DNA from: a virus | IMG/VR virus record: IMGVR_UViG_3300023174_000228 | Span: 1 to 52,514 of that record | Length of the DNA: 52,514 nucleotides | Strand: one strand, 5' to 3' | Shown: piece after piece, positions 1-52,514 of the stretch | Numbering within the stretch: the stretch's first letter is position 1 | How the letters are laid out: each line of letters starts with the position of its first letter | Made by a program: the position numbers and the translations under genes | Notes under the pieces: model-generated | Database searches by the model: none | Told to the model about the DNA's origin: nothing | The model's input: the letters and a program-made list of their open reading frames with translations, nothing else

Positions 1-330
1 TCCATAAGTTTGGGTGATATCCCAACACTATCTGCCACTTGGACCAATGCTTATACCAATCTGATTAATAACAGTTCAGCTTATCTAAGTTCCATAAGTT
101 TGGGTGATATCCCAACACTATCTGCCACTTGGACCAATGCTTATACCAATCTGATTAATAACAGTTCAGCTTATCTAAGTTCCATAAGTTTGGGTGATAT
201 CCCAACACTATCTGCCAGCTGGAACAGTGTTTATAGCACCACTCAAACTAATAGCTCCACTTGGACCAATGCTTATACCAATCTGATTAATAACAGTTCG
301 GCTTATCTAAGTTCCATAAGCACAGCAGAT
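1..330 (+). repeat. 90-bp tandem repeats in fibre gene
   Basis: Units at 1-90 and 91-180 are identical. A third begins at 181, and after an inserted SWNSVYSTTQTNSS segment the second half of the unit returns at about 258-315. Identity at silent positions indicates recent duplication or gene conversion. Confidence 0.95.
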
Positions 331-1077
331 CAAAAACTATTTAACATAGGAAGGAGTATTGCTGGAAGAGTAGGTTTTGGTGGGGCGTACTCACTTGCGT
401 CTGGAACTGGAACAACTAACGATGCACAACAAGCGCAAGGTTCGTATAATATAAATATGAGAAGCGGAACATCTGCCGCTGGATATGTAAAACAAGGATA
501 TTACGACCCGCTAGAAACAGATTTTCAATATGGTGCTTCTACCATAGATTATTCAAAAAGAATACGGTTTGCTGTTCAAGGAATGATGTATCTTGCATCA
601 ACAAATTGTCGCATTCGTTTTGTATTTGGAGGCACTGGCAATAGCGTAGCTCCTCCCGCCGCAGATGCGAACGGACTTACAGCAAAAGGGTTTGGGGTTG
701 AATTCTTTGTGGTTAGTGGAGTTGTTCAAGCACGACTCATTGGGTTTAACTCGGCTTATCTTACGCCATCATCATACACCACGCTAACAAATGGTTTTGC
801 TATTGTAGCAAATTCAAATCGTTATTTTGCTTGCATGATTGAAAGTGATGGAACTGGAAACATAAATCTTTATGGAGCAGAATCATCAACAGTAAGAAAC
901 ATTGTAATAAGCCCAATTCCTTTGCTTACTCTGACAGGAGGTCCAACTAACTCTACAGGCTCCAATCGTTTCGGGCCGGAAATTCAAGTAGTTAATCATT
1001 CAACAATAGCTCCTACGGCATCTCCCAATGGTTTGCTTTTTTCTACAAATGACAACTGGATTATGGACATACAATGA
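1..1077 (+). CDS. Tail fibre protein with 30-residue repeats, 5' end outside window
   Basis: The reading frame is open from base 1, so the start lies to the left. The first 330 bases encode repeats of 30 residues built on a W-x-x-[AV]-Y pattern (for example TWTNAYTNLINNSSAYLS). The units at 1-90 and 91-180 are identical in DNA, and a third diverges after about 40 bases. The remaining ~240 residues are a non-repetitive, beta-rich domain that may be a receptor-binding tip. The same W-Y repeat language occurs in the genes at 6533 and 40526, so these form a fibre family. Trimeric fibre function is inferred from repeat style and phage context; no named family is recognised. Confidence 0.75.
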   Translation, partial: SISLGDIPTLSATWTNAYTNLINNSSAYLSSISLGDIPTLSATWTNAYTNLINNSSAYLSSISLGDIPTLSASWNSVYSTTQTNSSTWTNAYTNLINNSSAYLSSISTADQKLFNIGRSIAGRVGFGGAYSLASGTGTTNDAQQAQGSYNINMRSGTSAAGYVKQGYYDPLETDFQYGASTIDYSKRIRFAVQGMMYLASTNCRIRFVFGGTGNSVAPPAADANGLTAKGFGVEFFVVSGVVQARLIGFNSAYLTPSSYTTLTNGFAIVANSNRYFACMIESDGTGNINLYGAESSTVRNIVISPIPLLTLTGGPTNSTGSNRFGPEIQVVNHSTIAPTASPNGLLFSTNDNWIMDIQ

Positions 1078-1187
1078 TTTTAGTAATTCTTGCTGGACTA
1101 TTGGTATGTTCCTGCTCGCCACGGCGAACAACGCCACAACGCCAGCAAGTGGAAGCGTATCTGAACATCAAATATGCAATTTATTAA
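1074..1187 (+). CDS. Very small predicted lipoprotein (37 aa)
   Basis: The start ATG overlaps the fibre stop codon as ATGA, and the stop TAA directly precedes the next gene's ATG. The N-terminus is hydrophobic (MILVILAGLLVCSC) and gives a near-canonical lipobox V-C-S-C at Cys14. A short basic, proline-containing tail follows (SPRRTTPQRQQ). Size and composition recall Rz1-type outer-membrane spanins, and the position just after a fibre gene would suit lysis or adsorption, but no inner-membrane partner is evident. Real coding is supported by the two tight junctions; the role is inferred. Confidence 0.6.
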   Translation: MILVILAGLLVCSCSPRRTTPQRQQVEAYLNIKYAIY

Positions 1188-1370
1188 ATGAAAAAAAATT
1201 CTTTAGTTTCTCTTGATATTATAACAATACTTCCAAATGATGGAGTTCATGCTGATTTATATATTCAAGGAAACAACGTGGGACGGCTTTTTTTGAATAA
1301 AGAAGAAAAACAAATTTTGCAGGAAACTTTTATGATAGAAGAGAAATTTTTGCAGGATTTGAATGGATAA
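1188..1370 (+). CDS. Hypothetical protein, 60 aa
   Basis: Begins immediately after the stop of the small lipoprotein gene (TAAATG), so it is probably translated by coupling. Contains the stretch VHADLYIQGNNVGRLFLNKEE, suggesting a small alpha/beta fold, then an acidic helix. No family recognised. It meets the gene on the other strand tail to tail without a gap. Confidence 0.55.
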   Translation: MKKNSLVSLDIITILPNDGVHADLYIQGNNVGRLFLNKEEKQILQETFMIEEKFLQDLNG

Positions 1371-1577
1371 TCAAATATAAACCATCACAGCACCTGTTTC
1401 AGTTTCTTCATAATATATGCTTTGATTTCCGTGTTTTTCGAACATTTTTTGAAAAATTTGAATTGACTCATGTGGACATACTATTAGTACGGTATCATTT
1501 TCATCGTCATAACCAATATACGACGCATCCTTCAGTTTTTTCTGATTCTCTGTTAGTATTTTGGCCACAGACTTCAT
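1371..1577 (-). CDS. Hypothetical protein, 68 aa
   Basis: Short soluble protein with an N-terminal lysine-rich helix (SVAKILTENQKKLKDAS) followed by predicted strands. A late box TCTAAATA lies five bases before its ATG, which supports both the gene and this start. Convergent with the preceding gene. Function unknown. Confidence 0.6.
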   Translation of the reverse strand: MKSVAKILTENQKKLKDASYIGYDDENDTVLIVCPHESIQIFQKMFEKHGNQSIYYEETETGAVMVYI

Positions 1578-1582
1578 GATAA

Positions 1583-1590
1583 TATTTAGA
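1583..1590 (-). promoter_or_regulatory. T4-like late promoter box
   Basis: TCTAAATA on the minus strand ends five bases before the ATG at 1577. Confidence 0.55.
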
Positions 1591-1608
1591 TAATTTTATA
1601 GGGAAATG

Positions 1609-1635
1609 TTGAATATATAGTTCCCATGATATAAT
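1609..1635 (+). promoter_or_regulatory. Sigma-70-like promoter of the dCMP deaminase gene
   Basis: TTGAAT, 15-base spacer, TATAAT, then five bases to the ATG at 1641. Transcription should start on or next to the start codon. Confidence 0.65.
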
Positions 1636-1640
1636 CGAAT

Positions 1641-2057
1641 ATGCGAATTAGTTGGAATAAATATGCTCTGAATCTTGCAATTGAAGCATCAAAAAGAAGC
1701 GAAGATCCATACAGAAAAGTAGGAGCATGTGCTTTAAGTTTTGACAACAGAGTTCTTGGTGTTGCTTATAACGGATTGGTCGGCGGAAAAAATGTAGTTA
1801 AAAATTTTTGGAATGACCGAAATCATCGTAGAAAATACATGATTCATGCAGAAACCAATTTACTAAGTCTTTTTGAACGCGGAGAATGTCGGTTAATTGC
1901 ATCTACACTTCTTCCGTGTAGTTACTGCGCCCGAATGATATGTGCATGGGGAATTCCTGAAGTAATATACCAAGAAGAATATGATAATGACACTGAAGGA
2001 TTGGAAATATTTAAATTTTATGGTGTAAAAGTTAAAAAATCAGACAATTTTATTTAA
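1641..2057 (+). CDS. Deoxycytidylate (dCMP) deaminase
   Basis: Zinc-dependent deaminase of the dCMP deaminase/ComEB group, converting dCMP to dUMP for dTTP synthesis. The zinc site is complete: HAE at residues 69-71 (His ligand, catalytic Glu) and PCSYC at 92-96 (two Cys ligands). At 138 residues it is slightly shorter than T4 Cd. It has its own promoter, with the -10 five bases before this ATG. With GMP reductase (20875) and adenylosuccinate synthetase (36057-37040) it fits a programme shifting nucleotide pools towards A and T. A related deaminase acting on another cytosine compound is possible. Confidence 0.85.
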   Translation: MRISWNKYALNLAIEASKRSEDPYRKVGACALSFDNRVLGVAYNGLVGGKNVVKNFWNDRNHRRKYMIHAETNLLSLFERGECRLIASTLLPCSYCARMICAWGIPEVIYQEEYDNDTEGLEIFKFYGVKVKKSDNFI

Positions 2058-2376
2058 TTTTATTTTGCAGGCATATAATTGCCATTATTGCACGTATTGC
2101 AGCGCCTTTGGCATGATCAAGGGCTGTTTCGTTATTAAATTCTTTTTCCAATTTCTCTGCCAACATTAATGAGTTTGTTGCATGCCTGATTGATCGTGTT
2201 AGGTGCCATTTGTATCCTTCTGCATACCATTCCCCAGAATAATGCTTTTCTGAATCCAGACACGCGGTCATTATATTGTTTACCAATGAGTAGGCGAGTT
2301 TTGATACTTGTTTTGTTGAAGGTGCCGATTTTGCAACCTTTAAATTTTTGGATGTTTTTGGAATGCGATGTGCCAT
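2050..2376 (-). CDS. Hypothetical helical protein, 108 aa
   Basis: Basic N-terminus (RIPKTSKNLKVAK) followed by helical segments rich in Ala, His and Leu. Its 3' end overlaps the end of the dCMP deaminase gene by eight bases, and its 5' region faces the divergent nuclease promoter. No family recognised. A second ATG seven bases upstream is in another frame and would give a less natural protein. Confidence 0.6.
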   Translation of the reverse strand: MAHRIPKTSKNLKVAKSAPSTKQVSKLAYSLVNNIMTACLDSEKHYSGEWYAEGYKWHLTRSIRHATNSLMLAEKLEKEFNNETALDHAKGAAIRAIMAIICLQNKIK

Positions 2377-2382
2377 GTGCCA

Positions 2383-2410
2383 TTGAATTTTAGTTATCTT
2401 ATGTTATAAC
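2383..2410 (+). promoter_or_regulatory. Sigma-70-like promoter of the PD-(D/E)XK gene
   Basis: TTGAAT, 16-base spacer, TATAAC, then six bases to the ATG at 2417. Confidence 0.6.
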
Positions 2411-2416
2411 AAGTGA

Positions 2417-3154
2417 ATGTCAAATTCTTGCCCAATTATTTTCGATTCAGAAAAACATTCATATACAAGAATTTCTGATGGTCAAATTTTTAAAAGTGTA
2501 ACAACTTTTATAGGCGAATTCAAACCCAAAACAGATTTCGAAAAAATAGCAGAACGTATTGCTGGAAACCGGGGAGTAAACAAACAAGAGGTTCTTAACG
2601 AATGGGAAGAAATTAAAAATAAAGGAACAGGTTTTGGAACAAGAATACATCATGATATTCAAAATTATCTGGAAGGAAAAGATTGTGATCCATCTTTGAA
2701 ACCTTTCCTTGAAAAAATGAATACGGATCATCGCCTTCACAATAAAAAGGTTTTGAGCGAAACAATGATATATGATCATGATTATCATATTGCAGGAACT
2801 GCCGATTTGATTGCAGAATATATGGATAATAATTTTTTTGAAATTATCGATTACAAGACCAATAAAAAGTTTACTTTCGGAACAAGTCGATGGGAAAACA
2901 GTTATTTTGCATCTCCCGTAAACCATCTGCCCTGTAATGAATATTTCACATATGCTCTTCAGTTGAGCCTGTATGCATATGTATTTTCCAAAATGACAGG
3001 AAAAAAACCATCTCGCTTAACAGTATATTGGCTTAAAAGAAAAAATATAAAAGATTATGAAAGCTTTGAAGGAATTTGGAAAAAAATAGGCATGCCATAT
3101 CTTGAGGATGAAGTGATTTCTTTGCTAAATAGTATTGATGGCAAAAAGATTTAA
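2417..3154 (+). CDS. PD-(D/E)XK superfamily exonuclease (Cas4/RecB-like fold)
   Basis: A 245-residue nuclease-like protein with the ordered motifs of the superfamily: GTRIHHD at 75-80 (early His), GTADLI at 128-132 with the first metal Asp at 130, EIIDYKTNK at 142-150 with Asp145 and Lys147, and a QLSLYAYVF helix near 195 corresponding to the QxxxY motif. It probably hydrolyses DNA ends in replication, recombination or host DNA breakdown. Its promoter sits six bases upstream, and the next gene overlaps its end. Whether it is exo- or endonucleolytic cannot be told from sequence. Confidence 0.8.
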   Translation: MSNSCPIIFDSEKHSYTRISDGQIFKSVTTFIGEFKPKTDFEKIAERIAGNRGVNKQEVLNEWEEIKNKGTGFGTRIHHDIQNYLEGKDCDPSLKPFLEKMNTDHRLHNKKVLSETMIYDHDYHIAGTADLIAEYMDNNFFEIIDYKTNKKFTFGTSRWENSYFASPVNHLPCNEYFTYALQLSLYAYVFSKMTGKKPSRLTVYWLKRKNIKDYESFEGIWKKIGMPYLEDEVISLLNSIDGKKI

Positions 3155-3404
3155 ATTAAAAAAATACGTTTTAAGAGGATTTCTTTATATTAGTATAGCT
3201 TCTCTGACTGCCCTTATGTCAGATTTAAGCGGATACAAGCTTTTTTCTGAAATTGGACCTGTTCAAACCGCAATTATAATTATAAACTTTTTTTTACAAG
3301 GATTTATATCATGGAGAGCTTTTCTGGATCAAAGCATAAGTGATAATAAAAAAGAAGAACAACTTTCTCAATCTATTGATATACCAAAAGTTTCAGATAA
3401 GTAA
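3138..3404 (+). CDS. Small membrane protein, two predicted TM segments
   Basis: The ATG at 3138 lies inside the end of the nuclease gene; a TTG one codon earlier is possible. A basic N-terminus (AKRFKLKKYVLRG) precedes two hydrophobic helices at about residues 15-33 and 42-64, then a charged tail. Size and topology would suit a holin or inner-membrane accessory protein, but there is no lysin beside it. Function unknown. Confidence 0.6.
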   Translation: MAKRFKLKKYVLRGFLYISIASLTALMSDLSGYKLFSEIGPVQTAIIIINFFLQGFISWRAFLDQSISDNKKEEQLSQSIDIPKVSDK

Positions 3405-3408
3405 TTTT

Positions 3409-3630
3409 ATGGACATTGTTGAAGAATACGGAATTATTACGCAATTTTTTCAAATGGACCAACCCTGTCCAAGTCAGATAAAAAATTGCCAAAATTTAAG
3501 AAATTCATATGTGCAAAGCAATACAAGCTTAAAACGTCAAGGTGGTTGTTATCCATGCGCCCACAACAATTTAAGAACACAAACCATTCAAAACATAAAA
3601 AAGAATCTGGTTTTGCAAAATGCTGATTGA
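3409..3630 (+). CDS. Small cysteine-containing protein, 73 aa
   Basis: Starts at the ATG five bases after the previous stop. Four cysteines in CPSQIKNC and GCYPC could bind a metal ion, though the spacing matches no zinc family I can name. Its 3' end overlaps the next gene by 11 bases, consistent with one operon from the 2383 promoter. Function unknown. Confidence 0.55.
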   Translation: MDIVEEYGIITQFFQMDQPCPSQIKNCQNLRNSYVQSNTSLKRQGGCYPCAHNNLRTQTIQNIKKNLVLQNAD

Positions 3631-3898
3631 ATCATTATTTCTTTGTTCTGCAATTGTAGAAACACTTTTGGTTATTTGGTTTAAAAGTCCAATTCAGGAT
3701 GATTTAGCAATTTTTACTAAAATTCCGTTTCATGATTATCTTAGTTTAAAATTTCCACTTTTGGCAAAGTTAAGCGGATGCCATATATGCATTTCATTTT
3801 GGCTTTCTTTGTTTATTGGCATTTTCTTTTTTGATTTGGGAATATTTTTTATTTGTATTCCTGGATTTTTATATTTGATCAACCATAAAGTTTTCTAA
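3620..3898 (+). CDS. Membrane protein resembling DUF1360
   Basis: 92 residues with hydrophobic helices at the N-terminus and after residue 50, joined by LAKLSGCHICISFWLS. A CxxC followed by a bulky aromatic turn and a TM helix is typical of the small DUF1360 membrane proteins as I remember them. It overlaps both the upstream gene and the convergent metallopeptidase gene. Role unknown. Confidence 0.5.
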   Translation: MLIESLFLCSAIVETLLVIWFKSPIQDDLAIFTKIPFHDYLSLKFPLLAKLSGCHICISFWLSLFIGIFFFDLGIFFICIPGFLYLINHKVF

Positions 3899-4325
3899 CT
3901 TCCTGATAAAGTTTCAACGAACGTTTTTCATATTTTCTGGCATCAATTTCTATTTTGCTTTTATAATAAGTACTGTTGCATTTATTAATATCATTCAATG
4001 AATATTGATCCATGTCCCATCCATAAATTCGATCTTGTTGGAAATGTCTAAGTTCATGTAAAAGATCTCGCAAAAAGTTTTTGCGCTTAATATTGAATTT
4101 CGTATTTTCTACTGAATAAGTTACAATTCCTATCAAAGGAACCAATTCTTCATATTTGGATATTTTTAGATTTCCATGTGTATCAAAATATAAACGTTTA
4201 GCATTTATTTTTTTTCTGCTACTTTTCAAATAACCCTCTATTTTCTTTTTAAGAAAATCGACAGGTATTTTCAGTTCATCACATAAACGAACGAATCTAC
4301 TGGTAAAACAAATGCTTAAAGACAT
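3879..4325 (-). CDS. HExxH zinc metallopeptidase-like protein
   Basis: 148 residues containing LLHELRHFQQ, so His90, Glu91 and His94 form an HExxH zinc site; EIDAR (Glu126) could supply the third ligand, as in gluzincin or SprT-like domains. The N-terminal part is basic. No signal peptide is seen, so it would act in the cytoplasm or in the virion. An AT-rich late-like box lies 9 bases upstream. Proteolytic activity is inferred only from the motif; the substrate is unknown. Confidence 0.6.
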   Translation of the reverse strand: MSLSICFTSRFVRLCDELKIPVDFLKKKIEGYLKSSRKKINAKRLYFDTHGNLKISKYEELVPLIGIVTYSVENTKFNIKRKNFLRDLLHELRHFQQDRIYGWDMDQYSLNDINKCNSTYYKSKIEIDARKYEKRSLKLYQEVRKLYG

Positions 4326-4344
4326 TTTATATATTATTTATTTT

Positions 4345-4352
4345 GCTAAATA
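4345..4352 (+). promoter_or_regulatory. T4-like late promoter box
   Basis: GCTAAATA, six bases before the ATG at 4359. Confidence 0.5.
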
Positions 4353-4358
4353 TAAAAG

Positions 4359-4718
4359 ATGAAGCTTGCACAGGATTATAAAAATATAGCATCACTATAT
4401 TGTCAAAATACATCAAGTCAACAAAATTCTGCAAAAATAACAGAGTATTTGCGCATTTTTTGTGAAAATAACCCTAATTTGATTTTGAAGAAGGTTTATG
4501 GCAATCAGTATCTTTATGAATGGAAAAGCCCTTCATTGTTCATGAACGGTTTTAGTCCATGCCTTATAATAGAAGTTAGAACATGTAAAAACTTGGGCAG
4601 AATGATTAATTTAAAAAATCCAAATATTTTGGAAAAAATAGCTTACAGCAACTTTGTTTTAACTGAAGACAATATTTTAAATAAAATGTCACAAGTTCAA
4701 TTGCTTGGGAGTTTTTAA
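4359..4718 (+). CDS. Hypothetical protein, 119 aa
   Basis: Soluble protein, helical at first and then strand-rich (ILKKVYGNQYLYEWKS). Two further cysteines lie in the C-terminal half. A late box lies upstream, and the last base overlaps the start of the next gene (TAATGA), suggesting coupled translation. No family recognised. Confidence 0.6.
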   Translation: MKLAQDYKNIASLYCQNTSSQQNSAKITEYLRIFCENNPNLILKKVYGNQYLYEWKSPSLFMNGFSPCLIIEVRTCKNLGRMINLKNPNILEKIAYSNFVLTEDNILNKMSQVQLLGSF

Positions 4719-4930
4719 TGAATCAAAGATTATTGCAACTAGACCCTCCTATCTGGGTTGTTGCTAAAGACCATGGAGAAGGACGAGCAATAGTTCTTAT
4801 TGATTATGGATTGGATCATAGTTGCATGTTTCTGGTACAATTAAATGATGGAAGATTCAGAGTTTTTAATGTAGAAGATTGTCTGGGATGTGAAAATTTC
4901 ACTTTGGGCATAGATAAGAACAAACTTTAA
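4718..4930 (+). CDS. Hypothetical protein, 70 aa
   Basis: Overlaps the preceding stop codon by one base. Predicted small beta-barrel-like protein (IWVVAKDHGEGRAIVLIDYG, then MFLVQLNDGRFRVFNVED), similar in feel to phage SH3-like proteins. No family assigned. Confidence 0.55.
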   Translation: MNQRLLQLDPPIWVVAKDHGEGRAIVLIDYGLDHSCMFLVQLNDGRFRVFNVEDCLGCENFTLGIDKNKL

Positions 4931-4944
4931 AAAAGAATAACGCT

Positions 4945-4952
4945 TGTAAATA
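4945..4952 (+). promoter_or_regulatory. T4-like late promoter box
   Basis: TGTAAATA, five bases before the ATG at 4958. Confidence 0.5.
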
Positions 4953-4957
4953 GGTTT

Positions 4958-5155
4958 ATGAATCAAAATTACACTGTAAAAGTCGTGAATAATGAGAAAA
5001 AGGAAATCCGTACAGTTGATACATCTGCCATAGATGCTCATGAGGCACATAAAAGTATTTTTGAAAAAATTAATATCTATAATGAAGATATTTTGGAAAT
5101 TACAGATACAGAAGGAAACAGTGTATATAATTTGAAAAATGGTTTTATTAATTAA
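4958..5155 (+). CDS. Hypothetical protein, 65 aa
   Basis: Small acidic protein with the order strand, helix (AIDAHEAHKSIFEKI), strand, as in little alpha/beta phage proteins. A late box lies five bases upstream of this ATG. Function unknown. Confidence 0.55.
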   Translation: MNQNYTVKVVNNEKKEIRTVDTSAIDAHEAHKSIFEKINIYNEDILEITDTEGNSVYNLKNGFIN

Positions 5156-5166
5156 TATGCATTTTT

Positions 5167-5174
5167 GATAAATA
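5167..5174 (+). promoter_or_regulatory. T4-like late promoter box
   Basis: GATAAATA, five bases before the ATG at 5180. Its position favours that ATG over an in-frame TTG at 5165. Confidence 0.6.
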
Positions 5175-5179
5175 TTTTA

Positions 5180-5623
5180 ATGGCAATATTACCAAGCGAA
5201 ACAGTAAGATTTTATCAAACATTAGAAGAAGGAAAATTTAAAGAGCTTTCCACTAGCACTGTTTTTCCTCCTATAACCACTTTTAACGCTTCTATATTGG
5301 ATTCTACCCTGAATCCATCTGTTTGCGCTAATCCAGCTTATCGTGACACGCAACCTTTAATTTATAATCGTTATGCTGTAATAACCACACCAGCAGGATT
5401 CACTAAAGCAATACCAATTACAACAAATACTATTGTTGGTGCTGCTTCTGCTGCGGCCAGTGTTTTTGTTGGATCCAGCAAAGCTTATGATTTTTATGTG
5501 GGTGGTCAGTGGGTTACATTTGGAACAGTCCCAACAGGAGTTCTTCCGATTAATGCTCAGGGAGCAAGAATAACATCAGGAGGGGGTGCACCTAGTTCCG
5601 GTGATATAACATTCCTTTCGTGA
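5180..5623 (+). CDS. Putative virion structural protein, 147 aa
   Basis: Rich in Ser, Thr, Ala and Gly, with predicted beta strands (FYVGGQWVTFGTVPTG) and a flexible glycine-rich C-terminus (ITSGGGAPSSGD). This composition is typical of fibre, head-decoration or tail-tip proteins. The start at 5180 is set by the late box just upstream. The stop overlaps the GTG of the next gene (GTGA). No named family; structural role inferred from composition and the late promoter. Confidence 0.55.
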   Translation: MAILPSETVRFYQTLEEGKFKELSTSTVFPPITTFNASILDSTLNPSVCANPAYRDTQPLIYNRYAVITTPAGFTKAIPITTNTIVGAASAAASVFVGSSKAYDFYVGGQWVTFGTVPTGVLPINAQGARITSGGGAPSSGDITFLS

Positions 5624-6531
5624 AGATTGATCTATACAAATATTCTCTTTTAGCAAGCATTCTCGTACTAGCCGGAAGTGCCGCGTTCTTTTCTGTATAT
5701 GGACTGGCCCATCTTTTCAAAAGCCAATTCATTCCTATCATTATTCTTGGATTGGCATTAGAAGCTGCAAAATTTTCAGCCACTGTTGGACTTCATAATC
5801 TTTGGCATAAGCTTAACAAAATGCTGACCAGTTATCTTGTTGCAGGTGTAATTGCACTTTCTCTTATCACAAGTCTTGGAATTTACGGATTTTTAAGTTC
5901 TGCATATACTGTTAGTAAAGCGGAATATTCAATTGATGAAGGAAAAATAAACAATTTGGAAAGTATCAAAGCAAAGAAAAAAGAAATTCTTGTGCAATAT
6001 GACGACCGTTTAAAAAAATTGAATGATAGTAAGAAAGAACAAGAACAACGTCTTAATGATGCTGTGAAAAGCACAACCATGGTGGAAGGCAAAGACAAAG
6101 AAGGAGATAAAATTGTTTATAATGACAAAAGGGCACAACAAACTAAAGATAAAATGATTGATGTTTCATCAAAAGCCATAGAATCTGCCAATACAGAATA
6201 TTCAAATTTAATGAAAGAATATGATCAAACTCAAAGGGAAATACTTGAATTGGAAACACAGATTCTTACAAACAAACAAATTCAGGTCAAAAAGAGCGAT
6301 ATTTTGACATTTAAGTTCATTTCTGAAGGATTGGACTTGGATTTGGATCGCACTGTTCGATACTTTATTTTGATATTAATATTTGTTTTTGATCCGATGG
6401 CGCTTGCTTTGGTTCTTTTATATCAACATTTACGCAAAATTAAGGTAAATAATGTGGAAACCCACGTTATAGAAAAAGAAAAGGAAAAAATAATATACAA
6501 GGAGCCAACCGTAAGAGGTATAGGAATGTAA
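5620..6531 (+). CDS. Integral membrane protein with central coiled coil
   Basis: GTG start overlapping the previous stop. 303 residues: hydrophobic helices at about 8-28, 36-52 and 68-92, a long charged coiled coil (about 105-225, many Lys/Glu heptads), another hydrophobic helix near 245-268, then a basic tail. The topology suggests a membrane protein with a large soluble helical hairpin. It lies directly before a fibre gene but lacks the beta-rich composition of one. Could alter the host envelope or exclude superinfection; no family recognised. Confidence 0.6.
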   Translation: MKIDLYKYSLLASILVLAGSAAFFSVYGLAHLFKSQFIPIIILGLALEAAKFSATVGLHNLWHKLNKMLTSYLVAGVIALSLITSLGIYGFLSSAYTVSKAEYSIDEGKINNLESIKAKKKEILVQYDDRLKKLNDSKKEQEQRLNDAVKSTTMVEGKDKEGDKIVYNDKRAQQTKDKMIDVSSKAIESANTEYSNLMKEYDQTQREILELETQILTNKQIQVKKSDILTFKFISEGLDLDLDRTVRYFILILIFVFDPMALALVLLYQHLRKIKVNNVETHVIEKEKEKIIYKEPTVRGIGM

Positions 6532-6532
6532 T

Positions 6533-7681
6533 ATGGCTGATAGTACTTTTGCAACATTTGATTCAGTGTCAAGTTTAACCTTCCAAGATTATTTGGTTGG
6601 TTATCGAGGTATTCGGGAAACTCAAATAAATTATACTGATTTTTTGAAAAATACTCTTCAAGCAGATCTATCCTCAAAACAATTGATAAGTGTTTACAGC
6701 ACTGTAAAATCTTTGAGCGATACTTGGGAAGAAAGCGTTTATATAACTCCATTACAGGTTGCCAGTGCCAGTTGGGATAGCGTTTATAGCACTGTAAAAT
6801 CTTTGAGCGATACTTGGGAAGAAAGCGTTTATATAACTCCATTACAAGTTGCTAGTGCCAGTTGGGATAGCGTTTATAGCACTGTAAAATCGCTTAGTGA
6901 TACTTGGGAAGAAAGCATTTATATAACACCATTACAAGTTGCTAGTGGTAGTTGGGATAGTGTTTACAGCTCAGTAAGAACAAATAGTGCTAATTGGACC
7001 AATGCTTATACTAACCTGATTAATAATAGTGCGGCTTATCTAACAGGAACTGATGTTAATCTGGGACAGATACCAACAGTATCTGCCAGTTGGGATAGCG
7101 TTTACAGCAATGTAAGAACCAATAGTGCTGGATGGGAAGCTACAAAATCTAAAATGTATGCATCAAGTGCCAGTTGGGATAGTGTTTACAGCACTGTAAA
7201 TTCTATTTCTAGTATTATACCAAACCCAGCTACAACTATATCCCCTCAAATAGCCGTAGGTATTACAGCTTTAAGTTCGATAAATTTTCTTAATACATTA
7301 TCTCCTCAATTACTATATACTGTTCCAGCTGGTAAAATATTTTTAGTTACAGATTATTCCATTATTATTGATGCAGTAGTAGGCGGTAGTGTGAGTGATA
7401 GTAGCTTACCTACATTTAGATTATATAGACACGATACATTAACAAATGCTGCTAATCAGGTTACAAACTCACTTACACCAGTAACTGCTAGTGGCAATAC
7501 ATTTACTACAAACAGATATTATAGAATTGGTGGATCTGTAACTGCATTAAATGGAAAAGCATTAGTTTCAGGTGATGATGCATCTCCGCAAAATAAAATA
7601 TGGTTTAGAGTAGAAAGTTTAGGGACAAACTCATATACAGGATTATCAGGTAGAGTTGTAGTTACAGGTAATCTTTTATAA
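6533..7681 (+). CDS. Tail fibre protein with 30-residue tandem repeats
   Basis: 382 residues. A 45-residue N-terminus (ADSTFATFDSVSSLTFQDYL) looks like a fibre attachment domain. It is followed by three near-identical 90-bp units (6692-6781, 6782-6871, 6872-6961; protein VYSTVKSLSDTWEESVYITP), then more divergent W-x-x-x-Y units including TNAYTNLINNSAAYL, nearly the same as in the fibre at base 1. The last ~150 residues form a beta-rich tip. The ATG follows the previous stop by one base, with no clear Shine-Dalgarno. Trimeric fibre role inferred from repeat style. Confidence 0.75.
   Translation: MADSTFATFDSVSSLTFQDYLVGYRGIRETQINYTDFLKNTLQADLSSKQLISVYSTVKSLSDTWEESVYITPLQVASASWDSVYSTVKSLSDTWEESVYITPLQVASASWDSVYSTVKSLSDTWEESIYITPLQVASGSWDSVYSSVRTNSANWTNAYTNLINNSAAYLTGTDVNLGQIPTVSASWDSVYSNVRTNSAGWEATKSKMYASSASWDSVYSTVNSISSIIPNPATTISPQIAVGITALSSINFLNTLSPQLLYTVPAGKIFLVTDYSIIIDAVVGGSVSDSSLPTFRLYRHDTLTNAANQVTNSLTPVTASGNTFTTNRYYRIGGSVTALNGKALVSGDDASPQNKIWFRVESLGTNSYTGLSGRVVVTGNLL
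6692..6961 (+). repeat. Three 90-bp tandem repeats in fibre gene
   Basis: Units begin at 6692, 6782 and 6872, each encoding 30 residues. The first two are almost identical in DNA and the third differs at a few silent or conservative sites. The period equals that of the repeats at 1-180 although the sequence differs. Confidence 0.9.
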
Positions 7682-7688
7682 ATATAAT

Positions 7689-8291
7689 TTAAACCGAATA
7701 AGGTTTTAAAATTCTGTATCGAATACTTATGCTGCTTGTTTGAACAATATTGGTTGTTCTTACGTAAAAATTAACAACGTTTCCAATATTGGTAACATCA
7801 TTGTTATTCATATAAAGAATTGGATATCCACTTGCACTGGATCCTAAAACCAAAGTGAAATCATTTGCAGATATATCCAGATTTGAAGAAGGTTTTATAA
7901 CTGAAGCTAAATCGCTTATATTATATCCAGTACTTATGATTACTGTTCCTGTTGTGTAATAAATTGCAGATACATTTAAAAGTTTAGTATCTACAGTACT
8001 GGAAAGTGATTGTATTTGAGCATTTGTTGTGGCACATAAACTATTAATAAGACTGGTGGTTGTAGCACTTAAACTATTAATAAGACTGGTGGTTGTGGCA
8101 CTTAAAGAAACCACGGCAGCAGATAAATTTATAATTTGATTAAAAAAACTAGTGTTATTTGGACCAATAACAAAATTAACAAAATCAAGCGTATTTGTGC
8201 CTTGTTCGTTTTCGACTATTAAAAGATTACCATTAACAATTTCCTCAATACGAGGTAATCCTTTGATATTAACTACATTCGGATCAGCCAT
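7689..8291 (-). CDS. Fibre-like structural protein, 200 aa
   Basis: The N-terminus (VNIKGLPRIEEIVNGNLLIV then ENEQGT) resembles the short adaptor domain of many phage fibre and adhesin proteins. A coiled-coil stalk with 11-residue repeats (LSATTTSLINS) follows, then a beta-rich C-terminal head. It converges on the fibre gene 6533-7681. A perfect TATAAATA box lies six bases before the ATG, marking a late gene. Role in fibre or baseplate decoration is inferred. Confidence 0.65.
   Translation of the reverse strand: MADPNVVNIKGLPRIEEIVNGNLLIVENEQGTNTLDFVNFVIGPNNTSFFNQIINLSAAVVSLSATTTSLINSLSATTTSLINSLCATTNAQIQSLSSTVDTKLLNVSAIYYTTGTVIISTGYNISDLASVIKPSSNLDISANDFTLVLGSSASGYPILYMNNNDVTNIGNVVNFYVRTTNIVQTSSISIRYRILKPYSV
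8038..8103 (-). repeat. Two 33-bp tandem repeats in stalk
   Basis: Units at 8038-8070 and 8071-8103 differ at one base and encode LSATTTSLINS. Confidence 0.85.
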
Positions 8292-8297
8292 TGATAT

Positions 8298-8305
8298 TAT
8301 TTATA
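8298..8305 (-). promoter_or_regulatory. T4-like late promoter box
   Basis: Perfect TATAAATA on the minus strand, six bases before the ATG at 8291. Confidence 0.65.
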
Positions 8306-8324
8306 TTAAAGTAAATCAATACAA

Positions 8325-9137
8325 GTGAAAAACATTGGTATAGGAATAGTAACTTGCAATAGGCAGGATTTTTACAATAAATGCCTTGCAAGCATTCCAG
8401 AAGACTATTTTGTGGTTACAATCAATGATGGTGAACCAATTAAAGAACCTACCCGTGAAAATCATGTTTTTATACAAAATAAACAAAATCAGGGTGTAGG
8501 TAAAAGTAAAAATATATTATTTAAAAACTTATTGGAAAGGGGATTTGAGCACATTTTCATAATTGAAGATGACATGATTATTAAAAATACTGATGTTTTC
8601 AACAAATATATAAAAGCCAGGGAAGCTACAGGAATTCAACATTTTATGTTTGCTTATCATGGTCCTGCCAATAAAAATGGCTTATCAGGAGGTCCGGCAT
8701 GTCCTCGGTTTGTGGTGGAATATCCAGATAATCTAAAAATTGCAATTGTTCAAGGATGTGTAGGGTCTTTTTGTTATTATACAAGGGAAGTATTGGAAAG
8801 GGTTGGTTTTATTGATGAACAATTTCTTAACGCTTTTGAACATGTAGAGCATAGTTATCGAATAGCCAAAGCAGGTTATACCACTCCTTATTGGAATTGG
8901 GCAGACCTTGCTGACAGTATGGATTATATTGGTGAACAAATGTGTTCAGAGCATAGCAGTTCGATTCGACCCCGTAATGATTGGCGGGAAAATATTATTA
9001 AAGGTATTGGTTTATTTTCCAAAAAACATGGTTATAATCCAGCATGGCAAAATTGCGTTCCAGATTCAAGCAGGGAACAAGTAATAAAAATACTAAAAGA
9101 AATAAAGAAAAATGGTATCTATAGTAACAGCTTATAA
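8325..9137 (+). CDS. GT-A fold glycosyltransferase (GT2-like)
   Basis: GTG start. The N-terminus IGIGIVTCNRQ is the usual opening strand of GT2 enzymes. IIEDDM near residue 85 is the DxD-type metal/nucleotide site, and GFIDEQFLNAFEHVEHSYR is the acceptor/base region. 270 residues is normal for a single-domain enzyme. First gene of the glycan cassette; the next gene overlaps its end by 26 bases. Donor and acceptor cannot be read from sequence. Confidence 0.75.
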   Translation: MKNIGIGIVTCNRQDFYNKCLASIPEDYFVVTINDGEPIKEPTRENHVFIQNKQNQGVGKSKNILFKNLLERGFEHIFIIEDDMIIKNTDVFNKYIKAREATGIQHFMFAYHGPANKNGLSGGPACPRFVVEYPDNLKIAIVQGCVGSFCYYTREVLERVGFIDEQFLNAFEHVEHSYRIAKAGYTTPYWNWADLADSMDYIGEQMCSEHSSSIRPRNDWRENIIKGIGLFSKKHGYNPAWQNCVPDSSREQVIKILKEIKKNGIYSNSL

Positions 9138-9963
9138 TAATCGGTGGGATCTTTTTGAGTTCACTTTAAGAACAATTAAAAAAAGCAAATATACTGATTT
9201 TGAATTAATTGTTGTTGATGATTGTAGCTCTGAAGAGCATCGTCTTGAAGAAAAACTCAAACAATACGATTTCCCAATAACATTGGTTCGATTAGAAAAA
9301 GAAAATAAATTTTATACCAATCCGTGCATTCCATTCAACATAGGTTTTAGTTATGTCAAAGGAGACACAGTTTTAATTCAAAACCCTGAATGTTTTCATA
9401 TGGGTCAAGTTCTTCAAAAAGCTTCAACTATATCTGATAACGATTATTTGGTTTTTAGTTGCTATAACATAGACAAGCAGCTTTCTGAAAAAATAAGAAA
9501 TGAAAATGTAAAAGAAATTGATTTTTCAGTCATCAATCAGTCTATAAATCCAATAGTGAACCGTCCAGTTAGCCATTGCGAAGAAACCGCATGGTATAAT
9601 CATCCAATTTATAGGGACACAAAAATGCATTTTGCATGTGCCATAAAGAAAAAGGATTTGGATGATCTTGGAGGTTTTGATGAAAATTATAGTTTTGCTG
9701 TTGCCTATGATGATAATGATTTGGTGAAACGAATTTTAAATAAAAAAATGAATGTACAATACAGCAATGTTCCTATTGTAATACATCAATGGCATGGTTT
9801 GGGAAATTACACACAACATCACCCTATTCTTTCACAATTATTTCAGGATTTTAATCGTACATTATTTGAAAAATACACATGCAAAATAACAGATTATAGG
9901 GTTGAAAACACAAAAGGTCTAGGTAAGATGGTTCCTCGTAAAATAACCCATTACAATCAATGA
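9112..9963 (+). CDS. GT2-family glycosyltransferase
   Basis: Classic GT2 start (MVSIVTAYNNRWDLFEFTL) with VVDDCSSEEH as the nucleotide-binding Asp region, and LGGFDENYSFAVAYDDNDL as the C-terminal acceptor motif. 283 residues. Overlaps genes on both sides, so it is translated as part of a compact operon. Likely transfers a sugar from a nucleotide donor made by neighbouring enzymes; specificity unknown. Confidence 0.8.
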   Translation: MVSIVTAYNNRWDLFEFTLRTIKKSKYTDFELIVVDDCSSEEHRLEEKLKQYDFPITLVRLEKENKFYTNPCIPFNIGFSYVKGDTVLIQNPECFHMGQVLQKASTISDNDYLVFSCYNIDKQLSEKIRNENVKEIDFSVINQSINPIVNRPVSHCEETAWYNHPIYRDTKMHFACAIKKKDLDDLGGFDENYSFAVAYDDNDLVKRILNKKMNVQYSNVPIVIHQWHGLGNYTQHHPILSQLFQDFNRTLFEKYTCKITDYRVENTKGLGKMVPRKITHYNQ

Positions 9964-11030
9964 AAAAAACATTTGTTACAGTGACAGGCATACGTCCGGA
10001 TTTTATCCGTATGTCGGAAATTTTTAAAAAGCTTGATGATAATTTCAATCATGTCATGGTTCATACCGGGCAGCATTTTGATACAATGCTTTCAGATGTT
10101 TTTTTTAATAATCTTTCTATTAGAAATCCAGATCATAATCTTCATGTTGGTGGAGAAGGTAAAGAACATTTTCACCAAACTGCAGAAGCTTCAGTAAAAC
10201 TTATTGAACTTTTGCGAACCTTAAAAAATGTTGATGGTGTTATCTTTTTAGGAGATTCCAATTCAGTTGCATCTTCAGTCGCAGTAAAAAAAGAAGGATA
10301 TTGTGTAATTCATATTGAAGCGGGAATGAGATCTGGAGACCGAAGAATGCTAGAGGAAATCAATCGGGTTGTTTGTGATAGTGTGTCTGATATTCTTTTC
10401 GTTTATCATGAAAACTATAAGCAAAAATTGTTAAAAGAAAATATTGATGCCCAAAACATTCATGTAGTGGGAAATACTATCGTTGAAGTTGTAAAACAAA
10501 AGAAGTTTGGACAAAGAACATATGAACATGTTTTGGTTGATATTCATCGTCCAGAAAATTTCTTATATAAAAACCGAATGCAGATTTTGTTGGACTATAT
10601 AAAACATTTCAAGAAGAATTATGGTTATACATTCTTATTTTTAAACTTTCCTAGAACAGTAAAAAAACTTGAAGAATATGGATTATATGAAGAATATAAA
10701 AAGAATTGCATATGCATACCTCTTCAAAGTTTTGACGAATATCTGAAATTATGCAATCGTTCTATTTTTATCATAAGCGATTCAGGAACAGCCCAAGAAG
10801 AACCTGCATTATTAAATGTTCCAGTGATTGTTCCTAGGGATTATACTGAACGACCCGAAAGCATACAAAATCATTGTTCGATTATGTTAAAAATAAATGA
10901 TCATGTTTGTCGTTATGAAATAGATAATATAAATAATTTTGTTAAAAAATTTGAAGAAAATAAAAATATTGACTGGTTGGGAAATGGAACTACATCTGAA
11001 AAAATAATCGAGGTATTAAAAAATATATGA
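9960..11030 (+). CDS. wecB: UDP-N-acetylglucosamine 2-epimerase (non-hydrolysing, WecB type)
   Basis: Interconverts UDP-GlcNAc and UDP-ManNAc. 356 residues, the usual length. Recognisable motifs in order: TGIRPDFIRM, HTGQHFD, GDSNSVASS, HIEAGMRSGD, EEINR, DIHRPENF and SDSGTAQEEPALLNVPVIVP. Embedded among glycosyltransferases with four-base overlaps on both sides. Supplies ManNAc or a derived sugar for the local glycan. The GDSNS loop, where many homologues have GDT, is a small departure. Confidence 0.85.
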   Translation: MKKTFVTVTGIRPDFIRMSEIFKKLDDNFNHVMVHTGQHFDTMLSDVFFNNLSIRNPDHNLHVGGEGKEHFHQTAEASVKLIELLRTLKNVDGVIFLGDSNSVASSVAVKKEGYCVIHIEAGMRSGDRRMLEEINRVVCDSVSDILFVYHENYKQKLLKENIDAQNIHVVGNTIVEVVKQKKFGQRTYEHVLVDIHRPENFLYKNRMQILLDYIKHFKKNYGYTFLFLNFPRTVKKLEEYGLYEEYKKNCICIPLQSFDEYLKLCNRSIFIISDSGTAQEEPALLNVPVIVPRDYTERPESIQNHCSIMLKINDHVCRYEIDNINNFVKKFEENKNIDWLGNGTTSEKIIEVLKNI

Positions 11031-11878
11031 ATATGGACTGTGTTGTAATAGGTACAAATCTTAAAAATAGATTTGAAAACTTAAAAAAATGTACAGAATT
11101 TTTAGACAAATACAATTTTACTATAAAAAATCTAACAATAGATGATTTTGTGGAAAATATCGAAAAAGATTTTTCTTCATTTGAAAAATATGGATGGAAT
11201 GTTTTTGTTCACGAAAGAAAAGGAATTTTTGGAAACTTGGTTGAAGGATCTAAAAATTTTATTTCTGATTGGGTTTTTTATTGCGAGGATGATGTATCTG
11301 TGGAACGAATTCCTACAAATGAAGAAATAGAACAAATACAAAAATTGAAAAGTGATGGACGTGAAATCGGAGCAATTTTATTAATGTTTTCTGGAATGGA
11401 ACAGGGAAGAAATATAGATGAATTAAATGATTATCTTAAATCTGAAAAATCTTATAAAGAATTGTCCTCCGAAACAAAGATTTTTTTACGGCAAGAAAAA
11501 TTTAAAAATGATTTTTTTATAAATTTTCCAGTAATTATTTTTAAACGTGAAGTTTTGCAACAATTAATTGAATATATAAAAAATAATAAACAAGGAGTTC
11601 AAGTTGAACAAGCATTTTCACAGGCATGGTTTGAAACTGAAATATATAAAAAATATTTTACAGTTTCATACATAAAAAATTTTAAAAAATTGGAACTTAA
11701 GAATGTTGAGGATGCCAGTTTTTTGTCTGCGAAAGACATTGAATATTTCGGATCTAAACTAAATAATTTTTTACAAAATCGTGTAATCACAAAAGAAATA
11801 AATGAAAGTCATATTTTTGTAAAAACACTTGAAAATGGTTGGAATGATAATTCAATAATCGGAGGAAAAGGTTGCTAA
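11027..11878 (+). CDS. Putative glycosyltransferase, GT-A-like
   Basis: 283 residues. WVFYCEDDVSV has the position and form of a GT-A DxD motif, and the surrounding genes are all glycan enzymes. The rest is lysine-rich and diverges from standard GT2, so family placement is uncertain. Start ATG overlaps the epimerase stop (ATGA). Likely a sugar transferase. Confidence 0.55.
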   Translation: MNMDCVVIGTNLKNRFENLKKCTEFLDKYNFTIKNLTIDDFVENIEKDFSSFEKYGWNVFVHERKGIFGNLVEGSKNFISDWVFYCEDDVSVERIPTNEEIEQIQKLKSDGREIGAILLMFSGMEQGRNIDELNDYLKSEKSYKELSSETKIFLRQEKFKNDFFINFPVIIFKREVLQQLIEYIKNNKQGVQVEQAFSQAWFETEIYKKYFTVSYIKNFKKLELKNVEDASFLSAKDIEYFGSKLNNFLQNRVITKEINESHIFVKTLENGWNDNSIIGGKGC

Positions 11879-11879
11879 T

Positions 11880-12659
11880 ATGAAAATTATAGGTTTTGCT
11901 CAACTCAGAAATGAAGCTTCTCGGGGTAATCTGGAAAATTGGTTCCGATGCATGGAACCTTGTGATCATATTTATATATGGGATCAGGCAAGCACGGATA
12001 ATAGCCGAGAAATATATGAAAAATATAAGCATAAAACAACAGTTCTTTACAGCCCAGTAAACAGATTTAATGAAGAACTTATATGCAAAGCTGAATTATA
12101 TAAACTTTTATTAAAAGAACATCCAGATGTTGATTGGGTATTATGGCTTGATGGTGATCTTTTACTTGATGGAAGACTTTTAGTTGATGATAATTTAAGA
12201 AAGCTTTGCAAAAAGTTGGATGATAAGGGTATTGATTTGCCTTGTTTTGGTCATTATAACCTTTGGAGAAGCGATGTTTGGTATAGGGTAGATCAAGGTT
12301 ATCACAATCTGCATTTACATTGGTTTCCTCTTTGGGGAAAGCCAACCCGCCTATGGTTTGAAGAAATAAAAGGATTGCACCATGGTCAAGTGCCCCAAGG
12401 AACAGTCAGAGGATGTCCTGTTGATGTGAGTGTGATTCATTTGGGATTCAGTAAAGATAGGTATATTGTTGACAAATATTTAAACTATAAATCTCTTGGT
12501 CAAAAAGGATGGGATTTGGATCGTTTGATTGACGAAGAAACACTTACTGTAGAAAAATTGCCAGAAAAAATTATTCCCGATTGGTTTAAAGTAAACGAAG
12601 AGCAAAATCCTATAAACAAAAAAAAGCTGATTGAACTTTATTCCGGAGAAATATCATGA
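11880..12659 (+). CDS. Glycosyltransferase, GT2/GT92-like
   Basis: 259 residues. Opening strand IIGFAQLRNEASRGNLENWF, then IYIWDQASTDNSREI and WVLWLDGDLLL, which together give the nucleotide-binding and DxD (DGD) sites. The RNEA...D..STD..R pattern is that of GT2 and GT92-like enzymes. Begins one base after the previous stop and is followed by an ATGA overlap. Acceptor unknown. Confidence 0.7.
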   Translation: MKIIGFAQLRNEASRGNLENWFRCMEPCDHIYIWDQASTDNSREIYEKYKHKTTVLYSPVNRFNEELICKAELYKLLLKEHPDVDWVLWLDGDLLLDGRLLVDDNLRKLCKKLDDKGIDLPCFGHYNLWRSDVWYRVDQGYHNLHLHWFPLWGKPTRLWFEEIKGLHHGQVPQGTVRGCPVDVSVIHLGFSKDRYIVDKYLNYKSLGQKGWDLDRLIDEETLTVEKLPEKIIPDWFKVNEEQNPINKKKLIELYSGEIS

Positions 12660-13408
12660 TACCCAGGAATGTTGAAATCATCACTATGATTTATAAAAGT
12701 ATCGATTTTTTGGATTTTATAGTTGATCAATTTTCTTCAGATGTTTGTAAATCAGAAAATATAAAAATAGGGTTTCGAATAATTTGTAATGATGCTTCAT
12801 ATAAAGTTTTGGAACATATAAAAACAAAACCTATAAAATATTCAATTTATAATGATCAAAACCCAAACGATTATTATTTGAATCGGACATATCGTGCATG
12901 GAATTATGGGGGTATGACAAGTGAATTTGACAATATTATTTTTGTTAACAGCGATATGGCTTTTAGTGAAGGATGGATTGATGGTTTGTTTCAGCATCAT
13001 AATGGAAAAAACATTCCATGCAGCAGGCTTGTTGAAAGTGGACGTTTGGAAGTTGGAGCAGGAATACCAAATAGAGGTTGGGCTCGGGAATATAATTTTG
13101 GTACCCATCCAAAAAATTTTAACAATAAAGCTTGGTTGGAAAGTGCAAAAATATCCAGATTAGATAAAATAGGATCTCTAGGTCTTTATATGCCTTGTTT
13201 ATTTGAAACTAAAACATTCAGGGAATCGGGTGGTTATCCAGAAGGAAACCTTTATACAACAGGAATAGGTAAATTTGGAGATCCTTTTTTAAAATCTGGA
13301 GATGATTATTATTTTCATGATATTCTGGAAAAAAAATATGACATGAAACATATAACTTGTTTTAATTCTTTGGCATATCATATCCAGGAGGGAGAAAAGA
13401 GTGAGTAA
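12656..13408 (+). CDS. GT-A fold glycosyltransferase
   Basis: 250 residues. Features IITMIYKSIDFLDFIVDQF at the start, RIICNDAS in the donor site, IIFVNSDMAFSEGW as the DxD-like motif, and a C-terminal SGDDYYFHDILEKK segment. Overlaps both neighbours. Probably adds one residue of the phage-encoded glycan. Confidence 0.65.
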   Translation: MIPRNVEIITMIYKSIDFLDFIVDQFSSDVCKSENIKIGFRIICNDASYKVLEHIKTKPIKYSIYNDQNPNDYYLNRTYRAWNYGGMTSEFDNIIFVNSDMAFSEGWIDGLFQHHNGKNIPCSRLVESGRLEVGAGIPNRGWAREYNFGTHPKNFNNKAWLESAKISRLDKIGSLGLYMPCLFETKTFRESGGYPEGNLYTTGIGKFGDPFLKSGDDYYFHDILEKKYDMKHITCFNSLAYHIQEGEKSE

Positions 13409-13823
13409 TATGGAAAAAATATATTCTAAAATTAACGGCCAACTTCTTCACCAAATTGTAAGATACAATGATATTGTATCAACTCGTACTGATTTAAGTT
13501 CTGAAGAAACATATTTGCAATGTGCTGCATTAAAATTGCCCAAAGGACAAACATTTAAACCTCATAAACATAATATTAACCCAAGACATGATGAAAATTA
13601 TATACCACAAGAAAGTTGGTGTGTTATAAAAGGAAAAGTACAATGTATTTTTTATGATATAGATGATACTATAATTGCGGAGCCGATATTATCAGCTGGA
13701 GATGCTAGTTTTACATTTGCAGGCGGGCATAATTATTTAATATTAGAAGATGATACATTTGTTTATGAATATAAAACTGGTCCGTATTATGGTCAAAAAA
13801 TTGATAAAACATTTATTTTGTGA
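13401..13823 (+). CDS. Cupin-fold protein of the glycan cassette
   Basis: 140 residues. FKPHKHNIN provides His metal ligands and ESWCVIKGKVQCIF the second cupin strand pair; a typical single-domain cupin. A purine-rich Shine-Dalgarno (GGAGGGAG) precedes the GTG at 13401. Cupins in sugar clusters act as 3,4-ketoisomerases or epimerases, or are WbuC-like proteins of unknown role. The N-terminus does not match FdtA/QdtA, so the reaction is left open. Confidence 0.65.
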   Translation: MSNMEKIYSKINGQLLHQIVRYNDIVSTRTDLSSEETYLQCAALKLPKGQTFKPHKHNINPRHDENYIPQESWCVIKGKVQCIFYDIDDTIIAEPILSAGDASFTFAGGHNYLILEDDTFVYEYKTGPYYGQKIDKTFIL

Positions 13824-14344
13824 AAATTGGCCAGGATGTAATTTTAGATTTGGATATTGTAATAAAACAAAAAGATAATTGTATCATATATAATCATGTT
13901 GCTATAGATAAAGGGTTTTATTGTACAACACAAATATCAATTGGTAATTATGTGCATATCAGTCCTTATGTAACTATTTTAGGAGGTAAAACTGCTAACT
14001 TTATTGCTAAAGGATTTAACAACATAATGGCAGGAGCTAGAATAATATGCGGATCTGACAGATTTGACGATAGTGGTTTGTTTGGAGCAATGATACCGCA
14101 TGAACTAAAAGGCAAGCAAATTATAGAATCTGTAATTATGGATGAATTTTCTAATATAGGAACAAATTCAATCGTACTACCAGGTTCCAGATTAAGAAAA
14201 GGTGTATTATTGGCTGCCGGAAGTTTATTATTAGGTGATACCGAAGAATGGGGTGTATATAAAGGAAATCCTGCAGTATTAACTAAAAAAATTGATGGCA
14301 CCAAAGCTATTTCTAATGCAAAAAAATTAGGTTATAATAACTAA
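13820..14344 (+). CDS. Left-handed beta-helix acyltransferase
   Basis: 174 residues with hexapeptide-type turns (IGNYVHISPYVTILGG, IMDEFSNIGTNSIVLPG) and a WGVYKGNPA C-terminal signature shared by sugar O- and N-acetyltransferases. GTG start in a GTGA overlap with the cupin gene. Beside a DegT aminotransferase and Gmd, N-acetylation of an amino-deoxy sugar (such as GDP-perosamine) is the natural prediction; this is inference. Confidence 0.75.
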   Translation: MKIGQDVILDLDIVIKQKDNCIIYNHVAIDKGFYCTTQISIGNYVHISPYVTILGGKTANFIAKGFNNIMAGARIICGSDRFDDSGLFGAMIPHELKGKQIIESVIMDEFSNIGTNSIVLPGSRLRKGVLLAAGSLLLGDTEEWGVYKGNPAVLTKKIDGTKAISNAKKLGYNN

Positions 14345-14345
14345 A

Positions 14346-14954
14346 ATGTTTAACACAGTAACAAAATTTGAAAATGAAATTGCGCTTTTTTTTAATGCGC
14401 CTTATGCAGTGGCTGTTGATAGTTGTACGCATGGTATTGAATTATGTTTGAGATTAAACAATATAACAAAGATTAGTGTTCCAGTACGTACATATTTGTC
14501 CATACCCATGTTAGCTAATAAATTAAAAATACAATTAGATTGGAGAGATGAACAATGGGATAATTTTTATAGTTTAAATTATGATGATAAAAAAATAATT
14601 GATGCTGCAGTATTATGGGAAAAAAATAGCTATATCCCAAATACTTATATGTGTGTAAGTTTTCAATTCCAAAAACATCTGAGTTTAGGTCGTGGAGGAA
14701 TGATATTATTAGATAATAAAGAAGACGGAATTATACTTAAAAAAATGAGCTATGATGGCCGTCTTCCTGATATACCTTGGAGAGAACAAAATATTGATAT
14801 ATTGGGATACCATTACTATATGACACCAGAAACAGCGCAGTTAGGACTCAATAAGTTAACACAAGCGATTGAAACAAAACCAAGAAAATGGAAATACCAA
14901 GATTGGCCAGATCTAACAAAAATGTCAGTGTTTTCTGGTCATAGGACATTTTAA
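14346..14954 (+). CDS. DegT/DnrJ/EryC1-type sugar aminotransferase, unusually short
   Basis: 202 residues against about 370-400 in the family. Retained features: PYAVAVDSCTHGIELCLRL (PLP phosphate site), and VSFQFQKHLSLGRGGMIL, where the Lys matches the PLP Schiff-base lysine of the family's SF..K.l..GeGG motif. The interdomain and C-terminal small-domain regions are reduced to a stub. The frame is clean and tightly packed, so it looks like a streamlined enzyme rather than a broken one. Expected to aminate a 4-keto sugar nucleotide, possibly the Gmd product. Confidence 0.65.
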   Translation: MFNTVTKFENEIALFFNAPYAVAVDSCTHGIELCLRLNNITKISVPVRTYLSIPMLANKLKIQLDWRDEQWDNFYSLNYDDKKIIDAAVLWEKNSYIPNTYMCVSFQFQKHLSLGRGGMILLDNKEDGIILKKMSYDGRLPDIPWREQNIDILGYHYYMTPETAQLGLNKLTQAIETKPRKWKYQDWPDLTKMSVFSGHRTF

Positions 14955-14959
14955 AAAGT

Positions 14960-14981
14960 AATAACTATTGCAATAGTTATT
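14960..14981. promoter_or_regulatory. 22-bp perfect palindrome upstream of gmd
   Basis: AATAACTATTG followed at once by its exact reverse complement, in the 51-base gap between the aminotransferase and gmd. There is no loop and no T-run, so an operator-type dimer site is as likely as a weak terminator. Confidence 0.6.
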
Positions 14982-14986
14982 GCGAT

Positions 14987-14994
14987 CATAAATA
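14987..14994 (+). promoter_or_regulatory. Possible late box upstream of gmd
   Basis: CATAAATA, 11 bases before the ATG at 15006, just after the palindrome. Confidence 0.35.
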
Positions 14995-15005
14995 CGACTA
15001 TAAAC

Positions 15006-15977
15006 ATGAAAAAAGCATTTATTACAGGTATAAATGGACAAGATGGAAGCTATTTGACCGAACATCTGATTTCGTTAGGATATGAAATATATGGAATTGT
15101 GCGCAGAAATTCTATGCCTGAACATCAACAAACAAGATTGGATTCAGTAAGAGATAAAATACATGTGCATTATGGTGATTTGTTGGATCAAGGAGTAATG
15201 GAAAGGTTGTTGCGGGAAATACAACCAGATGAAATTTATAACCTAGCCGCCCAATCTCATGTCAGAATAAGTTTTGATATTCCACAATTTACAGTACAAA
15301 CAAATGCATTAGGTGTTATTAATATATTGGAAGCATATAAACATGCATGCCCAAATGCTAAATTGTATCAAGCAAGTAGTTCAGAAATGTTTGGTTTATC
15401 CGTAGAAGAAGATGGTTCTCAAAAGGAAACAACAGTTATGAACCCTGTTAGTCCTTATGGTTGTTCAAAGGTATTTGGATACAATATAGTTCGTAATTAT
15501 AGAAGAGCATATAAATTATTTGCGAGTAATGGTATTTTATTTAATCACGAATCACCAAGACGTGGCAGTAACTTTGTAACAAACAAAGTGGTTAAAACAG
15601 CAATAGAAATTAAATTAGGTATGAAAGACAAATTAGTGATGGGTAATTTGGACTCTAAAAGGGATTGGGGTCATTCAAAAGATTATGTACGGGCAATGCA
15701 TTTAATATTGCAACATAATAAACCTGATGATTGGGTAGTGGCAACAGGCGAAACACGTTCTGTTAGAGATATGTGTAACTATGTTTTTGATAAATTACAA
15801 TTAAATTACAAAGATTATATTGTGCAAGATCCGAAATTTTTAAGACCTGAAGAATTGCCCTACCTAAGAGGTGATTGTACAAAAATTACAACCGAATTAG
15901 GGTGGAAACCTGATTATACGTTTGAGCAATTAATGGATGAGATGATTGAATATTGGCTAAATTTTTATAAAAAATGA
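15006..15977 (+). CDS. gmd: GDP-mannose 4,6-dehydratase
   Basis: Converts GDP-mannose to GDP-4-keto-6-deoxymannose. 323 residues; extended SDR with the Gmd-specific nucleotide loop GINGQDGSYL at 8-17, YNLAAQSHV, the serine-rich ASSSEMFG, the catalytic YGCSK (Tyr, Lys), and LFNHESPRRG with RDWGHSKDYV for GDP-sugar binding. Only the cysteine in YGCSK is unusual. Its product could feed the aminotransferase/acetyltransferase pair upstream and a fucosyltransferase-like enzyme at 16947. Confidence 0.92.
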   Translation: MKKAFITGINGQDGSYLTEHLISLGYEIYGIVRRNSMPEHQQTRLDSVRDKIHVHYGDLLDQGVMERLLREIQPDEIYNLAAQSHVRISFDIPQFTVQTNALGVINILEAYKHACPNAKLYQASSSEMFGLSVEEDGSQKETTVMNPVSPYGCSKVFGYNIVRNYRRAYKLFASNGILFNHESPRRGSNFVTNKVVKTAIEIKLGMKDKLVMGNLDSKRDWGHSKDYVRAMHLILQHNKPDDWVVATGETRSVRDMCNYVFDKLQLNYKDYIVQDPKFLRPEELPYLRGDCTKITTELGWKPDYTFEQLMDEMIEYWLNFYKK

Positions 15978-15983
15978 TATATC

Positions 15984-16937
15984 ATGAATAACATTATAGA
16001 TAAATCCAAATGGGGACAATTTAAGAATGGGTGGCTGGTAAATGATTGTTTGACATGCATACCTAATACAAGAACGTTTTGGCATGATTTATTAGATTGG
16101 TTTCCTAATCTTAAAGACAAATGTAATGGATATACAGATTATTCAATACTTCCAAATGTAATAGAATCTACTAAACCTTATCCTGATTATATTATTAGAA
16201 ATGGTTCTTATTTTCGTAAACTTAATATTGATGTTCCTACATTCAGTTTAATTCAAGATACGATGAATGAACCTATGCAAACAGAAGTTATAAACGCATC
16301 CACATGTGTAGTTTTTGCTTCAAAACAAACATACAATATTTATAAAGATAGAATTAATCCAAAAAACGTAAGAGTAATTGAACAATCATCTGATTTTAAT
16401 TTTTTTAAACCTATCCCTGAAAGACATCCTGATGTTTTACCTAATTCAATTATTTTTATAGGTGATTCTTCATATCATAAAAAAGGATTTCATCGAGTTT
16501 TGAATCTAATAGAAGCGATGACCGATTTTAATTTTTGTTTAGTAATGAAGGATAATACTAATTTGGATGTCATACCATCTCACAGTAGAAATCGTGTACG
16601 TATATTCAACAGAGTTAATACCGAAACAGTCAGACTTTTAATTAATTCATCTGTATGTGCTATTTGTACTTCCGGAAATGAAGAGGGTCATTTTGCCGGG
16701 ATAGAAATAGGCGCATGTGATATTCCAATGGTATCAAGACCTATGGGATGTTATCTGGACAGAAAAGACGATAAAACCTGGGGATTAATAGCAAATGATG
16801 AAGATTTTCCAAACACAATAAGATATGTTGTAAAAAATCTTAATTTATTTTCTCCTAGACAATATTACTCAAAGGAATATACTCTTGAACGGTGCCGTGA
16901 AAAATGGACAACTGTATTAAATGAATTTGTGAAATAA
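15984..16937 (+). CDS. GT-B fold glycosyltransferase (GT4-like)
   Basis: 317 residues. SIIFIGDSSYHKKGFHRVL and NSSVCAICTSGNEEGHFAGI are the donor-site elements of GT4 enzymes, the second holding the conserved Glu pair region. Six bases separate it from gmd. Likely uses a GDP- or UDP-sugar produced here. Confidence 0.75.
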   Translation: MNNIIDKSKWGQFKNGWLVNDCLTCIPNTRTFWHDLLDWFPNLKDKCNGYTDYSILPNVIESTKPYPDYIIRNGSYFRKLNIDVPTFSLIQDTMNEPMQTEVINASTCVVFASKQTYNIYKDRINPKNVRVIEQSSDFNFFKPIPERHPDVLPNSIIFIGDSSYHKKGFHRVLNLIEAMTDFNFCLVMKDNTNLDVIPSHSRNRVRIFNRVNTETVRLLINSSVCAICTSGNEEGHFAGIEIGACDIPMVSRPMGCYLDRKDDKTWGLIANDEDFPNTIRYVVKNLNLFSPRQYYSKEYTLERCREKWTTVLNEFVK

Positions 16938-16946
16938 TTTTTTTAT

Positions 16947-17774
16947 ATGAAATTTACAGTTCAAATAGAATCTGGTTTATGTAACTTTCTTAAGTCTTTT
17001 ATTACTGCTTTAAGCATAGCAGAAACCAATATACTACCTAGAGTTAATCATTGGTTTGATGCAGATTGTCGAGAAATTTTTGATGATTCTTTAATTTGTC
17101 ATGGTCCACATGAATTTGGTGAATCATTTATTTCAGCTAGATTTCTTATTTTAAAATCAGAAGAATCAGAACAGCCCGATTTAATAAATGATGCTAAAGT
17201 TTTGGGAAGAAAACCTGATATTACAAATGAAAATATTGCTCATTTATTTTCAGAAAATCTTACTATTGATTGGTTTTACGATAGAAGTCTTATATGTGAT
17301 AAAGTATATAAAAGGATTCAAAATGGAATTGAAAAAATTAAATGGAAAAATGAGGTTTTATCCGAGGTAGATAGAGTTTCTAAGCAATTTGAATATCCAT
17401 TATTAACAATACAAATAAGAACATGGACACACAAGTTTGATCCTCCTAACTGCACTCAAATTCGTGATGGCGTTATAAGAGATTATAATTTTGAAACATA
17501 TAAAAATGCAATTGATAAATTTTTACCAAAAGCAAAAACAATTTTTCTTACTTCAGATAAAGACGGCGTTTTACCAGAATATTTTGATTATTTGAAAGAT
17601 TACAATGTAATAACATATATTAAACCAAATCATATCACGCAAATGCAATATTCTGCAGCAACAATGTTATTGGGTGCAAAAAGTGATATGTTAGTTTGTA
17701 GTCGACTCAGTACATTTGCTGAGTGTATGTGGTGGTTTGGTGGGTGTAAAGCCGATACAATACCTGTTTTTTAA
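16947..17774 (+). CDS. Fucosyltransferase-like enzyme (GT11/GT23/POFUT-like)
   Basis: 275 residues. GLCNFLKSFITALSIAE at the start corresponds to the G-x-x-N loop of alpha-fucosyltransferases; LLTIQIRTW is the conserved donor-binding Arg strand, followed by IFLTSDKDG and a C-terminal SRLSTFAECMWWFGG. These elements in this order are what I know from the GDP-fucose-dependent superfamily. A GDP-6-deoxyhexose donor fits with gmd close by. Donor identity is inference. Confidence 0.65.
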   Translation: MKFTVQIESGLCNFLKSFITALSIAETNILPRVNHWFDADCREIFDDSLICHGPHEFGESFISARFLILKSEESEQPDLINDAKVLGRKPDITNENIAHLFSENLTIDWFYDRSLICDKVYKRIQNGIEKIKWKNEVLSEVDRVSKQFEYPLLTIQIRTWTHKFDPPNCTQIRDGVIRDYNFETYKNAIDKFLPKAKTIFLTSDKDGVLPEYFDYLKDYNVITYIKPNHITQMQYSAATMLLGAKSDMLVCSRLSTFAECMWWFGGCKADTIPVF

Positions 17775-17791
17775 AAAAATTATCGTAAAAT

Positions 17792-17819
17792 TTGACAATT
17801 TTTTACTAATTGATATATA
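17792..17819 (+). promoter_or_regulatory. Sigma-70-like promoter of the epimerase-rmlC-rmlD block
   Basis: TTGACA, 16-base spacer, TATATA, then eight bases to the ATG at 17828. Confidence 0.55.
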
Positions 17820-17827
17820 AGGTTAAT

Positions 17828-18793
17828 ATGGATAAAATACTAATTATTGGTGGATCAGGATATATTGGAGGTTATTTGACTGATCTTATAACGAAGTCAC
17901 CAACAACAAAAAATTATAATCTGTTAAAGCCTGCAGTTTTAGACAATTTGATTTATGAAGATCGTTTCTTAAAACAAGTGGATTTTTATAATATTGATGT
18001 TCGAGATGTAAAGGAATTGGATAAGGTAATTCATAATTATAAAGTTGTTGTTATGCTTGCAGCATTGGTTGGAGATCCTGCATGTGCTGTAGACAAACAA
18101 TTATCTTATGATATTAACGTTACTCCTGTTAAATGGATAACAGACAATTATAAGGGGAAAATAATTTTCACTTCAACATGTTCAGTTTATGGAAAAAATG
18201 ACGATCTTATTGATGAAAATGCAACACCAAATCCTCTTTCCATTTATGCTGAAACAAAACTTGAAGCAGAACAGTATCTTTTCTCAAAGAGACCTGATAG
18301 CTTAATTTTCAGATTAGGTACACTTTATGGGTTGGGAGATAGTCATAGTCGGCTACGTTTGGATCTGGTCGTAAATGTATTAACACTCAAGGCATCTTTG
18401 GGTGAGACATTAAAGGTATTTGGTGGAGAACAATGGCGACCTCTTTTGCATGTAAAGGATGTGGCAAATGCAACATTGTTTGGAATTTCAAATAATATTT
18501 CAGGAATCTATAATCTTTCTGAAAGAAATGCAACAATGCGTGACATCGCTGAAACCATAAAAGAAGAAATTCCATCTGCAAAGATTGAATATAGCGAAAT
18601 ACCATTTGAAGATCTTAGGAATTATAAGGTCAAAAATGAAAAGATCATGAAAACAGGATGGAACCCTCAATATTCATTGGTTTCTGGGATAAAAGAAATG
18701 AACGATGTTTTTAAACAAAAACGTGTTAAACAAGTAATGGATGATGTTTATCACAACGGAAATTATATAAGGAGACTTTATGGAAAAAAATGA
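17828..18793 (+). CDS. NAD-dependent nucleotide-sugar epimerase/dehydratase (extended SDR)
   Basis: Rossmann motif GGSGYIGGYL at residues 7-16, then MLAALVGDP, a Ser/Thr-rich STCSVYG and the catalytic YAETK, in extended-SDR order. The ATG at 17828 follows the promoter; an upstream in-frame ATG would add an unrelated extension. 14-base overlap with the RmlC-like gene indicates an operon. Substrate undefined; epimerase or reductase of a 4-keto sugar is most likely. Confidence 0.8.
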   Translation: MDKILIIGGSGYIGGYLTDLITKSPTTKNYNLLKPAVLDNLIYEDRFLKQVDFYNIDVRDVKELDKVIHNYKVVVMLAALVGDPACAVDKQLSYDINVTPVKWITDNYKGKIIFTSTCSVYGKNDDLIDENATPNPLSIYAETKLEAEQYLFSKRPDSLIFRLGTLYGLGDSHSRLRLDLVVNVLTLKASLGETLKVFGGEQWRPLLHVKDVANATLFGISNNISGIYNLSERNATMRDIAETIKEEIPSAKIEYSEIPFEDLRNYKVKNEKIMKTGWNPQYSLVSGIKEMNDVFKQKRVKQVMDDVYHNGNYIRRLYGKK

Positions 18794-19244
18794 AATTAAA
18801 ACATTAAATGGTGGATTGGCAACAGATGATCGTGGAACAGTTCGTTTTGTAAATGATTTCAATTTTGAAGGAGTTAAAAGATTTTATCAGGTACAAAACC
18901 ACCGAGAAGGATTCATCCGGGCTTGGCATGCTCACCAGAAAGAAGCCAAATATGTTTATGTTGCAAAAGGAACAGCTTTGATTGGTGCGGTTCCTTTTGA
19001 TGTAATGATGAATCTAAAAAATAAAAATGGTGAATTGGACAATTCAAAAATTTTTAAAACTGTTTTGTCTGCAAACAATCCTAAAATAGTGTATATTCCA
19101 TCTGGTTATGCAAATGGATTTAAATCTTTAGAGAAGGATACTATAATTCAATTCTTTAGCACAAGCACACTTCAAGAATCATTGGGAGATGATTTTCGAT
19201 TTGACTATGATCTTGTGGATATTTGGAAGGAGGACTACCGATGA
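18780..19244 (+). CDS. RmlC-like dTDP-4-dehydrorhamnose 3,5-epimerase
   Basis: 154-residue cupin with the RmlC landmarks: DDRGTVRFV near the N-terminus, IRAWHAHQKEAKYVYVAKG (catalytic His region), and YIPSGYANGFKSL. A strong Shine-Dalgarno (AAGGAG) precedes the ATG. It overlaps the SDR upstream and RmlD-like gene downstream. The family usually has 180 or more residues, so this is a compact form; epimerisation of another 4-keto-6-deoxy sugar is possible. Confidence 0.75.
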   Translation: MEKNEIKTLNGGLATDDRGTVRFVNDFNFEGVKRFYQVQNHREGFIRAWHAHQKEAKYVYVAKGTALIGAVPFDVMMNLKNKNGELDNSKIFKTVLSANNPKIVYIPSGYANGFKSLEKDTIIQFFSTSTLQESLGDDFRFDYDLVDIWKEDYR

Positions 19245-20071
19245 AAATAATTGTATTGGGTAAGAATGGAATGCTTGGAAGATATATTTTCAAATATCTT
19301 GGAAAGAATTTTGTTGTAAAAGGAATTACACGTGAGGATTTGGACGTTTCAGATACTGATAATTTAAAAAATAATTTTAATAAATTATATGATGTGGGTG
19401 TAAATGATCTTGTTGTTAACTGTGTAGGAACTATCAAACCCAGATGTGATGAACTGGGAGAAATCAATGCAATTAAAGTAAATTCTATTGTTCCCAGGAT
19501 TTTGGCAGATCTTTCTAAAGAAAAGGGTTTCAAACTTTTACACCCGACAACTGACTGCATTTATTCTGGAAATACAGGTGCATATAAAGAAATCAGTGAA
19601 ATGGATGTAAGTGATGTATATGGTGTAACCAAGTATTTGGGTGAAACAAAGCATGCCACTAATTTAAGAGTAAGCATTATTGGTGAGGAAACAGTTAATA
19701 AAAGAAGTCTTGTGGAGTGGTGTAAAACCTTAGATGGAAAAGAAGCAAAAGGATTTACAGATCATTTATGGAATGGAGTAACTTGTTTGACTTATGCAAA
19801 AATAATTGAAACCATGATAGAGAAGAACATATGGTGGACAGGAACACGTCATGCCCTTTCACCAAGATCATTGAACAAATATGAATTGGTTAAGCTCATC
19901 ACTGATGTTTATAAAATAAAGGTAGATTTGAAGGAAGCAGAATCTGGAAAGAAATGCGACCGCACACTACAAACAATTCATGGTGAAAATAATTTGTTCA
20001 ATATACCTGATCTTCAAGTACAGATTAGTGATATGCAAAAATTTAGTAAAGAATTATATTCTAATGAATGA
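19241..20071 (+). CDS. RmlD-like dTDP-4-dehydrorhamnose reductase
   Basis: 276 residues from the ATG at 19241, chosen because AAGGAGG lies just upstream and the ATGA overlaps the previous stop. Rossmann loop VLGKNGMLGRYIF, VVNCVGTIKP, HPTTDCIYSG and the catalytic VYGVTK follow RmlD order. It would complete a rhamnose-like pathway with RmlC here and RmlB at 32643; RmlA is not in the window. Confidence 0.75.
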   Translation: MKIIVLGKNGMLGRYIFKYLGKNFVVKGITREDLDVSDTDNLKNNFNKLYDVGVNDLVVNCVGTIKPRCDELGEINAIKVNSIVPRILADLSKEKGFKLLHPTTDCIYSGNTGAYKEISEMDVSDVYGVTKYLGETKHATNLRVSIIGEETVNKRSLVEWCKTLDGKEAKGFTDHLWNGVTCLTYAKIIETMIEKNIWWTGTRHALSPRSLNKYELVKLITDVYKIKVDLKEAESGKKCDRTLQTIHGENNLFNIPDLQVQISDMQKFSKELYSNE

Positions 20072-20856
20072 AGGTTTCTTTTTTTCAAACGTATATTGAT
20101 CGTTTGCCTCTTTTAATGGCAAGAAGTGAGGATGGTTTTTTTAAAAAATTTACAGATAATTTTGATGTAAATATAATTTCTCTGCATAATGTAACGGAGA
20201 ATGTCAGAGATTATGTAAAAAATAATCAAATTGTTGAAAATAAAATTATATTAGAATTTAACAATATAAGTTATACGCAGTGCATATCAAATTTACTAAA
20301 TGTACTTTCAGATCTTAAGTGTGAAAAATTTTTCTTTTATCAGGATGATACTTTTTCTAATGAGATAGATGAATCCAATTTTTCAGATCTGATCGATGTT
20401 TGTTTTAATTTTGAATATGAAATTGTAAGTCTTTCTCACAAAATAAGTCTTTTCAAAGAAATGCGTAAAGAAATTTTATATAAAACAAAAAGTTTTAATG
20501 TTTATAATACAAACACATATGATTTTTGTAAAACAGGTAGTTGGTCGTTTGACGACTCTCCTTTTATTTGTGATTTTAAACAATTAAAAAATATTTTTGA
20601 TGATACTTATTTTTCTTGTGGGGATATATGGTCGGCTGAAAAATATTTAAACAATAAATTCAGACAAAAATGCATGAATAGAAGTATAACCGACATATCT
20701 TTTTTTGTTCAATACGGTCTTATTGGAAATAATGTTCATCAGCATCATAAAGAAGATATTAAGAAGAAATTAAAATTATCAAAACAGGTGGTGGATATGC
20801 TTGAATATTATTATGATAATCCTAATATCTGGAATCCTGCCTTGAATAAAAAATAA
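20068..20856 (+). CDS. Putative glycosyltransferase, 262 aa
   Basis: No clear family. KFFFYQDDTFS resembles a DxD site, and the gene is the last of the cassette, with an ATGA overlap with the RmlD-like gene. Rich in Phe, Asn and Lys. Context and the QDD motif suggest a sugar transferase; confidence is modest. Confidence 0.45.
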   Translation: MKVSFFQTYIDRLPLLMARSEDGFFKKFTDNFDVNIISLHNVTENVRDYVKNNQIVENKIILEFNNISYTQCISNLLNVLSDLKCEKFFFYQDDTFSNEIDESNFSDLIDVCFNFEYEIVSLSHKISLFKEMRKEILYKTKSFNVYNTNTYDFCKTGSWSFDDSPFICDFKQLKNIFDDTYFSCGDIWSAEKYLNNKFRQKCMNRSITDISFFVQYGLIGNNVHQHHKEDIKKKLKLSKQVVDMLEYYYDNPNIWNPALNKK

Positions 20857-20868
20857 TTGTGATAAGAT
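20842..20868 (+). promoter_or_regulatory. Sigma-70-like promoter of the GMP reductase gene
   Basis: TTGAAT, 15-base spacer, TAAGAT, six bases to the ATG at 20875. Both hexamers and the spacing are identical to those of the adenylosuccinate synthetase promoter at 37046-37072. The -35 lies inside the end of the preceding gene. Confidence 0.65.
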
Positions 20869-20874
20869 TTGTAT

Positions 20875-21867
20875 ATGAATAAAGCCATAGGGTTTGAAGA
20901 TGTTGTATTGATTCCAAAATATAGTGAATTGGAATCCCGAAAAGGTGCAGATACAAAGGTTTGTATTGGAAATAATGTTTTTAAGTTGCCAGTAACTCCT
21001 TCAAATATGGTTTGCACGATAAACGATGAGTTGGGAAAATTTTTATCTGAAAACATGTATTTTTATGTAATGCATCGGTTTGGTGACACTTTAAATTTTG
21101 TTAAAAAAGCAAACGAAGAAAATTGGAAATTCATTTCAATTTCTGTTGGTGTAAGAGAAAAATGCGACAAAATAGTTGATCAATTAAAAGAACAAAACCT
21201 TAAAGTTGATTGTATTCTTATTGATGTTGCACATGGTCATCATTTTCTTGTAAAAGAAGCTATAAGAAAGATTAAAAAATATTTTCCTGACACTCTTGTT
21301 ATTGCTGGAAATGTTACCACCAAACAAGGAACACAGGACTTAAAGGACTGGGGTGCAGATATGGTCAAGGTGGCAATAGGCACAGGCAAGGCATGTATAA
21401 CCAAAGACAAGACAGGATTTACACTTCCAGTGTTTACATGTATTCAGGAGTGTGCAGAAGTGGATGTGCCTATAATGGCAGATGGAGGCGTTCGTTGTCA
21501 TGGAGACATTGCCAAGAGCATTGTTGCAGGTTCCACCATCAATATGGTTGGAAGTATGTTTGCAGCATGCACAGATAGCCCTGCAGATAGAATTATAGAA
21601 TATCCTGTAACAGATTCAAAAAGTGACCTGGAGTTCAAAAAACCAAAATTATATAAAAAATATTTTGGATCTGCTAGTTATGAACATAAGATCATAAACA
21701 ATCTTTCTGTTGAAAATATTGAAGGGACAACTGTTTTAGTTGAAGAAAATGGAAAAACATATTTGCAAATGCTTTTAGAAATAGAACAGGACTTGCAGAG
21801 TAGCATTTCTTATTCGGGAGGATATAATATTACTGATCTATCCCATACAAATTATAGAATCATATGA
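20875..21867 (+). CDS. guaC: GMP reductase / IMP dehydrogenase family protein, GMP reductase more likely
   Basis: A (beta/alpha)8 barrel of 330 residues. GMP reductase makes IMP from GMP with NADPH. Landmarks: FEDVVLIPKYSEL at the N-terminus, LIDVAHGHH near 115-123, the active-site loop AIGTGKACIT with Cys174 and Thr176, KTGFTLPVFTCIQECAE, and IMADGGVRCHGDIAKSIVAG. KTGxxxPxxxxxxECA and the lack of a CBS domain favour GMP reductase over IMP dehydrogenase. The usual GPGSxC loop is GTGKAC here, a notable change. Start chosen from the promoter six bases upstream. Confidence 0.8.
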   Translation: MNKAIGFEDVVLIPKYSELESRKGADTKVCIGNNVFKLPVTPSNMVCTINDELGKFLSENMYFYVMHRFGDTLNFVKKANEENWKFISISVGVREKCDKIVDQLKEQNLKVDCILIDVAHGHHFLVKEAIRKIKKYFPDTLVIAGNVTTKQGTQDLKDWGADMVKVAIGTGKACITKDKTGFTLPVFTCIQECAEVDVPIMADGGVRCHGDIAKSIVAGSTINMVGSMFAACTDSPADRIIEYPVTDSKSDLEFKKPKLYKKYFGSASYEHKIINNLSVENIEGTTVLVEENGKTYLQMLLEIEQDLQSSISYSGGYNITDLSHTNYRII

Positions 21868-22430
21868 TACTACCAAAACAAAAATATAATCTGGAAATCA
21901 TAAACAAAAGGTTTGCTCATGCCTATTTTAAGGATAAGGCACTTCCAAGTGGAAACGTTATTGTTTTTGCTGGAGAACTGGATCCGGGAAAAGGTTATGA
22001 CTTCTCTCAATTTTCAATTGATAAAATGGACGAAGCAATTCACATTGTTTATGAAAATCCTCTTGTTCAGGATTCTGTATCAGGGGCACTGTTCTCACAT
22101 TTTCTTATAAGTTCAATTGCCAATATTCTTTCTCAAGAATTTCTTAAAATGCCAATTGCAGTAAACATGGATAATATGATTGTTACGAAAGAATTTCAAA
22201 GAAAAAGCATTATACAGAATCAAGGAATACTGAATATTGCCAAATACAGAATAATCAATTCTTGTAGCATAGGTCATATTGCAATATGCAATAAAGCTGG
22301 TGATAATGCACCTATATATACATATGAAATGGGATTGAATGAAGAACAGGTTAATAAGTTTTCTCAAACCATAGTGGATATGTTTTATAAAGTTTCTGAT
22401 GCAATTTTTCTAAGATCTACGGCATGTTAA
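21864..22430 (+). CDS. Hypothetical protein, 188 aa, coupled to guaC
   Basis: ATGA overlap with the GMP reductase gene, so co-translated. Mixed alpha/beta protein; residues FAGELDPGKGYDFSQ, a long central helix (SVSGALFSHFLISSIANIL), then ECx-free strands ending IYTYEMGLNEEQV. A faint likeness to DUF366 was considered but is too weak to assign. The genetic link to purine metabolism is the best clue. Confidence 0.6.
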   Translation: MILPKQKYNLEIINKRFAHAYFKDKALPSGNVIVFAGELDPGKGYDFSQFSIDKMDEAIHIVYENPLVQDSVSGALFSHFLISSIANILSQEFLKMPIAVNMDNMIVTKEFQRKSIIQNQGILNIAKYRIINSCSIGHIAICNKAGDNAPIYTYEMGLNEEQVNKFSQTIVDMFYKVSDAIFLRSTAC

Positions 22431-22822
22431 ATTTTTTTCAGTATATAAACAATTTGCTTTTCAGTAAAAAGGCAAAGCTTGCAGGAACAGACAGTTGTAG
22501 TGAAAATATAAGCGGATTCATGCTTAACCGGTGGATTAGTTTTTATGATAAACAAACCTGTTCAAATGTTAACACTTTTTGCAATAAACCTCATTTGACA
22601 GAAGATCCTGATTTATTGTCAAAATTTCTATTTGTTTTTATTCCACAGAAAAGCTATAAAAAAATAGATTATATTAATAAAAATAAGAACAAAAAACAAG
22701 AAGATCCCACTGATATTATTTGCAAAATAATGCAGGTCGGTAAACGTGATGCAGAAATGATTGTTAAAACAACAGATGAAAAAGATTTAAAAAACTTCTT
22801 GAAAATTTACGAAACGTTGTAA
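22424..22822 (+). CDS. Possible clamp-loader small subunit (T4 gp62-like)
   Basis: 132 residues. FMLNRWISFYDKQTCSNVNT, then FLFVFIPQKSYKKIDYINK, then IICKIMQVGKRDAEMIVKTT, follow the order of conserved elements I recall from distant T4-family gp62 proteins (xxNRxLS, a RxxxxxK segment, and a C-terminal helix pair with a KA..I pattern). T4 gp62 is longer (about 187). No clamp or gp44 gene lies nearby, so this is a tentative call. Confidence 0.4.
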   Translation: MLNFFQYINNLLFSKKAKLAGTDSCSENISGFMLNRWISFYDKQTCSNVNTFCNKPHLTEDPDLLSKFLFVFIPQKSYKKIDYINKNKNKKQEDPTDIICKIMQVGKRDAEMIVKTTDEKDLKNFLKIYETL

Positions 22823-22830
22823 TTACCTAT

Positions 22831-23277
22831 GTGAATATAGATCATGTACCCGTAACGAAAAGTATAATTGACCTTAGTGGATTCAGTGGAAATTCTTTTG
22901 ATAGTGTGTTTTTAGGATATGATCTGGATCAAATTTTGGATGACGTAATCCTTGCTGAATTTGTAGATACCACAACAGATAAGGATGAAATTGTAAGAAA
23001 CGGTATTATTGTAAAAACAAATGCTATGACAAATGCTTGGCGTTTGGCAAAAGTAATTCTCATGGGTCCAAATTGCAATCTTGTTAAAAAAGGAGACGTT
23101 ATCATGTTTCCAAACAATATGGGTGTTTTGATTGGAAAAATTGAAGTTACCAATCACGGACTTGTTAAGAACGGAATTTTTATCAACGAACAAAGAATAT
23201 TCGGTGTTTGCCGTCCAAGAAAAAATGAAAACAAGCCTGCAAGCTCTAAAAACAATTCTAGAAACAAACGTCGCTGA
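22831..23277 (+). CDS. GroES/gp31-like cochaperonin
   Basis: 148 residues, GTG start. The central part reads like a GroES domain: DEIVRNGIIVKTN as the mobile-loop strand, AKVILMGPNCNLVKKGDVIMFPNNMG as the core barrel, and a last strand IFGVCRP. The family caps GroEL; T4 gp31 replaces GroES for folding the capsid protein. The N-terminal ~35 residues and a basic Asn/Lys tail are extra. No hydrophobic IVL tripeptide is obvious in the loop, so GroEL binding is inferred. Confidence 0.6.
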   Translation: MNIDHVPVTKSIIDLSGFSGNSFDSVFLGYDLDQILDDVILAEFVDTTTDKDEIVRNGIIVKTNAMTNAWRLAKVILMGPNCNLVKKGDVIMFPNNMGVLIGKIEVTNHGLVKNGIFINEQRIFGVCRPRKNENKPASSKNNSRNKRR

Positions 23278-23608
23278 AATTCGTTTTGCCCGACGAAGAC
23301 CAAAAGCAGGTCATCCAGCACAGCGCCATATGATTTGCAGCAATGATAAACGTTTTCTTAGCACTGCTGCTGGTCGAATCACTTTAAATTTTCGTCCGGT
23401 AACAAACACAAAACCAGTTCCTTATTTTAACCGAAATGCAAAAAACGTTTTGAATGTTTGGGATATCATTATGCAAGATTATCGTAACATAAGTATGGAT
23501 AATTGCGATTTGGTGCAAATTATTCCTTCCGATAAGTTCTGGGATTTCTTTGAAAAAAACCTCGCCATTCTTTCTCCTGGCGAAAAAATGAGGTACATGG
23601 ACAGTTGA
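23225..23608 (+). CDS. Phage SH3-like protein resembling DUF2693
   Basis: 127 residues from the ATG at 23225, which overlaps the GroES-like gene by 53 bases; an upstream TTG in frame is less likely. A leading helix (LQALKTILETNVAEIRF), a Cys-containing strand RHMICSNDKRFL, and a late VLNVWDIIMQDYRNISMDNC segment follow the pattern of short T4-type proteins annotated as SH3 beta-barrel/DUF2693. Role unknown. Confidence 0.5.
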   Translation: MKTSLQALKTILETNVAEIRFARRRPKAGHPAQRHMICSNDKRFLSTAAGRITLNFRPVTNTKPVPYFNRNAKNVLNVWDIIMQDYRNISMDNCDLVQIIPSDKFWDFFEKNLAILSPGEKMRYMDS

Positions 23609-23949
23609 AACTTCCTGAAGACATTGAGAAAAACATTTTGAACTATCTTCAAAAGAAGGTGGTTTTTGTAAATGAAAACAAACAATATAAAGAAGGTGTT
23701 CTTCTTCTTTTTTCAGTAAAGGATTTTTATTTGAATTTCACAATTAGTTGTGATCGAAAAGAAAGAAAAATTTTAGAGATTCCTTTTCCTTTTGATTGCA
23801 GATTTCGTAAAAATCATATTGAGTTTGATTATCATATAACCAATCTATCTAAAGGAATGCACAACATATCTTCCAGCTTGAAGGTAATGCCCATACCTAG
23901 AAAGAAAAAGTTTTATAATACAAATATGGTTCTAAGTGCTTTGTCCTGA
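23605..23949 (+). CDS. Hypothetical protein, 114 aa
   Basis: TTG start overlapping the previous stop (TTGA), with no better ATG nearby. Predicted strand-rich fold with LPEDIEKNILNYLQKK as a leading helix and a basic C-terminus (IPRKKKFY). Ends just before the gp15 gene. Family not recognised. Confidence 0.5.
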   Translation: MKLPEDIEKNILNYLQKKVVFVNENKQYKEGVLLLFSVKDFYLNFTISCDRKERKILEIPFPFDCRFRKNHIEFDYHITNLSKGMHNISSSLKVMPIPRKKKFYNTNMVLSALS

Positions 23950-23950
23950 A

Positions 23951-23958
23951 GTAAATAC
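23951..23958 (+). promoter_or_regulatory. Late box with short leader before gp15
   Basis: GTAAATAC followed by AGGA and the ATG at 23973; unlike most late boxes here it leaves a short leader with a ribosome binding site. Confidence 0.45.
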
Positions 23959-23972
23959 TTTAGGACAAAGTT

Positions 23973-24791
23973 ATGCTGCAACAATCGTATCATTTTGAAA
24001 TAAAGGATCTTATAGCATCTTTCATAGATGCTTTTGACGGAACAGTTATACGTCGATTCAACAAAAATAGAGATGCTGAAAGCCAAATAAAGGTTCGTTA
24101 CCTTTATGCACCAAAACAACGGGTTCTTTTTGATATTGTAACCCCCGGTCAAAATCTTACTCTTCCTGTTGTTGCCATAACCATTACAGGATTGAATAGG
24201 GACGAAAATCGAGTTTTTAATAAAATTGCAGGATTCTATGTGAATCAAGCAACTCGAATAGAAGACTCTTCTGCCCAAACATCATATTTCCGAACACCTA
24301 CACCTGTTGATATAGGAATCAACATGAGCATATTGACCCGATATCAAACTGATATGGATCAGATTCTGAGCAATTTCATTCCTTTCAATAATCCTTATAT
24401 TATTATTTCCTGGCAAATTCCAACAGCATATAATCTGGCAGTTCCTCAAGAAATAAGAAGCGAAGTGCTTTGGAACGGAACGGTTAATCTGAATTATCCA
24501 GTAGATCAGGATCCAAATAATAAATCTCTTATTGTGGCAGATACCAGTTTCACAATAAAAGGTTGGATATTTCCTGCTGAAAGCCCAGATGTTAAAAATA
24601 TATTTTATATTAATACAGATCTTAATGCAGCTGGTCCAGGTGTTTCATTGAATTACGACAATTATGCTAATCTTCAAGCTCAATCATATACAAGCAATTC
24701 TCCGAATAGTGCATTTCAAAATACAGATACAATTTCCATCAGTGCAAATCCTCAATTTGTTGGTCCGTCCGAATTACAGGTGGAGGTATAA
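23973..24791 (+). CDS. 15: Tail sheath stabiliser / tail completion protein, T4 gp15 family
   Basis: 272 residues, exactly the length of T4 gp15. Shared features: an N-terminal IKDLIASFIDAFDGTVIRRF strand-helix, KVRYLYAPKQRVLF, the central INMSILTRYQTDMDQIL segment that is the family's hallmark (ElsIfTRYedDmfQi in T4), FIPFNNPYI, and SFTIKGWIFPAE. It caps the tail at the head-proximal end and joins it to the neck. The portal gene lies one gene away, as expected for a head-tail module. Confidence 0.88.
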   Translation: MLQQSYHFEIKDLIASFIDAFDGTVIRRFNKNRDAESQIKVRYLYAPKQRVLFDIVTPGQNLTLPVVAITITGLNRDENRVFNKIAGFYVNQATRIEDSSAQTSYFRTPTPVDIGINMSILTRYQTDMDQILSNFIPFNNPYIIISWQIPTAYNLAVPQEIRSEVLWNGTVNLNYPVDQDPNNKSLIVADTSFTIKGWIFPAESPDVKNIFYINTDLNAAGPGVSLNYDNYANLQAQSYTSNSPNSAFQNTDTISISANPQFVGPSELQVEV

Positions 24792-24793
24792 TT

Positions 24794-25201
24794 ATGGGAG
24801 ACAGATACTTAAAATTAGGAGATGGTAGTTTTACTCCTCGCGCTAAAATTGTACCAACAGTGACAATAACGCCTGGATTCACCGGACTTAAACTTCGTTT
24901 TCAAGGAAATCAATTTGCATATAAAATTCAAGGATTATATCTTTCAGCAAATACAGATAATGCAATGCTTTCTTGTTTTGATTTTTATTCCCATATTAGA
25001 AGCATAAGCAGCAAATTTCATCCATTTTCAGGGTATCCTATAGAAGATTATACTATTATTGATAATAATACACTCAATATACAATTTCCTAAAATTAATC
25101 TAAGTGCTTGTAATATTGATTTTATTTTCACAAATCCTGCTGGTTATGCCAAAGCTTCACAGTCAAGCAGATTCACATATATTAAAATATTAAGCAGTTA
25201 A
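24794..25201 (+). CDS. Putative virion protein, 135 aa
   Basis: Strong Shine-Dalgarno (GGAGG) overlapping the end of the gp15 gene. Predicted all-beta domain (VTITPGFTGLKLRFQG, INLSACNIDFIFTNPAGYAK), resembling immunoglobulin/TIG-like decoration folds. Sits between gp15 and the portal, where T4 has terminase, sheath and tube genes. Neck, decoration or tail-associated role is plausible. Confidence 0.55.
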   Translation: MGDRYLKLGDGSFTPRAKIVPTVTITPGFTGLKLRFQGNQFAYKIQGLYLSANTDNAMLSCFDFYSHIRSISSKFHPFSGYPIEDYTIIDNNTLNIQFPKINLSACNIDFIFTNPAGYAKASQSSRFTYIKILSS

Positions 25202-25244
25202 TTATTTTTAAAATAATAATGCACATTGAAAATTTGTTGCATTT

Positions 25245-25252
25245 TATAAATA
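25245..25252 (+). promoter_or_regulatory. T4-like late promoter of the portal gene
   Basis: Perfect TATAAATA, six bases before the ATG at 25259. A TTGAAA further upstream (25226) may be coincidental. Confidence 0.7.
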
Positions 25253-25258
25253 AATAGT

Positions 25259-27061
25259 ATGGCTCAAGCTGATTATTCCTCTACAAATGACCGAGGATCC
25301 AATACTTTCGGAAGAAGTTTACAAAAGTTTATTAGTGAACGTCTTCCATACAACAACTTTGCAGTTGTTGATGTTCTATCTCAGCTAAATCCAAAATTTT
25401 CACTTTTCCAGGATACAGGAAGTCGTAGAACTGAAGCGATTGCAAAACATAGTATAAGCAGCAGCACAGGAATTAATGAAACCAATATAGGTGCGATTGC
25501 CAGTGACAATAGCGTTACCAATTATCTTTATGCAAACATACAAGCTGATAAAGCTGCTCGTATTCGTGATTATCGAACCATGGCTGCTTTTTCAGAAGTA
25601 GCAGATGCTTTGGATGAAATATGTGATGAAGTTGTGAATGTGGACGAAGAAGGTAAAATTGTAAAAATTCGTTTTCATGATGATGATTTGTCAGATATTC
25701 AAAAAGAAGAATTGCAAAAAGAGTTTCATCGTTACATTAATCTTTTTGAATTAGAAAATCGTGGTTGGGAATATTTTAGGCATATGCTTGTGGATGCTGA
25801 AATTTATTTCGAGCATATCATTCATAGAGATTATCCACAGGAAGGTATTTTAGGAGTTGTTAGCATTCCTCCAGAATTGGTCGATCCTGTTTTTGGAAAT
25901 GTTCAGAATTTGATGGTCAAAGGTTTTGTTTTAAGAAAACCACTTTTTGACAAAACCAATCCAACAAAGGTAGTGGACTATCAAATTGTTCCATTGGATA
26001 AAAATCAGGTTACTTATATTAATAGCGGAATATGGAATGAAAATAAAACAGTTCGTCTTCCTTTCCTTGAAAATGCCCGCCGTGCCTATCGTCAACTTTC
26101 TCTTATTGAAGATAGTATTGTAATTTATCGTCTTGTTCGTGCCCCAGAAAAATTGGTTTTCAAAGTAGACGTGGGAAATATGAGTCCGGCCAAAGCCGAG
26201 GGTTATATGCGCCGTCTCATGAGCCAATATTGGAGTCGTAAAACATTTGATAATAATCAGGATGCGACTGTTCAAAAGTTCAACCCACAAAGCATGTTGG
26301 ACAGTTTTTGGTTTGCTAAACGTACAGGTCAGGATGGAACCACTGTGGAACAACTTCAAGGAGGTGCAAATCTTGGAGAATTGACAGATTTGATGTATTT
26401 CATGAAGAAGTTGTATCGGAGTTTAAAGGTACCTTCTTCTCGTCTTAATCCTGAAGACACATATAAAGATGGAACAGAAATTCTTCGGGAAGAATTAAAG
26501 TTTTCAAAATTTATTATTCGGCAACAACAAAGATTTGCTGAAGGTCTTAAGAATGGATTTATAACAAATCTCAAACTTAAGAAAATGTGGTCTGAATATG
26601 GATTAAAAGAAAATCATTTTGATTTGGCATTTAATGTACCAAGCAATTTCTATGAAATGCGTGAATTGCAAAAAATGCAGATGCGCACAGAAGGATTCAA
26701 CAATATTACTAATAATGAAAGCATCAGCAAGATTTATATGCAAAAGAAGATTCTGGGATGGACAGATCGTATGGTATTGGCAAACCGTGAATTCCTTCGT
26801 AAAGATGCTGAAATGAAATGGGAATTGGATCAGATTTCAGGAGCCGGTCCGGATTGGCGTAAGCAATTTGAAGGTGGCGAGAAAACTCCAAAAGCTGGTG
26901 GGGGTGGAGAAACTCCTCCTGAATTCGGACCTTCTCCGGGTGGAGGAACAACTGCACCTACTGGTGGAGCTGCAGCTGAAGAAACCCCAGAAATACCTGA
27001 AGTCCCTGAAGGAGGTGAAACACCTGAAGCTGAAACACCTGAAACTCCTGAAGCGACTTAA
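25259..27061 (+). CDS. 20: Portal vertex protein, T4 gp20 family
   Basis: 600 residues (T4 gp20 has 524). The dodecameric portal starts head assembly and is the DNA channel. Family marks in order: YRTMAAFSEVADALDEICDE, WEYFRHMLVDAEIYFEHII, IYRLVRAPEKLVFKVDVGNM, MLDSFWFAKRTGQDGTTVEQ, LYFMKKLYRSLKVPSSRL-type segment, and EELKFSKFIIRQQQRF. The last ~65 residues are a Gly/Pro/Glu-rich tail (TPEAETPETPEAT) absent from T4. Preceded by a perfect late box. Confidence 0.96.
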   Translation: MAQADYSSTNDRGSNTFGRSLQKFISERLPYNNFAVVDVLSQLNPKFSLFQDTGSRRTEAIAKHSISSSTGINETNIGAIASDNSVTNYLYANIQADKAARIRDYRTMAAFSEVADALDEICDEVVNVDEEGKIVKIRFHDDDLSDIQKEELQKEFHRYINLFELENRGWEYFRHMLVDAEIYFEHIIHRDYPQEGILGVVSIPPELVDPVFGNVQNLMVKGFVLRKPLFDKTNPTKVVDYQIVPLDKNQVTYINSGIWNENKTVRLPFLENARRAYRQLSLIEDSIVIYRLVRAPEKLVFKVDVGNMSPAKAEGYMRRLMSQYWSRKTFDNNQDATVQKFNPQSMLDSFWFAKRTGQDGTTVEQLQGGANLGELTDLMYFMKKLYRSLKVPSSRLNPEDTYKDGTEILREELKFSKFIIRQQQRFAEGLKNGFITNLKLKKMWSEYGLKENHFDLAFNVPSNFYEMRELQKMQMRTEGFNNITNNESISKIYMQKKILGWTDRMVLANREFLRKDAEMKWELDQISGAGPDWRKQFEGGEKTPKAGGGGETPPEFGPSPGGGTTAPTGGAAAEETPEIPEVPEGGETPEAETPETPEAT

Positions 27062-27062
27062 A

Positions 27063-27070
27063 GATAAATA
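27063..27070 (+). promoter_or_regulatory. T4-like late promoter of the LCIB-like gene
   Basis: GATAAATA, five bases before the ATG at 27076, directly after the portal stop. Confidence 0.65.
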
Positions 27071-27075
27071 ATATT

Positions 27076-28161
27076 ATGTCAATTGTAAGCAAACAGGTAC
27101 TATATGATTCATTTTCAGCAGGTCATACACCTTCTTCTAATGATTTTAGAAATTTAATTGATACCACATACGGCTTTCCGCTAACTGCTATAAACTACAC
27201 AACTGGTTTGACCATCAGCCAAGGTTCTACTGGACTGCCTGTTTTGATCAATGGAACGACTTATTATATTCCTTTGTTTAACACCACTACAACAGCACCA
27301 ACGACTGCTGACCAAACTGCATATACAAATACTGTAAGAATTACATATCCTAATGCTGTTTTGGCTGAAACATTTGGAAGCAGATGTGCTACTTACATTC
27401 AAACACTTTGTGGATATACTCCAGATGATGTTGTCACAGCAGCTTGTATTTGTTCTGATGATAAAAATGCACCTATTTTCCCGAACAATACATTTGGTCA
27501 ATATCCACAATCTCTGCAACAATTCAGTGGTCCATTCTTTGCTGGAGGAATTGGTGGATATCCTTTCCCTGGAATCGTTGGTCTTTTTGCTTGGATGAGT
27601 CACGTAACAGAAACTGGTGCATTATTCATATATGTGCATCCTCACATTGGAATTACCAAGAGTGGTCAAGTTGGATTCATGAAACGCAGAGGTCAAGGTG
27701 GAAATCTAAGTCAAACATGTGGAGCTGTAAACGCTGCCCAAGCCCGAATCGTTGGTCCTTTGAGTGCAACAGCACCAACATTTCCAAGTGCAGAATTTAC
27801 AGTTAATGATTATCAACAATATACACTCGTTAATGCACTTTGGAGCAATACTACCGTAAGAAATGCACTTACAGCAGCTTCTCCTGTTCAAGGCGGAACA
27901 TATGCTCAAAGAATGAAGATAGCTACAGATGCAATTCTTAATGCTGCATTAAGTGCAGTTGAAACAATATTGCCAATTTCATATAATGCATTCTTTCAAG
28001 GTGAAAATAGTAAAGATGTTTTTGTGCATGCTGGCACATTCATCAATGTGGATGATGGATATAGCGCTTATGTGGACACGATTGCATTTAAAAAATACAA
28101 TCCTGTAACACAAACATTTACAACTCTTACTAGTCCCTTTACAGCAACTTTTGGATTATAA
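27076..28161 (+). CDS. LCIB-type beta-carbonic anhydrase-like protein
   Basis: 361 residues. The middle matches, from memory, the LCIB family (limiting-CO2-inducible proteins, a divergent beta-carbonic anhydrase group): VVTAACICSDDKNAP at 119-133 (Cys126 and Asp128 in a C-x-D motif), GGIGGYPFPGIVGLFAWMSH at 157-176, VHPHIGITKSGQVG at 187-200 (His190), and a TCGAV (Cys215). Cys-His-Cys would be the zinc site of CO2 hydration. No signal peptide. A late box precedes it and it lies next to the portal, so strong late synthesis or virion association is likely. A non-enzymatic structural use cannot be excluded. Confidence 0.6.
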   Translation: MSIVSKQVLYDSFSAGHTPSSNDFRNLIDTTYGFPLTAINYTTGLTISQGSTGLPVLINGTTYYIPLFNTTTTAPTTADQTAYTNTVRITYPNAVLAETFGSRCATYIQTLCGYTPDDVVTAACICSDDKNAPIFPNNTFGQYPQSLQQFSGPFFAGGIGGYPFPGIVGLFAWMSHVTETGALFIYVHPHIGITKSGQVGFMKRRGQGGNLSQTCGAVNAAQARIVGPLSATAPTFPSAEFTVNDYQQYTLVNALWSNTTVRNALTAASPVQGGTYAQRMKIATDAILNAALSAVETILPISYNAFFQGENSKDVFVHAGTFINVDDGYSAYVDTIAFKKYNPVTQTFTTLTSPFTATFGL

Positions 28162-28164
28162 TTT

Positions 28165-28365
28165 ATGCCAACAAATATTGCCACAGCAGTAATCAATGCG
28201 ATTACTGCAATTTTCGGTGCAATCAATAATGTATTTGGAGCAAAGAACACACCTGAAATGAAAGATCGTCAGGAAAAACAAAAAGAAGTGGATTATACAA
28301 GCAAGGCAGAACAAGCTGTAAAGGAGAAAGATGTTAAAAAGATTCGCGATATTCTCGCTGAGTAG
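28165..28365 (+). CDS. Small protein with hydrophobic N-terminal helix, 66 aa
   Basis: Residues 3-25 (NIATAVINAITAIFGAINNV) form a hydrophobic or amphipathic helix, followed by a highly charged helical tail. Its last 35 bases overlap the start of the lipoprotein gene in another frame. An inner-membrane protein overlapping a lipoprotein gene is the layout of spanin pairs (Rz/Rz1), though the lipoprotein here is long. Spanin function is speculative. Confidence 0.55.
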   Translation: MPTNIATAVINAITAIFGAINNVFGAKNTPEMKDRQEKQKEVDYTSKAEQAVKEKDVKKIRDILAE

Positions 28366-28750
28366 TTTATTGATTGCAGGATGTACCACAGTTACACCTG
28401 ATAAAATCAAAGACGAAGTATCCAGTTATGATGCCAGCACACCCACAGGGTATGATGTGCAGAATAGCGGTTTTATAGGGTTTACTGATGATGGTAAAGG
28501 TCTAATAACAGCGTTTGGTGTTTTAAGGTACAATACCCTTGTAAAAGCATATAAGATCAAATTTAAAGGTTATAAGGGGGTAGAACTTAATGAAAATGAC
28601 GGGATAACTGAATATGCAGATAAACTGGGAAATAAACTTTATATTATTGATCAACAGCATCTTGTTTATTATGCCATTCTTAACAGTTGGCGTAAAGAAG
28701 GTAAGCCTACCGATAGCATTGTGGATAAGGTAATAGACAAAGTTAATTAA
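28331..28750 (+). CDS. Predicted lipoprotein, 139 aa
   Basis: Clear signal peptide with canonical lipobox (LLIAGC, Cys18) after a basic start (MLKRF). The mature part is mixed alpha/beta (GLITAFGVLRYNTLVKAY, then KLYIIDQQHLVYYAILNSW). Overlaps the small membrane gene upstream by 35 bases, with AAGGAG before the ATG. An outer-membrane or periplasmic role, in lysis or superinfection exclusion, is inferred. Confidence 0.75.
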   Translation: MLKRFAIFSLSSLLIAGCTTVTPDKIKDEVSSYDASTPTGYDVQNSGFIGFTDDGKGLITAFGVLRYNTLVKAYKIKFKGYKGVELNENDGITEYADKLGNKLYIIDQQHLVYYAILNSWRKEGKPTDSIVDKVIDKVN

Positions 28751-28759
28751 TATATAAAG

Positions 28760-28767
28760 ATTAAATA
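28760..28767 (+). promoter_or_regulatory. T4-like late promoter box
   Basis: ATTAAATA, six bases before the ATG at 28774. Confidence 0.55.
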
Positions 28768-28773
28768 ATAATA

Positions 28774-29058
28774 ATGAAAAATTTTAAGGATTTATTTACA
28801 AAATATCTCACTGAACAACCTGCTCCGGCGGCACCTCCCACAGAAAAGCCTGATGTTAAGCCAGATACAGAAAAACCTAGCACAGAACCAAAATCACCAC
28901 CTCGTCGTAATCCATTGGAACCTCGTCCTGGTTTTCAACCTCGTCCAAAAGGATTGGTTCCTAAAGGAAGTGAAGAAGAGGAAGAAGCTGAAGAAAATAA
29001 ACGCAATTCGGACGTTAATTTGTTTTTTAAATATCGCCAAAATCTATCTCGCAAATGA
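28774..29058 (+). CDS. Proline/glutamate-rich protein, candidate prohead core protein
   Basis: 94 residues. The N-terminus MKNFKDLFTKYLTEQ is helical and holds a Leu-Thr-Glu that could be a gp21-type cleavage site; then a Pro/Lys/Glu linker (PDVKPDTEKPSTEP), an acidic run (EEEEEAEE) and a basic end. In T4 the small acidic core protein gp67 follows the portal gene; this gene is in a similar place and style. Late box upstream, ATGA overlap downstream. Confidence 0.5.
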   Translation: MKNFKDLFTKYLTEQPAPAAPPTEKPDVKPDTEKPSTEPKSPPRRNPLEPRPGFQPRPKGLVPKGSEEEEEAEENKRNSDVNLFFKYRQNLSRK

Positions 29059-30194
29059 AAAACTTCCGGGAAGCAATTGAAACTGGGGAACATGAAGACC
29101 TGATTCACCCAGAAAAAAGAAAACAACTGGAAGCAGGAACTGAAGAAATACTTGGTGCGCTTCCTGAAAAAGCACAGGATTATTACGAACTTATAGTTTC
29201 TGAAGCTTATCAAAAATTGTTGTCTCGTATTCAGCATTACACAAAAGCACCTTTGACACAGAGGAATTTTCCCAAGCTAGTTTCCAATGTTTTCGGAGCT
29301 TTCAATAAAATCAGTGAGATTGAAAGTGCAAACAAAGCCAAATTGGAAAAATTAGCAGTTCAAGTTGTTTTGGATCTTCCAGAATTTGAATATGTAAAAA
29401 AATTAGTGGAAAGTAATCGTCTCAAGATTGTTGCCAAGCTGGGAACACCTGATCTTAAAAATGCAGTTACCCAATCTGAACAGGAAGCACAGGAGAAACT
29501 TTTACCGGATGTGGAAGGACTTTCTGAATTGGAAGAACTGAATCAGATTGTGGCGGAAAATCTTTTTGATGATACTGAAACAAAACTGCGCCGTCGTTTG
29601 GCCAACACACTCATGCAGGGAAATGCAGTCAGCAAACTTTATCTTTTCAATCTTGTGAAAAATCAATTGGATGAAATGGATAAAAGCCTGATTTACAACT
29701 ATGGGTTGATTACAACTGTGGCCCAACTTTTTTATTTTGCTGCACCTCCGATTGAAAACTTTAATCTTTCCATGATTGAAGCAGCCGCTCAAGGTAGTGA
29801 AGAAGTTGTTCCAGAAGGAGATACTTACACAATCAAAGCACTTGCTAAAACATTTCCTTATTTGGTTCATGAAATTGTAAAAGGAATATATGAATATTTG
29901 GCAATTGATCCGGACAAGAGTGTTCCAGAAGCTGCGGTAGAACGTAAACTCAAGAAGGATGTGATCGAACAGGAAGTGACAGATACCATTGCTGGTCCGG
30001 AACTTTGGAATAAAATATTCGAATTGGTGGGTAGTGAAGACCAAAAGTATCTGCCTTTTGTTTATCAAAGTGTATTGGCCCAGCCTATTGAAGATATTAA
30101 AAACATATTCCGAGGAGATAAGGATGGAGAACGTATTATTCAAAGTTTAGTTATGAAGGCAAAAAAGACAGCTTCGGAAGCTGAACAAGAGTAA
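29055..30194 (+). CDS. Putative prohead core or internal virion protein, 379 aa
   Basis: Almost entirely helical and acidic, with Glu/Lys-rich amphipathic segments (EDLIHPEKRKQLEAGTEEIL) and no enzymatic motif. Translationally coupled to the Pro-rich protein by an ATGA overlap, and expressed from the same late promoter. Helical, charged proteins after the portal gene in T4 relatives are scaffold or core components (gp67, gp68, gp22). No direct family match. Confidence 0.5.
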   Translation: MKNFREAIETGEHEDLIHPEKRKQLEAGTEEILGALPEKAQDYYELIVSEAYQKLLSRIQHYTKAPLTQRNFPKLVSNVFGAFNKISEIESANKAKLEKLAVQVVLDLPEFEYVKKLVESNRLKIVAKLGTPDLKNAVTQSEQEAQEKLLPDVEGLSELEELNQIVAENLFDDTETKLRRRLANTLMQGNAVSKLYLFNLVKNQLDEMDKSLIYNYGLITTVAQLFYFAAPPIENFNLSMIEAAAQGSEEVVPEGDTYTIKALAKTFPYLVHEIVKGIYEYLAIDPDKSVPEAAVERKLKKDVIEQEVTDTIAGPELWNKIFELVGSEDQKYLPFVYQSVLAQPIEDIKNIFRGDKDGERIIQSLVMKAKKTASEAEQE

Positions 30195-30197
30195 ATA
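30190..30197 (+). promoter_or_regulatory. Possible late box
   Basis: AGTAAATA, 12 bases before the ATG at 30210; spaced wider than most. Confidence 0.35.
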
Positions 30198-30209
30198 ATA
30201 TATAATAAA

Positions 30210-30641
30210 ATGAACAAAGACAGCAAACTTATTTTTGAAGCTTATATTAGCAAAAAACTCTCCGTATCAGATTTTGAAAAGAATTTAAACATTAATTTTG
30301 CTAAAATCCCAGTTGGTCTTCAAAAGTTTTATCGCAGTTTTGCAAAATATCTTCCAGATGAAATTCCAGGAGCCGAATCTTTAAATGATATTGTTCGTTC
30401 CTTGCAAAACTATAGGGAAGATTCTGAGACCAAACAGCTTGCACCAATTCCTGCCGGAAAACAAGAAAAAGCCATATTGGATGATCTTGTAGCTTTTGGC
30501 ATATTAACCAAAAAAGGTGAAGCAGCTCCAGAAACTGATGAACCCAAGGAAGTGGAAACTCTGGATAGTGATGAAGATACTGGTGAAAGTGATATTGATG
30601 TGGCTAAAGAGCTGGGTTATAATCCTGGCGAAATTCAGTAA
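30210..30641 (+). CDS. Putative packaged head protein with capsid-targeting N-terminus
   Basis: 143 residues. MNKDSKLIFEAY places Ile8-Phe9-Glu10-Ala11 exactly where T4 internal proteins carry the gp21 cleavage site (I-x-E|A) of their capsid-targeting peptide. The body is helical with an acidic C-terminus (ETLDSDEDTGESDID). The frame stays open past the TAA at 30639: 33 sense codons follow to a second TAA at 30741-30743, ending AKVVAAGGATPATLVANLNV and a few more residues, which looks like genuine coding sequence. A one-base change (for example CAA to TAA) would explain it. Confidence 0.6.
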   Translation: MNKDSKLIFEAYISKKLSVSDFEKNLNINFAKIPVGLQKFYRSFAKYLPDEIPGAESLNDIVRSLQNYREDSETKQLAPIPAGKQEKAILDDLVAFGILTKKGEAAPETDEPKEVETLDSDEDTGESDIDVAKELGYNPGEIQ

Positions 30642-30743
30642 TCAGATGCAGACAAAGTGGTTTTGATGGCAAAAGTAGTTGCTGCTGGTGGCGCTACACC
30701 AGCCACCCTAGTTGCAAACTTGAATGTAATTGAAGCACTTTAA
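30642..30743 (+). other. In-frame coding-like extension after the stop at 30639
   Basis: 33 sense codons in the same frame as 30210-30641, with an ATG at 30666, ending in TAA. Could be the natural C-terminus of that protein lost to a nonsense change, a readthrough product, or a separate 25-codon peptide. Its last four bases overlap the end of the uvdE gene on the other strand. Confidence 0.45.
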
Positions 30744-31639
30744 TTTATATTAATAAAAGCTTTGTCTTTCATTTTAAATTCAAAATCAATATCAATATCA
30801 TCCAGTCCGTAGGTATCAGGAAGTTGTTTTACATAATCAGCATGAGCCCGAGGATTTTTGCCTTCCCTGCTTTCGCTATAATGAAATAATGGACGATAAC
30901 TCCTCCAACTGTCCCTGCACAAACTAAATGCATCTTTTTCAATCATGTCATCCGGATGACATTTGTGATGCAAATAGTCAAACGTAATAGGTATCAAAGA
31001 TATTGGATAAAGATGACGGGTAAGTTTGCGTACACTCCAGCATTTGCCTTTATCATCATTTTCCACAACCAATCGTTTGCGAGCATCCAAAGTTAATAAA
31101 CCAAGATTGTCCACAAACCGTCTGGCAATATCATCAAAGTTGCCTCTGCTGTTGTTGATGTGAATGTTGATAGGACTGTTGTAATCCAATGGACAACCCA
31201 GCTGAGTAAGAAACCAACCAGTGAAGTTCAGTTCATTAATGGTGCGATTCAATGCATCTTTGTTCTCTGTGGCTAATACATTAAACTCACTGGGATGGGA
31301 TGATAAGCGCACAGGATGATCTTGGATATAATTTCGGATGAGCAAAATGGTATCAGTTATTTGTTTGCAATTGGGCAGATCTTCTAGTTTTACTTTTGCT
31401 TTGTCATATGTGATGAGCGGAAACAAATCACTGCTCAGACGATAATTGTAATTGTTTTCATAACAGAATTTGATGGCTTCACCTGTCACCATCATATTGT
31501 TAAGAATGCGATTACCCAGATCTTGCAAACCATCTTTGCGGTTCATGTTGCTGAACTTTTTATAAGTCATGGTTTTGAACTTTTTAGGTTCAACCATATC
31601 CTGCAAGCTGAGAACAATGCAACAAATGCCTCGACGCAT
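30740..31639 (-). CDS. uvdE: UV damage endonuclease (UvdE/UVDE)
   Basis: TIM-barrel repair nuclease of 299 residues that nicks 5' of UV photoproducts. Conserved elements: RLSSDLFPLITYD, VRLSSHPSEFNVLA (metal His and the SHPxxFN motif), NIHINNSRGN, RLVVENDDKG (metal Glu), IPITFDYLHHKCHP, and the C-terminal PRAHADYV His region. The start at 31639 is fixed by a promoter six bases upstream. Few phages carry this gene; it protects the genome or host against sunlight. Confidence 0.9.
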   Translation of the reverse strand: MRRGICCIVLSLQDMVEPKKFKTMTYKKFSNMNRKDGLQDLGNRILNNMMVTGEAIKFCYENNYNYRLSSDLFPLITYDKAKVKLEDLPNCKQITDTILLIRNYIQDHPVRLSSHPSEFNVLATENKDALNRTINELNFTGWFLTQLGCPLDYNSPINIHINNSRGNFDDIARRFVDNLGLLTLDARKRLVVENDDKGKCWSVRKLTRHLYPISLIPITFDYLHHKCHPDDMIEKDAFSLCRDSWRSYRPLFHYSESREGKNPRAHADYVKQLPDTYGLDDIDIDFEFKMKDKAFININ

Positions 31640-31645
31640 TATTTT

Positions 31646-31673
31646 GTTATACAGACAATGAATGTTGTGTCAA
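31646..31673 (-). promoter_or_regulatory. Sigma-70-like promoter of uvdE
   Basis: TTGACA, 16-base spacer, TATAAC, then six bases to the ATG at 31639. It ends exactly where the upstream gene's stop codon begins. Confidence 0.7.
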
Positions 31674-31898
31674 TTAAATTCCAATACCCCTACGATGCAA
31701 CAATTCTATTTGAGGTTTAAAGTTGGCAATTCGTATTTTTTCATAATCATCTTTGGACTTGGGCTTTTCTTTCTTATTCTTTAATTCTTGTATAAATTTA
31801 TTCATTTCTTGTTTTGTATCAAAAACATACCGCCTGCCTTTATCATCGTGATAGACATAACCAATACCCATAATGAAATCTGCTTTATTTTTTATCAT
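31674..31898 (-). CDS. Hypothetical protein, 74 aa
   Basis: Small basic protein: strands GIGYVYHDDKGRRYVFD then a lysine-rich helix (MNKFIQELKNKKEKP). ATGA overlap with a 28-codon gene upstream, so it is probably coupled and expressed from the late promoter at 31987. Function unknown. Confidence 0.55.
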   Translation of the reverse strand: MIKNKADFIMGIGYVYHDDKGRRYVFDTKQEMNKFIQELKNKKEKPKSKDDYEKIRIANFKPQIELLHRRGIGI

Positions 31899-31981
31899 TT
31901 TATTTTTAAAAGAATTGCTACAAATTTTTCGGAAATTTCTTCAATTTTTAACAATAATTTCCAAAACCATGCTTGTACCAT
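31895..31981 (-). CDS. 28-residue amphipathic peptide
   Basis: Encodes MVQAWFWKLLLKIEEIS and a further LLKIK end: Trp/Leu/Lys-rich, amphipathic, likely membrane-active. A perfect TATAAATA five bases before the ATG and an ATGA overlap with the next gene argue that it is translated. Could be a lysis, toxin-like or leader peptide. Confidence 0.5.
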   Translation of the reverse strand: MVQAWFWKLLLKIEEISEKFVAILLKIK

Positions 31982-31986
31982 TTTAT

Positions 31987-31994
31987 TATTTATA
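31987..31994 (-). promoter_or_regulatory. T4-like late promoter box
   Basis: Perfect TATAAATA on the minus strand, five bases before the ATG at 31981. Confidence 0.65.
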
Positions 31995-32000
31995 AAAATG

Positions 32001-32028
32001 TTGCTTATGTAAACCATATTGCTATAAA
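32001..32028 (+). promoter_or_regulatory. Sigma-70-like promoter of the flavodoxin-fold gene
   Basis: TTGCTT, 16-base spacer, TATAAA, then six bases to the ATG at 32035. Divergent from the late box at 31987. Confidence 0.6.
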
Positions 32029-32034
32029 AGAAGC

Positions 32035-32646
32035 ATGACCGAAGGAAAGAAATATACCATTTCCATCATTAATGGATCTCTTGGAGGTCGCACCGGAAAC
32101 ACTCATAATCTCATAAAGAAATTACGTAAAACCATTAATAAAATCGATCCAGAAATAAAAGTACGGGTTATTCATCTCACACCCAGTTTTAATTGGCTCC
32201 TTGTGAGAAAATACATAAGAACCAGTGATGCTTTTGTTTTTTGCACAGGAACATATTGGCAAAGCTGGGGAAGCCCCATGCAACATCTTTTTGAAAAAAT
32301 GACAGAACTTGAAGGAAAGAAACATCTTTTGGGTAAACCTGTTGGAGCAATTTCAACTATGCATTCAGTTGGAGGGCAGGAAGTTGTTAGTCGAATGCAA
32401 GGTGTTCTTTGCAGTTTGGGTTGCGTAATTCCTCCTTTCTGTGGTTTTGCATACAGTTATGCAGATCATGTGGCTCATCGTAGCCGATATCATGGGAAAA
32501 AACTGATGGATGATGTATGGCATTTGGAAGATATTTGTGCATTAATTAATAATGTTATTGAAAGTATGAAAGGAACGAATAAATGGAAAGTATGGGATTT
32601 CCTAGATACACAAGCTTTTGATCCAACAAGCATATGGCTAAAATGA
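32035..32646 (+). CDS. Flavodoxin-fold NAD(P)H-dependent FMN reductase-like protein
   Basis: 203 residues. INGSLGGRTGNTHNLI is the FMN phosphate loop, FCTGTYWQSWGSPMQHLFEK the second flavin-binding segment, and KPVGAISTMHSVGGQ the third, all in the order of the NADPH-dependent FMN reductase family. Could supply reducing power for nucleotide or sugar metabolism. ATGA overlap with the rmlB gene makes an operon. Confidence 0.8.
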   Translation: MTEGKKYTISIINGSLGGRTGNTHNLIKKLRKTINKIDPEIKVRVIHLTPSFNWLLVRKYIRTSDAFVFCTGTYWQSWGSPMQHLFEKMTELEGKKHLLGKPVGAISTMHSVGGQEVVSRMQGVLCSLGCVIPPFCGFAYSYADHVAHRSRYHGKKLMDDVWHLEDICALINNVIESMKGTNKWKVWDFLDTQAFDPTSIWLK

Positions 32647-33635
32647 CATTTATTGTAACAGGAGGAGCAGGATTCATTGGCCGACATCTGGTCAAGAATC
32701 TGCGCAACAGGTATCCAGATTCTAATATTATTGTTTTGGACAAGCTTGGAATAGGATCCGACAAAAAAAGTCTTAGATCCTATGATGTTGAATTTATTGA
32801 ACTTGACCTATCTGACAGGAAATGGTTGGGTGTATTTTGCACCACCGTATCTGAACCGGTGGATTGTGTGTTTCATCTTGCAGCGGAAAGTCATGTGGAT
32901 CGAAGCATCACTTCTCCCAATGGTTTTGTGGATTCAAATGTAACAGGTACATTCAATATTCTTTTTGGTCTTCAAAACAAATATAAAAAGTTTATGCATG
33001 TCAGCACTGATGAGGTTTACGGATCGTTGAATATTGATTCAGATCCAAGCAAGGAAACAGACCATCTCAAACCTAGTAGCATATACAGCTCGACGAAGGC
33101 AAGTTCAGATCTTATTGTTCTGGCTTCTTATCACACCAACAAATTTCCAGTGATAGTTACTCGGTGTTGCAACAACTATGGACCTGGACAACATGCTGAA
33201 AAATTCATACCGGTTGTTTTAAACAATGCTTTGAATGACAGAAACATACCGGTTTATGGTAATGGAATGAATGTGAGAGAATGGATATATGTGGATGATC
33301 ATGCCAATGCCATTATTGATCTCAGTGAAAAGGGTGAAATTGGAGAAATATATAATATTGGTTCTGCCTACAGATTAGATAACATTTCTTTGGCCAAACA
33401 TATTTTAAAAATATTAAAAAAACCAGAAAGTCTTATCAGTTTTGTAACTGATCGTCTTGGACATGATATTTGTTATAAACTAGATAGCGCAAAAACAAGA
33501 AGCACAATTAATTTGCCAAAATATGACGAACAAAGATTTTTACAATTTTTGAAACAAACAGTTGAAAAACATATTTTATCTGTAAATAAACAAAAAGGAG
33601 AAATACCATGGGAATGTTTGATAACATCAAAGTAG
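32643..33635 (+). CDS. rmlB: dTDP-glucose 4,6-dehydratase
   Basis: 330 residues from the ATG at 32643 (ATGA overlap); an ATG three codons earlier is also in frame. FIVTGGAGFIGRHLV, HLAAESHVDRSI, STDEVYG, the active-site YSSTKASSD, RCCNNYGPGQHAEKFIP, GMNVREWIYVDDHA and DRLGHD are the RmlB series. Makes dTDP-4-keto-6-deoxyglucose, the substrate for the RmlC- and RmlD-like enzymes about 13 kb upstream. Confidence 0.92.
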   Translation: MTFIVTGGAGFIGRHLVKNLRNRYPDSNIIVLDKLGIGSDKKSLRSYDVEFIELDLSDRKWLGVFCTTVSEPVDCVFHLAAESHVDRSITSPNGFVDSNVTGTFNILFGLQNKYKKFMHVSTDEVYGSLNIDSDPSKETDHLKPSSIYSSTKASSDLIVLASYHTNKFPVIVTRCCNNYGPGQHAEKFIPVVLNNALNDRNIPVYGNGMNVREWIYVDDHANAIIDLSEKGEIGEIYNIGSAYRLDNISLAKHILKILKKPESLISFVTDRLGHDICYKLDSAKTRSTINLPKYDEQRFLQFLKQTVEKHILSVNKQKGEIPWECLITSK

Positions 33636-34237
33636 AAACCAAGTTGCCTACAAACAAGCTGATTGAAAAATTTCTGGGAAAAGATTTCGATCTGACACGA
33701 TTGGAATATCAAACCAAGGATTTGGAAAATGCACTTCTTAACTATACAATTAAAAAGAACGGAGATTTGTTTGTGGAACATGTTGAATACCGGGACAGCA
33801 CCCCTGAAGAAAAAAAGCAGGATATTAAAACATATGGTAAACAATTCGGATCTTTTCGATTAAAAGTAAACAGCAGAACATGGGAAAAAACAAATCATAC
33901 GGGTGATGTGGAGTTTTATGCTTATGAAAAAGCAAAGCAAGATGGCCGATATTACACAATTGATTATAAAGCCCATGTTGTAAAAGGAAAAGTCAAAAAC
34001 ATAAAGCTGATTAAAGCTGAAAGAGAAAACGATCAGGCTTATGCAGAACGATTGATGGTGGAACACAAATGGTCAGAAGAAATCCAAATTCATAATGAAA
34101 GGGTAAGCAAACTATCTTATAAAATATTGAATAATGTTTATAATAAGCCTGTAAGGATGGCATTAAGATTAGCTTATAAACATAGCCAAAGAATTCCTAA
34201 TTTGTTGCTTAAACTGGAACGCAAGATTTTATATTAA
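33608..34237 (+). CDS. Conserved phage/bacterial hypothetical protein (MGMFDxI family)
   Basis: 209 residues. The MGMFDNIKVETKLP start is common to an uncharacterised family found in bacteria and phages. Mixed strands and helices; basic C-terminus. Shine-Dalgarno AAGGAG precedes the ATG, and the 5' end overlaps rmlB by 28 bases. Converges on the deaminase gene. Confidence 0.6.
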   Translation: MGMFDNIKVETKLPTNKLIEKFLGKDFDLTRLEYQTKDLENALLNYTIKKNGDLFVEHVEYRDSTPEEKKQDIKTYGKQFGSFRLKVNSRTWEKTNHTGDVEFYAYEKAKQDGRYYTIDYKAHVVKGKVKNIKLIKAERENDQAYAERLMVEHKWSEEIQIHNERVSKLSYKILNNVYNKPVRMALRLAYKHSQRIPNLLLKLERKILY

Positions 34238-34638
34238 AAATATAATTGTTCGAATCGTGATTGATTGTTGCTGAAAAATATACGATTAATACCCAATTGT
34301 TTTAGCATATCCTGACAACCAATACATGGCTTGGCCAAAACAAGCATATTGTTCCTGTCGATTCTTGTGTTCACTATATCAAGATCCTGTAGTGTTTGCC
34401 GACCGAATTTTATCACGGCAGCCAGTTCACTGTGTATGCCAATAATTTCATTAATAGGTTCATTTCTTTTATTTCGATAACCAAATTTTAAATTTTTAGG
34501 ATGAGTCTTGTTTGGATTGTTTATTCCAATACTCATTATTTTGTCTTTGTATATGATAAAAGAAGCATGTCTACATCGATAATCACCGTGGGTTGGCAAC
34601 AAAGCATAACTCAATTCAATTATCTTTTTAAAATTCAC
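34234..34638 (-). CDS. Cytidine/deoxycytidylate deaminase-like protein
   Basis: 134 residues with a deaminase zinc site: HSELAA (His and catalytic Glu) and KPCIGCQDML (two Cys). Arrangement matches the deaminase superfamily but the spacing and the SE pair differ from the enzyme at 1641, so the substrate may differ (a free nucleoside, a modified base or tRNA). GTG start, placed by a -10 box six bases upstream. Confidence 0.7.
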   Translation of the reverse strand: MNFKKIIELSYALLPTHGDYRCRHASFIIYKDKIMSIGINNPNKTHPKNLKFGYRNKRNEPINEIIGIHSELAAVIKFGRQTLQDLDIVNTRIDRNNMLVLAKPCIGCQDMLKQLGINRIFFSNNQSRFEQLYF

Positions 34639-34644
34639 CGGGCG

Positions 34645-34673
34645 ATAGTATCATGATAATGATTGACAATCAA
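34645..34673 (-). promoter_or_regulatory. Sigma-70-like promoter of second deaminase gene
   Basis: TTGATT, 17-base spacer, TACTAT, six bases to the GTG at 34638. Overlaps a TTGACA facing the other way (34663). Confidence 0.45.
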
Positions 34674-34682
34674 TATTTTTTA

Positions 34683-34690
34683 ATTAAATA
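34683..34690 (+). promoter_or_regulatory. Late box (possibly dual with TTGACA at 34663)
   Basis: ATTAAATA, five bases before the GTG at 34696. A TTGACA at 34663-34668 lies 15 bases before TTAAAT, so both promoter classes could act here. Confidence 0.5.
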
Positions 34691-34695
34691 TTAAA

Positions 34696-34851
34696 GTGAA
34701 TTTAAAAAAAGAAAAGATTCTGGAACGAATTACCAAATTGGAGAAAGAAATTGAGGAATTGAAGGATGTTGTTAAAGTTTTATATTATATAAGCAATCCC
34801 AATAAATTTACAAAAACCGATTGTAAGGGTATAATTTTAAAGAAAAAATGA
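34696..34851 (+). CDS. Small coiled-coil protein, 51 aa
   Basis: GTG start just after a late box. A heptad-patterned helix (ILERITKLEKEIEELKDVV) followed by a short basic tail with one Cys. Probably an oligomeric accessory protein. No family recognised. Confidence 0.55.
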   Translation: MNLKKEKILERITKLEKEIEELKDVVKVLYYISNPNKFTKTDCKGIILKKK

Positions 34852-34858
34852 TTAAATA
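34851..34858 (+). promoter_or_regulatory. Possible late box with leader
   Basis: ATTAAATA directly after the previous gene; about 30 bases and an AGGGA ribosome site precede the ATG at 34891, as in T4 itself. Confidence 0.35.
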
Positions 34859-34890
34859 TTTATATAAGCAGTCAAAATAGCAGGGAACAT

Positions 34891-35082
34891 ATGGGAAGTG
34901 GAATTTCAGAAATGATTCAAAACTCTGATTTATATAAAAGATTTTTGCAAGAAAGGGATGAAATTTTAAAAAATAAATGGTATATGAGTGAACGGGAAGG
35001 AAAGGATGTTGGTTTTGAAAGGGCTCTTTTAGATTGGGTTTGGCATCACCGAGACAAATGGATTAAAAGATTGACAAAATAA
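34891..35082 (+). CDS. Hypothetical protein, 63 aa
   Basis: Helical, charged (LYKRFLQERDEILKNKWYMS), ending in HHRDKWIKRLTK. The last eight codons lie in a 32-bp repeat that recurs at 35844. AGGGA Shine-Dalgarno. The helix-rich ALLDWVWHHRDKW pattern is seen in small phage proteins of unknown role. Confidence 0.55.
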   Translation: MGSGISEMIQNSDLYKRFLQERDEILKNKWYMSEREGKDVGFERALLDWVWHHRDKWIKRLTK

Positions 35083-35090
35083 TAGTTCTG
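35059..35090 (+). repeat. 32-bp direct repeat, copy 1 (contains TTGACA)
   Basis: Identical to 35844-35875. This copy encodes the C-terminus of the 63-residue protein and a TTGACA; TAATGA follows 15 bases later as a possible -10. Confidence 0.9.
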
Positions 35091-35114
35091 GTAATGAACT
35101 TTTAACATTTAAAA

Positions 35115-35122
35115 TATAAATA
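35115..35122 (+). promoter_or_regulatory. T4-like late promoter box
   Basis: Perfect TATAAATA, six bases before the ATG at 35129. Confidence 0.65.
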
Positions 35123-35128
35123 ATTAGT

Positions 35129-35851
35129 ATGAACTTTAATGAACTATTAACATTTATAGCAGAAGATGGCGAATCGGTTACTACTCAATTTGAAAGATTG
35201 GTTGGGAGTGATAATATGCCTGAATTTATCAGTTTCAATTATCTTACAAAAGCAGGGGAACATGCAAAATACACCGTCAACATTGGAATGGAATATCAAA
35301 GAATAAAAGAAAATAATATCAATAAAATTCAAAAGGCACAAACCGATCCAGATGCTGTAAAACAAGCAATACAACCCAAATTGGAAAAAATTGCAGGATC
35401 TCCAGAAGGAGATGTTGATGGACATCCTGTGCAAAGCATTCTCGCGGCTGTTCCTGAAATTCTTGAAAAGATCCTGCGACAAGAATCCAAATCTTTAAAT
35501 CGTATAGAACAGGAAAAACCCACTGCTCAAGCATCGAGCTACCAACAAATGATTAAAGGTATTAAAAAGAATGTTGATACGGGAGTTTATTATATTGAAG
35601 GTGTTGTTCGTAGCAAAAAGCTTTTGGGAGCGAAGGCTGAATACGGATCTGTTAATAGAAGAACAGCGGTAACAGCAGGAGAACCTTTTGTTAAAAAATA
35701 CTTGAAACTATCAAAACCCCAAAAATTTATAATACATCCAAGTTTGATGGAAGGTATAAAAGTTAGACAAACTGCAGTTGCTGTTGATGGTCAAGAAACA
35801 CAACAGAACACAGTTGAATTGGCAGGGGAATTTAGAGCTGATTTGGATTAA
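35129..35851 (+). CDS. Putative late virion protein, 240 aa
   Basis: Soluble, mixed fold. N-terminus MNFNELLTFIAEDGE resembles the short helical start of other packaged proteins here (Ile-Ala-Glu could be cleaved). A Gln/Ala-rich middle and a beta-rich end follow. Perfect late box six bases upstream. Its stop codon lies within the second 32-bp repeat. No family recognised. Confidence 0.55.
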   Translation: MNFNELLTFIAEDGESVTTQFERLVGSDNMPEFISFNYLTKAGEHAKYTVNIGMEYQRIKENNINKIQKAQTDPDAVKQAIQPKLEKIAGSPEGDVDGHPVQSILAAVPEILEKILRQESKSLNRIEQEKPTAQASSYQQMIKGIKKNVDTGVYYIEGVVRSKKLLGAKAEYGSVNRRTAVTAGEPFVKKYLKLSKPQKFIIHPSLMEGIKVRQTAVAVDGQETQQNTVELAGEFRADLD

Positions 35852-35875
35852 AAGATTGACAAAATAATAGTTCTG
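35844..35875 (+). repeat. 32-bp direct repeat, copy 2 (contains TTGACA)
   Basis: Same 32 bases as 35059-35090. Here the TTGACA pairs with TACCCT to drive the gene at 35889. Confidence 0.9.
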
Positions 35876-35882
35876 ATACCCT
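35856..35882 (+). promoter_or_regulatory. Sigma-70-like promoter
   Basis: TTGACA, 15-base spacer, TACCCT, six bases to the ATG at 35889. Confidence 0.5.
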
Positions 35883-35888
35883 GTAGGG

Positions 35889-36110
35889 ATGAAGTTTACA
35901 ACAGAACAACTTTGGACATTATATTTTGGATTAGGTATTGCCCAAGCATGGCAAGATCAAAAAATTGAAAAGGATGAAGGTAGTTGCATACCCAAGAGTT
36001 ATCTATGTGATGTACAGGTAATAATTCTTGATGAAATTAATCGCAGACAAAACAAATCAAATTTTTTCAGGATCCGCCGAATAATGAATCTTCTTAATTT
36101 CTTTAGATAA
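35889..36110 (+). CDS. Hypothetical protein, 73 aa
   Basis: Helical protein (EQLWTLYFGLGIAQAWQDQK) with a basic C-terminus; its 3' end overlaps the adenylosuccinate synthetase gene on the other strand by 54 bases. Promoter six bases before the ATG. The pattern TLYFGLGIAQAW resembles small phage proteins of unknown function. Confidence 0.55.
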   Translation: MKFTTEQLWTLYFGLGIAQAWQDQKIEKDEGSCIPKSYLCDVQVIILDEINRRQNKSNFFRIRRIMNLLNFFR

Positions 36111-37040
36111 GTTTTCTTGGAAAAATTGAACCATCTTTTCTTTGTTTTCAAATTCAATCACTGTGTGGTTATGAATTATTTTATATAATCCTGTTTTATC
36201 CAATACATCCCATTTGTTGCTGTAAATGATATCACATCCTGATTTCTCAATAGCATAGTTCAGAAGAGTTAGATTTAACCAATTCACTTTGCGTTTACGG
36301 TTTGTGGTGGTTCCATATTCATGGCCCAGTTCAATTATTTTTGCGAATACAGGATCTTTGACTGAGTCTTCTGGAAATCTTGGATCCAATCCACTCTTTG
36401 TGTCATATGCCTTGCAAACTCCAATAATATCCCGGATTTTACGAGGAGAGAATCCAAGACTGCAAGCAGCATAAGGAAGAGTTTCACTGCTTGTCACATA
36501 AGGATAAACGCCAAAGTTGATATCCAACCAGAACGATTGGGCACCTTCACAAAGAACATTTCCTTTCAATTCACCATCCCAAATATATTTTGCATCAATT
36601 GCATCTTTAGCAAGAGTTCCACAACGAAGCATTTTGTCTGAATAACAAGGAGCAATTCCTTTTCCTGTCGTTCCCAACTTCTCCTTTAAATGTTTGTTGT
36701 CATATTCAATATGCTTGTCTGTGATAACGTGTGCATTTGGAGCTATCTTAATAAGATGAGTATCCACTCCTACACTTTTAAGATATTCTATTTCTTTATA
36801 AAATGATTCAGGATGCACAATACAATTGGGTCCGATAATGCATTTCTTTTCATTAAAAATACCAGAAGGAACCAGATGTGTTTTATACATTTTACCATTT
36901 TTGTAAATGGTGTGACCTGCATTACTTCCTCCATTCCATCTGCACACATAATCATAATTCTTTGAGAGATTATACGTTATCTTTCCTTTACCTTCATCTC
37001 CCCAGCACAGTCCAAATATGATGTCTACGTGTTTAATCAT
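36057..37040 (-). CDS. purA: Adenylosuccinate synthetase (PurA/PurZ superfamily)
   Basis: Joins aspartate to IMP (or, in PurZ enzymes, to dGMP) using GTP or ATP. 327 residues, well below bacterial PurA (about 430) and near archaeal and phage forms. WGDEGKGK at 13-20 keeps the catalytic Asp15 that classical PurZ replaces by Ser; SNAGHT gives His43; GTTGKGIAPCYSDK, CEGAQSFWLDINFG and YGTTTNRKRKVNW follow. The base-recognition region TTTNRKRK differs from the usual GRPRR. Own promoter with the same boxes as guaC. Confidence 0.85.
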   Translation of the reverse strand: MIKHVDIIFGLCWGDEGKGKITYNLSKNYDYVCRWNGGSNAGHTIYKNGKMYKTHLVPSGIFNEKKCIIGPNCIVHPESFYKEIEYLKSVGVDTHLIKIAPNAHVITDKHIEYDNKHLKEKLGTTGKGIAPCYSDKMLRCGTLAKDAIDAKYIWDGELKGNVLCEGAQSFWLDINFGVYPYVTSSETLPYAACSLGFSPRKIRDIIGVCKAYDTKSGLDPRFPEDSVKDPVFAKIIELGHEYGTTTNRKRKVNWLNLTLLNYAIEKSGCDIIYSNKWDVLDKTGLYKIIHNHTVIEFENKEKMVQFFQENLSKEIKKIHYSADPEKI

Positions 37041-37045
37041 GATTT

Positions 37046-37072
37046 ATCTTACCATTGTTTTTATTAATTCAA
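37046..37072 (-). promoter_or_regulatory. Sigma-70-like promoter of purA
   Basis: TTGAAT, 15-base spacer, TAAGAT, five bases to the ATG at 37040; hexamers identical to the guaC promoter at 20842. Confidence 0.65.
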
Positions 37073-37086
37073 TCTGGAAAATATAG

Positions 37087-37114
37087 TTGACAAAATAAAA
37101 CATTTTGTTACCAT
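37087..37114 (+). promoter_or_regulatory. Sigma-70-like promoter
   Basis: TTGACA, 16-base spacer, TACCAT, six bases to the ATG at 37121. Same -10 and spacing as the promoter at 49317. Confidence 0.6.
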
Positions 37115-37120
37115 GATTTT

Positions 37121-37429
37121 ATGTTTGTGAAAGGTCAACAAGTTGTATGCATAAACGATGTTTTTGAACCTTGGGTTTATAAACTATATGCACAGCTGCC
37201 CAAGAAAGATATTGCATATACTGTTCGGGATGTTTATATCGGAAAAGAAGATCTTAAAGACAAGGATGGGGGAAGCGTGGGTATCATCTTGAATGAAGTA
37301 AAAAATCCAATTGATCCCACCTGTAAAAGTGGACCCCAGGAACTGGGTTTCAACAGTGAACGATTTGCCCCACTTAACGAGGTTGAATTTGAAAATGTAA
37401 ATGAAGAGGAACTTGTGGAAGCATTATGA
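37121..37429 (+). CDS. Hypothetical protein, 102 aa
   Basis: N-terminus FVKGQQVVCINDVF followed by strands and an acidic C-terminus (ENVNEEELVEAL); resembles small SH3-like proteins of unknown role found in many bacteria and phages. Start set by the promoter; ATGA overlap with the next gene begins a four-gene operon. Confidence 0.6.
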   Translation: MFVKGQQVVCINDVFEPWVYKLYAQLPKKDIAYTVRDVYIGKEDLKDKDGGSVGIILNEVKNPIDPTCKSGPQELGFNSERFAPLNEVEFENVNEEELVEAL

Positions 37430-37764
37430 AACAAAATCTAGAAAATAAATTATATAAAGACTTTCCTAAGCTTTTTGCTCAAAAAGATTTGGACAAAATG
37501 CAAACTTGTATGTGCTGGGGTATTGAATGTCCGGATGAATGGTTTGATGTGATATATGCTGCTTGTCAATGTATTCAAACCATGACTGACAATAATAAAC
37601 ATATTTCAGACAAATACCCTCAAGTGGAATTTACTCAGGTGAAAGAAAAGTTTGGTTTGTTGTGCATGTATAATAATGTAAACTCTGGTTATGTTAATGG
37701 TGTGATTGACATGGCAAATGCTATGATTAACCATATCCCTGTTAAAAGGAGAAAAAAACTATGA
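37426..37764 (+). CDS. Conserved phage hypothetical protein with CMCWG motif, 112 aa
   Basis: Contains CMCWGIECPDEWFDVIYAAC and QVKEKFGLLCMY, two signatures of an uncharacterised family I have seen in many phages and some bacteria. The cysteines may be structural or bind metal. Overlaps both neighbours by four bases. Confidence 0.65.
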   Translation: MKQNLENKLYKDFPKLFAQKDLDKMQTCMCWGIECPDEWFDVIYAACQCIQTMTDNNKHISDKYPQVEFTQVKEKFGLLCMYNNVNSGYVNGVIDMANAMINHIPVKRRKKL

Positions 37765-37952
37765 GAACTTGGAGTGCAACATTCTTGGCATCTTTTGTCA
37801 TGGGGCTTTTTGCTTATGTGACTTTCATCAAAGAAAATCCAGTCAGTTCTTGGTGGTGGGTTTTGGCAATTTTCATATTGATCAGCATATTCATGCATGA
37901 TGCTGATGATATTGAATATCAAGAAAATGAAGAAGAAAATGAAGAAGAATGA
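37761..37952 (+). CDS. Small membrane protein, 63 aa
   Basis: Two hydrophobic segments (TFLASFVMGLFAYVTFI and WWWVLAIFILISIFM), separated by a short loop, then an acidic tail (DDIEYQENEEENEEE). AAAGGAG before the ATG; overlaps the upstream gene (ATGA). Unknown function. Confidence 0.6.
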   Translation: MRTWSATFLASFVMGLFAYVTFIKENPVSSWWWVLAIFILISIFMHDADDIEYQENEEENEEE

Positions 37953-38208
37953 AAATACTGATCCATTAAAGGACATTGTAAGAAAAAGAGCAACCGACTA
38001 TCATCCGTGGGGAAAGATGAAACGCTGGGAAAATGAGAAAGAGGATTATCCTGATTGCAGTTGTGGATGCAAACATTTCAGACCTTTATATAATATAAAA
38101 ACACAAATTGACTTCGATTATGGGGTTTGTACCAATATCAAATCTGCTCGATGCGGATTATTGACTTTTGAACATCAAGCCGGTAAAGATTGTTTTGAAA
38201 AGCAATAG
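37939..38208 (+). CDS. Conserved phage protein with Cys cluster, about 89 aa
   Basis: DCSCGCKHF, then DYGVCTN and GLLTFEHQAGKDCFE, form a pattern known from a widespread uncharacterised family, probably zinc-binding. The start is uncertain: ATG at 37939 is chosen, 37927 is also in frame; both overlap the acidic tail of the previous gene. Confidence 0.6.
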   Translation: MKKNENTDPLKDIVRKRATDYHPWGKMKRWENEKEDYPDCSCGCKHFRPLYNIKTQIDFDYGVCTNIKSARCGLLTFEHQAGKDCFEKQ

Positions 38209-38433
38209 TTAGTTTTCCAAAAGATCATCCACACCATCTCGATCTTTGTCATGATATTCGCTGGGATCACGCACAAACACCTGTTTGGCTTCTAAAAATT
38301 CTTCAGTTTCTTGAACTTCTTTGGTATAATAAACATCAAGATTTTCATTATTTTTCGAAAATAAAAATCGAAAAAGAACAAAAATAACCGAAACAAACAA
38401 ACATGTTGCTAAAAATAAATACAACCAGAACAT
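38209..38433 (-). CDS. Membrane protein with calcium-type DxDxDG loop, 74 aa
   Basis: The ATG follows the GP88 stop by one base. One long hydrophobic helix (FWLYLFLATCLFVSVIFVLF), a charged linker, then HDKDRDGVDDLLEN, a thrombospondin type-3/EF-hand-like calcium loop. Single-pass membrane protein; function unknown. Confidence 0.6.
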   Translation of the reverse strand: MFWLYLFLATCLFVSVIFVLFRFLFSKNNENLDVYYTKEVQETEEFLEAKQVFVRDPSEYHDKDRDGVDDLLEN

Positions 38434-38434
38434 A

Positions 38435-39592
38435 TTAATGTTGTAGTAGGAATGTGTATTTAACATCCCTTCGTTGTGCAGGTCTATCACTATCCCCAGA
38501 AGGTAATACAATTACATTGTATTGGAATTTTTCACCTTCTTCTGAAGGAAGTTCGTCCGTATATTTTAAAGAATCATATGTTAAATTTGTTACACCTTCA
38601 ACTTTGTTGTCTTTATAGTTATTATATATTATTTGTTTAAGATCATCTCTTCCTGTGTTTTCGTTTTTAAATAAACTTTTACCATTTTTATCTTTTTTAT
38701 AACCAGATCCTGACGGAACAAAAATACCTTTAAAAATTTGTTTATCCACAATTTCAGAATATTTTACATCATCTGAACCCATTTTTTCCTTTTCACTGGA
38801 TTTTGCACCAGATGAAAAATTCATGACAATTCCATTTTCTTCACCTGCTTTAATATATTTTGCAATTTTAGTATATGCATAGGATTCAACATTATATTTT
38901 GATTGTAATTTTCTTGTTACATTTAAAACTATATTAAAATAAACATCCGAGAACAAATCTCCTGCATCGTTCCATCTTAATTTAAGTTGTTTATTTTGTT
39001 GGTTTGCTTGAACTGCATAAAGTTCTGCTTCATTATAAGCGATACGTTCATATTCTTCAGGATCATTCATCATAAGCTGAAGCCTTCTTACCAACTTCAT
39101 ATTTTTCTCATCACTGATTATGTAAAAACCTTTCATGGCATAACAAATTTTTGCACAGTCACCAGCTCCAGGACATGTGTTTATCACATAAAATTCTTTA
39201 TTATCAGTATCCCATAAAACAGCTCGAAGAGCAGGTATTCCAGTATTGATTGTAATTGAACTTTCATCCGCACTATGTTTTGATTTTTCTCCAATATCAA
39301 ATATTGTTTTGGGACGTTCTGAAATATTTTTGATAAATTGTTCAATATTAATTCTTCCTTCTTCTGTGGGTATATTTCCTTTGCTTATTCTTGGAAAATT
39401 TGTTTTTGCTTTGGGTCTTTCTTTTTCAGGTAATTTAAGTCTTTCCAATTCAGAATTAAGTTCATCTGCAACTTGATCAGGACTCAAACATATTTTTTGC
39501 ACATCTTTAAATTTTTCCCAGTCCACTTCATTTAATAATTGCATTTTATTTGCAAAATATGATTCGTATATGAGATGTGAATCCCTGTCCAT
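38435..39592 (-). CDS. GP88-domain protein with capsid-targeting-like N-terminus
   Basis: 385 residues. MDRDSHLIYESY aligns with T4 internal-protein targeting peptides (I8-x-E10 cleavage site). Residues ~135-225 match the phage gene-product-88 domain as I know it: VINTCPGAGDCAKICYAMKG (Cys140, Cys146, Cys150), RRLQLMMND, LKLRWNDAGDLFSDVYF and ESYAYTK. The three cysteines and WxDxGD could form a metal or cluster site, but the activity is unknown. Late box five bases before the ATG. Suggests a packaged, possibly injected, enzyme. Confidence 0.65.
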   Translation of the reverse strand: MDRDSHLIYESYFANKMQLLNEVDWEKFKDVQKICLSPDQVADELNSELERLKLPEKERPKAKTNFPRISKGNIPTEEGRINIEQFIKNISERPKTIFDIGEKSKHSADESSITINTGIPALRAVLWDTDNKEFYVINTCPGAGDCAKICYAMKGFYIISDEKNMKLVRRLQLMMNDPEEYERIAYNEAELYAVQANQQNKQLKLRWNDAGDLFSDVYFNIVLNVTRKLQSKYNVESYAYTKIAKYIKAGEENGIVMNFSSGAKSSEKEKMGSDDVKYSEIVDKQIFKGIFVPSGSGYKKDKNGKSLFKNENTGRDDLKQIIYNNYKDNKVEGVTNLTYDSLKYTDELPSEEGEKFQYNVIVLPSGDSDRPAQRRDVKYTFLLQH

Positions 39593-39597
39593 TCTAT

Positions 39598-39605
39598 TAT
39601 TTAAT
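39598..39605 (-). promoter_or_regulatory. T4-like late promoter box
   Basis: ATTAAATA on the minus strand, five bases before the ATG at 39592; back to back with the plus-strand box at 39612. Confidence 0.6.
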
Positions 39606-39611
39606 TATTTT

Positions 39612-39619
39612 TATAAATA
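39612..39619 (+). promoter_or_regulatory. T4-like late promoter of the exported nuclease
   Basis: Perfect TATAAATA, five bases before the ATG at 39625; this favours 39625 over an in-frame upstream ATG at 39577. Confidence 0.65.
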
Positions 39620-39624
39620 TTATA

Positions 39625-40071
39625 ATGAGAAAAATATTTGCATTATTTGCAATATCAGGCATTTGCTGTGCTGAACCAACCAATAAAACAAATCTTTATG
39701 ATTGGAAGATACTAAAATATGTGGATGGTGATACAGTTGAAGTACAAGCAGATTTTCTACCAGTTGAACTGGGCAATCATTTATTATTAAGAATATATGG
39801 GGTGGATACTCCTGAAAAAGGATGGAGGGCTCAAAGCGATCATGAAAGACAGATGGGAGAACAGGCAAGTGCTTTTACCAAGAATCTTTTACAAAATGCT
39901 AAAGTTATTAAAATTCAGGTAATATGCTGGGACAAATATGGAGGCAGATTATTGGGAGATGTGATAATTGATGATAAAAGTCTTCGACAACTATTGCTTG
40001 AAAACAAATATGCCCGGGAATATTATGGAAACAAGAAAGAAAGCTGGGACGATTATGACAACAGTAAATGA
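39625..40071 (+). CDS. Exported staphylococcal-nuclease-like protein
   Basis: 148 residues. Signal peptide MRKIFALFAISGICCAEP, then an SNase domain: KYVDGDTVEVQ (metal Asp and the Thr-Val), LLLRIYGVDTPEKGW with the Arg and Glu of the active site, WDKYGGRLLGDVII, and LENKYAREYY. Secretion to the periplasm is predicted (a lipobox is not canonical). Late expression of a secreted nuclease suggests degradation of free or incoming DNA. Confidence 0.85.
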   Translation: MRKIFALFAISGICCAEPTNKTNLYDWKILKYVDGDTVEVQADFLPVELGNHLLLRIYGVDTPEKGWRAQSDHERQMGEQASAFTKNLLQNAKVIKIQVICWDKYGGRLLGDVIIDDKSLRQLLLENKYAREYYGNKKESWDDYDNSK

Positions 40072-40162
40072 ACCATTATCAGGCATGGATGAATATGTGG
40101 AAGATCTGAGCGATTATTTTGGAGATAATCCAAACAAAAATTTATATAAAAATATCAGTTAA
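40055..40162 (+). CDS. Possible 35-residue acidic protein
   Basis: ATG inside the end of the nuclease gene, in another frame. Acidic helix (MDEYVEDLSDYFGDNPN) and TAA stop. No clear ribosome site; it converges on the small lipoprotein gene. Tentative. Confidence 0.35.
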   Translation: MTTVNEPLSGMDEYVEDLSDYFGDNPNKNLYKNIS

Positions 40163-40286
40163 CGTATCCGCCCGCTCTCAAATCCTGGGAATCTTCCATC
40201 ATGCCTGGACGAATTGTTTTTCTGTAATTATCAGTTGAAGAGCATCCAGCGATTGTAAAAAGCAAACCCAGTATAAACCATCTCAT
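40155..40286 (-). CDS. Tiny lipoprotein, 43 aa
   Basis: Basic start MRWF, hydrophobic stretch, and canonical lipobox TIAGC (Cys15), then a short mature part ending with PGMMEDSQDLRAGGY. ATGA overlap with the gene upstream. The GM-x-D-x-x-LRA element is shared with the lipoprotein at 44877-45041, so the two are probably paralogues. Outer-membrane lipopeptide of unknown role. Confidence 0.65.
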   Translation of the reverse strand: MRWFILGLLFTIAGCSSTDNYRKTIRPGMMEDSQDLRAGGYVN

Positions 40287-40438
40287 TTTTGAATTTGAGA
40301 TCCGGGAGGAGCATAAGCTTCTACCGGTAGATTTTCTCCAATATAACCAATTTGCATTTCAGTTTTGGTTTTGGAATCAATACCGAAGATTTCCCAACCA
40401 CCATCTTTGTGCTTTTTAATTTTGTATGTATCGCTCAT
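40283..40438 (-). CDS. Hypothetical protein, 51 aa
   Basis: Small strand-rich protein (SDTYKIKKHKDGGWEIFGID) with a Pro/Gln end. Good promoter six bases upstream and ATGA coupling to the lipoprotein gene. No family recognised. Confidence 0.6.
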   Translation of the reverse strand: MSDTYKIKKHKDGGWEIFGIDSKTKTEMQIGYIGENLPVEAYAPPGSQIQK

Positions 40439-40444
40439 AATTCG

Positions 40445-40472
40445 TTTATAAAGTATGTTTACTGTTTGTCAA
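40445..40472 (-). promoter_or_regulatory. Sigma-70-like promoter
   Basis: TTGACA, 16-base spacer, TATAAA, six bases to the ATG at 40438. Divergent from the fibre late box at 40513. Confidence 0.65.
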
Positions 40473-40512
40473 TTTAATATATTATAATATATATTTACAA
40501 AAATAATTGTTA

Positions 40513-40520
40513 CATAAATA
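40513..40520 (+). promoter_or_regulatory. T4-like late promoter of the long fibre gene
   Basis: CATAAATA, five bases before the ATG at 40526. Confidence 0.6.
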
Positions 40521-40525
40521 GTTAG

Positions 40526-43500
40526 ATGCAGAATCCTTTAGAGAATTTCCTGTTGAATCTGGCTGAAAAGATTCAAACTGAAAAGGAATATAAAGAGATT
40601 GTAAAAAATTCAGAAAGCGTTGATGTTAATAAAGATGTGTTCGCTGGCTTTATTGAAGGAATAGCCAACACAATAAAAGAAAATGTAAAGAATGAACCAA
40701 CTGAAGAAAAGCCTTCTGAACCAGATCCCTTGGAAAATTTCCTTTCAACTTTGGGTGAAAAATTAAAGAACCTGCCTGAAAAGAAAAAAGAGGAAGAAAC
40801 AATAAAACAAGAAGAACCTGTTAAAGAAAATCAACCAGTAAAACAAAAAGAACCAGTTGAAGAACCAAAACCAGTTGAAACCAAACCTGAAAACGAACCA
40901 ATCAAATCAGAAGAAAATGAAACACCAGATGCATTTGCAGGATTTGTAAACAATCTTGCAAACATATTAAAGAAAACACCTGAACAAAAAATAGAACAAC
41001 CTGTTGAAAATGAAAAACCAAAAGAACAAGTTAATGATTATGTAAAAGTATTATCCAATAACAAAAAGGTTAAAACACCTGAAATCAAGAATGTTGAAAA
41101 GAAACCAGAAGAAAATGAAGAAACACCAGACATCAAGAAATTTGTGGCAAATTTTGTTACAAAAGAATTGGAGTCATTTAAAAATGATCTGACCGAAAAG
41201 TATCTGAAGAAAGCAGCAGTACTGAGTGAATATGCCGGAGGAGGTGGAACCAATGCTGTTCAATATGCAAATGGAGGGGTCATGAATGGTGACCTGAATG
41301 TTAATGGTCACATACTCTCTGGTGGTAGAGATATATCTAATTTCTTTGGAAATGGTGGAGGGGGCGGTACTCAAACTCTTTCATTCAATCCAAGTAATGC
41401 AGATCTTTCTATCAGTGGTGGAAATACAGTTAGTTTATCTGCATTAAGTGGAGGTGGAGGTAGTCCTACAGATAGATTAGTTAGCGGGTCTTTCTTGGTG
41501 GTACTGAGTAGTGATGGTACCACAACTATTCCTGGTTTATTAACAGTACCTAATTTATCAGGAGGAGCTATTCTTACTGCTGCAGGTTATGATGATATCG
41601 AAGGTTTTTATGGCCAATCAAATATTCCAGTTATTCAAAATGGTATAAATGGTACCATTGATATAAGCAATGTTGGCGTAGTAACTGTGTCAAATTCAGG
41701 CGAAAATTATACAAATGGCATAGCTATTATAGGAGGCGGTACAAGAATTATAATTTCAGTAACTTCACCCGGATGGGTGTATAATTCTAATGGTTCTATT
41801 ACATTTCCAAATGGCTCCACACAAACAACAGCATTTACAGGCAATCCAGATTCAAGTAAATGGGATAGTAATTATACCACAACAAATTCAAATAGTGCTA
41901 GTTGGTCTAGTGTTTATACAAATGTAAATTCAAACAGCTCTAATTATGCTCTTACAAATACTAATGTAATTTTTCAAAACAACGTAACTGTATTGGGTAA
42001 TTTAACTGCTAAAGGAACAGCTACATTTGCCAACACAATATTCACCACAACTAGTGCATTAAGCGTCGTTAATACAGGACCGGGACCTGCGTTATATGTG
42101 TTTCAAGCAGCAGGTCCTTATGATGTGGCTAGTTTTTATGATGGAGATGGAATTGAAGTGTTGCATGTGGGCAATGCTAATCCAGGTGGCAAAGGATTTG
42201 TTGGTATTAATGAAAGTTTTCCTGGTACTGAACTTACAGTTAATGGTGCTATTAGCAGTAATAGAACTATTACAGTTCTAGGTGGCAACAGCAATCAATG
42301 GAACAGCAATTATACCACTTCCAATACTAATAGTGCAAGATGGGAATCTGCCTACACTTCTTTTAATGCTAATTCCGGTAAATACGATTCTAACTACACT
42401 ACAACTAATTCGAACAGTGCTAATTGGTCTCAAGCTTATACCAATTTAACATCCAATTCGGCTGCTTATCTTTCTGGTGTAAATATTAGTTTACTAGCTA
42501 CTACTTCAGCATCATGGAATAGTGTTTATAGTACAACACAGAACAATAGTGCCATATGGTCTTCTGTATATACTTCATTCAATACTAACTCTGCAAAATA
42601 CGATTCTAATTATACCACAGTAAATTCTAATAGTGCCAATTGGAATTCAGGTTACAATGCATATACTCAATTAAACAGTATTAGTGCTTCTATTATTGTT
42701 GATGGCGGTAATACTCGTGCTTCTGATATTAATATTGGAACTAATGATAATTATAACTTATTTCTAGAAACAAACAATTCAAAAAATGTTGTTATAACAC
42801 GCACAGGCAATGTAGGTATAGGTACGCCAGTCACAACAATAGCATCAAATCAAGATTTAATCGGATATAATTTCTTCTCTTTAATTAACAGTTTAGCTTC
42901 TACAGCTTCCCCAGGGTTAGCTGCTAGTACTATTGCTGCAGGCTTAATGACTAGAGCAGCAGGTATTAATGGATTTGCATCTATAGCAGGTTGGGGATCA
43001 CAAGGCTATAGTACGGGATCCGTTGATATAGCATCAGCAATTACAAACACAGAGTACTATACAATTCCAATATACTCAACACAAAATACCACTATAATAT
43101 TAAAATCATTAAATGCATTTTTTGTAGATAGATCTCCATCTGGTCCAACAAATATGGGATTTCTTTATGGTACCTCTAGCAATCCTTTACTCGCTAATGC
43201 TCTTGCTATTACCCCGCTTCCTGCAACTCCTACCAATATTAATACAGGTATTAATCAAGCTTTGACTGCAAACCCTATAACAATTACCCCAGGCACAACT
43301 GGCTACATGTTCCTGGTACCATATGGAGCTACAGCAGGAGGTGGGCGATTGATATTTCAAAGCACTTACCCTGCAGGAAATGCAAATGATTTAAGCTTTA
43401 TAGGCACAATAACAGATGAACCATATAATAAACTCATAGTTGCGGGTACACTATCAGCAAATATAATAGATATCAACATGTTAAAAGCTCAATCAACTGT

Positions 43501-43588
43501 GCCTGTTGCAGGTACCAGAACATTAACATCATTATTTTTATCTATAACTGTAGGAACTAGTAGTTTGTATATTCCGCTATATAAATAA
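40526..43588 (+). CDS. Long tail fibre / structural protein, 1020 aa
   Basis: Three parts. Residues 1-230: internally duplicated helical motifs (PLENFLLNLAEK and PLENFLSTLGEK; AGFIEGIANTIK and AGFVNNLANILK) in a Lys/Glu/Pro-rich linker. Residues ~230-430: glycine-rich, beta-type region (GGVMNGDLNVNGHI). Residues ~430-720: W/Y repeats of about 15 residues (NSASWSSVYTNVNSNSS, SARWESAYTSFNANSG) like those of the two other fibres. The remainder is a beta-rich tip. Late box upstream. Probably an elongated host-recognition or whisker protein. Confidence 0.75.
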   Translation: MQNPLENFLLNLAEKIQTEKEYKEIVKNSESVDVNKDVFAGFIEGIANTIKENVKNEPTEEKPSEPDPLENFLSTLGEKLKNLPEKKKEEETIKQEEPVKENQPVKQKEPVEEPKPVETKPENEPIKSEENETPDAFAGFVNNLANILKKTPEQKIEQPVENEKPKEQVNDYVKVLSNNKKVKTPEIKNVEKKPEENEETPDIKKFVANFVTKELESFKNDLTEKYLKKAAVLSEYAGGGGTNAVQYANGGVMNGDLNVNGHILSGGRDISNFFGNGGGGGTQTLSFNPSNADLSISGGNTVSLSALSGGGGSPTDRLVSGSFLVVLSSDGTTTIPGLLTVPNLSGGAILTAAGYDDIEGFYGQSNIPVIQNGINGTIDISNVGVVTVSNSGENYTNGIAIIGGGTRIIISVTSPGWVYNSNGSITFPNGSTQTTAFTGNPDSSKWDSNYTTTNSNSASWSSVYTNVNSNSSNYALTNTNVIFQNNVTVLGNLTAKGTATFANTIFTTTSALSVVNTGPGPALYVFQAAGPYDVASFYDGDGIEVLHVGNANPGGKGFVGINESFPGTELTVNGAISSNRTITVLGGNSNQWNSNYTTSNTNSARWESAYTSFNANSGKYDSNYTTTNSNSANWSQAYTNLTSNSAAYLSGVNISLLATTSASWNSVYSTTQNNSAIWSSVYTSFNTNSAKYDSNYTTVNSNSANWNSGYNAYTQLNSISASIIVDGGNTRASDINIGTNDNYNLFLETNNSKNVVITRTGNVGIGTPVTTIASNQDLIGYNFFSLINSLASTASPGLAASTIAAGLMTRAAGINGFASIAGWGSQGYSTGSVDIASAITNTEYYTIPIYSTQNTTIILKSLNAFFVDRSPSGPTNMGFLYGTSSNPLLANALAITPLPATPTNINTGINQALTANPITITPGTTGYMFLVPYGATAGGGRLIFQSTYPAGNANDLSFIGTITDEPYNKLIVAGTLSANIIDINMLKAQSTVPVAGTRTLTSLFLSITVGTSSLYIPLYK
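43580..43587 (+). promoter_or_regulatory. Late box before peptidase-like gene
   Basis: Perfect TATAAATA inside the end of the fibre gene; 16 bases before the TTG at 43604. Confidence 0.45.
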
Positions 43589-43603
43589 TATTATACGAAA
43601 AGC

Positions 43604-44089
43604 TTGTATAGCTTCTGTAAGAGATTAATTAAACCACTTGTTATATTAGGTGTTTTTAGTGCTATAACCTACGTCTCCTTCATTGTTGGTATATTAGAAG
43701 GTAAACGTGTATACGGTACATCTTCTAAGTTTTATACAGATTTGCCCAATTCCTGTTTTATTGAAGCTTTGATACATTCTTCTCGTGCCAGTCTAATTTT
43801 AAAGAGCGATGTACATGCATATTCGTCAATATACGGGTTCACGTACTATCTTGGAGATGATAAAAATAATAAACAGATATTTGGACATGCTGTTTCAATA
43901 TTTGAATATAAAAACAAATTATGGATATATGATCCAGTATGGGGAACCATGCTTGTGGGCAAAGCTACTGCTAGAAGTCAATATGAAAGAATGTGCACAG
44001 AGTTTATTGAGAAATGTTATAGATACAAAATCAAAAAATGCTTTGTAGTGGATGATTGGTCTGTTCCTGCCTATCAGGATAAAGAATAA
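43604..44089 (+). CDS. Membrane-anchored papain/transglutaminase-like protein
   Basis: 161 residues from a TTG start (no ATG in frame nearby). Hydrophobic helix at 9-31, then a domain with Cys51 (LPNSCFIEALIH), His95 (FGHAVSIFEYKNKLW) and Asp110 (IYDPVWGT): the Cys-His-Asp order and contexts of papain-fold or transglutaminase-like peptidases. Exposed on one face of the inner membrane. Might process a virion or envelope protein; substrate unknown. Confidence 0.55.
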   Translation: MYSFCKRLIKPLVILGVFSAITYVSFIVGILEGKRVYGTSSKFYTDLPNSCFIEALIHSSRASLILKSDVHAYSSIYGFTYYLGDDKNNKQIFGHAVSIFEYKNKLWIYDPVWGTMLVGKATARSQYERMCTEFIEKCYRYKIKKCFVVDDWSVPAYQDKE

Positions 44090-44095
44090 TTGAAA

Positions 44096-44278
44096 CTAAA
44101 AATCGTTATAAAAAATCTTAAGAATAAAATGGATTAACAATCCAAGTGTGCCCAAAAATATTAATGATGTTAAAACTTGTTTTATAGGATGATCATTACC
44201 TAATCTATTCCAAATATCAGTTACATGATAATAGTAATCTCTCATACACTTATCTTTGTTTAAAAAATTGAATGGCAT
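44096..44278 (-). CDS. Small membrane protein, 60 aa
   Basis: Starts at MPFNF, eight bases after the previous gene's stop on this strand; an upstream in-frame ATG is less likely because it overlaps that gene heavily. C-terminal TM helix (VLTSLIFLGTLGLLIHFIL). Function unknown. Confidence 0.55.
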   Translation of the reverse strand: MPFNFLNKDKCMRDYYYHVTDIWNRLGNDHPIKQVLTSLIFLGTLGLLIHFILKIFYNDF

Positions 44279-44286
44279 ATTATATG

Positions 44287-44754
44287 TTATTCGTGAATGA
44301 TAAAAATTGAATATCTTCCATGTCCAAGACACTGATAATAATATCTAAACTTTTCTTCACCCTGCACATATACTCCCCATACATCAGCTTCAAAATATTC
44401 TTTTAAATGCAGTGTTTGTGATTTTTCTTTGACATGCTCTCTAATAAAATTAGTAACCTCTCTTACATCTCCTTCAAACACCACTGTTTTGCCATGTGTA
44501 TTATGTTGTGCCATTTTATCTCCTGAAGCTGTATCTATGTCCAATCTATTACCATTATTTATAGCTGAATAGCAGAGACACGCAACTATAAAGATTGCAA
44601 AACCAGAACCAATTTTGCAAACTGCTCTTCTGATGTTCTGCCTCTTATGATACCTTTTATAAGTAGGCAGAAAATTATCAAAATAAACTGAGGAAGGTGT
44701 ATTAAGATTTGCAGCAGTCTTAATAGCCTGTGATAAAGACATATCTTGGTTCAT
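44287..44754 (-). CDS. Single-pass membrane protein, 155 aa
   Basis: Cytoplasmic N-terminus with basic stretch (YKRYHKRQNIRR), TM helix at about 47-66 (IGSGFAIFIVACLCYSAI), then an extracytoplasmic domain of ~90 residues with a beta-rich end (GVYVQGEEKFRYYYQCLGHG). AGAAAG Shine-Dalgarno and ATGA overlap with the small frameshifted gene upstream. Unknown role. Confidence 0.6.
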   Translation of the reverse strand: MNQDMSLSQAIKTAANLNTPSSVYFDNFLPTYKRYHKRQNIRRAVCKIGSGFAIFIVACLCYSAINNGNRLDIDTASGDKMAQHNTHGKTVVFEGDVREVTNFIREHVKEKSQTLHLKEYFEADVWGVYVQGEEKFRYYYQCLGHGRYSIFIIHE

Positions 44755-44838
44755 TTCTTTCTAGCTAATCTTAGACCAATTAATGCTATTATTCCAGCAC
44801 CAAAAAGTACACCATTTTTTACTTGTATTGATATACAT
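44751..44838 (-). pseudogene. Tiny TM protein with apparent frameshift at an A6 tract
   Basis: From the ATG at 44838 the frame reads MYINTSKK, then meets a stop. If one A of the A6 run is skipped, it continues as NGVLFGAGIIALIGLRLARK and ends at a TGA overlapping the next start (ATGA). That frame is a TM peptide with a basic end, about 28 residues. A late box TATAAATT lies five bases upstream. Either a sequencing/real frameshift or programmed slippage. Confidence 0.5.
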
Positions 44839-44843
44839 ATTAT

Positions 44844-44851
44844 AATTTATA
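44844..44851 (-). promoter_or_regulatory. Late-type box
   Basis: TATAAATT, five bases before the ATG at 44838. Confidence 0.45.
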
Positions 44852-44876
44852 TTAAAAATAAAACAAATTATATAAT

Positions 44877-45041
44877 TTAATATTTAAAAATAATAGTCTT
44901 TGCCCTCAGATTAGGATCCTGCATGCCATCTGGACTGTCTAAGAGATTATATTCGCTGGTGTTCTTTTCAGGGTCATGAACGACATAACTGTTGTCAGTT
45001 GCACATCCAGCTAAAAGAAAACAGAATATAAGTTTCTTCAC
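44877..45041 (-). CDS. Tiny lipoprotein, 54 aa
   Basis: GTG start placed by a late box five bases upstream. MKKLIFCFLLAGC has a canonical lipobox (LAGC, Cys13). The short mature part contains DGMQDPNLRAK, a motif shared with the lipoprotein at 40155-40286. Outer-membrane lipopeptide; superinfection exclusion, lysis or assembly are all possible. Confidence 0.65.
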   Translation of the reverse strand: MKKLIFCFLLAGCATDNSYVVHDPEKNTSEYNLLDSPDGMQDPNLRAKTIIFKY

Positions 45042-45046
45042 ATTTT

Positions 45047-45054
45047 TATTTAAA
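45047..45054 (-). promoter_or_regulatory. T4-like late promoter box
   Basis: TTTAAATA, five bases before the GTG at 45041; decides that start over a longer in-frame ORF. Confidence 0.55.
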
Positions 45055-45078
45055 ACATGTCTATTAAAATCAATATTT

Positions 45079-45086
45079 GTTAAATA
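45079..45086 (+). promoter_or_regulatory. T4-like late promoter box
   Basis: GTTAAATA, seven bases before the ATG at 45094. Confidence 0.45.
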
Positions 45087-45093
45087 ATTGAGA

Positions 45094-45372
45094 ATGAACA
45101 GGATAATTGAATATTTTAAAAATATGAAAAGGTGTAACAAAACTTTTTATATGCTGTTCATACCGGCCATGCTTTATACAATATGGGGCATGATCGAATT
45201 ATATACCACTTACTTTAATATGCTTACAGCAGAAGATCACTTACAATTCTTCTTGAGAATATTCTTTCCTATCAGCTTGGGATTATTTATAACCAGCTTG
45301 GAACGGCGCAAAAGATTGAGGGAAAATGCAGAACTGAAAACAAAGATTGAAAAATATTTGAATGGTCAGTAA
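45094..45372 (+). CDS. Membrane protein, 92 aa
   Basis: Two hydrophobic helices (FYMLFIPAMLYTIWGMIELY, then FLRIFFPISLGLFITSL) and a C-terminal charged coiled coil (ERRKRLRENAELKTKI). The ATG at 45094 is preferred to the TTG at 45088. Could be a holin-like or regulatory membrane protein; no family. Confidence 0.55.
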   Translation: MNRIIEYFKNMKRCNKTFYMLFIPAMLYTIWGMIELYTTYFNMLTAEDHLQFFLRIFFPISLGLFITSLERRKRLRENAELKTKIEKYLNGQ

Positions 45373-45437
45373 CGCACAATCACACTCAACACATAAAACA
45401 AAACCCCGGTACAAATAAGAAAACTCACCAGATCCAT
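45366..45437 (-). CDS. 23-residue transmembrane peptide
   Basis: Encodes MDLVSFLICTGVLFYVLSVI and three more residues: a single TM helix ending in Arg-Tyr. A late box ATTAAATA lies exactly five bases before the ATG. Converges with the 92-residue membrane protein gene, overlapping by seven bases. Confidence 0.5.
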   Translation of the reverse strand: MDLVSFLICTGVLFYVLSVIVRY

Positions 45438-45442
45438 AAAAT

Positions 45443-45450
45443 TATTTAAT
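45443..45450 (-). promoter_or_regulatory. T4-like late promoter box, overlapping a divergent one
   Basis: ATTAAATA on the minus strand, five bases before the ATG at 45437; overlaps the plus-strand box at 45448 by three bases. Confidence 0.55.
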
Positions 45451-45455
45451 AAATA
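45448..45455 (+). promoter_or_regulatory. T4-like late promoter box
   Basis: AATAAATA, five bases before the ATG at 45461. Confidence 0.55.
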
Positions 45456-45460
45456 CTAAT

Positions 45461-45700
45461 ATGCGATATGATCAATTGGTTGAAAGTTTGTTGAATGGAT
45501 TGGCTGCTGGTAAAACTGAAAAGCAGATTGCCGACAAGCATGGTGTGAGTGTTGAGAGAGTTATGAAAGAATTGCAACAGGGAACAGACGTGGAAATGGA
45601 GCATACCAAATGTCCCAAAATTGCTAGGCAGATAGCAAGTGATCATTTGTGGGAACGTCCTGATTATTATATAAAATTAAAACAAGTTGAAGCAAAATAG
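45461..45700 (+). CDS. DUF5661-like protein, 79 aa
   Basis: Helical, with EKQIADKHGVSVERVMKEL followed by GTDVEMEHT and IASDHLWERPDYYIKL, the conserved E-x-EHT...A..IA.DHL.E.PDYY.KL pattern of a domain I recall as DUF5661 in phages. The first half looks like a small HTH. A late box precedes it. Unknown function. Confidence 0.6.
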   Translation: MRYDQLVESLLNGLAAGKTEKQIADKHGVSVERVMKELQQGTDVEMEHTKCPKIARQIASDHLWERPDYYIKLKQVEAK

Positions 45701-45727
45701 TTGACAACCATATCTTCATGATATGAT
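45701..45727 (+). promoter_or_regulatory. Sigma-70-like promoter
   Basis: TTGACA directly after the previous stop, 15-base spacer, TATGAT, six bases to the ATG at 45734. Confidence 0.6.
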
Positions 45728-45733
45728 CGGTGG

Positions 45734-46027
45734 ATGAAGTACTCAATTCAAAGCAAAGATAAGGAAAGCATGGTGGAATTCAGCAAGGTAAAACCTGGAG
45801 AAGTTTTTAGCTTCTTTGACCATGAAAGTCTGCAACGGGCTAATCATAACGTTTATATGAAAATGTATACATCAGGAAAAAACAGTTACGAACATGAACT
45901 TGTGGATCTTACTGATGGAAAAACTTATAATTTTAGTGAAAAGAAGCGGGTAACTTTGAATGATCCTGATGAATCGCAAGCCAACAAAGTATATGTTTTA
46001 AATACAAAATTAAACATTACCATTTAA
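45734..46027 (+). CDS. Hypothetical protein, 97 aa
   Basis: Strand-rich protein containing FSKVKPGEVFSFFD, then YMKMYTSGKNSYEHELVDL and a final VYVLNTKLNI; typical of small SH3- or PilZ-like beta folds. Well-formed promoter upstream. No family assigned. Confidence 0.6.
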   Translation: MKYSIQSKDKESMVEFSKVKPGEVFSFFDHESLQRANHNVYMKMYTSGKNSYEHELVDLTDGKTYNFSEKKRVTLNDPDESQANKVYVLNTKLNITI

Positions 46028-46063
46028 AATAAACGATATAAGTCTTTTTATTTCATATAAAAA

Positions 46064-46071
46064 GATAAATA
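46064..46071 (+). promoter_or_regulatory. T4-like late promoter box
   Basis: GATAAATA, five bases before the ATG at 46077. Confidence 0.6.
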
Positions 46072-46076
46072 ATTGT

Positions 46077-46445
46077 ATGCGTAAAACTGATATTGATATG
46101 TTTTCAAAATATGTCGAAAGCCGCAGAATTATAAAAGAATCTTCGGAAGAGGAATTTCGCAATAAAATGATGGGTTATGCTAAAGCCTTGGGTCATTTGG
46201 AAGGTGTTTTGAAATATGAACTGCAACGACTTAAAGGTGCGCAAGTTGAACTGAATAGTCCAGAAATCAATCGGTCAATCAAAAGTCTTCAAGATGGATT
46301 GAATAGTGCAAAACAAATGACAGAAACATCTGGTCCTGAAACAAAGCAAGAAGAAGAAGAAAAACCTGAAAATAATGTAAAAGATATGAATCCGGAAGAA
46401 GCTTTGCAAAAATACGTGGAACTGCAAGATTTAAAAGTAAAATAA
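46077..46445 (+). CDS. Helical late protein, 122 aa
   Basis: N-terminus MRKTDIDMFSKYVESRRIIK is similar in layout to the packaged-protein leaders (Val-Glu at 13-14 could be cleaved). Helices with heptads follow (LGHLEGVLKYELQRLKGAQ), then an acidic linker (KQEEEEKPENN). Late box upstream. Could be a head-internal or scaffold-type protein; inferred. Confidence 0.55.
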   Translation: MRKTDIDMFSKYVESRRIIKESSEEEFRNKMMGYAKALGHLEGVLKYELQRLKGAQVELNSPEINRSIKSLQDGLNSAKQMTETSGPETKQEEEEKPENNVKDMNPEEALQKYVELQDLKVK

Positions 46446-46446
46446 A

Positions 46447-46473
46447 TTGATATATTAAAGATCCAGTTATACT
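46447..46473 (+). promoter_or_regulatory. Sigma-70-like promoter with ribosome site
   Basis: TTGATA, 15-base spacer, TATACT; GGAGGGG then lies directly before the ATG at 46482. Confidence 0.45.
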
Positions 46474-46481
46474 GGAGGGGT

Positions 46482-46625
46482 ATGAAAGAAAACGACAGTG
46501 AACTAAGAGACATTTTTGCATGCATTGCATTACATGCCATCATCATGCAAAAGGGTTATACTGAAACATCTTGTACAGAATCTTATAAAATAGCTGATCA
46601 GATGTTGGTTGAGCGGGACAAATAA
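46482..46625 (+). CDS. Small phage protein with RDxFA motif, 47 aa
   Basis: LRDIFACIALHAIIMQKGY followed by a second helix (YKIADQMLVERDK). This RDxFAxxAxxxII pattern is common in small phage proteins of unknown function. GGAGGGG ribosome site; its stop overlaps the ATG of the GT17 gene by one base. Confidence 0.65.
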   Translation: MKENDSELRDIFACIALHAIIMQKGYTETSCTESYKIADQMLVERDK

Positions 46626-47467
46626 TGTCCGAAATAAGTTTAGTTGATACTTTCAGCTTCAACGGCGAACCTGTTGTTCAGCTTCGGTTGAGGTATCTAT
46701 ATCCTCATGTTGATCGATTCTTTATTGTGGAATCTTGGATCACTCATTCCGGAAACAAAAAAGATTTACTATATAAAGACAAGTTTGCTGAATGGTTTGA
46801 GCCTTACAAAGACAAAATAGAATGGGTCATACTGGATAGTTTTCCCAGCATGACAAAAGAATGGAAAGAGGAACATCAATATCATGATTGGATGTTGGAT
46901 AATCATGAGCATTGGTATCGAGAATCTTTCCAAAGAAATGCCAGTCAACAATTGATTCAACAAATGTACAGAGGTAAAAGATACATGGTGTTTGTTTGTG
47001 ATGCGGATGAAATACCTAATGTGATGCATTGGAATCAGGAGGAACGAACAAAAATATATGATGCGGTCAATGATCCTGTTTATTTGCCCATGATTTTCTT
47101 TCATTACAATTTCAATTGGGTATATCCTTATCTTTGGGAAAACCGGGCATATGTGGTAAAAGATTCAAATTTGATAAAAGATTTTAATTATTACAGAATC
47201 ACACATCCTTACACAAAAGAATGTAAAAGAATAACCATGAGTCAGGGTGGATGGCATTTGAGTTATTTTATGGAAATAAAAGATATCAAGAGAAAACTGC
47301 AAAGCATTGCCCATCGGGAATGTGACAATATACTCAGTGAACAAGACATAATAGATTTTGTAAATAATGGAAAAAATCCGGCAGGTTTGGGCAGGGCTGA
47401 TGTTATTGATTTCAAGCCCACACCAGAAGAAATATTTCAAAAATTACCATTTATTATTAAAAAATAA
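46625..47467 (+). CDS. GT17-family glycosyltransferase
   Basis: 280 residues. Family of beta-1,4-N-acetylglucosaminyltransferase-III-like enzymes. Motifs: LVDTFSFNGEPVVQLRLRYL, VDRFFIVESWITHSGNKK, FVCDADEIP at 123-131 (DxD), and GGWHLSYFMEIKDIKRKLQS. These are the standard GT17 elements. It lies far from the main glycan cassette, coupled to a small early-type gene, so it may act separately (for example on virion or DNA-linked sugar). Confidence 0.85.
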   Translation: MSEISLVDTFSFNGEPVVQLRLRYLYPHVDRFFIVESWITHSGNKKDLLYKDKFAEWFEPYKDKIEWVILDSFPSMTKEWKEEHQYHDWMLDNHEHWYRESFQRNASQQLIQQMYRGKRYMVFVCDADEIPNVMHWNQEERTKIYDAVNDPVYLPMIFFHYNFNWVYPYLWENRAYVVKDSNLIKDFNYYRITHPYTKECKRITMSQGGWHLSYFMEIKDIKRKLQSIAHRECDNILSEQDIIDFVNNGKNPAGLGRADVIDFKPTPEEIFQKLPFIIKK

Positions 47468-47482
47468 GTTTATATGTAAAAG

Positions 47483-47490
47483 ATTAAATA
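47483..47490 (+). promoter_or_regulatory. T4-like late promoter box
   Basis: ATTAAATA, five bases before the ATG at 47496. Confidence 0.5.
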
Positions 47491-47495
47491 ACTAT

Positions 47496-47657
47496 ATGAG
47501 CGAAAAGAAGAAAAAGAAGAAGGTGAATCGTCTGAATCTGAAAGAATGTGAAGAGATTATAAAACGTTTGGGGGGTCAGCTGGAATGTCAATATCTTCAA
47601 CAAGTGATGAATCAATACAATAAGCTTGTTGCGCTTAAAGAATTTAATAAAAAATAA
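47496..47657 (+). CDS. Small basic helical protein, 53 aa
   Basis: Lysine run at the N-terminus (SEKKKKKKVNR), then helices (KECEEIIKRLGGQLECQYLQ). The late box picks this ATG over longer upstream starts. Ends where the minus-strand glycine-zipper gene ends. Function unknown; nucleic acid binding is possible. Confidence 0.55.
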   Translation: MSEKKKKKKVNRLNLKECEEIIKRLGGQLECQYLQQVMNQYNKLVALKEFNKK

Positions 47658-48413
47658 TCAGGGAATTTTGAAATTTTGTCCGGTGAAAGGATCCCGGATG
47701 GTTTGACCACTTTGGATACCTGGACTCTTTTTGCTGAAAACAAAATCACTGAAAGGACTTTTCACCATTCCATTAGCATCTTCAATTCCTGATGGCATGC
47801 CTCCACCTTTTTGAGCGCTAAATTCCAGTCCACCCTCCACATCTTTTTCAGATCCTCGCACCGTTTCAATTTCATTTCCCAACGAAGGACCCTTTTCCCT
47901 GGCAGTTCCTTTTTCATTTCCACCAAAATCACTTCCTTTTCCATAAGCAGAAGGTGTTTGTTGCTGAACTTGTTGAGGTGATTGTTGTTTTCCCTTGGGT
48001 CCGCTAAAATAATTAGCCAATGCTCCGCCTGCAACAAGACCAACTCCTGCTCCTATTTTTCCTGCATCACTTCCTTTGCTGACACTTTTTCCTATTTGAC
48101 TGCCTGCCAATGCACCGCCCAACATTCCTGCCACAGTTGCTGTGGGTTGACCTGTTCCGGCTCGCCATCCAAAAGGAGTTTCCGCTTGTGCTTTGCTGGC
48201 ACCGCCCAGTGCAGCTGCGCCCAATGCAATAGCCGGTATGGTTTTCTTTAATGCACCTTTGGCTATTTTTTTAAGCTTATCCAATCCGCCTTCATTCAGC
48301 ATATTGGTTATGTCATCTTGGGTATATCCCAGATTATTCAATTGCAATTTAACCAGCTCTAGTTCAATTGCTTCATTATAAGCCCTGCAAACAACATGAT
48401 TGTTATATTCCAT
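47658..48413 (-). CDS. Glycine-zipper protein, candidate packaged or membrane-inserting protein
   Basis: 251 residues. A helical N-terminus (MEYNNHVVCRAYNEAIELEL) resembling the other packaged-protein leaders; an Ala-rich hydrophobic stretch (TIPAIALGAAALGGASKAQA); then glycine-zipper segments (AGMLGGALAGSQIGK, IGAGVGLVAGGALANYF) that can insert as a helical hairpin; and a long Gly/Ser/Gln-rich disordered C-terminus. Perfect late box five bases upstream. Could line a DNA-ejection channel; inferred from composition. Confidence 0.6.
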   Translation of the reverse strand: MEYNNHVVCRAYNEAIELELVKLQLNNLGYTQDDITNMLNEGGLDKLKKIAKGALKKTIPAIALGAAALGGASKAQAETPFGWRAGTGQPTATVAGMLGGALAGSQIGKSVSKGSDAGKIGAGVGLVAGGALANYFSGPKGKQQSPQQVQQQTPSAYGKGSDFGGNEKGTAREKGPSLGNEIETVRGSEKDVEGGLEFSAQKGGGMPSGIEDANGMVKSPFSDFVFSKKSPGIQSGQTIRDPFTGQNFKIP

Positions 48414-48418
48414 AATTG

Positions 48419-48426
48419 TATTTATA
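48419..48426 (-). promoter_or_regulatory. T4-like late promoter box
   Basis: Perfect TATAAATA on the minus strand, five bases before the ATG at 48413. Confidence 0.65.
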
Positions 48427-48480
48427 CTATATATTTATATTAAAAATATAGCTTTTTAAATCTTCTTGCTAAGTAAATTT

Positions 48481-48675
48481 ATGAAAATAACCATGGAAAC
48501 TAACTTTGTTAAGGATGGCAAAAAAGCATCAACTCTGAGTGTGACACTGGATCATGATCAGATTGTTAATATTGAAAAAACACAAGGAGTAGATGCTGCT
48601 AATCTAGCTATTGACAAGTTCTTGCATCGTTTCAGCAACGATATAAAGACAAAACTTGTTAGTATTTTAAGTTAA
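48481..48675 (+). CDS. Hypothetical protein, 64 aa
   Basis: Starts at the ATG (MKITMETNFVKDGKKAS); an upstream TTG is in frame but adds only a short stretch. One strand pair then a helix with AANLAIDKFLHRFSNDIKT. No family recognised; no clear promoter box at the usual spacing. Confidence 0.55.
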   Translation: MKITMETNFVKDGKKASTLSVTLDHDQIVNIEKTQGVDAANLAIDKFLHRFSNDIKTKLVSILS

Positions 48676-48679
48676 ATTT

Positions 48680-48687
48680 GCTAAATA
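48680..48687 (+). promoter_or_regulatory. T4-like late promoter box
   Basis: GCTAAATA, five bases before the ATG at 48693, fixing that start. Confidence 0.55.
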
Positions 48688-48692
48688 ATCAT

Positions 48693-49301
48693 ATGAATCG
48701 GGATGTTCATATGATTTTTGAAAATTATATGGCTGCAAAGCCATCTGAAAAAGCTCATCCTTATCACGGCCCATTAACAGATTTGGGAGGTGGATATTAC
48801 TGGGCAGCTGAGAAAGATGGTGATACTGATGATAGATGGTATAACTTTTTTCTACTCAAAGGAGTAGATGCTGCTAATAATCTTTACAAAACCATATCTT
48901 CATTTATTAAAGTCAGAGATTATGATTTGGATTTGGTTGGGGATGAATCTGATCGTATTAAAGCTTGGTTAAAGAAAAATAAGGGTATTGATTTGGATAG
49001 TGAAAAAATAGAAGCTAATGATGAAGATGCCGAAGATTATGTTGCAGGAATGAAAATGCCACAATTTATTGAAAGAGTTTTGATTATTGCAGGAAACAGC
49101 AGCATCAGTCCTCAAGACAAACTTCGGCGCATATTAAAAATGAGCTTCAATGCCAAAAGGGATTTAGAAGGTCATGAGGATGAGGAACATAATGATGCAA
49201 ATGAAAAAGGTGAACTGTTGAAGGGTATGATAAAACAGGGAATGATACCCAAAGGAAGTACCGGAGCCAGTCATTACGGCGGAACTCGCGAAAAAAAATA
49301 A
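48693..49301 (+). CDS. Putative packaged head protein with capsid-targeting N-terminus, 202 aa
   Basis: MNRDVHMIFENYMAA has Ile8-Phe9-Glu10, the same position and form as the gp21 cleavage site in T4 internal proteins, and matches the leaders at 30210 and 39592. The rest is mixed: GGGYYWAAEKDGDTDDRWYN, then acidic helices (IEANDEDAEDYVAGMKMP) and a Gly/Lys tail. Late box upstream. Body of unknown fold. Confidence 0.6.
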   Translation: MNRDVHMIFENYMAAKPSEKAHPYHGPLTDLGGGYYWAAEKDGDTDDRWYNFFLLKGVDAANNLYKTISSFIKVRDYDLDLVGDESDRIKAWLKKNKGIDLDSEKIEANDEDAEDYVAGMKMPQFIERVLIIAGNSSISPQDKLRRILKMSFNAKRDLEGHEDEEHNDANEKGELLKGMIKQGMIPKGSTGASHYGGTREKK

Positions 49302-49316
49302 TATATATAAAAACAT

Positions 49317-49344
49317 TTGACAAGCCATGGACTGCATTTACCAT
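49317..49344 (+). promoter_or_regulatory. Sigma-70-like promoter
   Basis: TTGACA, 16-base spacer, TACCAT, six bases to the ATG at 49351. It fixes this start over an upstream in-frame ATG at 49327. Confidence 0.6.
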
Positions 49345-49350
49345 GGACTC

Positions 49351-49533
49351 ATGAATAACTTTAAATATCCAATGCTGTTCAGCAATGTGCATTTTGTTTA
49401 TTTCATGTTTGCCTTGATTCTTTGTGGTTATTACAAATATTCAGAATATCAAGTGCAAAAGATGGAGAGACAAGCAGTTCAGCGGGGATATGCTGTTTAT
49501 GACAATCAAACAGGTGAATGGAGATGGAAATGA
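49351..49533 (+). CDS. Small membrane protein, 60 aa
   Basis: Single TM helix (FVYFMFALILCGYYKY) followed by a charged helix (VQKMERQAVQRGYAVYD) and a WRWK end. The AVQRGYAVYDxxTGEWxWK pattern is common in small phage membrane proteins. First of three genes joined by ATGA overlaps. Confidence 0.6.
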   Translation: MNNFKYPMLFSNVHFVYFMFALILCGYYKYSEYQVQKMERQAVQRGYAVYDNQTGEWRWK

Positions 49534-49706
49534 AGTTGTTTTTCAGCAGAGTTTTATATTTTATTGGAGACCTGATTAGCCGTACCATCATGCGTTGGGG
49601 TGATGGATATGGTTATCCAATTTACAATAAAATTATGCTTTGGAGTGTGAATCTGGACAAGCATTCTAGAGTTTGGAAAAAAGTAAAATCCAAAAAACGA
49701 AAATGA
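49530..49706 (+). CDS. Conserved small phage protein, 58 aa
   Basis: MKLFFSRVLYFIGDLISRTI then RWGDGYGYPIYNKIMLWSVN: the 'GDxxSRxxxRxGxGYxxYNxLMxxS' layout is familiar from many phages, function unknown. GGAGATGGA before the ATG; overlaps the previous stop. Confidence 0.65.
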   Translation: MKLFFSRVLYFIGDLISRTIMRWGDGYGYPIYNKIMLWSVNLDKHSRVWKKVKSKKRK

Positions 49707-50200
49707 ACGAACAGGAAATTCAACAAAAAATAAAAGATATGTTGGAAAGAAACAACATCAAGATTGTTCACATATCATTGTTCGAAAAGCTGATGAATTG
49801 GTATGTGCTGGATTTCTTCAAAAGGGTAAAATATTTCTTTCAGGAACATGTGAATGGATACAATGAAACTGATCCTTGGAACGTGGCATGGTATATTGCA
49901 CGAAAAGCTTTGCCTCCTTTAAAACATATGCGCAACAACTTTCATGGCACCAGCATTCGTTATCACAAAGATAAAAAAGATGGAACTGTTGTTGAATTGA
50001 ATAATCCTGTTCCTGGACCAAATTTAGAATCATTAACCGAACAGGAATGGCGAGATGTGTTGGATGATATTATATTTGCTTTTGAATATCAAATAAAAAG
50101 TGATCATCCAGATTTTGATTATAAAGATAATAGAGGAATGAAACGTCAAAAACGAGGATTGAAACTTTTCAGCATTTATTATAATAATCTTTGGGATTGA
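49703..50200 (+). CDS. Conserved phage hypothetical protein, 165 aa
   Basis: Starts at MNEQEI (ATGA overlap). Contains DPWNVAWYIARKALPPLKHM and WRDVLDDIIFAFEYQ, the two main signatures of an uncharacterised phage family (DPxxxxYxxAxxxLPxLxxLR and WxxxLdeMIyAFe). Mostly helical, soluble. Last gene of the three-gene operon from the promoter at 49317. Confidence 0.65.
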   Translation: MNEQEIQQKIKDMLERNNIKIVHISLFEKLMNWYVLDFFKRVKYFFQEHVNGYNETDPWNVAWYIARKALPPLKHMRNNFHGTSIRYHKDKKDGTVVELNNPVPGPNLESLTEQEWRDVLDDIIFAFEYQIKSDHPDFDYKDNRGMKRQKRGLKLFSIYYNNLWD

Positions 50201-50210
50201 CCATAAAGTA

Positions 50211-50254
50211 TCAGTTTGCAAAAAACAAGTAATCAAACTGCTACAGCGGTTTTT
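50211..50254 (+). terminator. Hairpin(s) at operon end
   Basis: AAACTGC-TACA-GCGGTTT at 50235-50252 followed by two more Ts is a terminator-like stem. An upstream CAGTTTG (50211) could pair with the same CAAACTG instead, giving an alternative fold. T-run is short. Confidence 0.4.
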
Positions 50255-50402
50255 ACATTATTATTGTTTTTAAAATATTTTTTAAAAAAAGCAACAAGCT
50301 TTGAAAGCACATTCCACATAAAAATCCTATAAAAATTAACGCAAGACCCACACTGCAATCATTAACAAATGTTTTAATAGCTAGATTAAACCATCTTTTC
50401 AT
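50253..50402 (-). CDS. Small membrane protein, 49 aa
   Basis: MKRWFNLAIKTFVNDCS, then a TM helix (VGLALIFIGFLCGMCFQSLL) and a short basic tail. Six bases before the ATG lies TATTAA as a possible -10. Role unknown; fits the general pattern of micro-membrane proteins here. Confidence 0.5.
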   Translation of the reverse strand: MKRWFNLAIKTFVNDCSVGLALIFIGFLCGMCFQSLLLFLKNILKTIIM

Positions 50403-50488
50403 TAAGTTTTAATATTTACTGCATATTAAACCATTATATATAGTAAAAAAAATATATAAATATATTTTGTTCTGTAAAAATAACCCAG
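50403..50488. other. AT-rich intergenic stretch between divergent small genes
   Basis: About 85 bases of A/T-rich sequence (TATATA, poly-A) between the minus-strand 49-aa gene and the promoter at 50489. No further gene or structure seen. Confidence 0.5.
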
Positions 50489-50516
50489 TTGATTTTCAAC
50501 ATTCAAATGTTAATAT
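50489..50516 (+). promoter_or_regulatory. Sigma-70-like promoter
   Basis: TTGATT, 16-base spacer, TAATAT, six A residues to the ATG at 50523. Confidence 0.5.
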
Positions 50517-50522
50517 AAAAAA

Positions 50523-50633
50523 ATGATTGCACTAAGCATTGATACTTTGTTTGCAGGCATAGTACCATTCTTCTTTATTTGTTTTGGATTGATATGGATG
50601 GCATTTAAAATCATAGACTTTTTTAAAAAGTAA
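50523..50633 (+). CDS. 36-residue transmembrane peptide
   Basis: A single hydrophobic helix (FAGIVPFFFICFGLIWMAF) and a lysine end. The promoter geometry matches the other leaderless genes, which supports it. Precedes the FkbM-like gene by 22 bases. Function unknown. Confidence 0.5.
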   Translation: MIALSIDTLFAGIVPFFFICFGLIWMAFKIIDFFKK

Positions 50634-50655
50634 AAAGAAACAGGAACAGGAACTG

Positions 50656-51219
50656 GTGAAAGTTGTTCAGATTGGAACAGGATGTGCCTGGGATGATCTC
50701 TCAGATATTATAAAAGATCAACAACCTGAAATACTGATTCTTGTGGAACCTTTAAGGGTACACAACACCAGCATAAGAGAATGTTATAAACATGTAAAAA
50801 ACAAACATGTGCTGAATTTGGCAATATCAACAGGGCAGGAGCAAACCATAACATTTTATCATCATTTGGATGATGGTCCCCTGTTTGAAGTGGCAGGAAC
50901 AAGCAAAGAGCACATCATCAAACATGGCCTTGATCCCGACCGGATCTTGCAAAGCAACGTGGAATCAATTCGAATCAATCAGCTTCTCGAAAAATACAAT
51001 TTAAATCTGCTAGACATTCTTTATATTGATGCTGAAGGAATGGATGACGATATTATAAAAGATCTGGATTTAGGCAAATATCTTGTCAGAAAGATATATT
51101 TTGAAAATCTACATTTGAAAAACCATGACATCTATGATTTTTTAGAAAACAAAGGATATGAAATAACACAGTTTACTGGCAAAAATGGTTGGACCAGCAT
51201 GGCAGAAAAAAAGATATAA
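50656..51219 (+). CDS. FkbM-family SAM-dependent methyltransferase
   Basis: 187 residues, GTG start after AGGAACAGGAA. Rossmann methyltransferase with VVQIGTGCAWDDLS as the SAM loop, ILILVEPL, and LDILYIDAEGMDDDII, the D-x-EG-x motif typical of FkbM enzymes, which methylate sugar hydroxyls. Probably modifies the phage- or host-encoded glycan. Lacks N-terminal extensions common in the family. Confidence 0.7.
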   Translation: MKVVQIGTGCAWDDLSDIIKDQQPEILILVEPLRVHNTSIRECYKHVKNKHVLNLAISTGQEQTITFYHHLDDGPLFEVAGTSKEHIIKHGLDPDRILQSNVESIRINQLLEKYNLNLLDILYIDAEGMDDDIIKDLDLGKYLVRKIYFENLHLKNHDIYDFLENKGYEITQFTGKNGWTSMAEKKI

Positions 51220-51229
51220 TATTCATTTT

Positions 51230-51430
51230 ATGAACCAGGCAGAGATTTATTGCCTTAAAAAAAGCAACAATCGTAAAATCAGAATCATAAGATCGTTAAT
51301 GACCGGATTCTTTGTTACACTAGCCTTGGAACTTTTATTGTTGTGCATGGTACAACTGCCAAAAATGAAACAATCCCATCCTTCTTCTTCACCCCCAGTA
51401 AAAATAATCAAAAAGAACAAAAAACGTTGA
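51230..51430 (+). CDS. Single-pass membrane protein, 66 aa
   Basis: The ATG at 51230 follows a TATAAT by nine bases. Basic N-terminus, TM helix (LMTGFFVTLALELLLLCMV), then a Ser/Pro-rich, lysine-rich end (HPSSSPPVKIIKKNKK). Unknown function; the proline-rich tail recalls small spanin or anchor proteins. Confidence 0.5.
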   Translation: MNQAEIYCLKKSNNRKIRIIRSLMTGFFVTLALELLLLCMVQLPKMKQSHPSSSPPVKIIKKNKKR

Positions 51431-51468
51431 AAAAGCAAGTGAATATATTAAAATGAGCCTGAAAACAT

Positions 51469-51594
51469 ATGTTATACACGGTAAAAGTGGAAAAGAACTG
51501 TGAAAGCACCATAACTGTGCAGGCAGATAACGAGGATCAAGCAAAAGAACTGGCAGAGAAACTTAAGCATCATATGCAATTATTTTGGAAATAA
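51469..51594 (+). CDS. Hypothetical protein, 41 aa
   Basis: MLYTVKVEKNCESTITVQAD followed by an acidic-basic helix (NEDQAKELAEKLKHHM). Two strands and a helix, a plausible small fold. No strong promoter or ribosome site. Confidence 0.45.
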   Translation: MLYTVKVEKNCESTITVQADNEDQAKELAEKLKHHMQLFWK

Positions 51595-51598
51595 TAAT

Positions 51599-51931
51599 AT
51601 GAATGATAATAAAATAGTGTTTAAAAGGGAGATGTTTAATGAACTGAAAAGCAGTCGGGGTGGATGGAATCGTAAACAACTAGAGGCGTTGGGAGTGCCT
51701 TGGCCATTGAAGGCAGGATGGGCCCAGCGATTGATTGGTCAAACCTTTACCCAGGAACAACTGATAAATGCAAAAAATGCAGGCAACTATGATAAGAAAA
51801 AACCAATTCTTTTAGAAATGATAAAACAAGGAGGAGATGAACAAATGTATAAACGAATGCAAGATATGGAACAAAGATTAAAAAACCTGGAACGTTTGAT
51901 GATTTTGCAAATAAAAGAAAAAAATATATAA
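51599..51931 (+). CDS. Hypothetical protein, 110 aa
   Basis: Helical, with GGWNRKQLEALGVPWPLKAG then WAQRLIGQTFTQEQL, a segment seen in small phage DNA-associated proteins, and a C-terminal coiled coil (MYKRMQDMEQRLKNLERLM). A weak late-type box (GGAAATA) lies five bases upstream. Function unknown. Confidence 0.55.
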   Translation: MNDNKIVFKREMFNELKSSRGGWNRKQLEALGVPWPLKAGWAQRLIGQTFTQEQLINAKNAGNYDKKKPILLEMIKQGGDEQMYKRMQDMEQRLKNLERLMILQIKEKNI

Positions 51932-51939
51932 GGGAAAAA

Positions 51940-52140
51940 ATGATATTTAAAATAGTTGAAGATTTTAAAAAGAATACCTGCCAGTTCAATGTGTTGAGTG
52001 GATATGATGCAGATGATATTGCATGGGAAACCCTCAAATCTTTCAGATCATATCCTGAAGCAGATGATCTTGTTGCATCTTTATTGGAACAATATCGTCA
52101 GACTTTTTACAATAAATTATTGAAAAAAGAAGCAAAATAA
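51940..52140 (+). CDS. Hypothetical protein, 66 aa
   Basis: Short protein with strand MIFKIVEDFKKNTCQFNVL and a helical end (ADDLVASLLEQYRQTFYNKL). Begins eight bases after the preceding stop. No family recognised. Confidence 0.5.
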   Translation: MIFKIVEDFKKNTCQFNVLSGYDADDIAWETLKSFRSYPEADDLVASLLEQYRQTFYNKLLKKEAK

Positions 52141-52307
52141 GAAAGAATTGTTGCCAGAATAGGCAAAAAGAGGGTCTTAAAAATGAAAATATACAAATCC
52201 TATAGAGAGGATATGGTTTGTTTAATGGTTTAATAGGGGAAAGACATTACATTGTACATACAGATGGAAAAAATAATAGATAAGATAATAGATAATAGAT
52301 CTAGATG

Positions 52308-52390
52308 TTCTAGGGATTCTAGGGATTCTAGGGATTTTATAAATATATAGGGGTTCTGGGGATTCTAGGGGTTCTAGAGGTTCTAGAGGA
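52308..52390 (+). repeat. Short tandem repeats (TTCTAGGGA and variants)
   Basis: Three exact 9-bp TTCTAGGGA units at 52308-52334, then, after a TATAAATA-containing gap, a degenerate block (GGGGTTCTGGGGATTCTAGG and TTCTAGAGG twice) to 52390. Confidence 0.85.
52338..52345 (+). promoter_or_regulatory. Orphan late box within repeats
   Basis: Perfect TATAAATA; the expected start site lies in the second repeat block, with no ATG close by. May drive an untranslated RNA. Confidence 0.4.
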
Positions 52391-52422
52391 ATTATTTACA
52401 AAATATTCTACAAATACTGGCC

Positions 52423-52448
52423 CATCCGCACTTTCGCGATGTTTTTTT
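52423..52448 (+). terminator. Intrinsic terminator
   Basis: CATC-C-GC, six-base loop, GCGATG, then seven Ts: a six-pair stem with a one-base bulge followed by a U-run. Ends plus-strand transcription from the 51.6-52.1 kb genes or the orphan late box. Confidence 0.6.
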
Positions 52449-52514
52449 ATTTTAAATTTCCTATTATTTTTTTTATATATTTATTTTGATAATAATTCTA
52501 TATATTTTCAAAAT

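Follow-up and report, generated by a model that had tools for sequence, protein, structure and literature searches.

LCIB-type β-carbonic anhydrases make up the LCIB/LCIC family (PF18599), among whose solved members are PtLCIB4 (5b5y), 6kfs and Chlamydomonas LCIB (5k5w). One review (PMC9614477), which cites Jin et al. 2016, says of PtLCIB3 and PtLCIB4 that they seem to be constitutively active; Chlamydomonas LCIB and LCIC possess the fold and the zinc motif, yet display no activity in vitro (PMC5876011). Carbonic anhydrases encoded by viruses are also found in a giant virus of Karenia brevis (PMC13037468) and in a Pandoravirus entry of BFVD, but these differ from the present case in being viruses of eukaryotes; the BFVD matches to the enzyme core modelled below were weak (best E=0.066, TM 0.35), and nothing there reached E=0.001. 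On the phage side, Bacteroidota have been proposed as hosts of the Far-T4 phages (PMC7198788); the term 'carbonic anhydrase' is absent from the main text of that article, and 'carbonic' from the main text of another article on these phages, PMC4360716.

The window analysed here, a virus record, measures 52,514 bases, may be a fragment and has a low G+C content (33%). As in Far-T4 phages, portal and capsid are divergent versions of the T4 type, ~33% identical to those of cyanophages (the capsid being taken from the related L029); on this portal and capsid comparison, the phage group appears T4-like with a likeness to Far-T4. The features of the locus are collected in Table 1. The initial annotation had given the ORF the same limits and had placed it next to a phage portal gene, and both points stand. 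Elsewhere, the window carries several sugar-nucleotide genes in a row, glycosyltransferase and epimerase genes among them (9112-20071), and, on the opposite strand, genes for the UV-endonuclease UvdE (30740-31639) and for a short (327-aa) adenylosuccinate synthetase (36057-37040).

Table 1. Coordinates of the features at the enzyme locus (positions in the window)
Feature	Position	Strand	Basis or remark
T4-type portal gene, directly upstream of the enzyme gene	25259..27061	+	phrog_213 E=3.8e-107
Late-promoter-like octamer GATAAATA	27063..27070	+	one mismatch versus TATAAATA; 5 nt before ATG
Fusion gene: putative docking module and LCIB-type β-carbonic anhydrase	27076..28161	+	361 aa ORF
Tag A, residues 1-70, 'FSAGHTPSSNDFRNLIDTTYG...LINGTTYYIPLFN'	27076..27285	+	homologous to stand-alone post-portal proteins and to the L187 N-terminus
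Thr-rich linker, residues 71-81	27286..27318	+	read from sequence
Carbonic anhydrase core, residues 82-361	27319..28158	+	PF18599; AlphaFold2; Foldseek
C126 (predicted Zn ligand), S127 (Ser also in PtLCIB4) and D128 (catalytic Asp)	27451..27459	+	
H176, counterpart of PtLCIB4 H88	27601..27603	+	
H190, predicted Zn ligand	27643..27645	+	
R204, candidate conserved active-site Arg	27685..27687	+	
C215, predicted Zn ligand	27718..27720	+	invariant in all sequences long enough to include it
Genes for a 66-aa protein and a predicted lipoprotein of 139 aa, directly after the enzyme gene	28165..28750	+	

A late promoter had been noticed at the start codon of the enzyme gene. The observation is real, because the motif class is enriched before ATG: [TG]ATAAATA followed by 4-7 nt and ATG was found 10 times in the window versus 1.4 expected (200 dinucleotide shuffles, maximum 6). 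The enzyme gene likewise follows an octamer identical to TATAAATA or resembling ATAAATA in L024, L025, L027, L029 and L030, as well as in L014, L016, L032, L034 and L035. Within the window, late-promoter-like octamers lie 5-6 nt before start codons at 25245, 27063, 35115, 46064, 48426 (minus strand) and other places. To judge from this spacing, transcripts starting from them would be almost leaderless, or else the motif also signals the start site where a Shine-Dalgarno sequence is lacking. Downstream of the enzyme gene, the 66-aa and 139-aa proteins gave no known family. L031, L034 (139-aa only), L036 and L037 encode homologs of them (67-76%) at a distance of ~6-9 kb from the enzyme gene, and the two genes are not among the post-portal genes listed for the enzyme-free relatives L105-L107 and L109-L111 described below.

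Family, fold and distribution of the phage enzyme

Pfam assigned the protein to a single family, LCIB_C_CA (PF18599), with E=7.5e-26 and 91.2 bits against a curated cut-off of 25, over residues 112-332. The best solved relative by sequence was the LCIB protein 6kfs (1.4e-13). When a profile of the phage proteins was compared with the PDB, all eight hits belonged to the LCIB family (best 6kfs, E=5e-16; PtLCIB4, 1.8e-12). AlphaFold2, run on residues 78-361 with an alignment that took in phage relatives and two bacterial LCIBs, gave a model with a pLDDT of 81.9 and a pTM of 0.84; a model of the full-length protein was of low quality (pLDDT 59.7, mostly below 50 in the tag). In Foldseek, the core model matched 6kfs (E=7.9e-14, TM 0.80 by target length) and PtLCIB4 (4.1e-13); the next match was at E=0.02, and all those with E<=0.001 were LCIB entries. 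Alignment with Bacteroidota LCIBs by hhalign had a probability of 100 and was colinear across 232 columns. Profile and structure searches thus bear out the LCIB identity proposed by the initial annotation, and it is near certain that the product of the ORF belongs to the LCIB-type β-carbonic anhydrase family. It departs from the other family members in being phage-borne, in its additional 70-aa N-terminal phage module and longer C-terminus, and in an insert that follows CSDDKNA around NNTFGQYPQ.

The gene is no assembly accident, because 22 IMG/VR contigs encode relatives of the enzyme. None was found by tblastn among 50,697 phage records, and scans of viral contigs with eukaryotic and Bacteroidota LCIBs, based on short peptide patterns, revealed no other viral LCIB. 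A first scan of a genome collection with the phage profile returned no cellular relative; the collection scans, which look for short peptide patterns, miss distant relatives. Within the scope of these searches, an LCIB-type carbonic anhydrase has not been reported from a phage before. The identities observed were 67-80% for the enzyme, 59% for the portal (window versus G001) and 75% for the capsid (G005 versus G001). Portal and capsid identities being of the same order as those of the enzyme, the idea that the enzyme spread among unrelated phages was rejected; the gene has nevertheless moved within the clade, since it is found at three different places.

PF18599 was present in 35 of the 396 Bacteroidota genomes sampled. 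In the tree, the phage proteins grouped as a single clade (100/100) with a long branch (2.46 changes per column); the sister group, with support of 94/88, comprised six Bacteroidota LCIBs. The Bacteroidota homologs, which constitute the nearest cellular clade, have the motifs SICSDDxN, GPFxxGGxxGxPF and PHIGIT in common with the phage enzyme but are only ~225-255 aa long and lack the N-terminal module. A Bacteroidota origin of the enzyme is a lead rather than a result, because other phyla were hardly sampled in the tree. The low G+C content, the Flavobacterium and crAss-like relatives of the tag (see below) and the literature link to Far-T4 phages (PMC7198788) point towards Bacteroidota too, and the host is probably a member of this phylum.

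Two N-terminal modules and their passengers

Residues 1-70, here called tag A, form a separate module, and the protein thus joins a small phage module to an enzyme, a point missed by the initial annotation. Scanning for the portal revealed close relatives without enzyme: L105 and L106 (portal 88% identical), L111 (87%), L109 and L110 (85%) and L107 (85%). Apart from L107, which has neither the enzyme nor a tag A protein, all of these encode, at the place of the enzyme and 8 bp past the portal stop, a 95-aa tag A protein; that of L105 is 50% identical to residues 1-70 across 62 aa. More distant relatives (L117, L136, L139, L141 and L157) have versions of 91-97 aa. In a second group of carriers, the enzyme gene sits after the capsid gene, and a scan for the capsid protein of this group yielded L183 and L187, with capsids 86-87% identical to that of L029. 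In L183 a stand-alone tag A of 71 aa adjoins the capsid gene; in L187, right after that gene, tag A heads an 813-aa protein that contains collagen-like repeats and a cupredoxin-like domain. Both match the tag A model (4e-24 and 7e-12, respectively), although neither was used in building it. In the alignment, the stand-alone proteins of L105 and L183 end close to the point at which the Thr-rich linker of the window protein begins.

Further afield, the motif FETGDxPTxxQFxxLIDS and its N-terminal position are shared with proteins of phages lotta8-1 and pippi8-1 and of the crAss-like phage cr127_1, which differ in that they have no carbonic anhydrase and in that the similarity is weak (E 1e-3 to 2e-2). 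For the tag A family against the N-terminus of the 'structural protein' of the Flavobacterium phages lotta8-1 and pippi8-1, E was 2e-3 to 5e-3; the lotta8-1 annotation itself rests on sequence similarity. A family of unknown function, phrog_22781, matches the tag weakly, and also residues 229-267. Neither an HMM nor a regular expression found tag A in other proteins of the window; the hits in G005 and G001 were weak, internal and not convincing. A capsid-targeting peptide like those of the T4 internal proteins was also considered and rejected, no gp21-type cleavage motif (LxE/IxE) being visible by eye in the tag.

An unrelated tag of ~40 residues, tag B, precedes the core in L031-L037, on contigs of up to 157 kb. 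In the three records searched whole, tag B is also the N-terminus of two to three further proteins less than ~10 kb away. Among the proteins with tag B are an RCC1 propeller (Pfam E=1.5e-58), Thr-Pro repeat proteins, cupredoxin-like proteins and others in which a domain matches phrog_677 (a baseplate-wedge/fibre-connector family). The cupredoxin-like domain of L187, behind tag A, is homologous to domains of tag B proteins (E=3e-12 to 6e-9); the name is our own reading of the sequence rather than the outcome of a family search. Putative display proteins with this domain lie at L187:3491-5929, L031:7114-8556, L034:5991-8534 and L036:6396-8549. A subtilase (PF00082) encoded close to the enzyme gene of the tag B phages (L033:12011-13969) gave a weaker cupredoxin-like match (E=3.6e-4), and protease-like proteins (phrog_20754) are encoded directly beside the enzyme gene (L031:8553-9830 and L036:8492-9826).

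The two unrelated tags therefore have at least two passengers in common, the carbonic anhydrase and the cupredoxin-like domain, as expected if the tags are anchors and the C-terminal domains display cargo. This sharing, indirect as it is, constitutes the main argument for display on the virion: fusion of the enzyme to a module that elsewhere carries fibre-like proteins suggests that the virion carries an enzyme converting CO2 to bicarbonate. Virion association had been raised as one meaning of the late promoter; the modular N-terminus now lends it independent, if indirect, support, while the location on the particle is something that we infer. Our preferred reading, which we hold to be somewhat better than evenly supported, is that the phage makes an active carbonic anhydrase late in infection and docks it on its virion.

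The same protein might instead be the product of an auxiliary metabolic gene, working in the host cytoplasm late in infection and supplying bicarbonate for nucleotide or fatty-acid synthesis, or buffering pH, with an N-terminal module that does no more than stabilise or oligomerise the enzyme. The late-type promoter is compatible with this, as are the lack of a signal peptide visible by eye, the other metabolic genes of the window (dCMP deaminase, sugar epimerases, adenylosuccinate synthetase) and the absence of a tag from the nearest cellular relatives, the bacterial LCIBs; moreover, a place after the portal or capsid gene fits late expression as well as it fits a virion location. However, the enzyme has been retained behind two unrelated tags, and behind either tag there are also fibre-like or non-metabolic proteins; the enzyme genes are in structural modules, not beside the metabolic genes. 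We regard this intracellular role as rather unlikely.

Active site and selection

The motifs listed in the initial annotation are all at the places given there: CSDD at 126-129, GGIGGYPFPGIVGLFAWMSH at 157-176, PHIGI with H190 and TCGA with C215. C126, S127, D128, H176, H190 and R204 are invariant in 17 of 17 phage sequences and kept in the two bacterial LCIBs aligned with them; C215 is only at least 90% conserved in one phage alignment because L016 is truncated before it. The alignment equates C126-S127-D128 with C46-S47-D48, and H176 with H88, of PtLCIB4 (numbering fixed from the names of the S47R and H88A structure entries). The C-x-D motif, the H88 equivalent, the second His, the Arg and the second Cys are thus the same as in the LCIB/LCIC family in order and identity, and by sequence the Cys-His-Cys zinc ligand set and the Asp (C126, H190, C215, D128) align with solved LCIB chains. 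Position 127 is Ser, as in wild-type PtLCIB4, and not Arg; the solved PtLCIB4 entries include an S47R mutant.

Compared with L005, the core gave a dN of 0.043 and a dS of 0.52 (dN/dS ~0.08), and the tag a dN of 0.14 and a dS of 0.61. Against L005, L014, L025 and L027, the core is 86-94% identical and the N-terminal part 58-75%. Judged by these substitution rates, the core is under strong purifying selection. From the conserved active-site residues and the low dN/dS, we predict that the enzyme is catalytically competent.

An enzyme fold reused only structurally had been envisaged at the outset, in which case the LCIB fold would serve the virion for binding or decoration. The other passengers (RCC1 propeller, collagen-like repeats, cupredoxin-like domain) do resemble display domains, and an example of the fold without activity in vitro is provided by Chlamydomonas LCIB (PMC5876011). 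Against this, phage cores with as little as ~62% identity still have the active-site positions conserved, position 127 being the Ser of PtLCIB4 and not Arg; a Cys-His-Cys set would be superfluous in a pure scaffold, and dN/dS is low. Non-catalytic reuse is accordingly disfavoured and, in our estimation, quite improbable. A chance or convergent motif match in a protein that is no carbonic anhydrase is excluded for all practical purposes, nothing having been found in its favour and the profile, fold, tree and profile-profile results concurring against it.

Proposed display of a carbonic anhydrase on the phage particle

If the enzyme is indeed an active one docked on the virion, the gene would be expressed late and its product, a catalytically competent LCIB-type enzyme, would end up on the phage particle. 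Residues 1-70 would dock it on the head, neck or tail, the Thr-rich linker would space the docked module from the enzyme, and the C-terminal enzyme would face outward, probably as a dimer like other LCIB proteins. One point concerning the geometry of assembly counts against such docking: collagen-like partners trimerise, whereas LCIB proteins are dimeric. The displayed enzyme would interconvert CO2 and bicarbonate beside a respiring host cell, probably of the Bacteroidota; possibly, respired CO2 would be turned into bicarbonate and protons at the host surface. That local pH or carbon chemistry is shifted in this way during attachment, entry or release is a guess.

More generally, these phages may carry exchangeable domains, a working carbonic anhydrase among them, on a common docking site, so that the free virion is active on CO2 and bicarbonate; on the sequence evidence, we see the chances of this as evenly balanced. 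If true, free virions would act on the CO2 and bicarbonate of the water surrounding the host, and a metabolic enzyme on a phage docking module would blur the divide between auxiliary metabolic genes and virion proteins. The module offers a testable handle on which site of the virion takes interchangeable cargo, and on why a phage would carry a carbonic anhydrase there.
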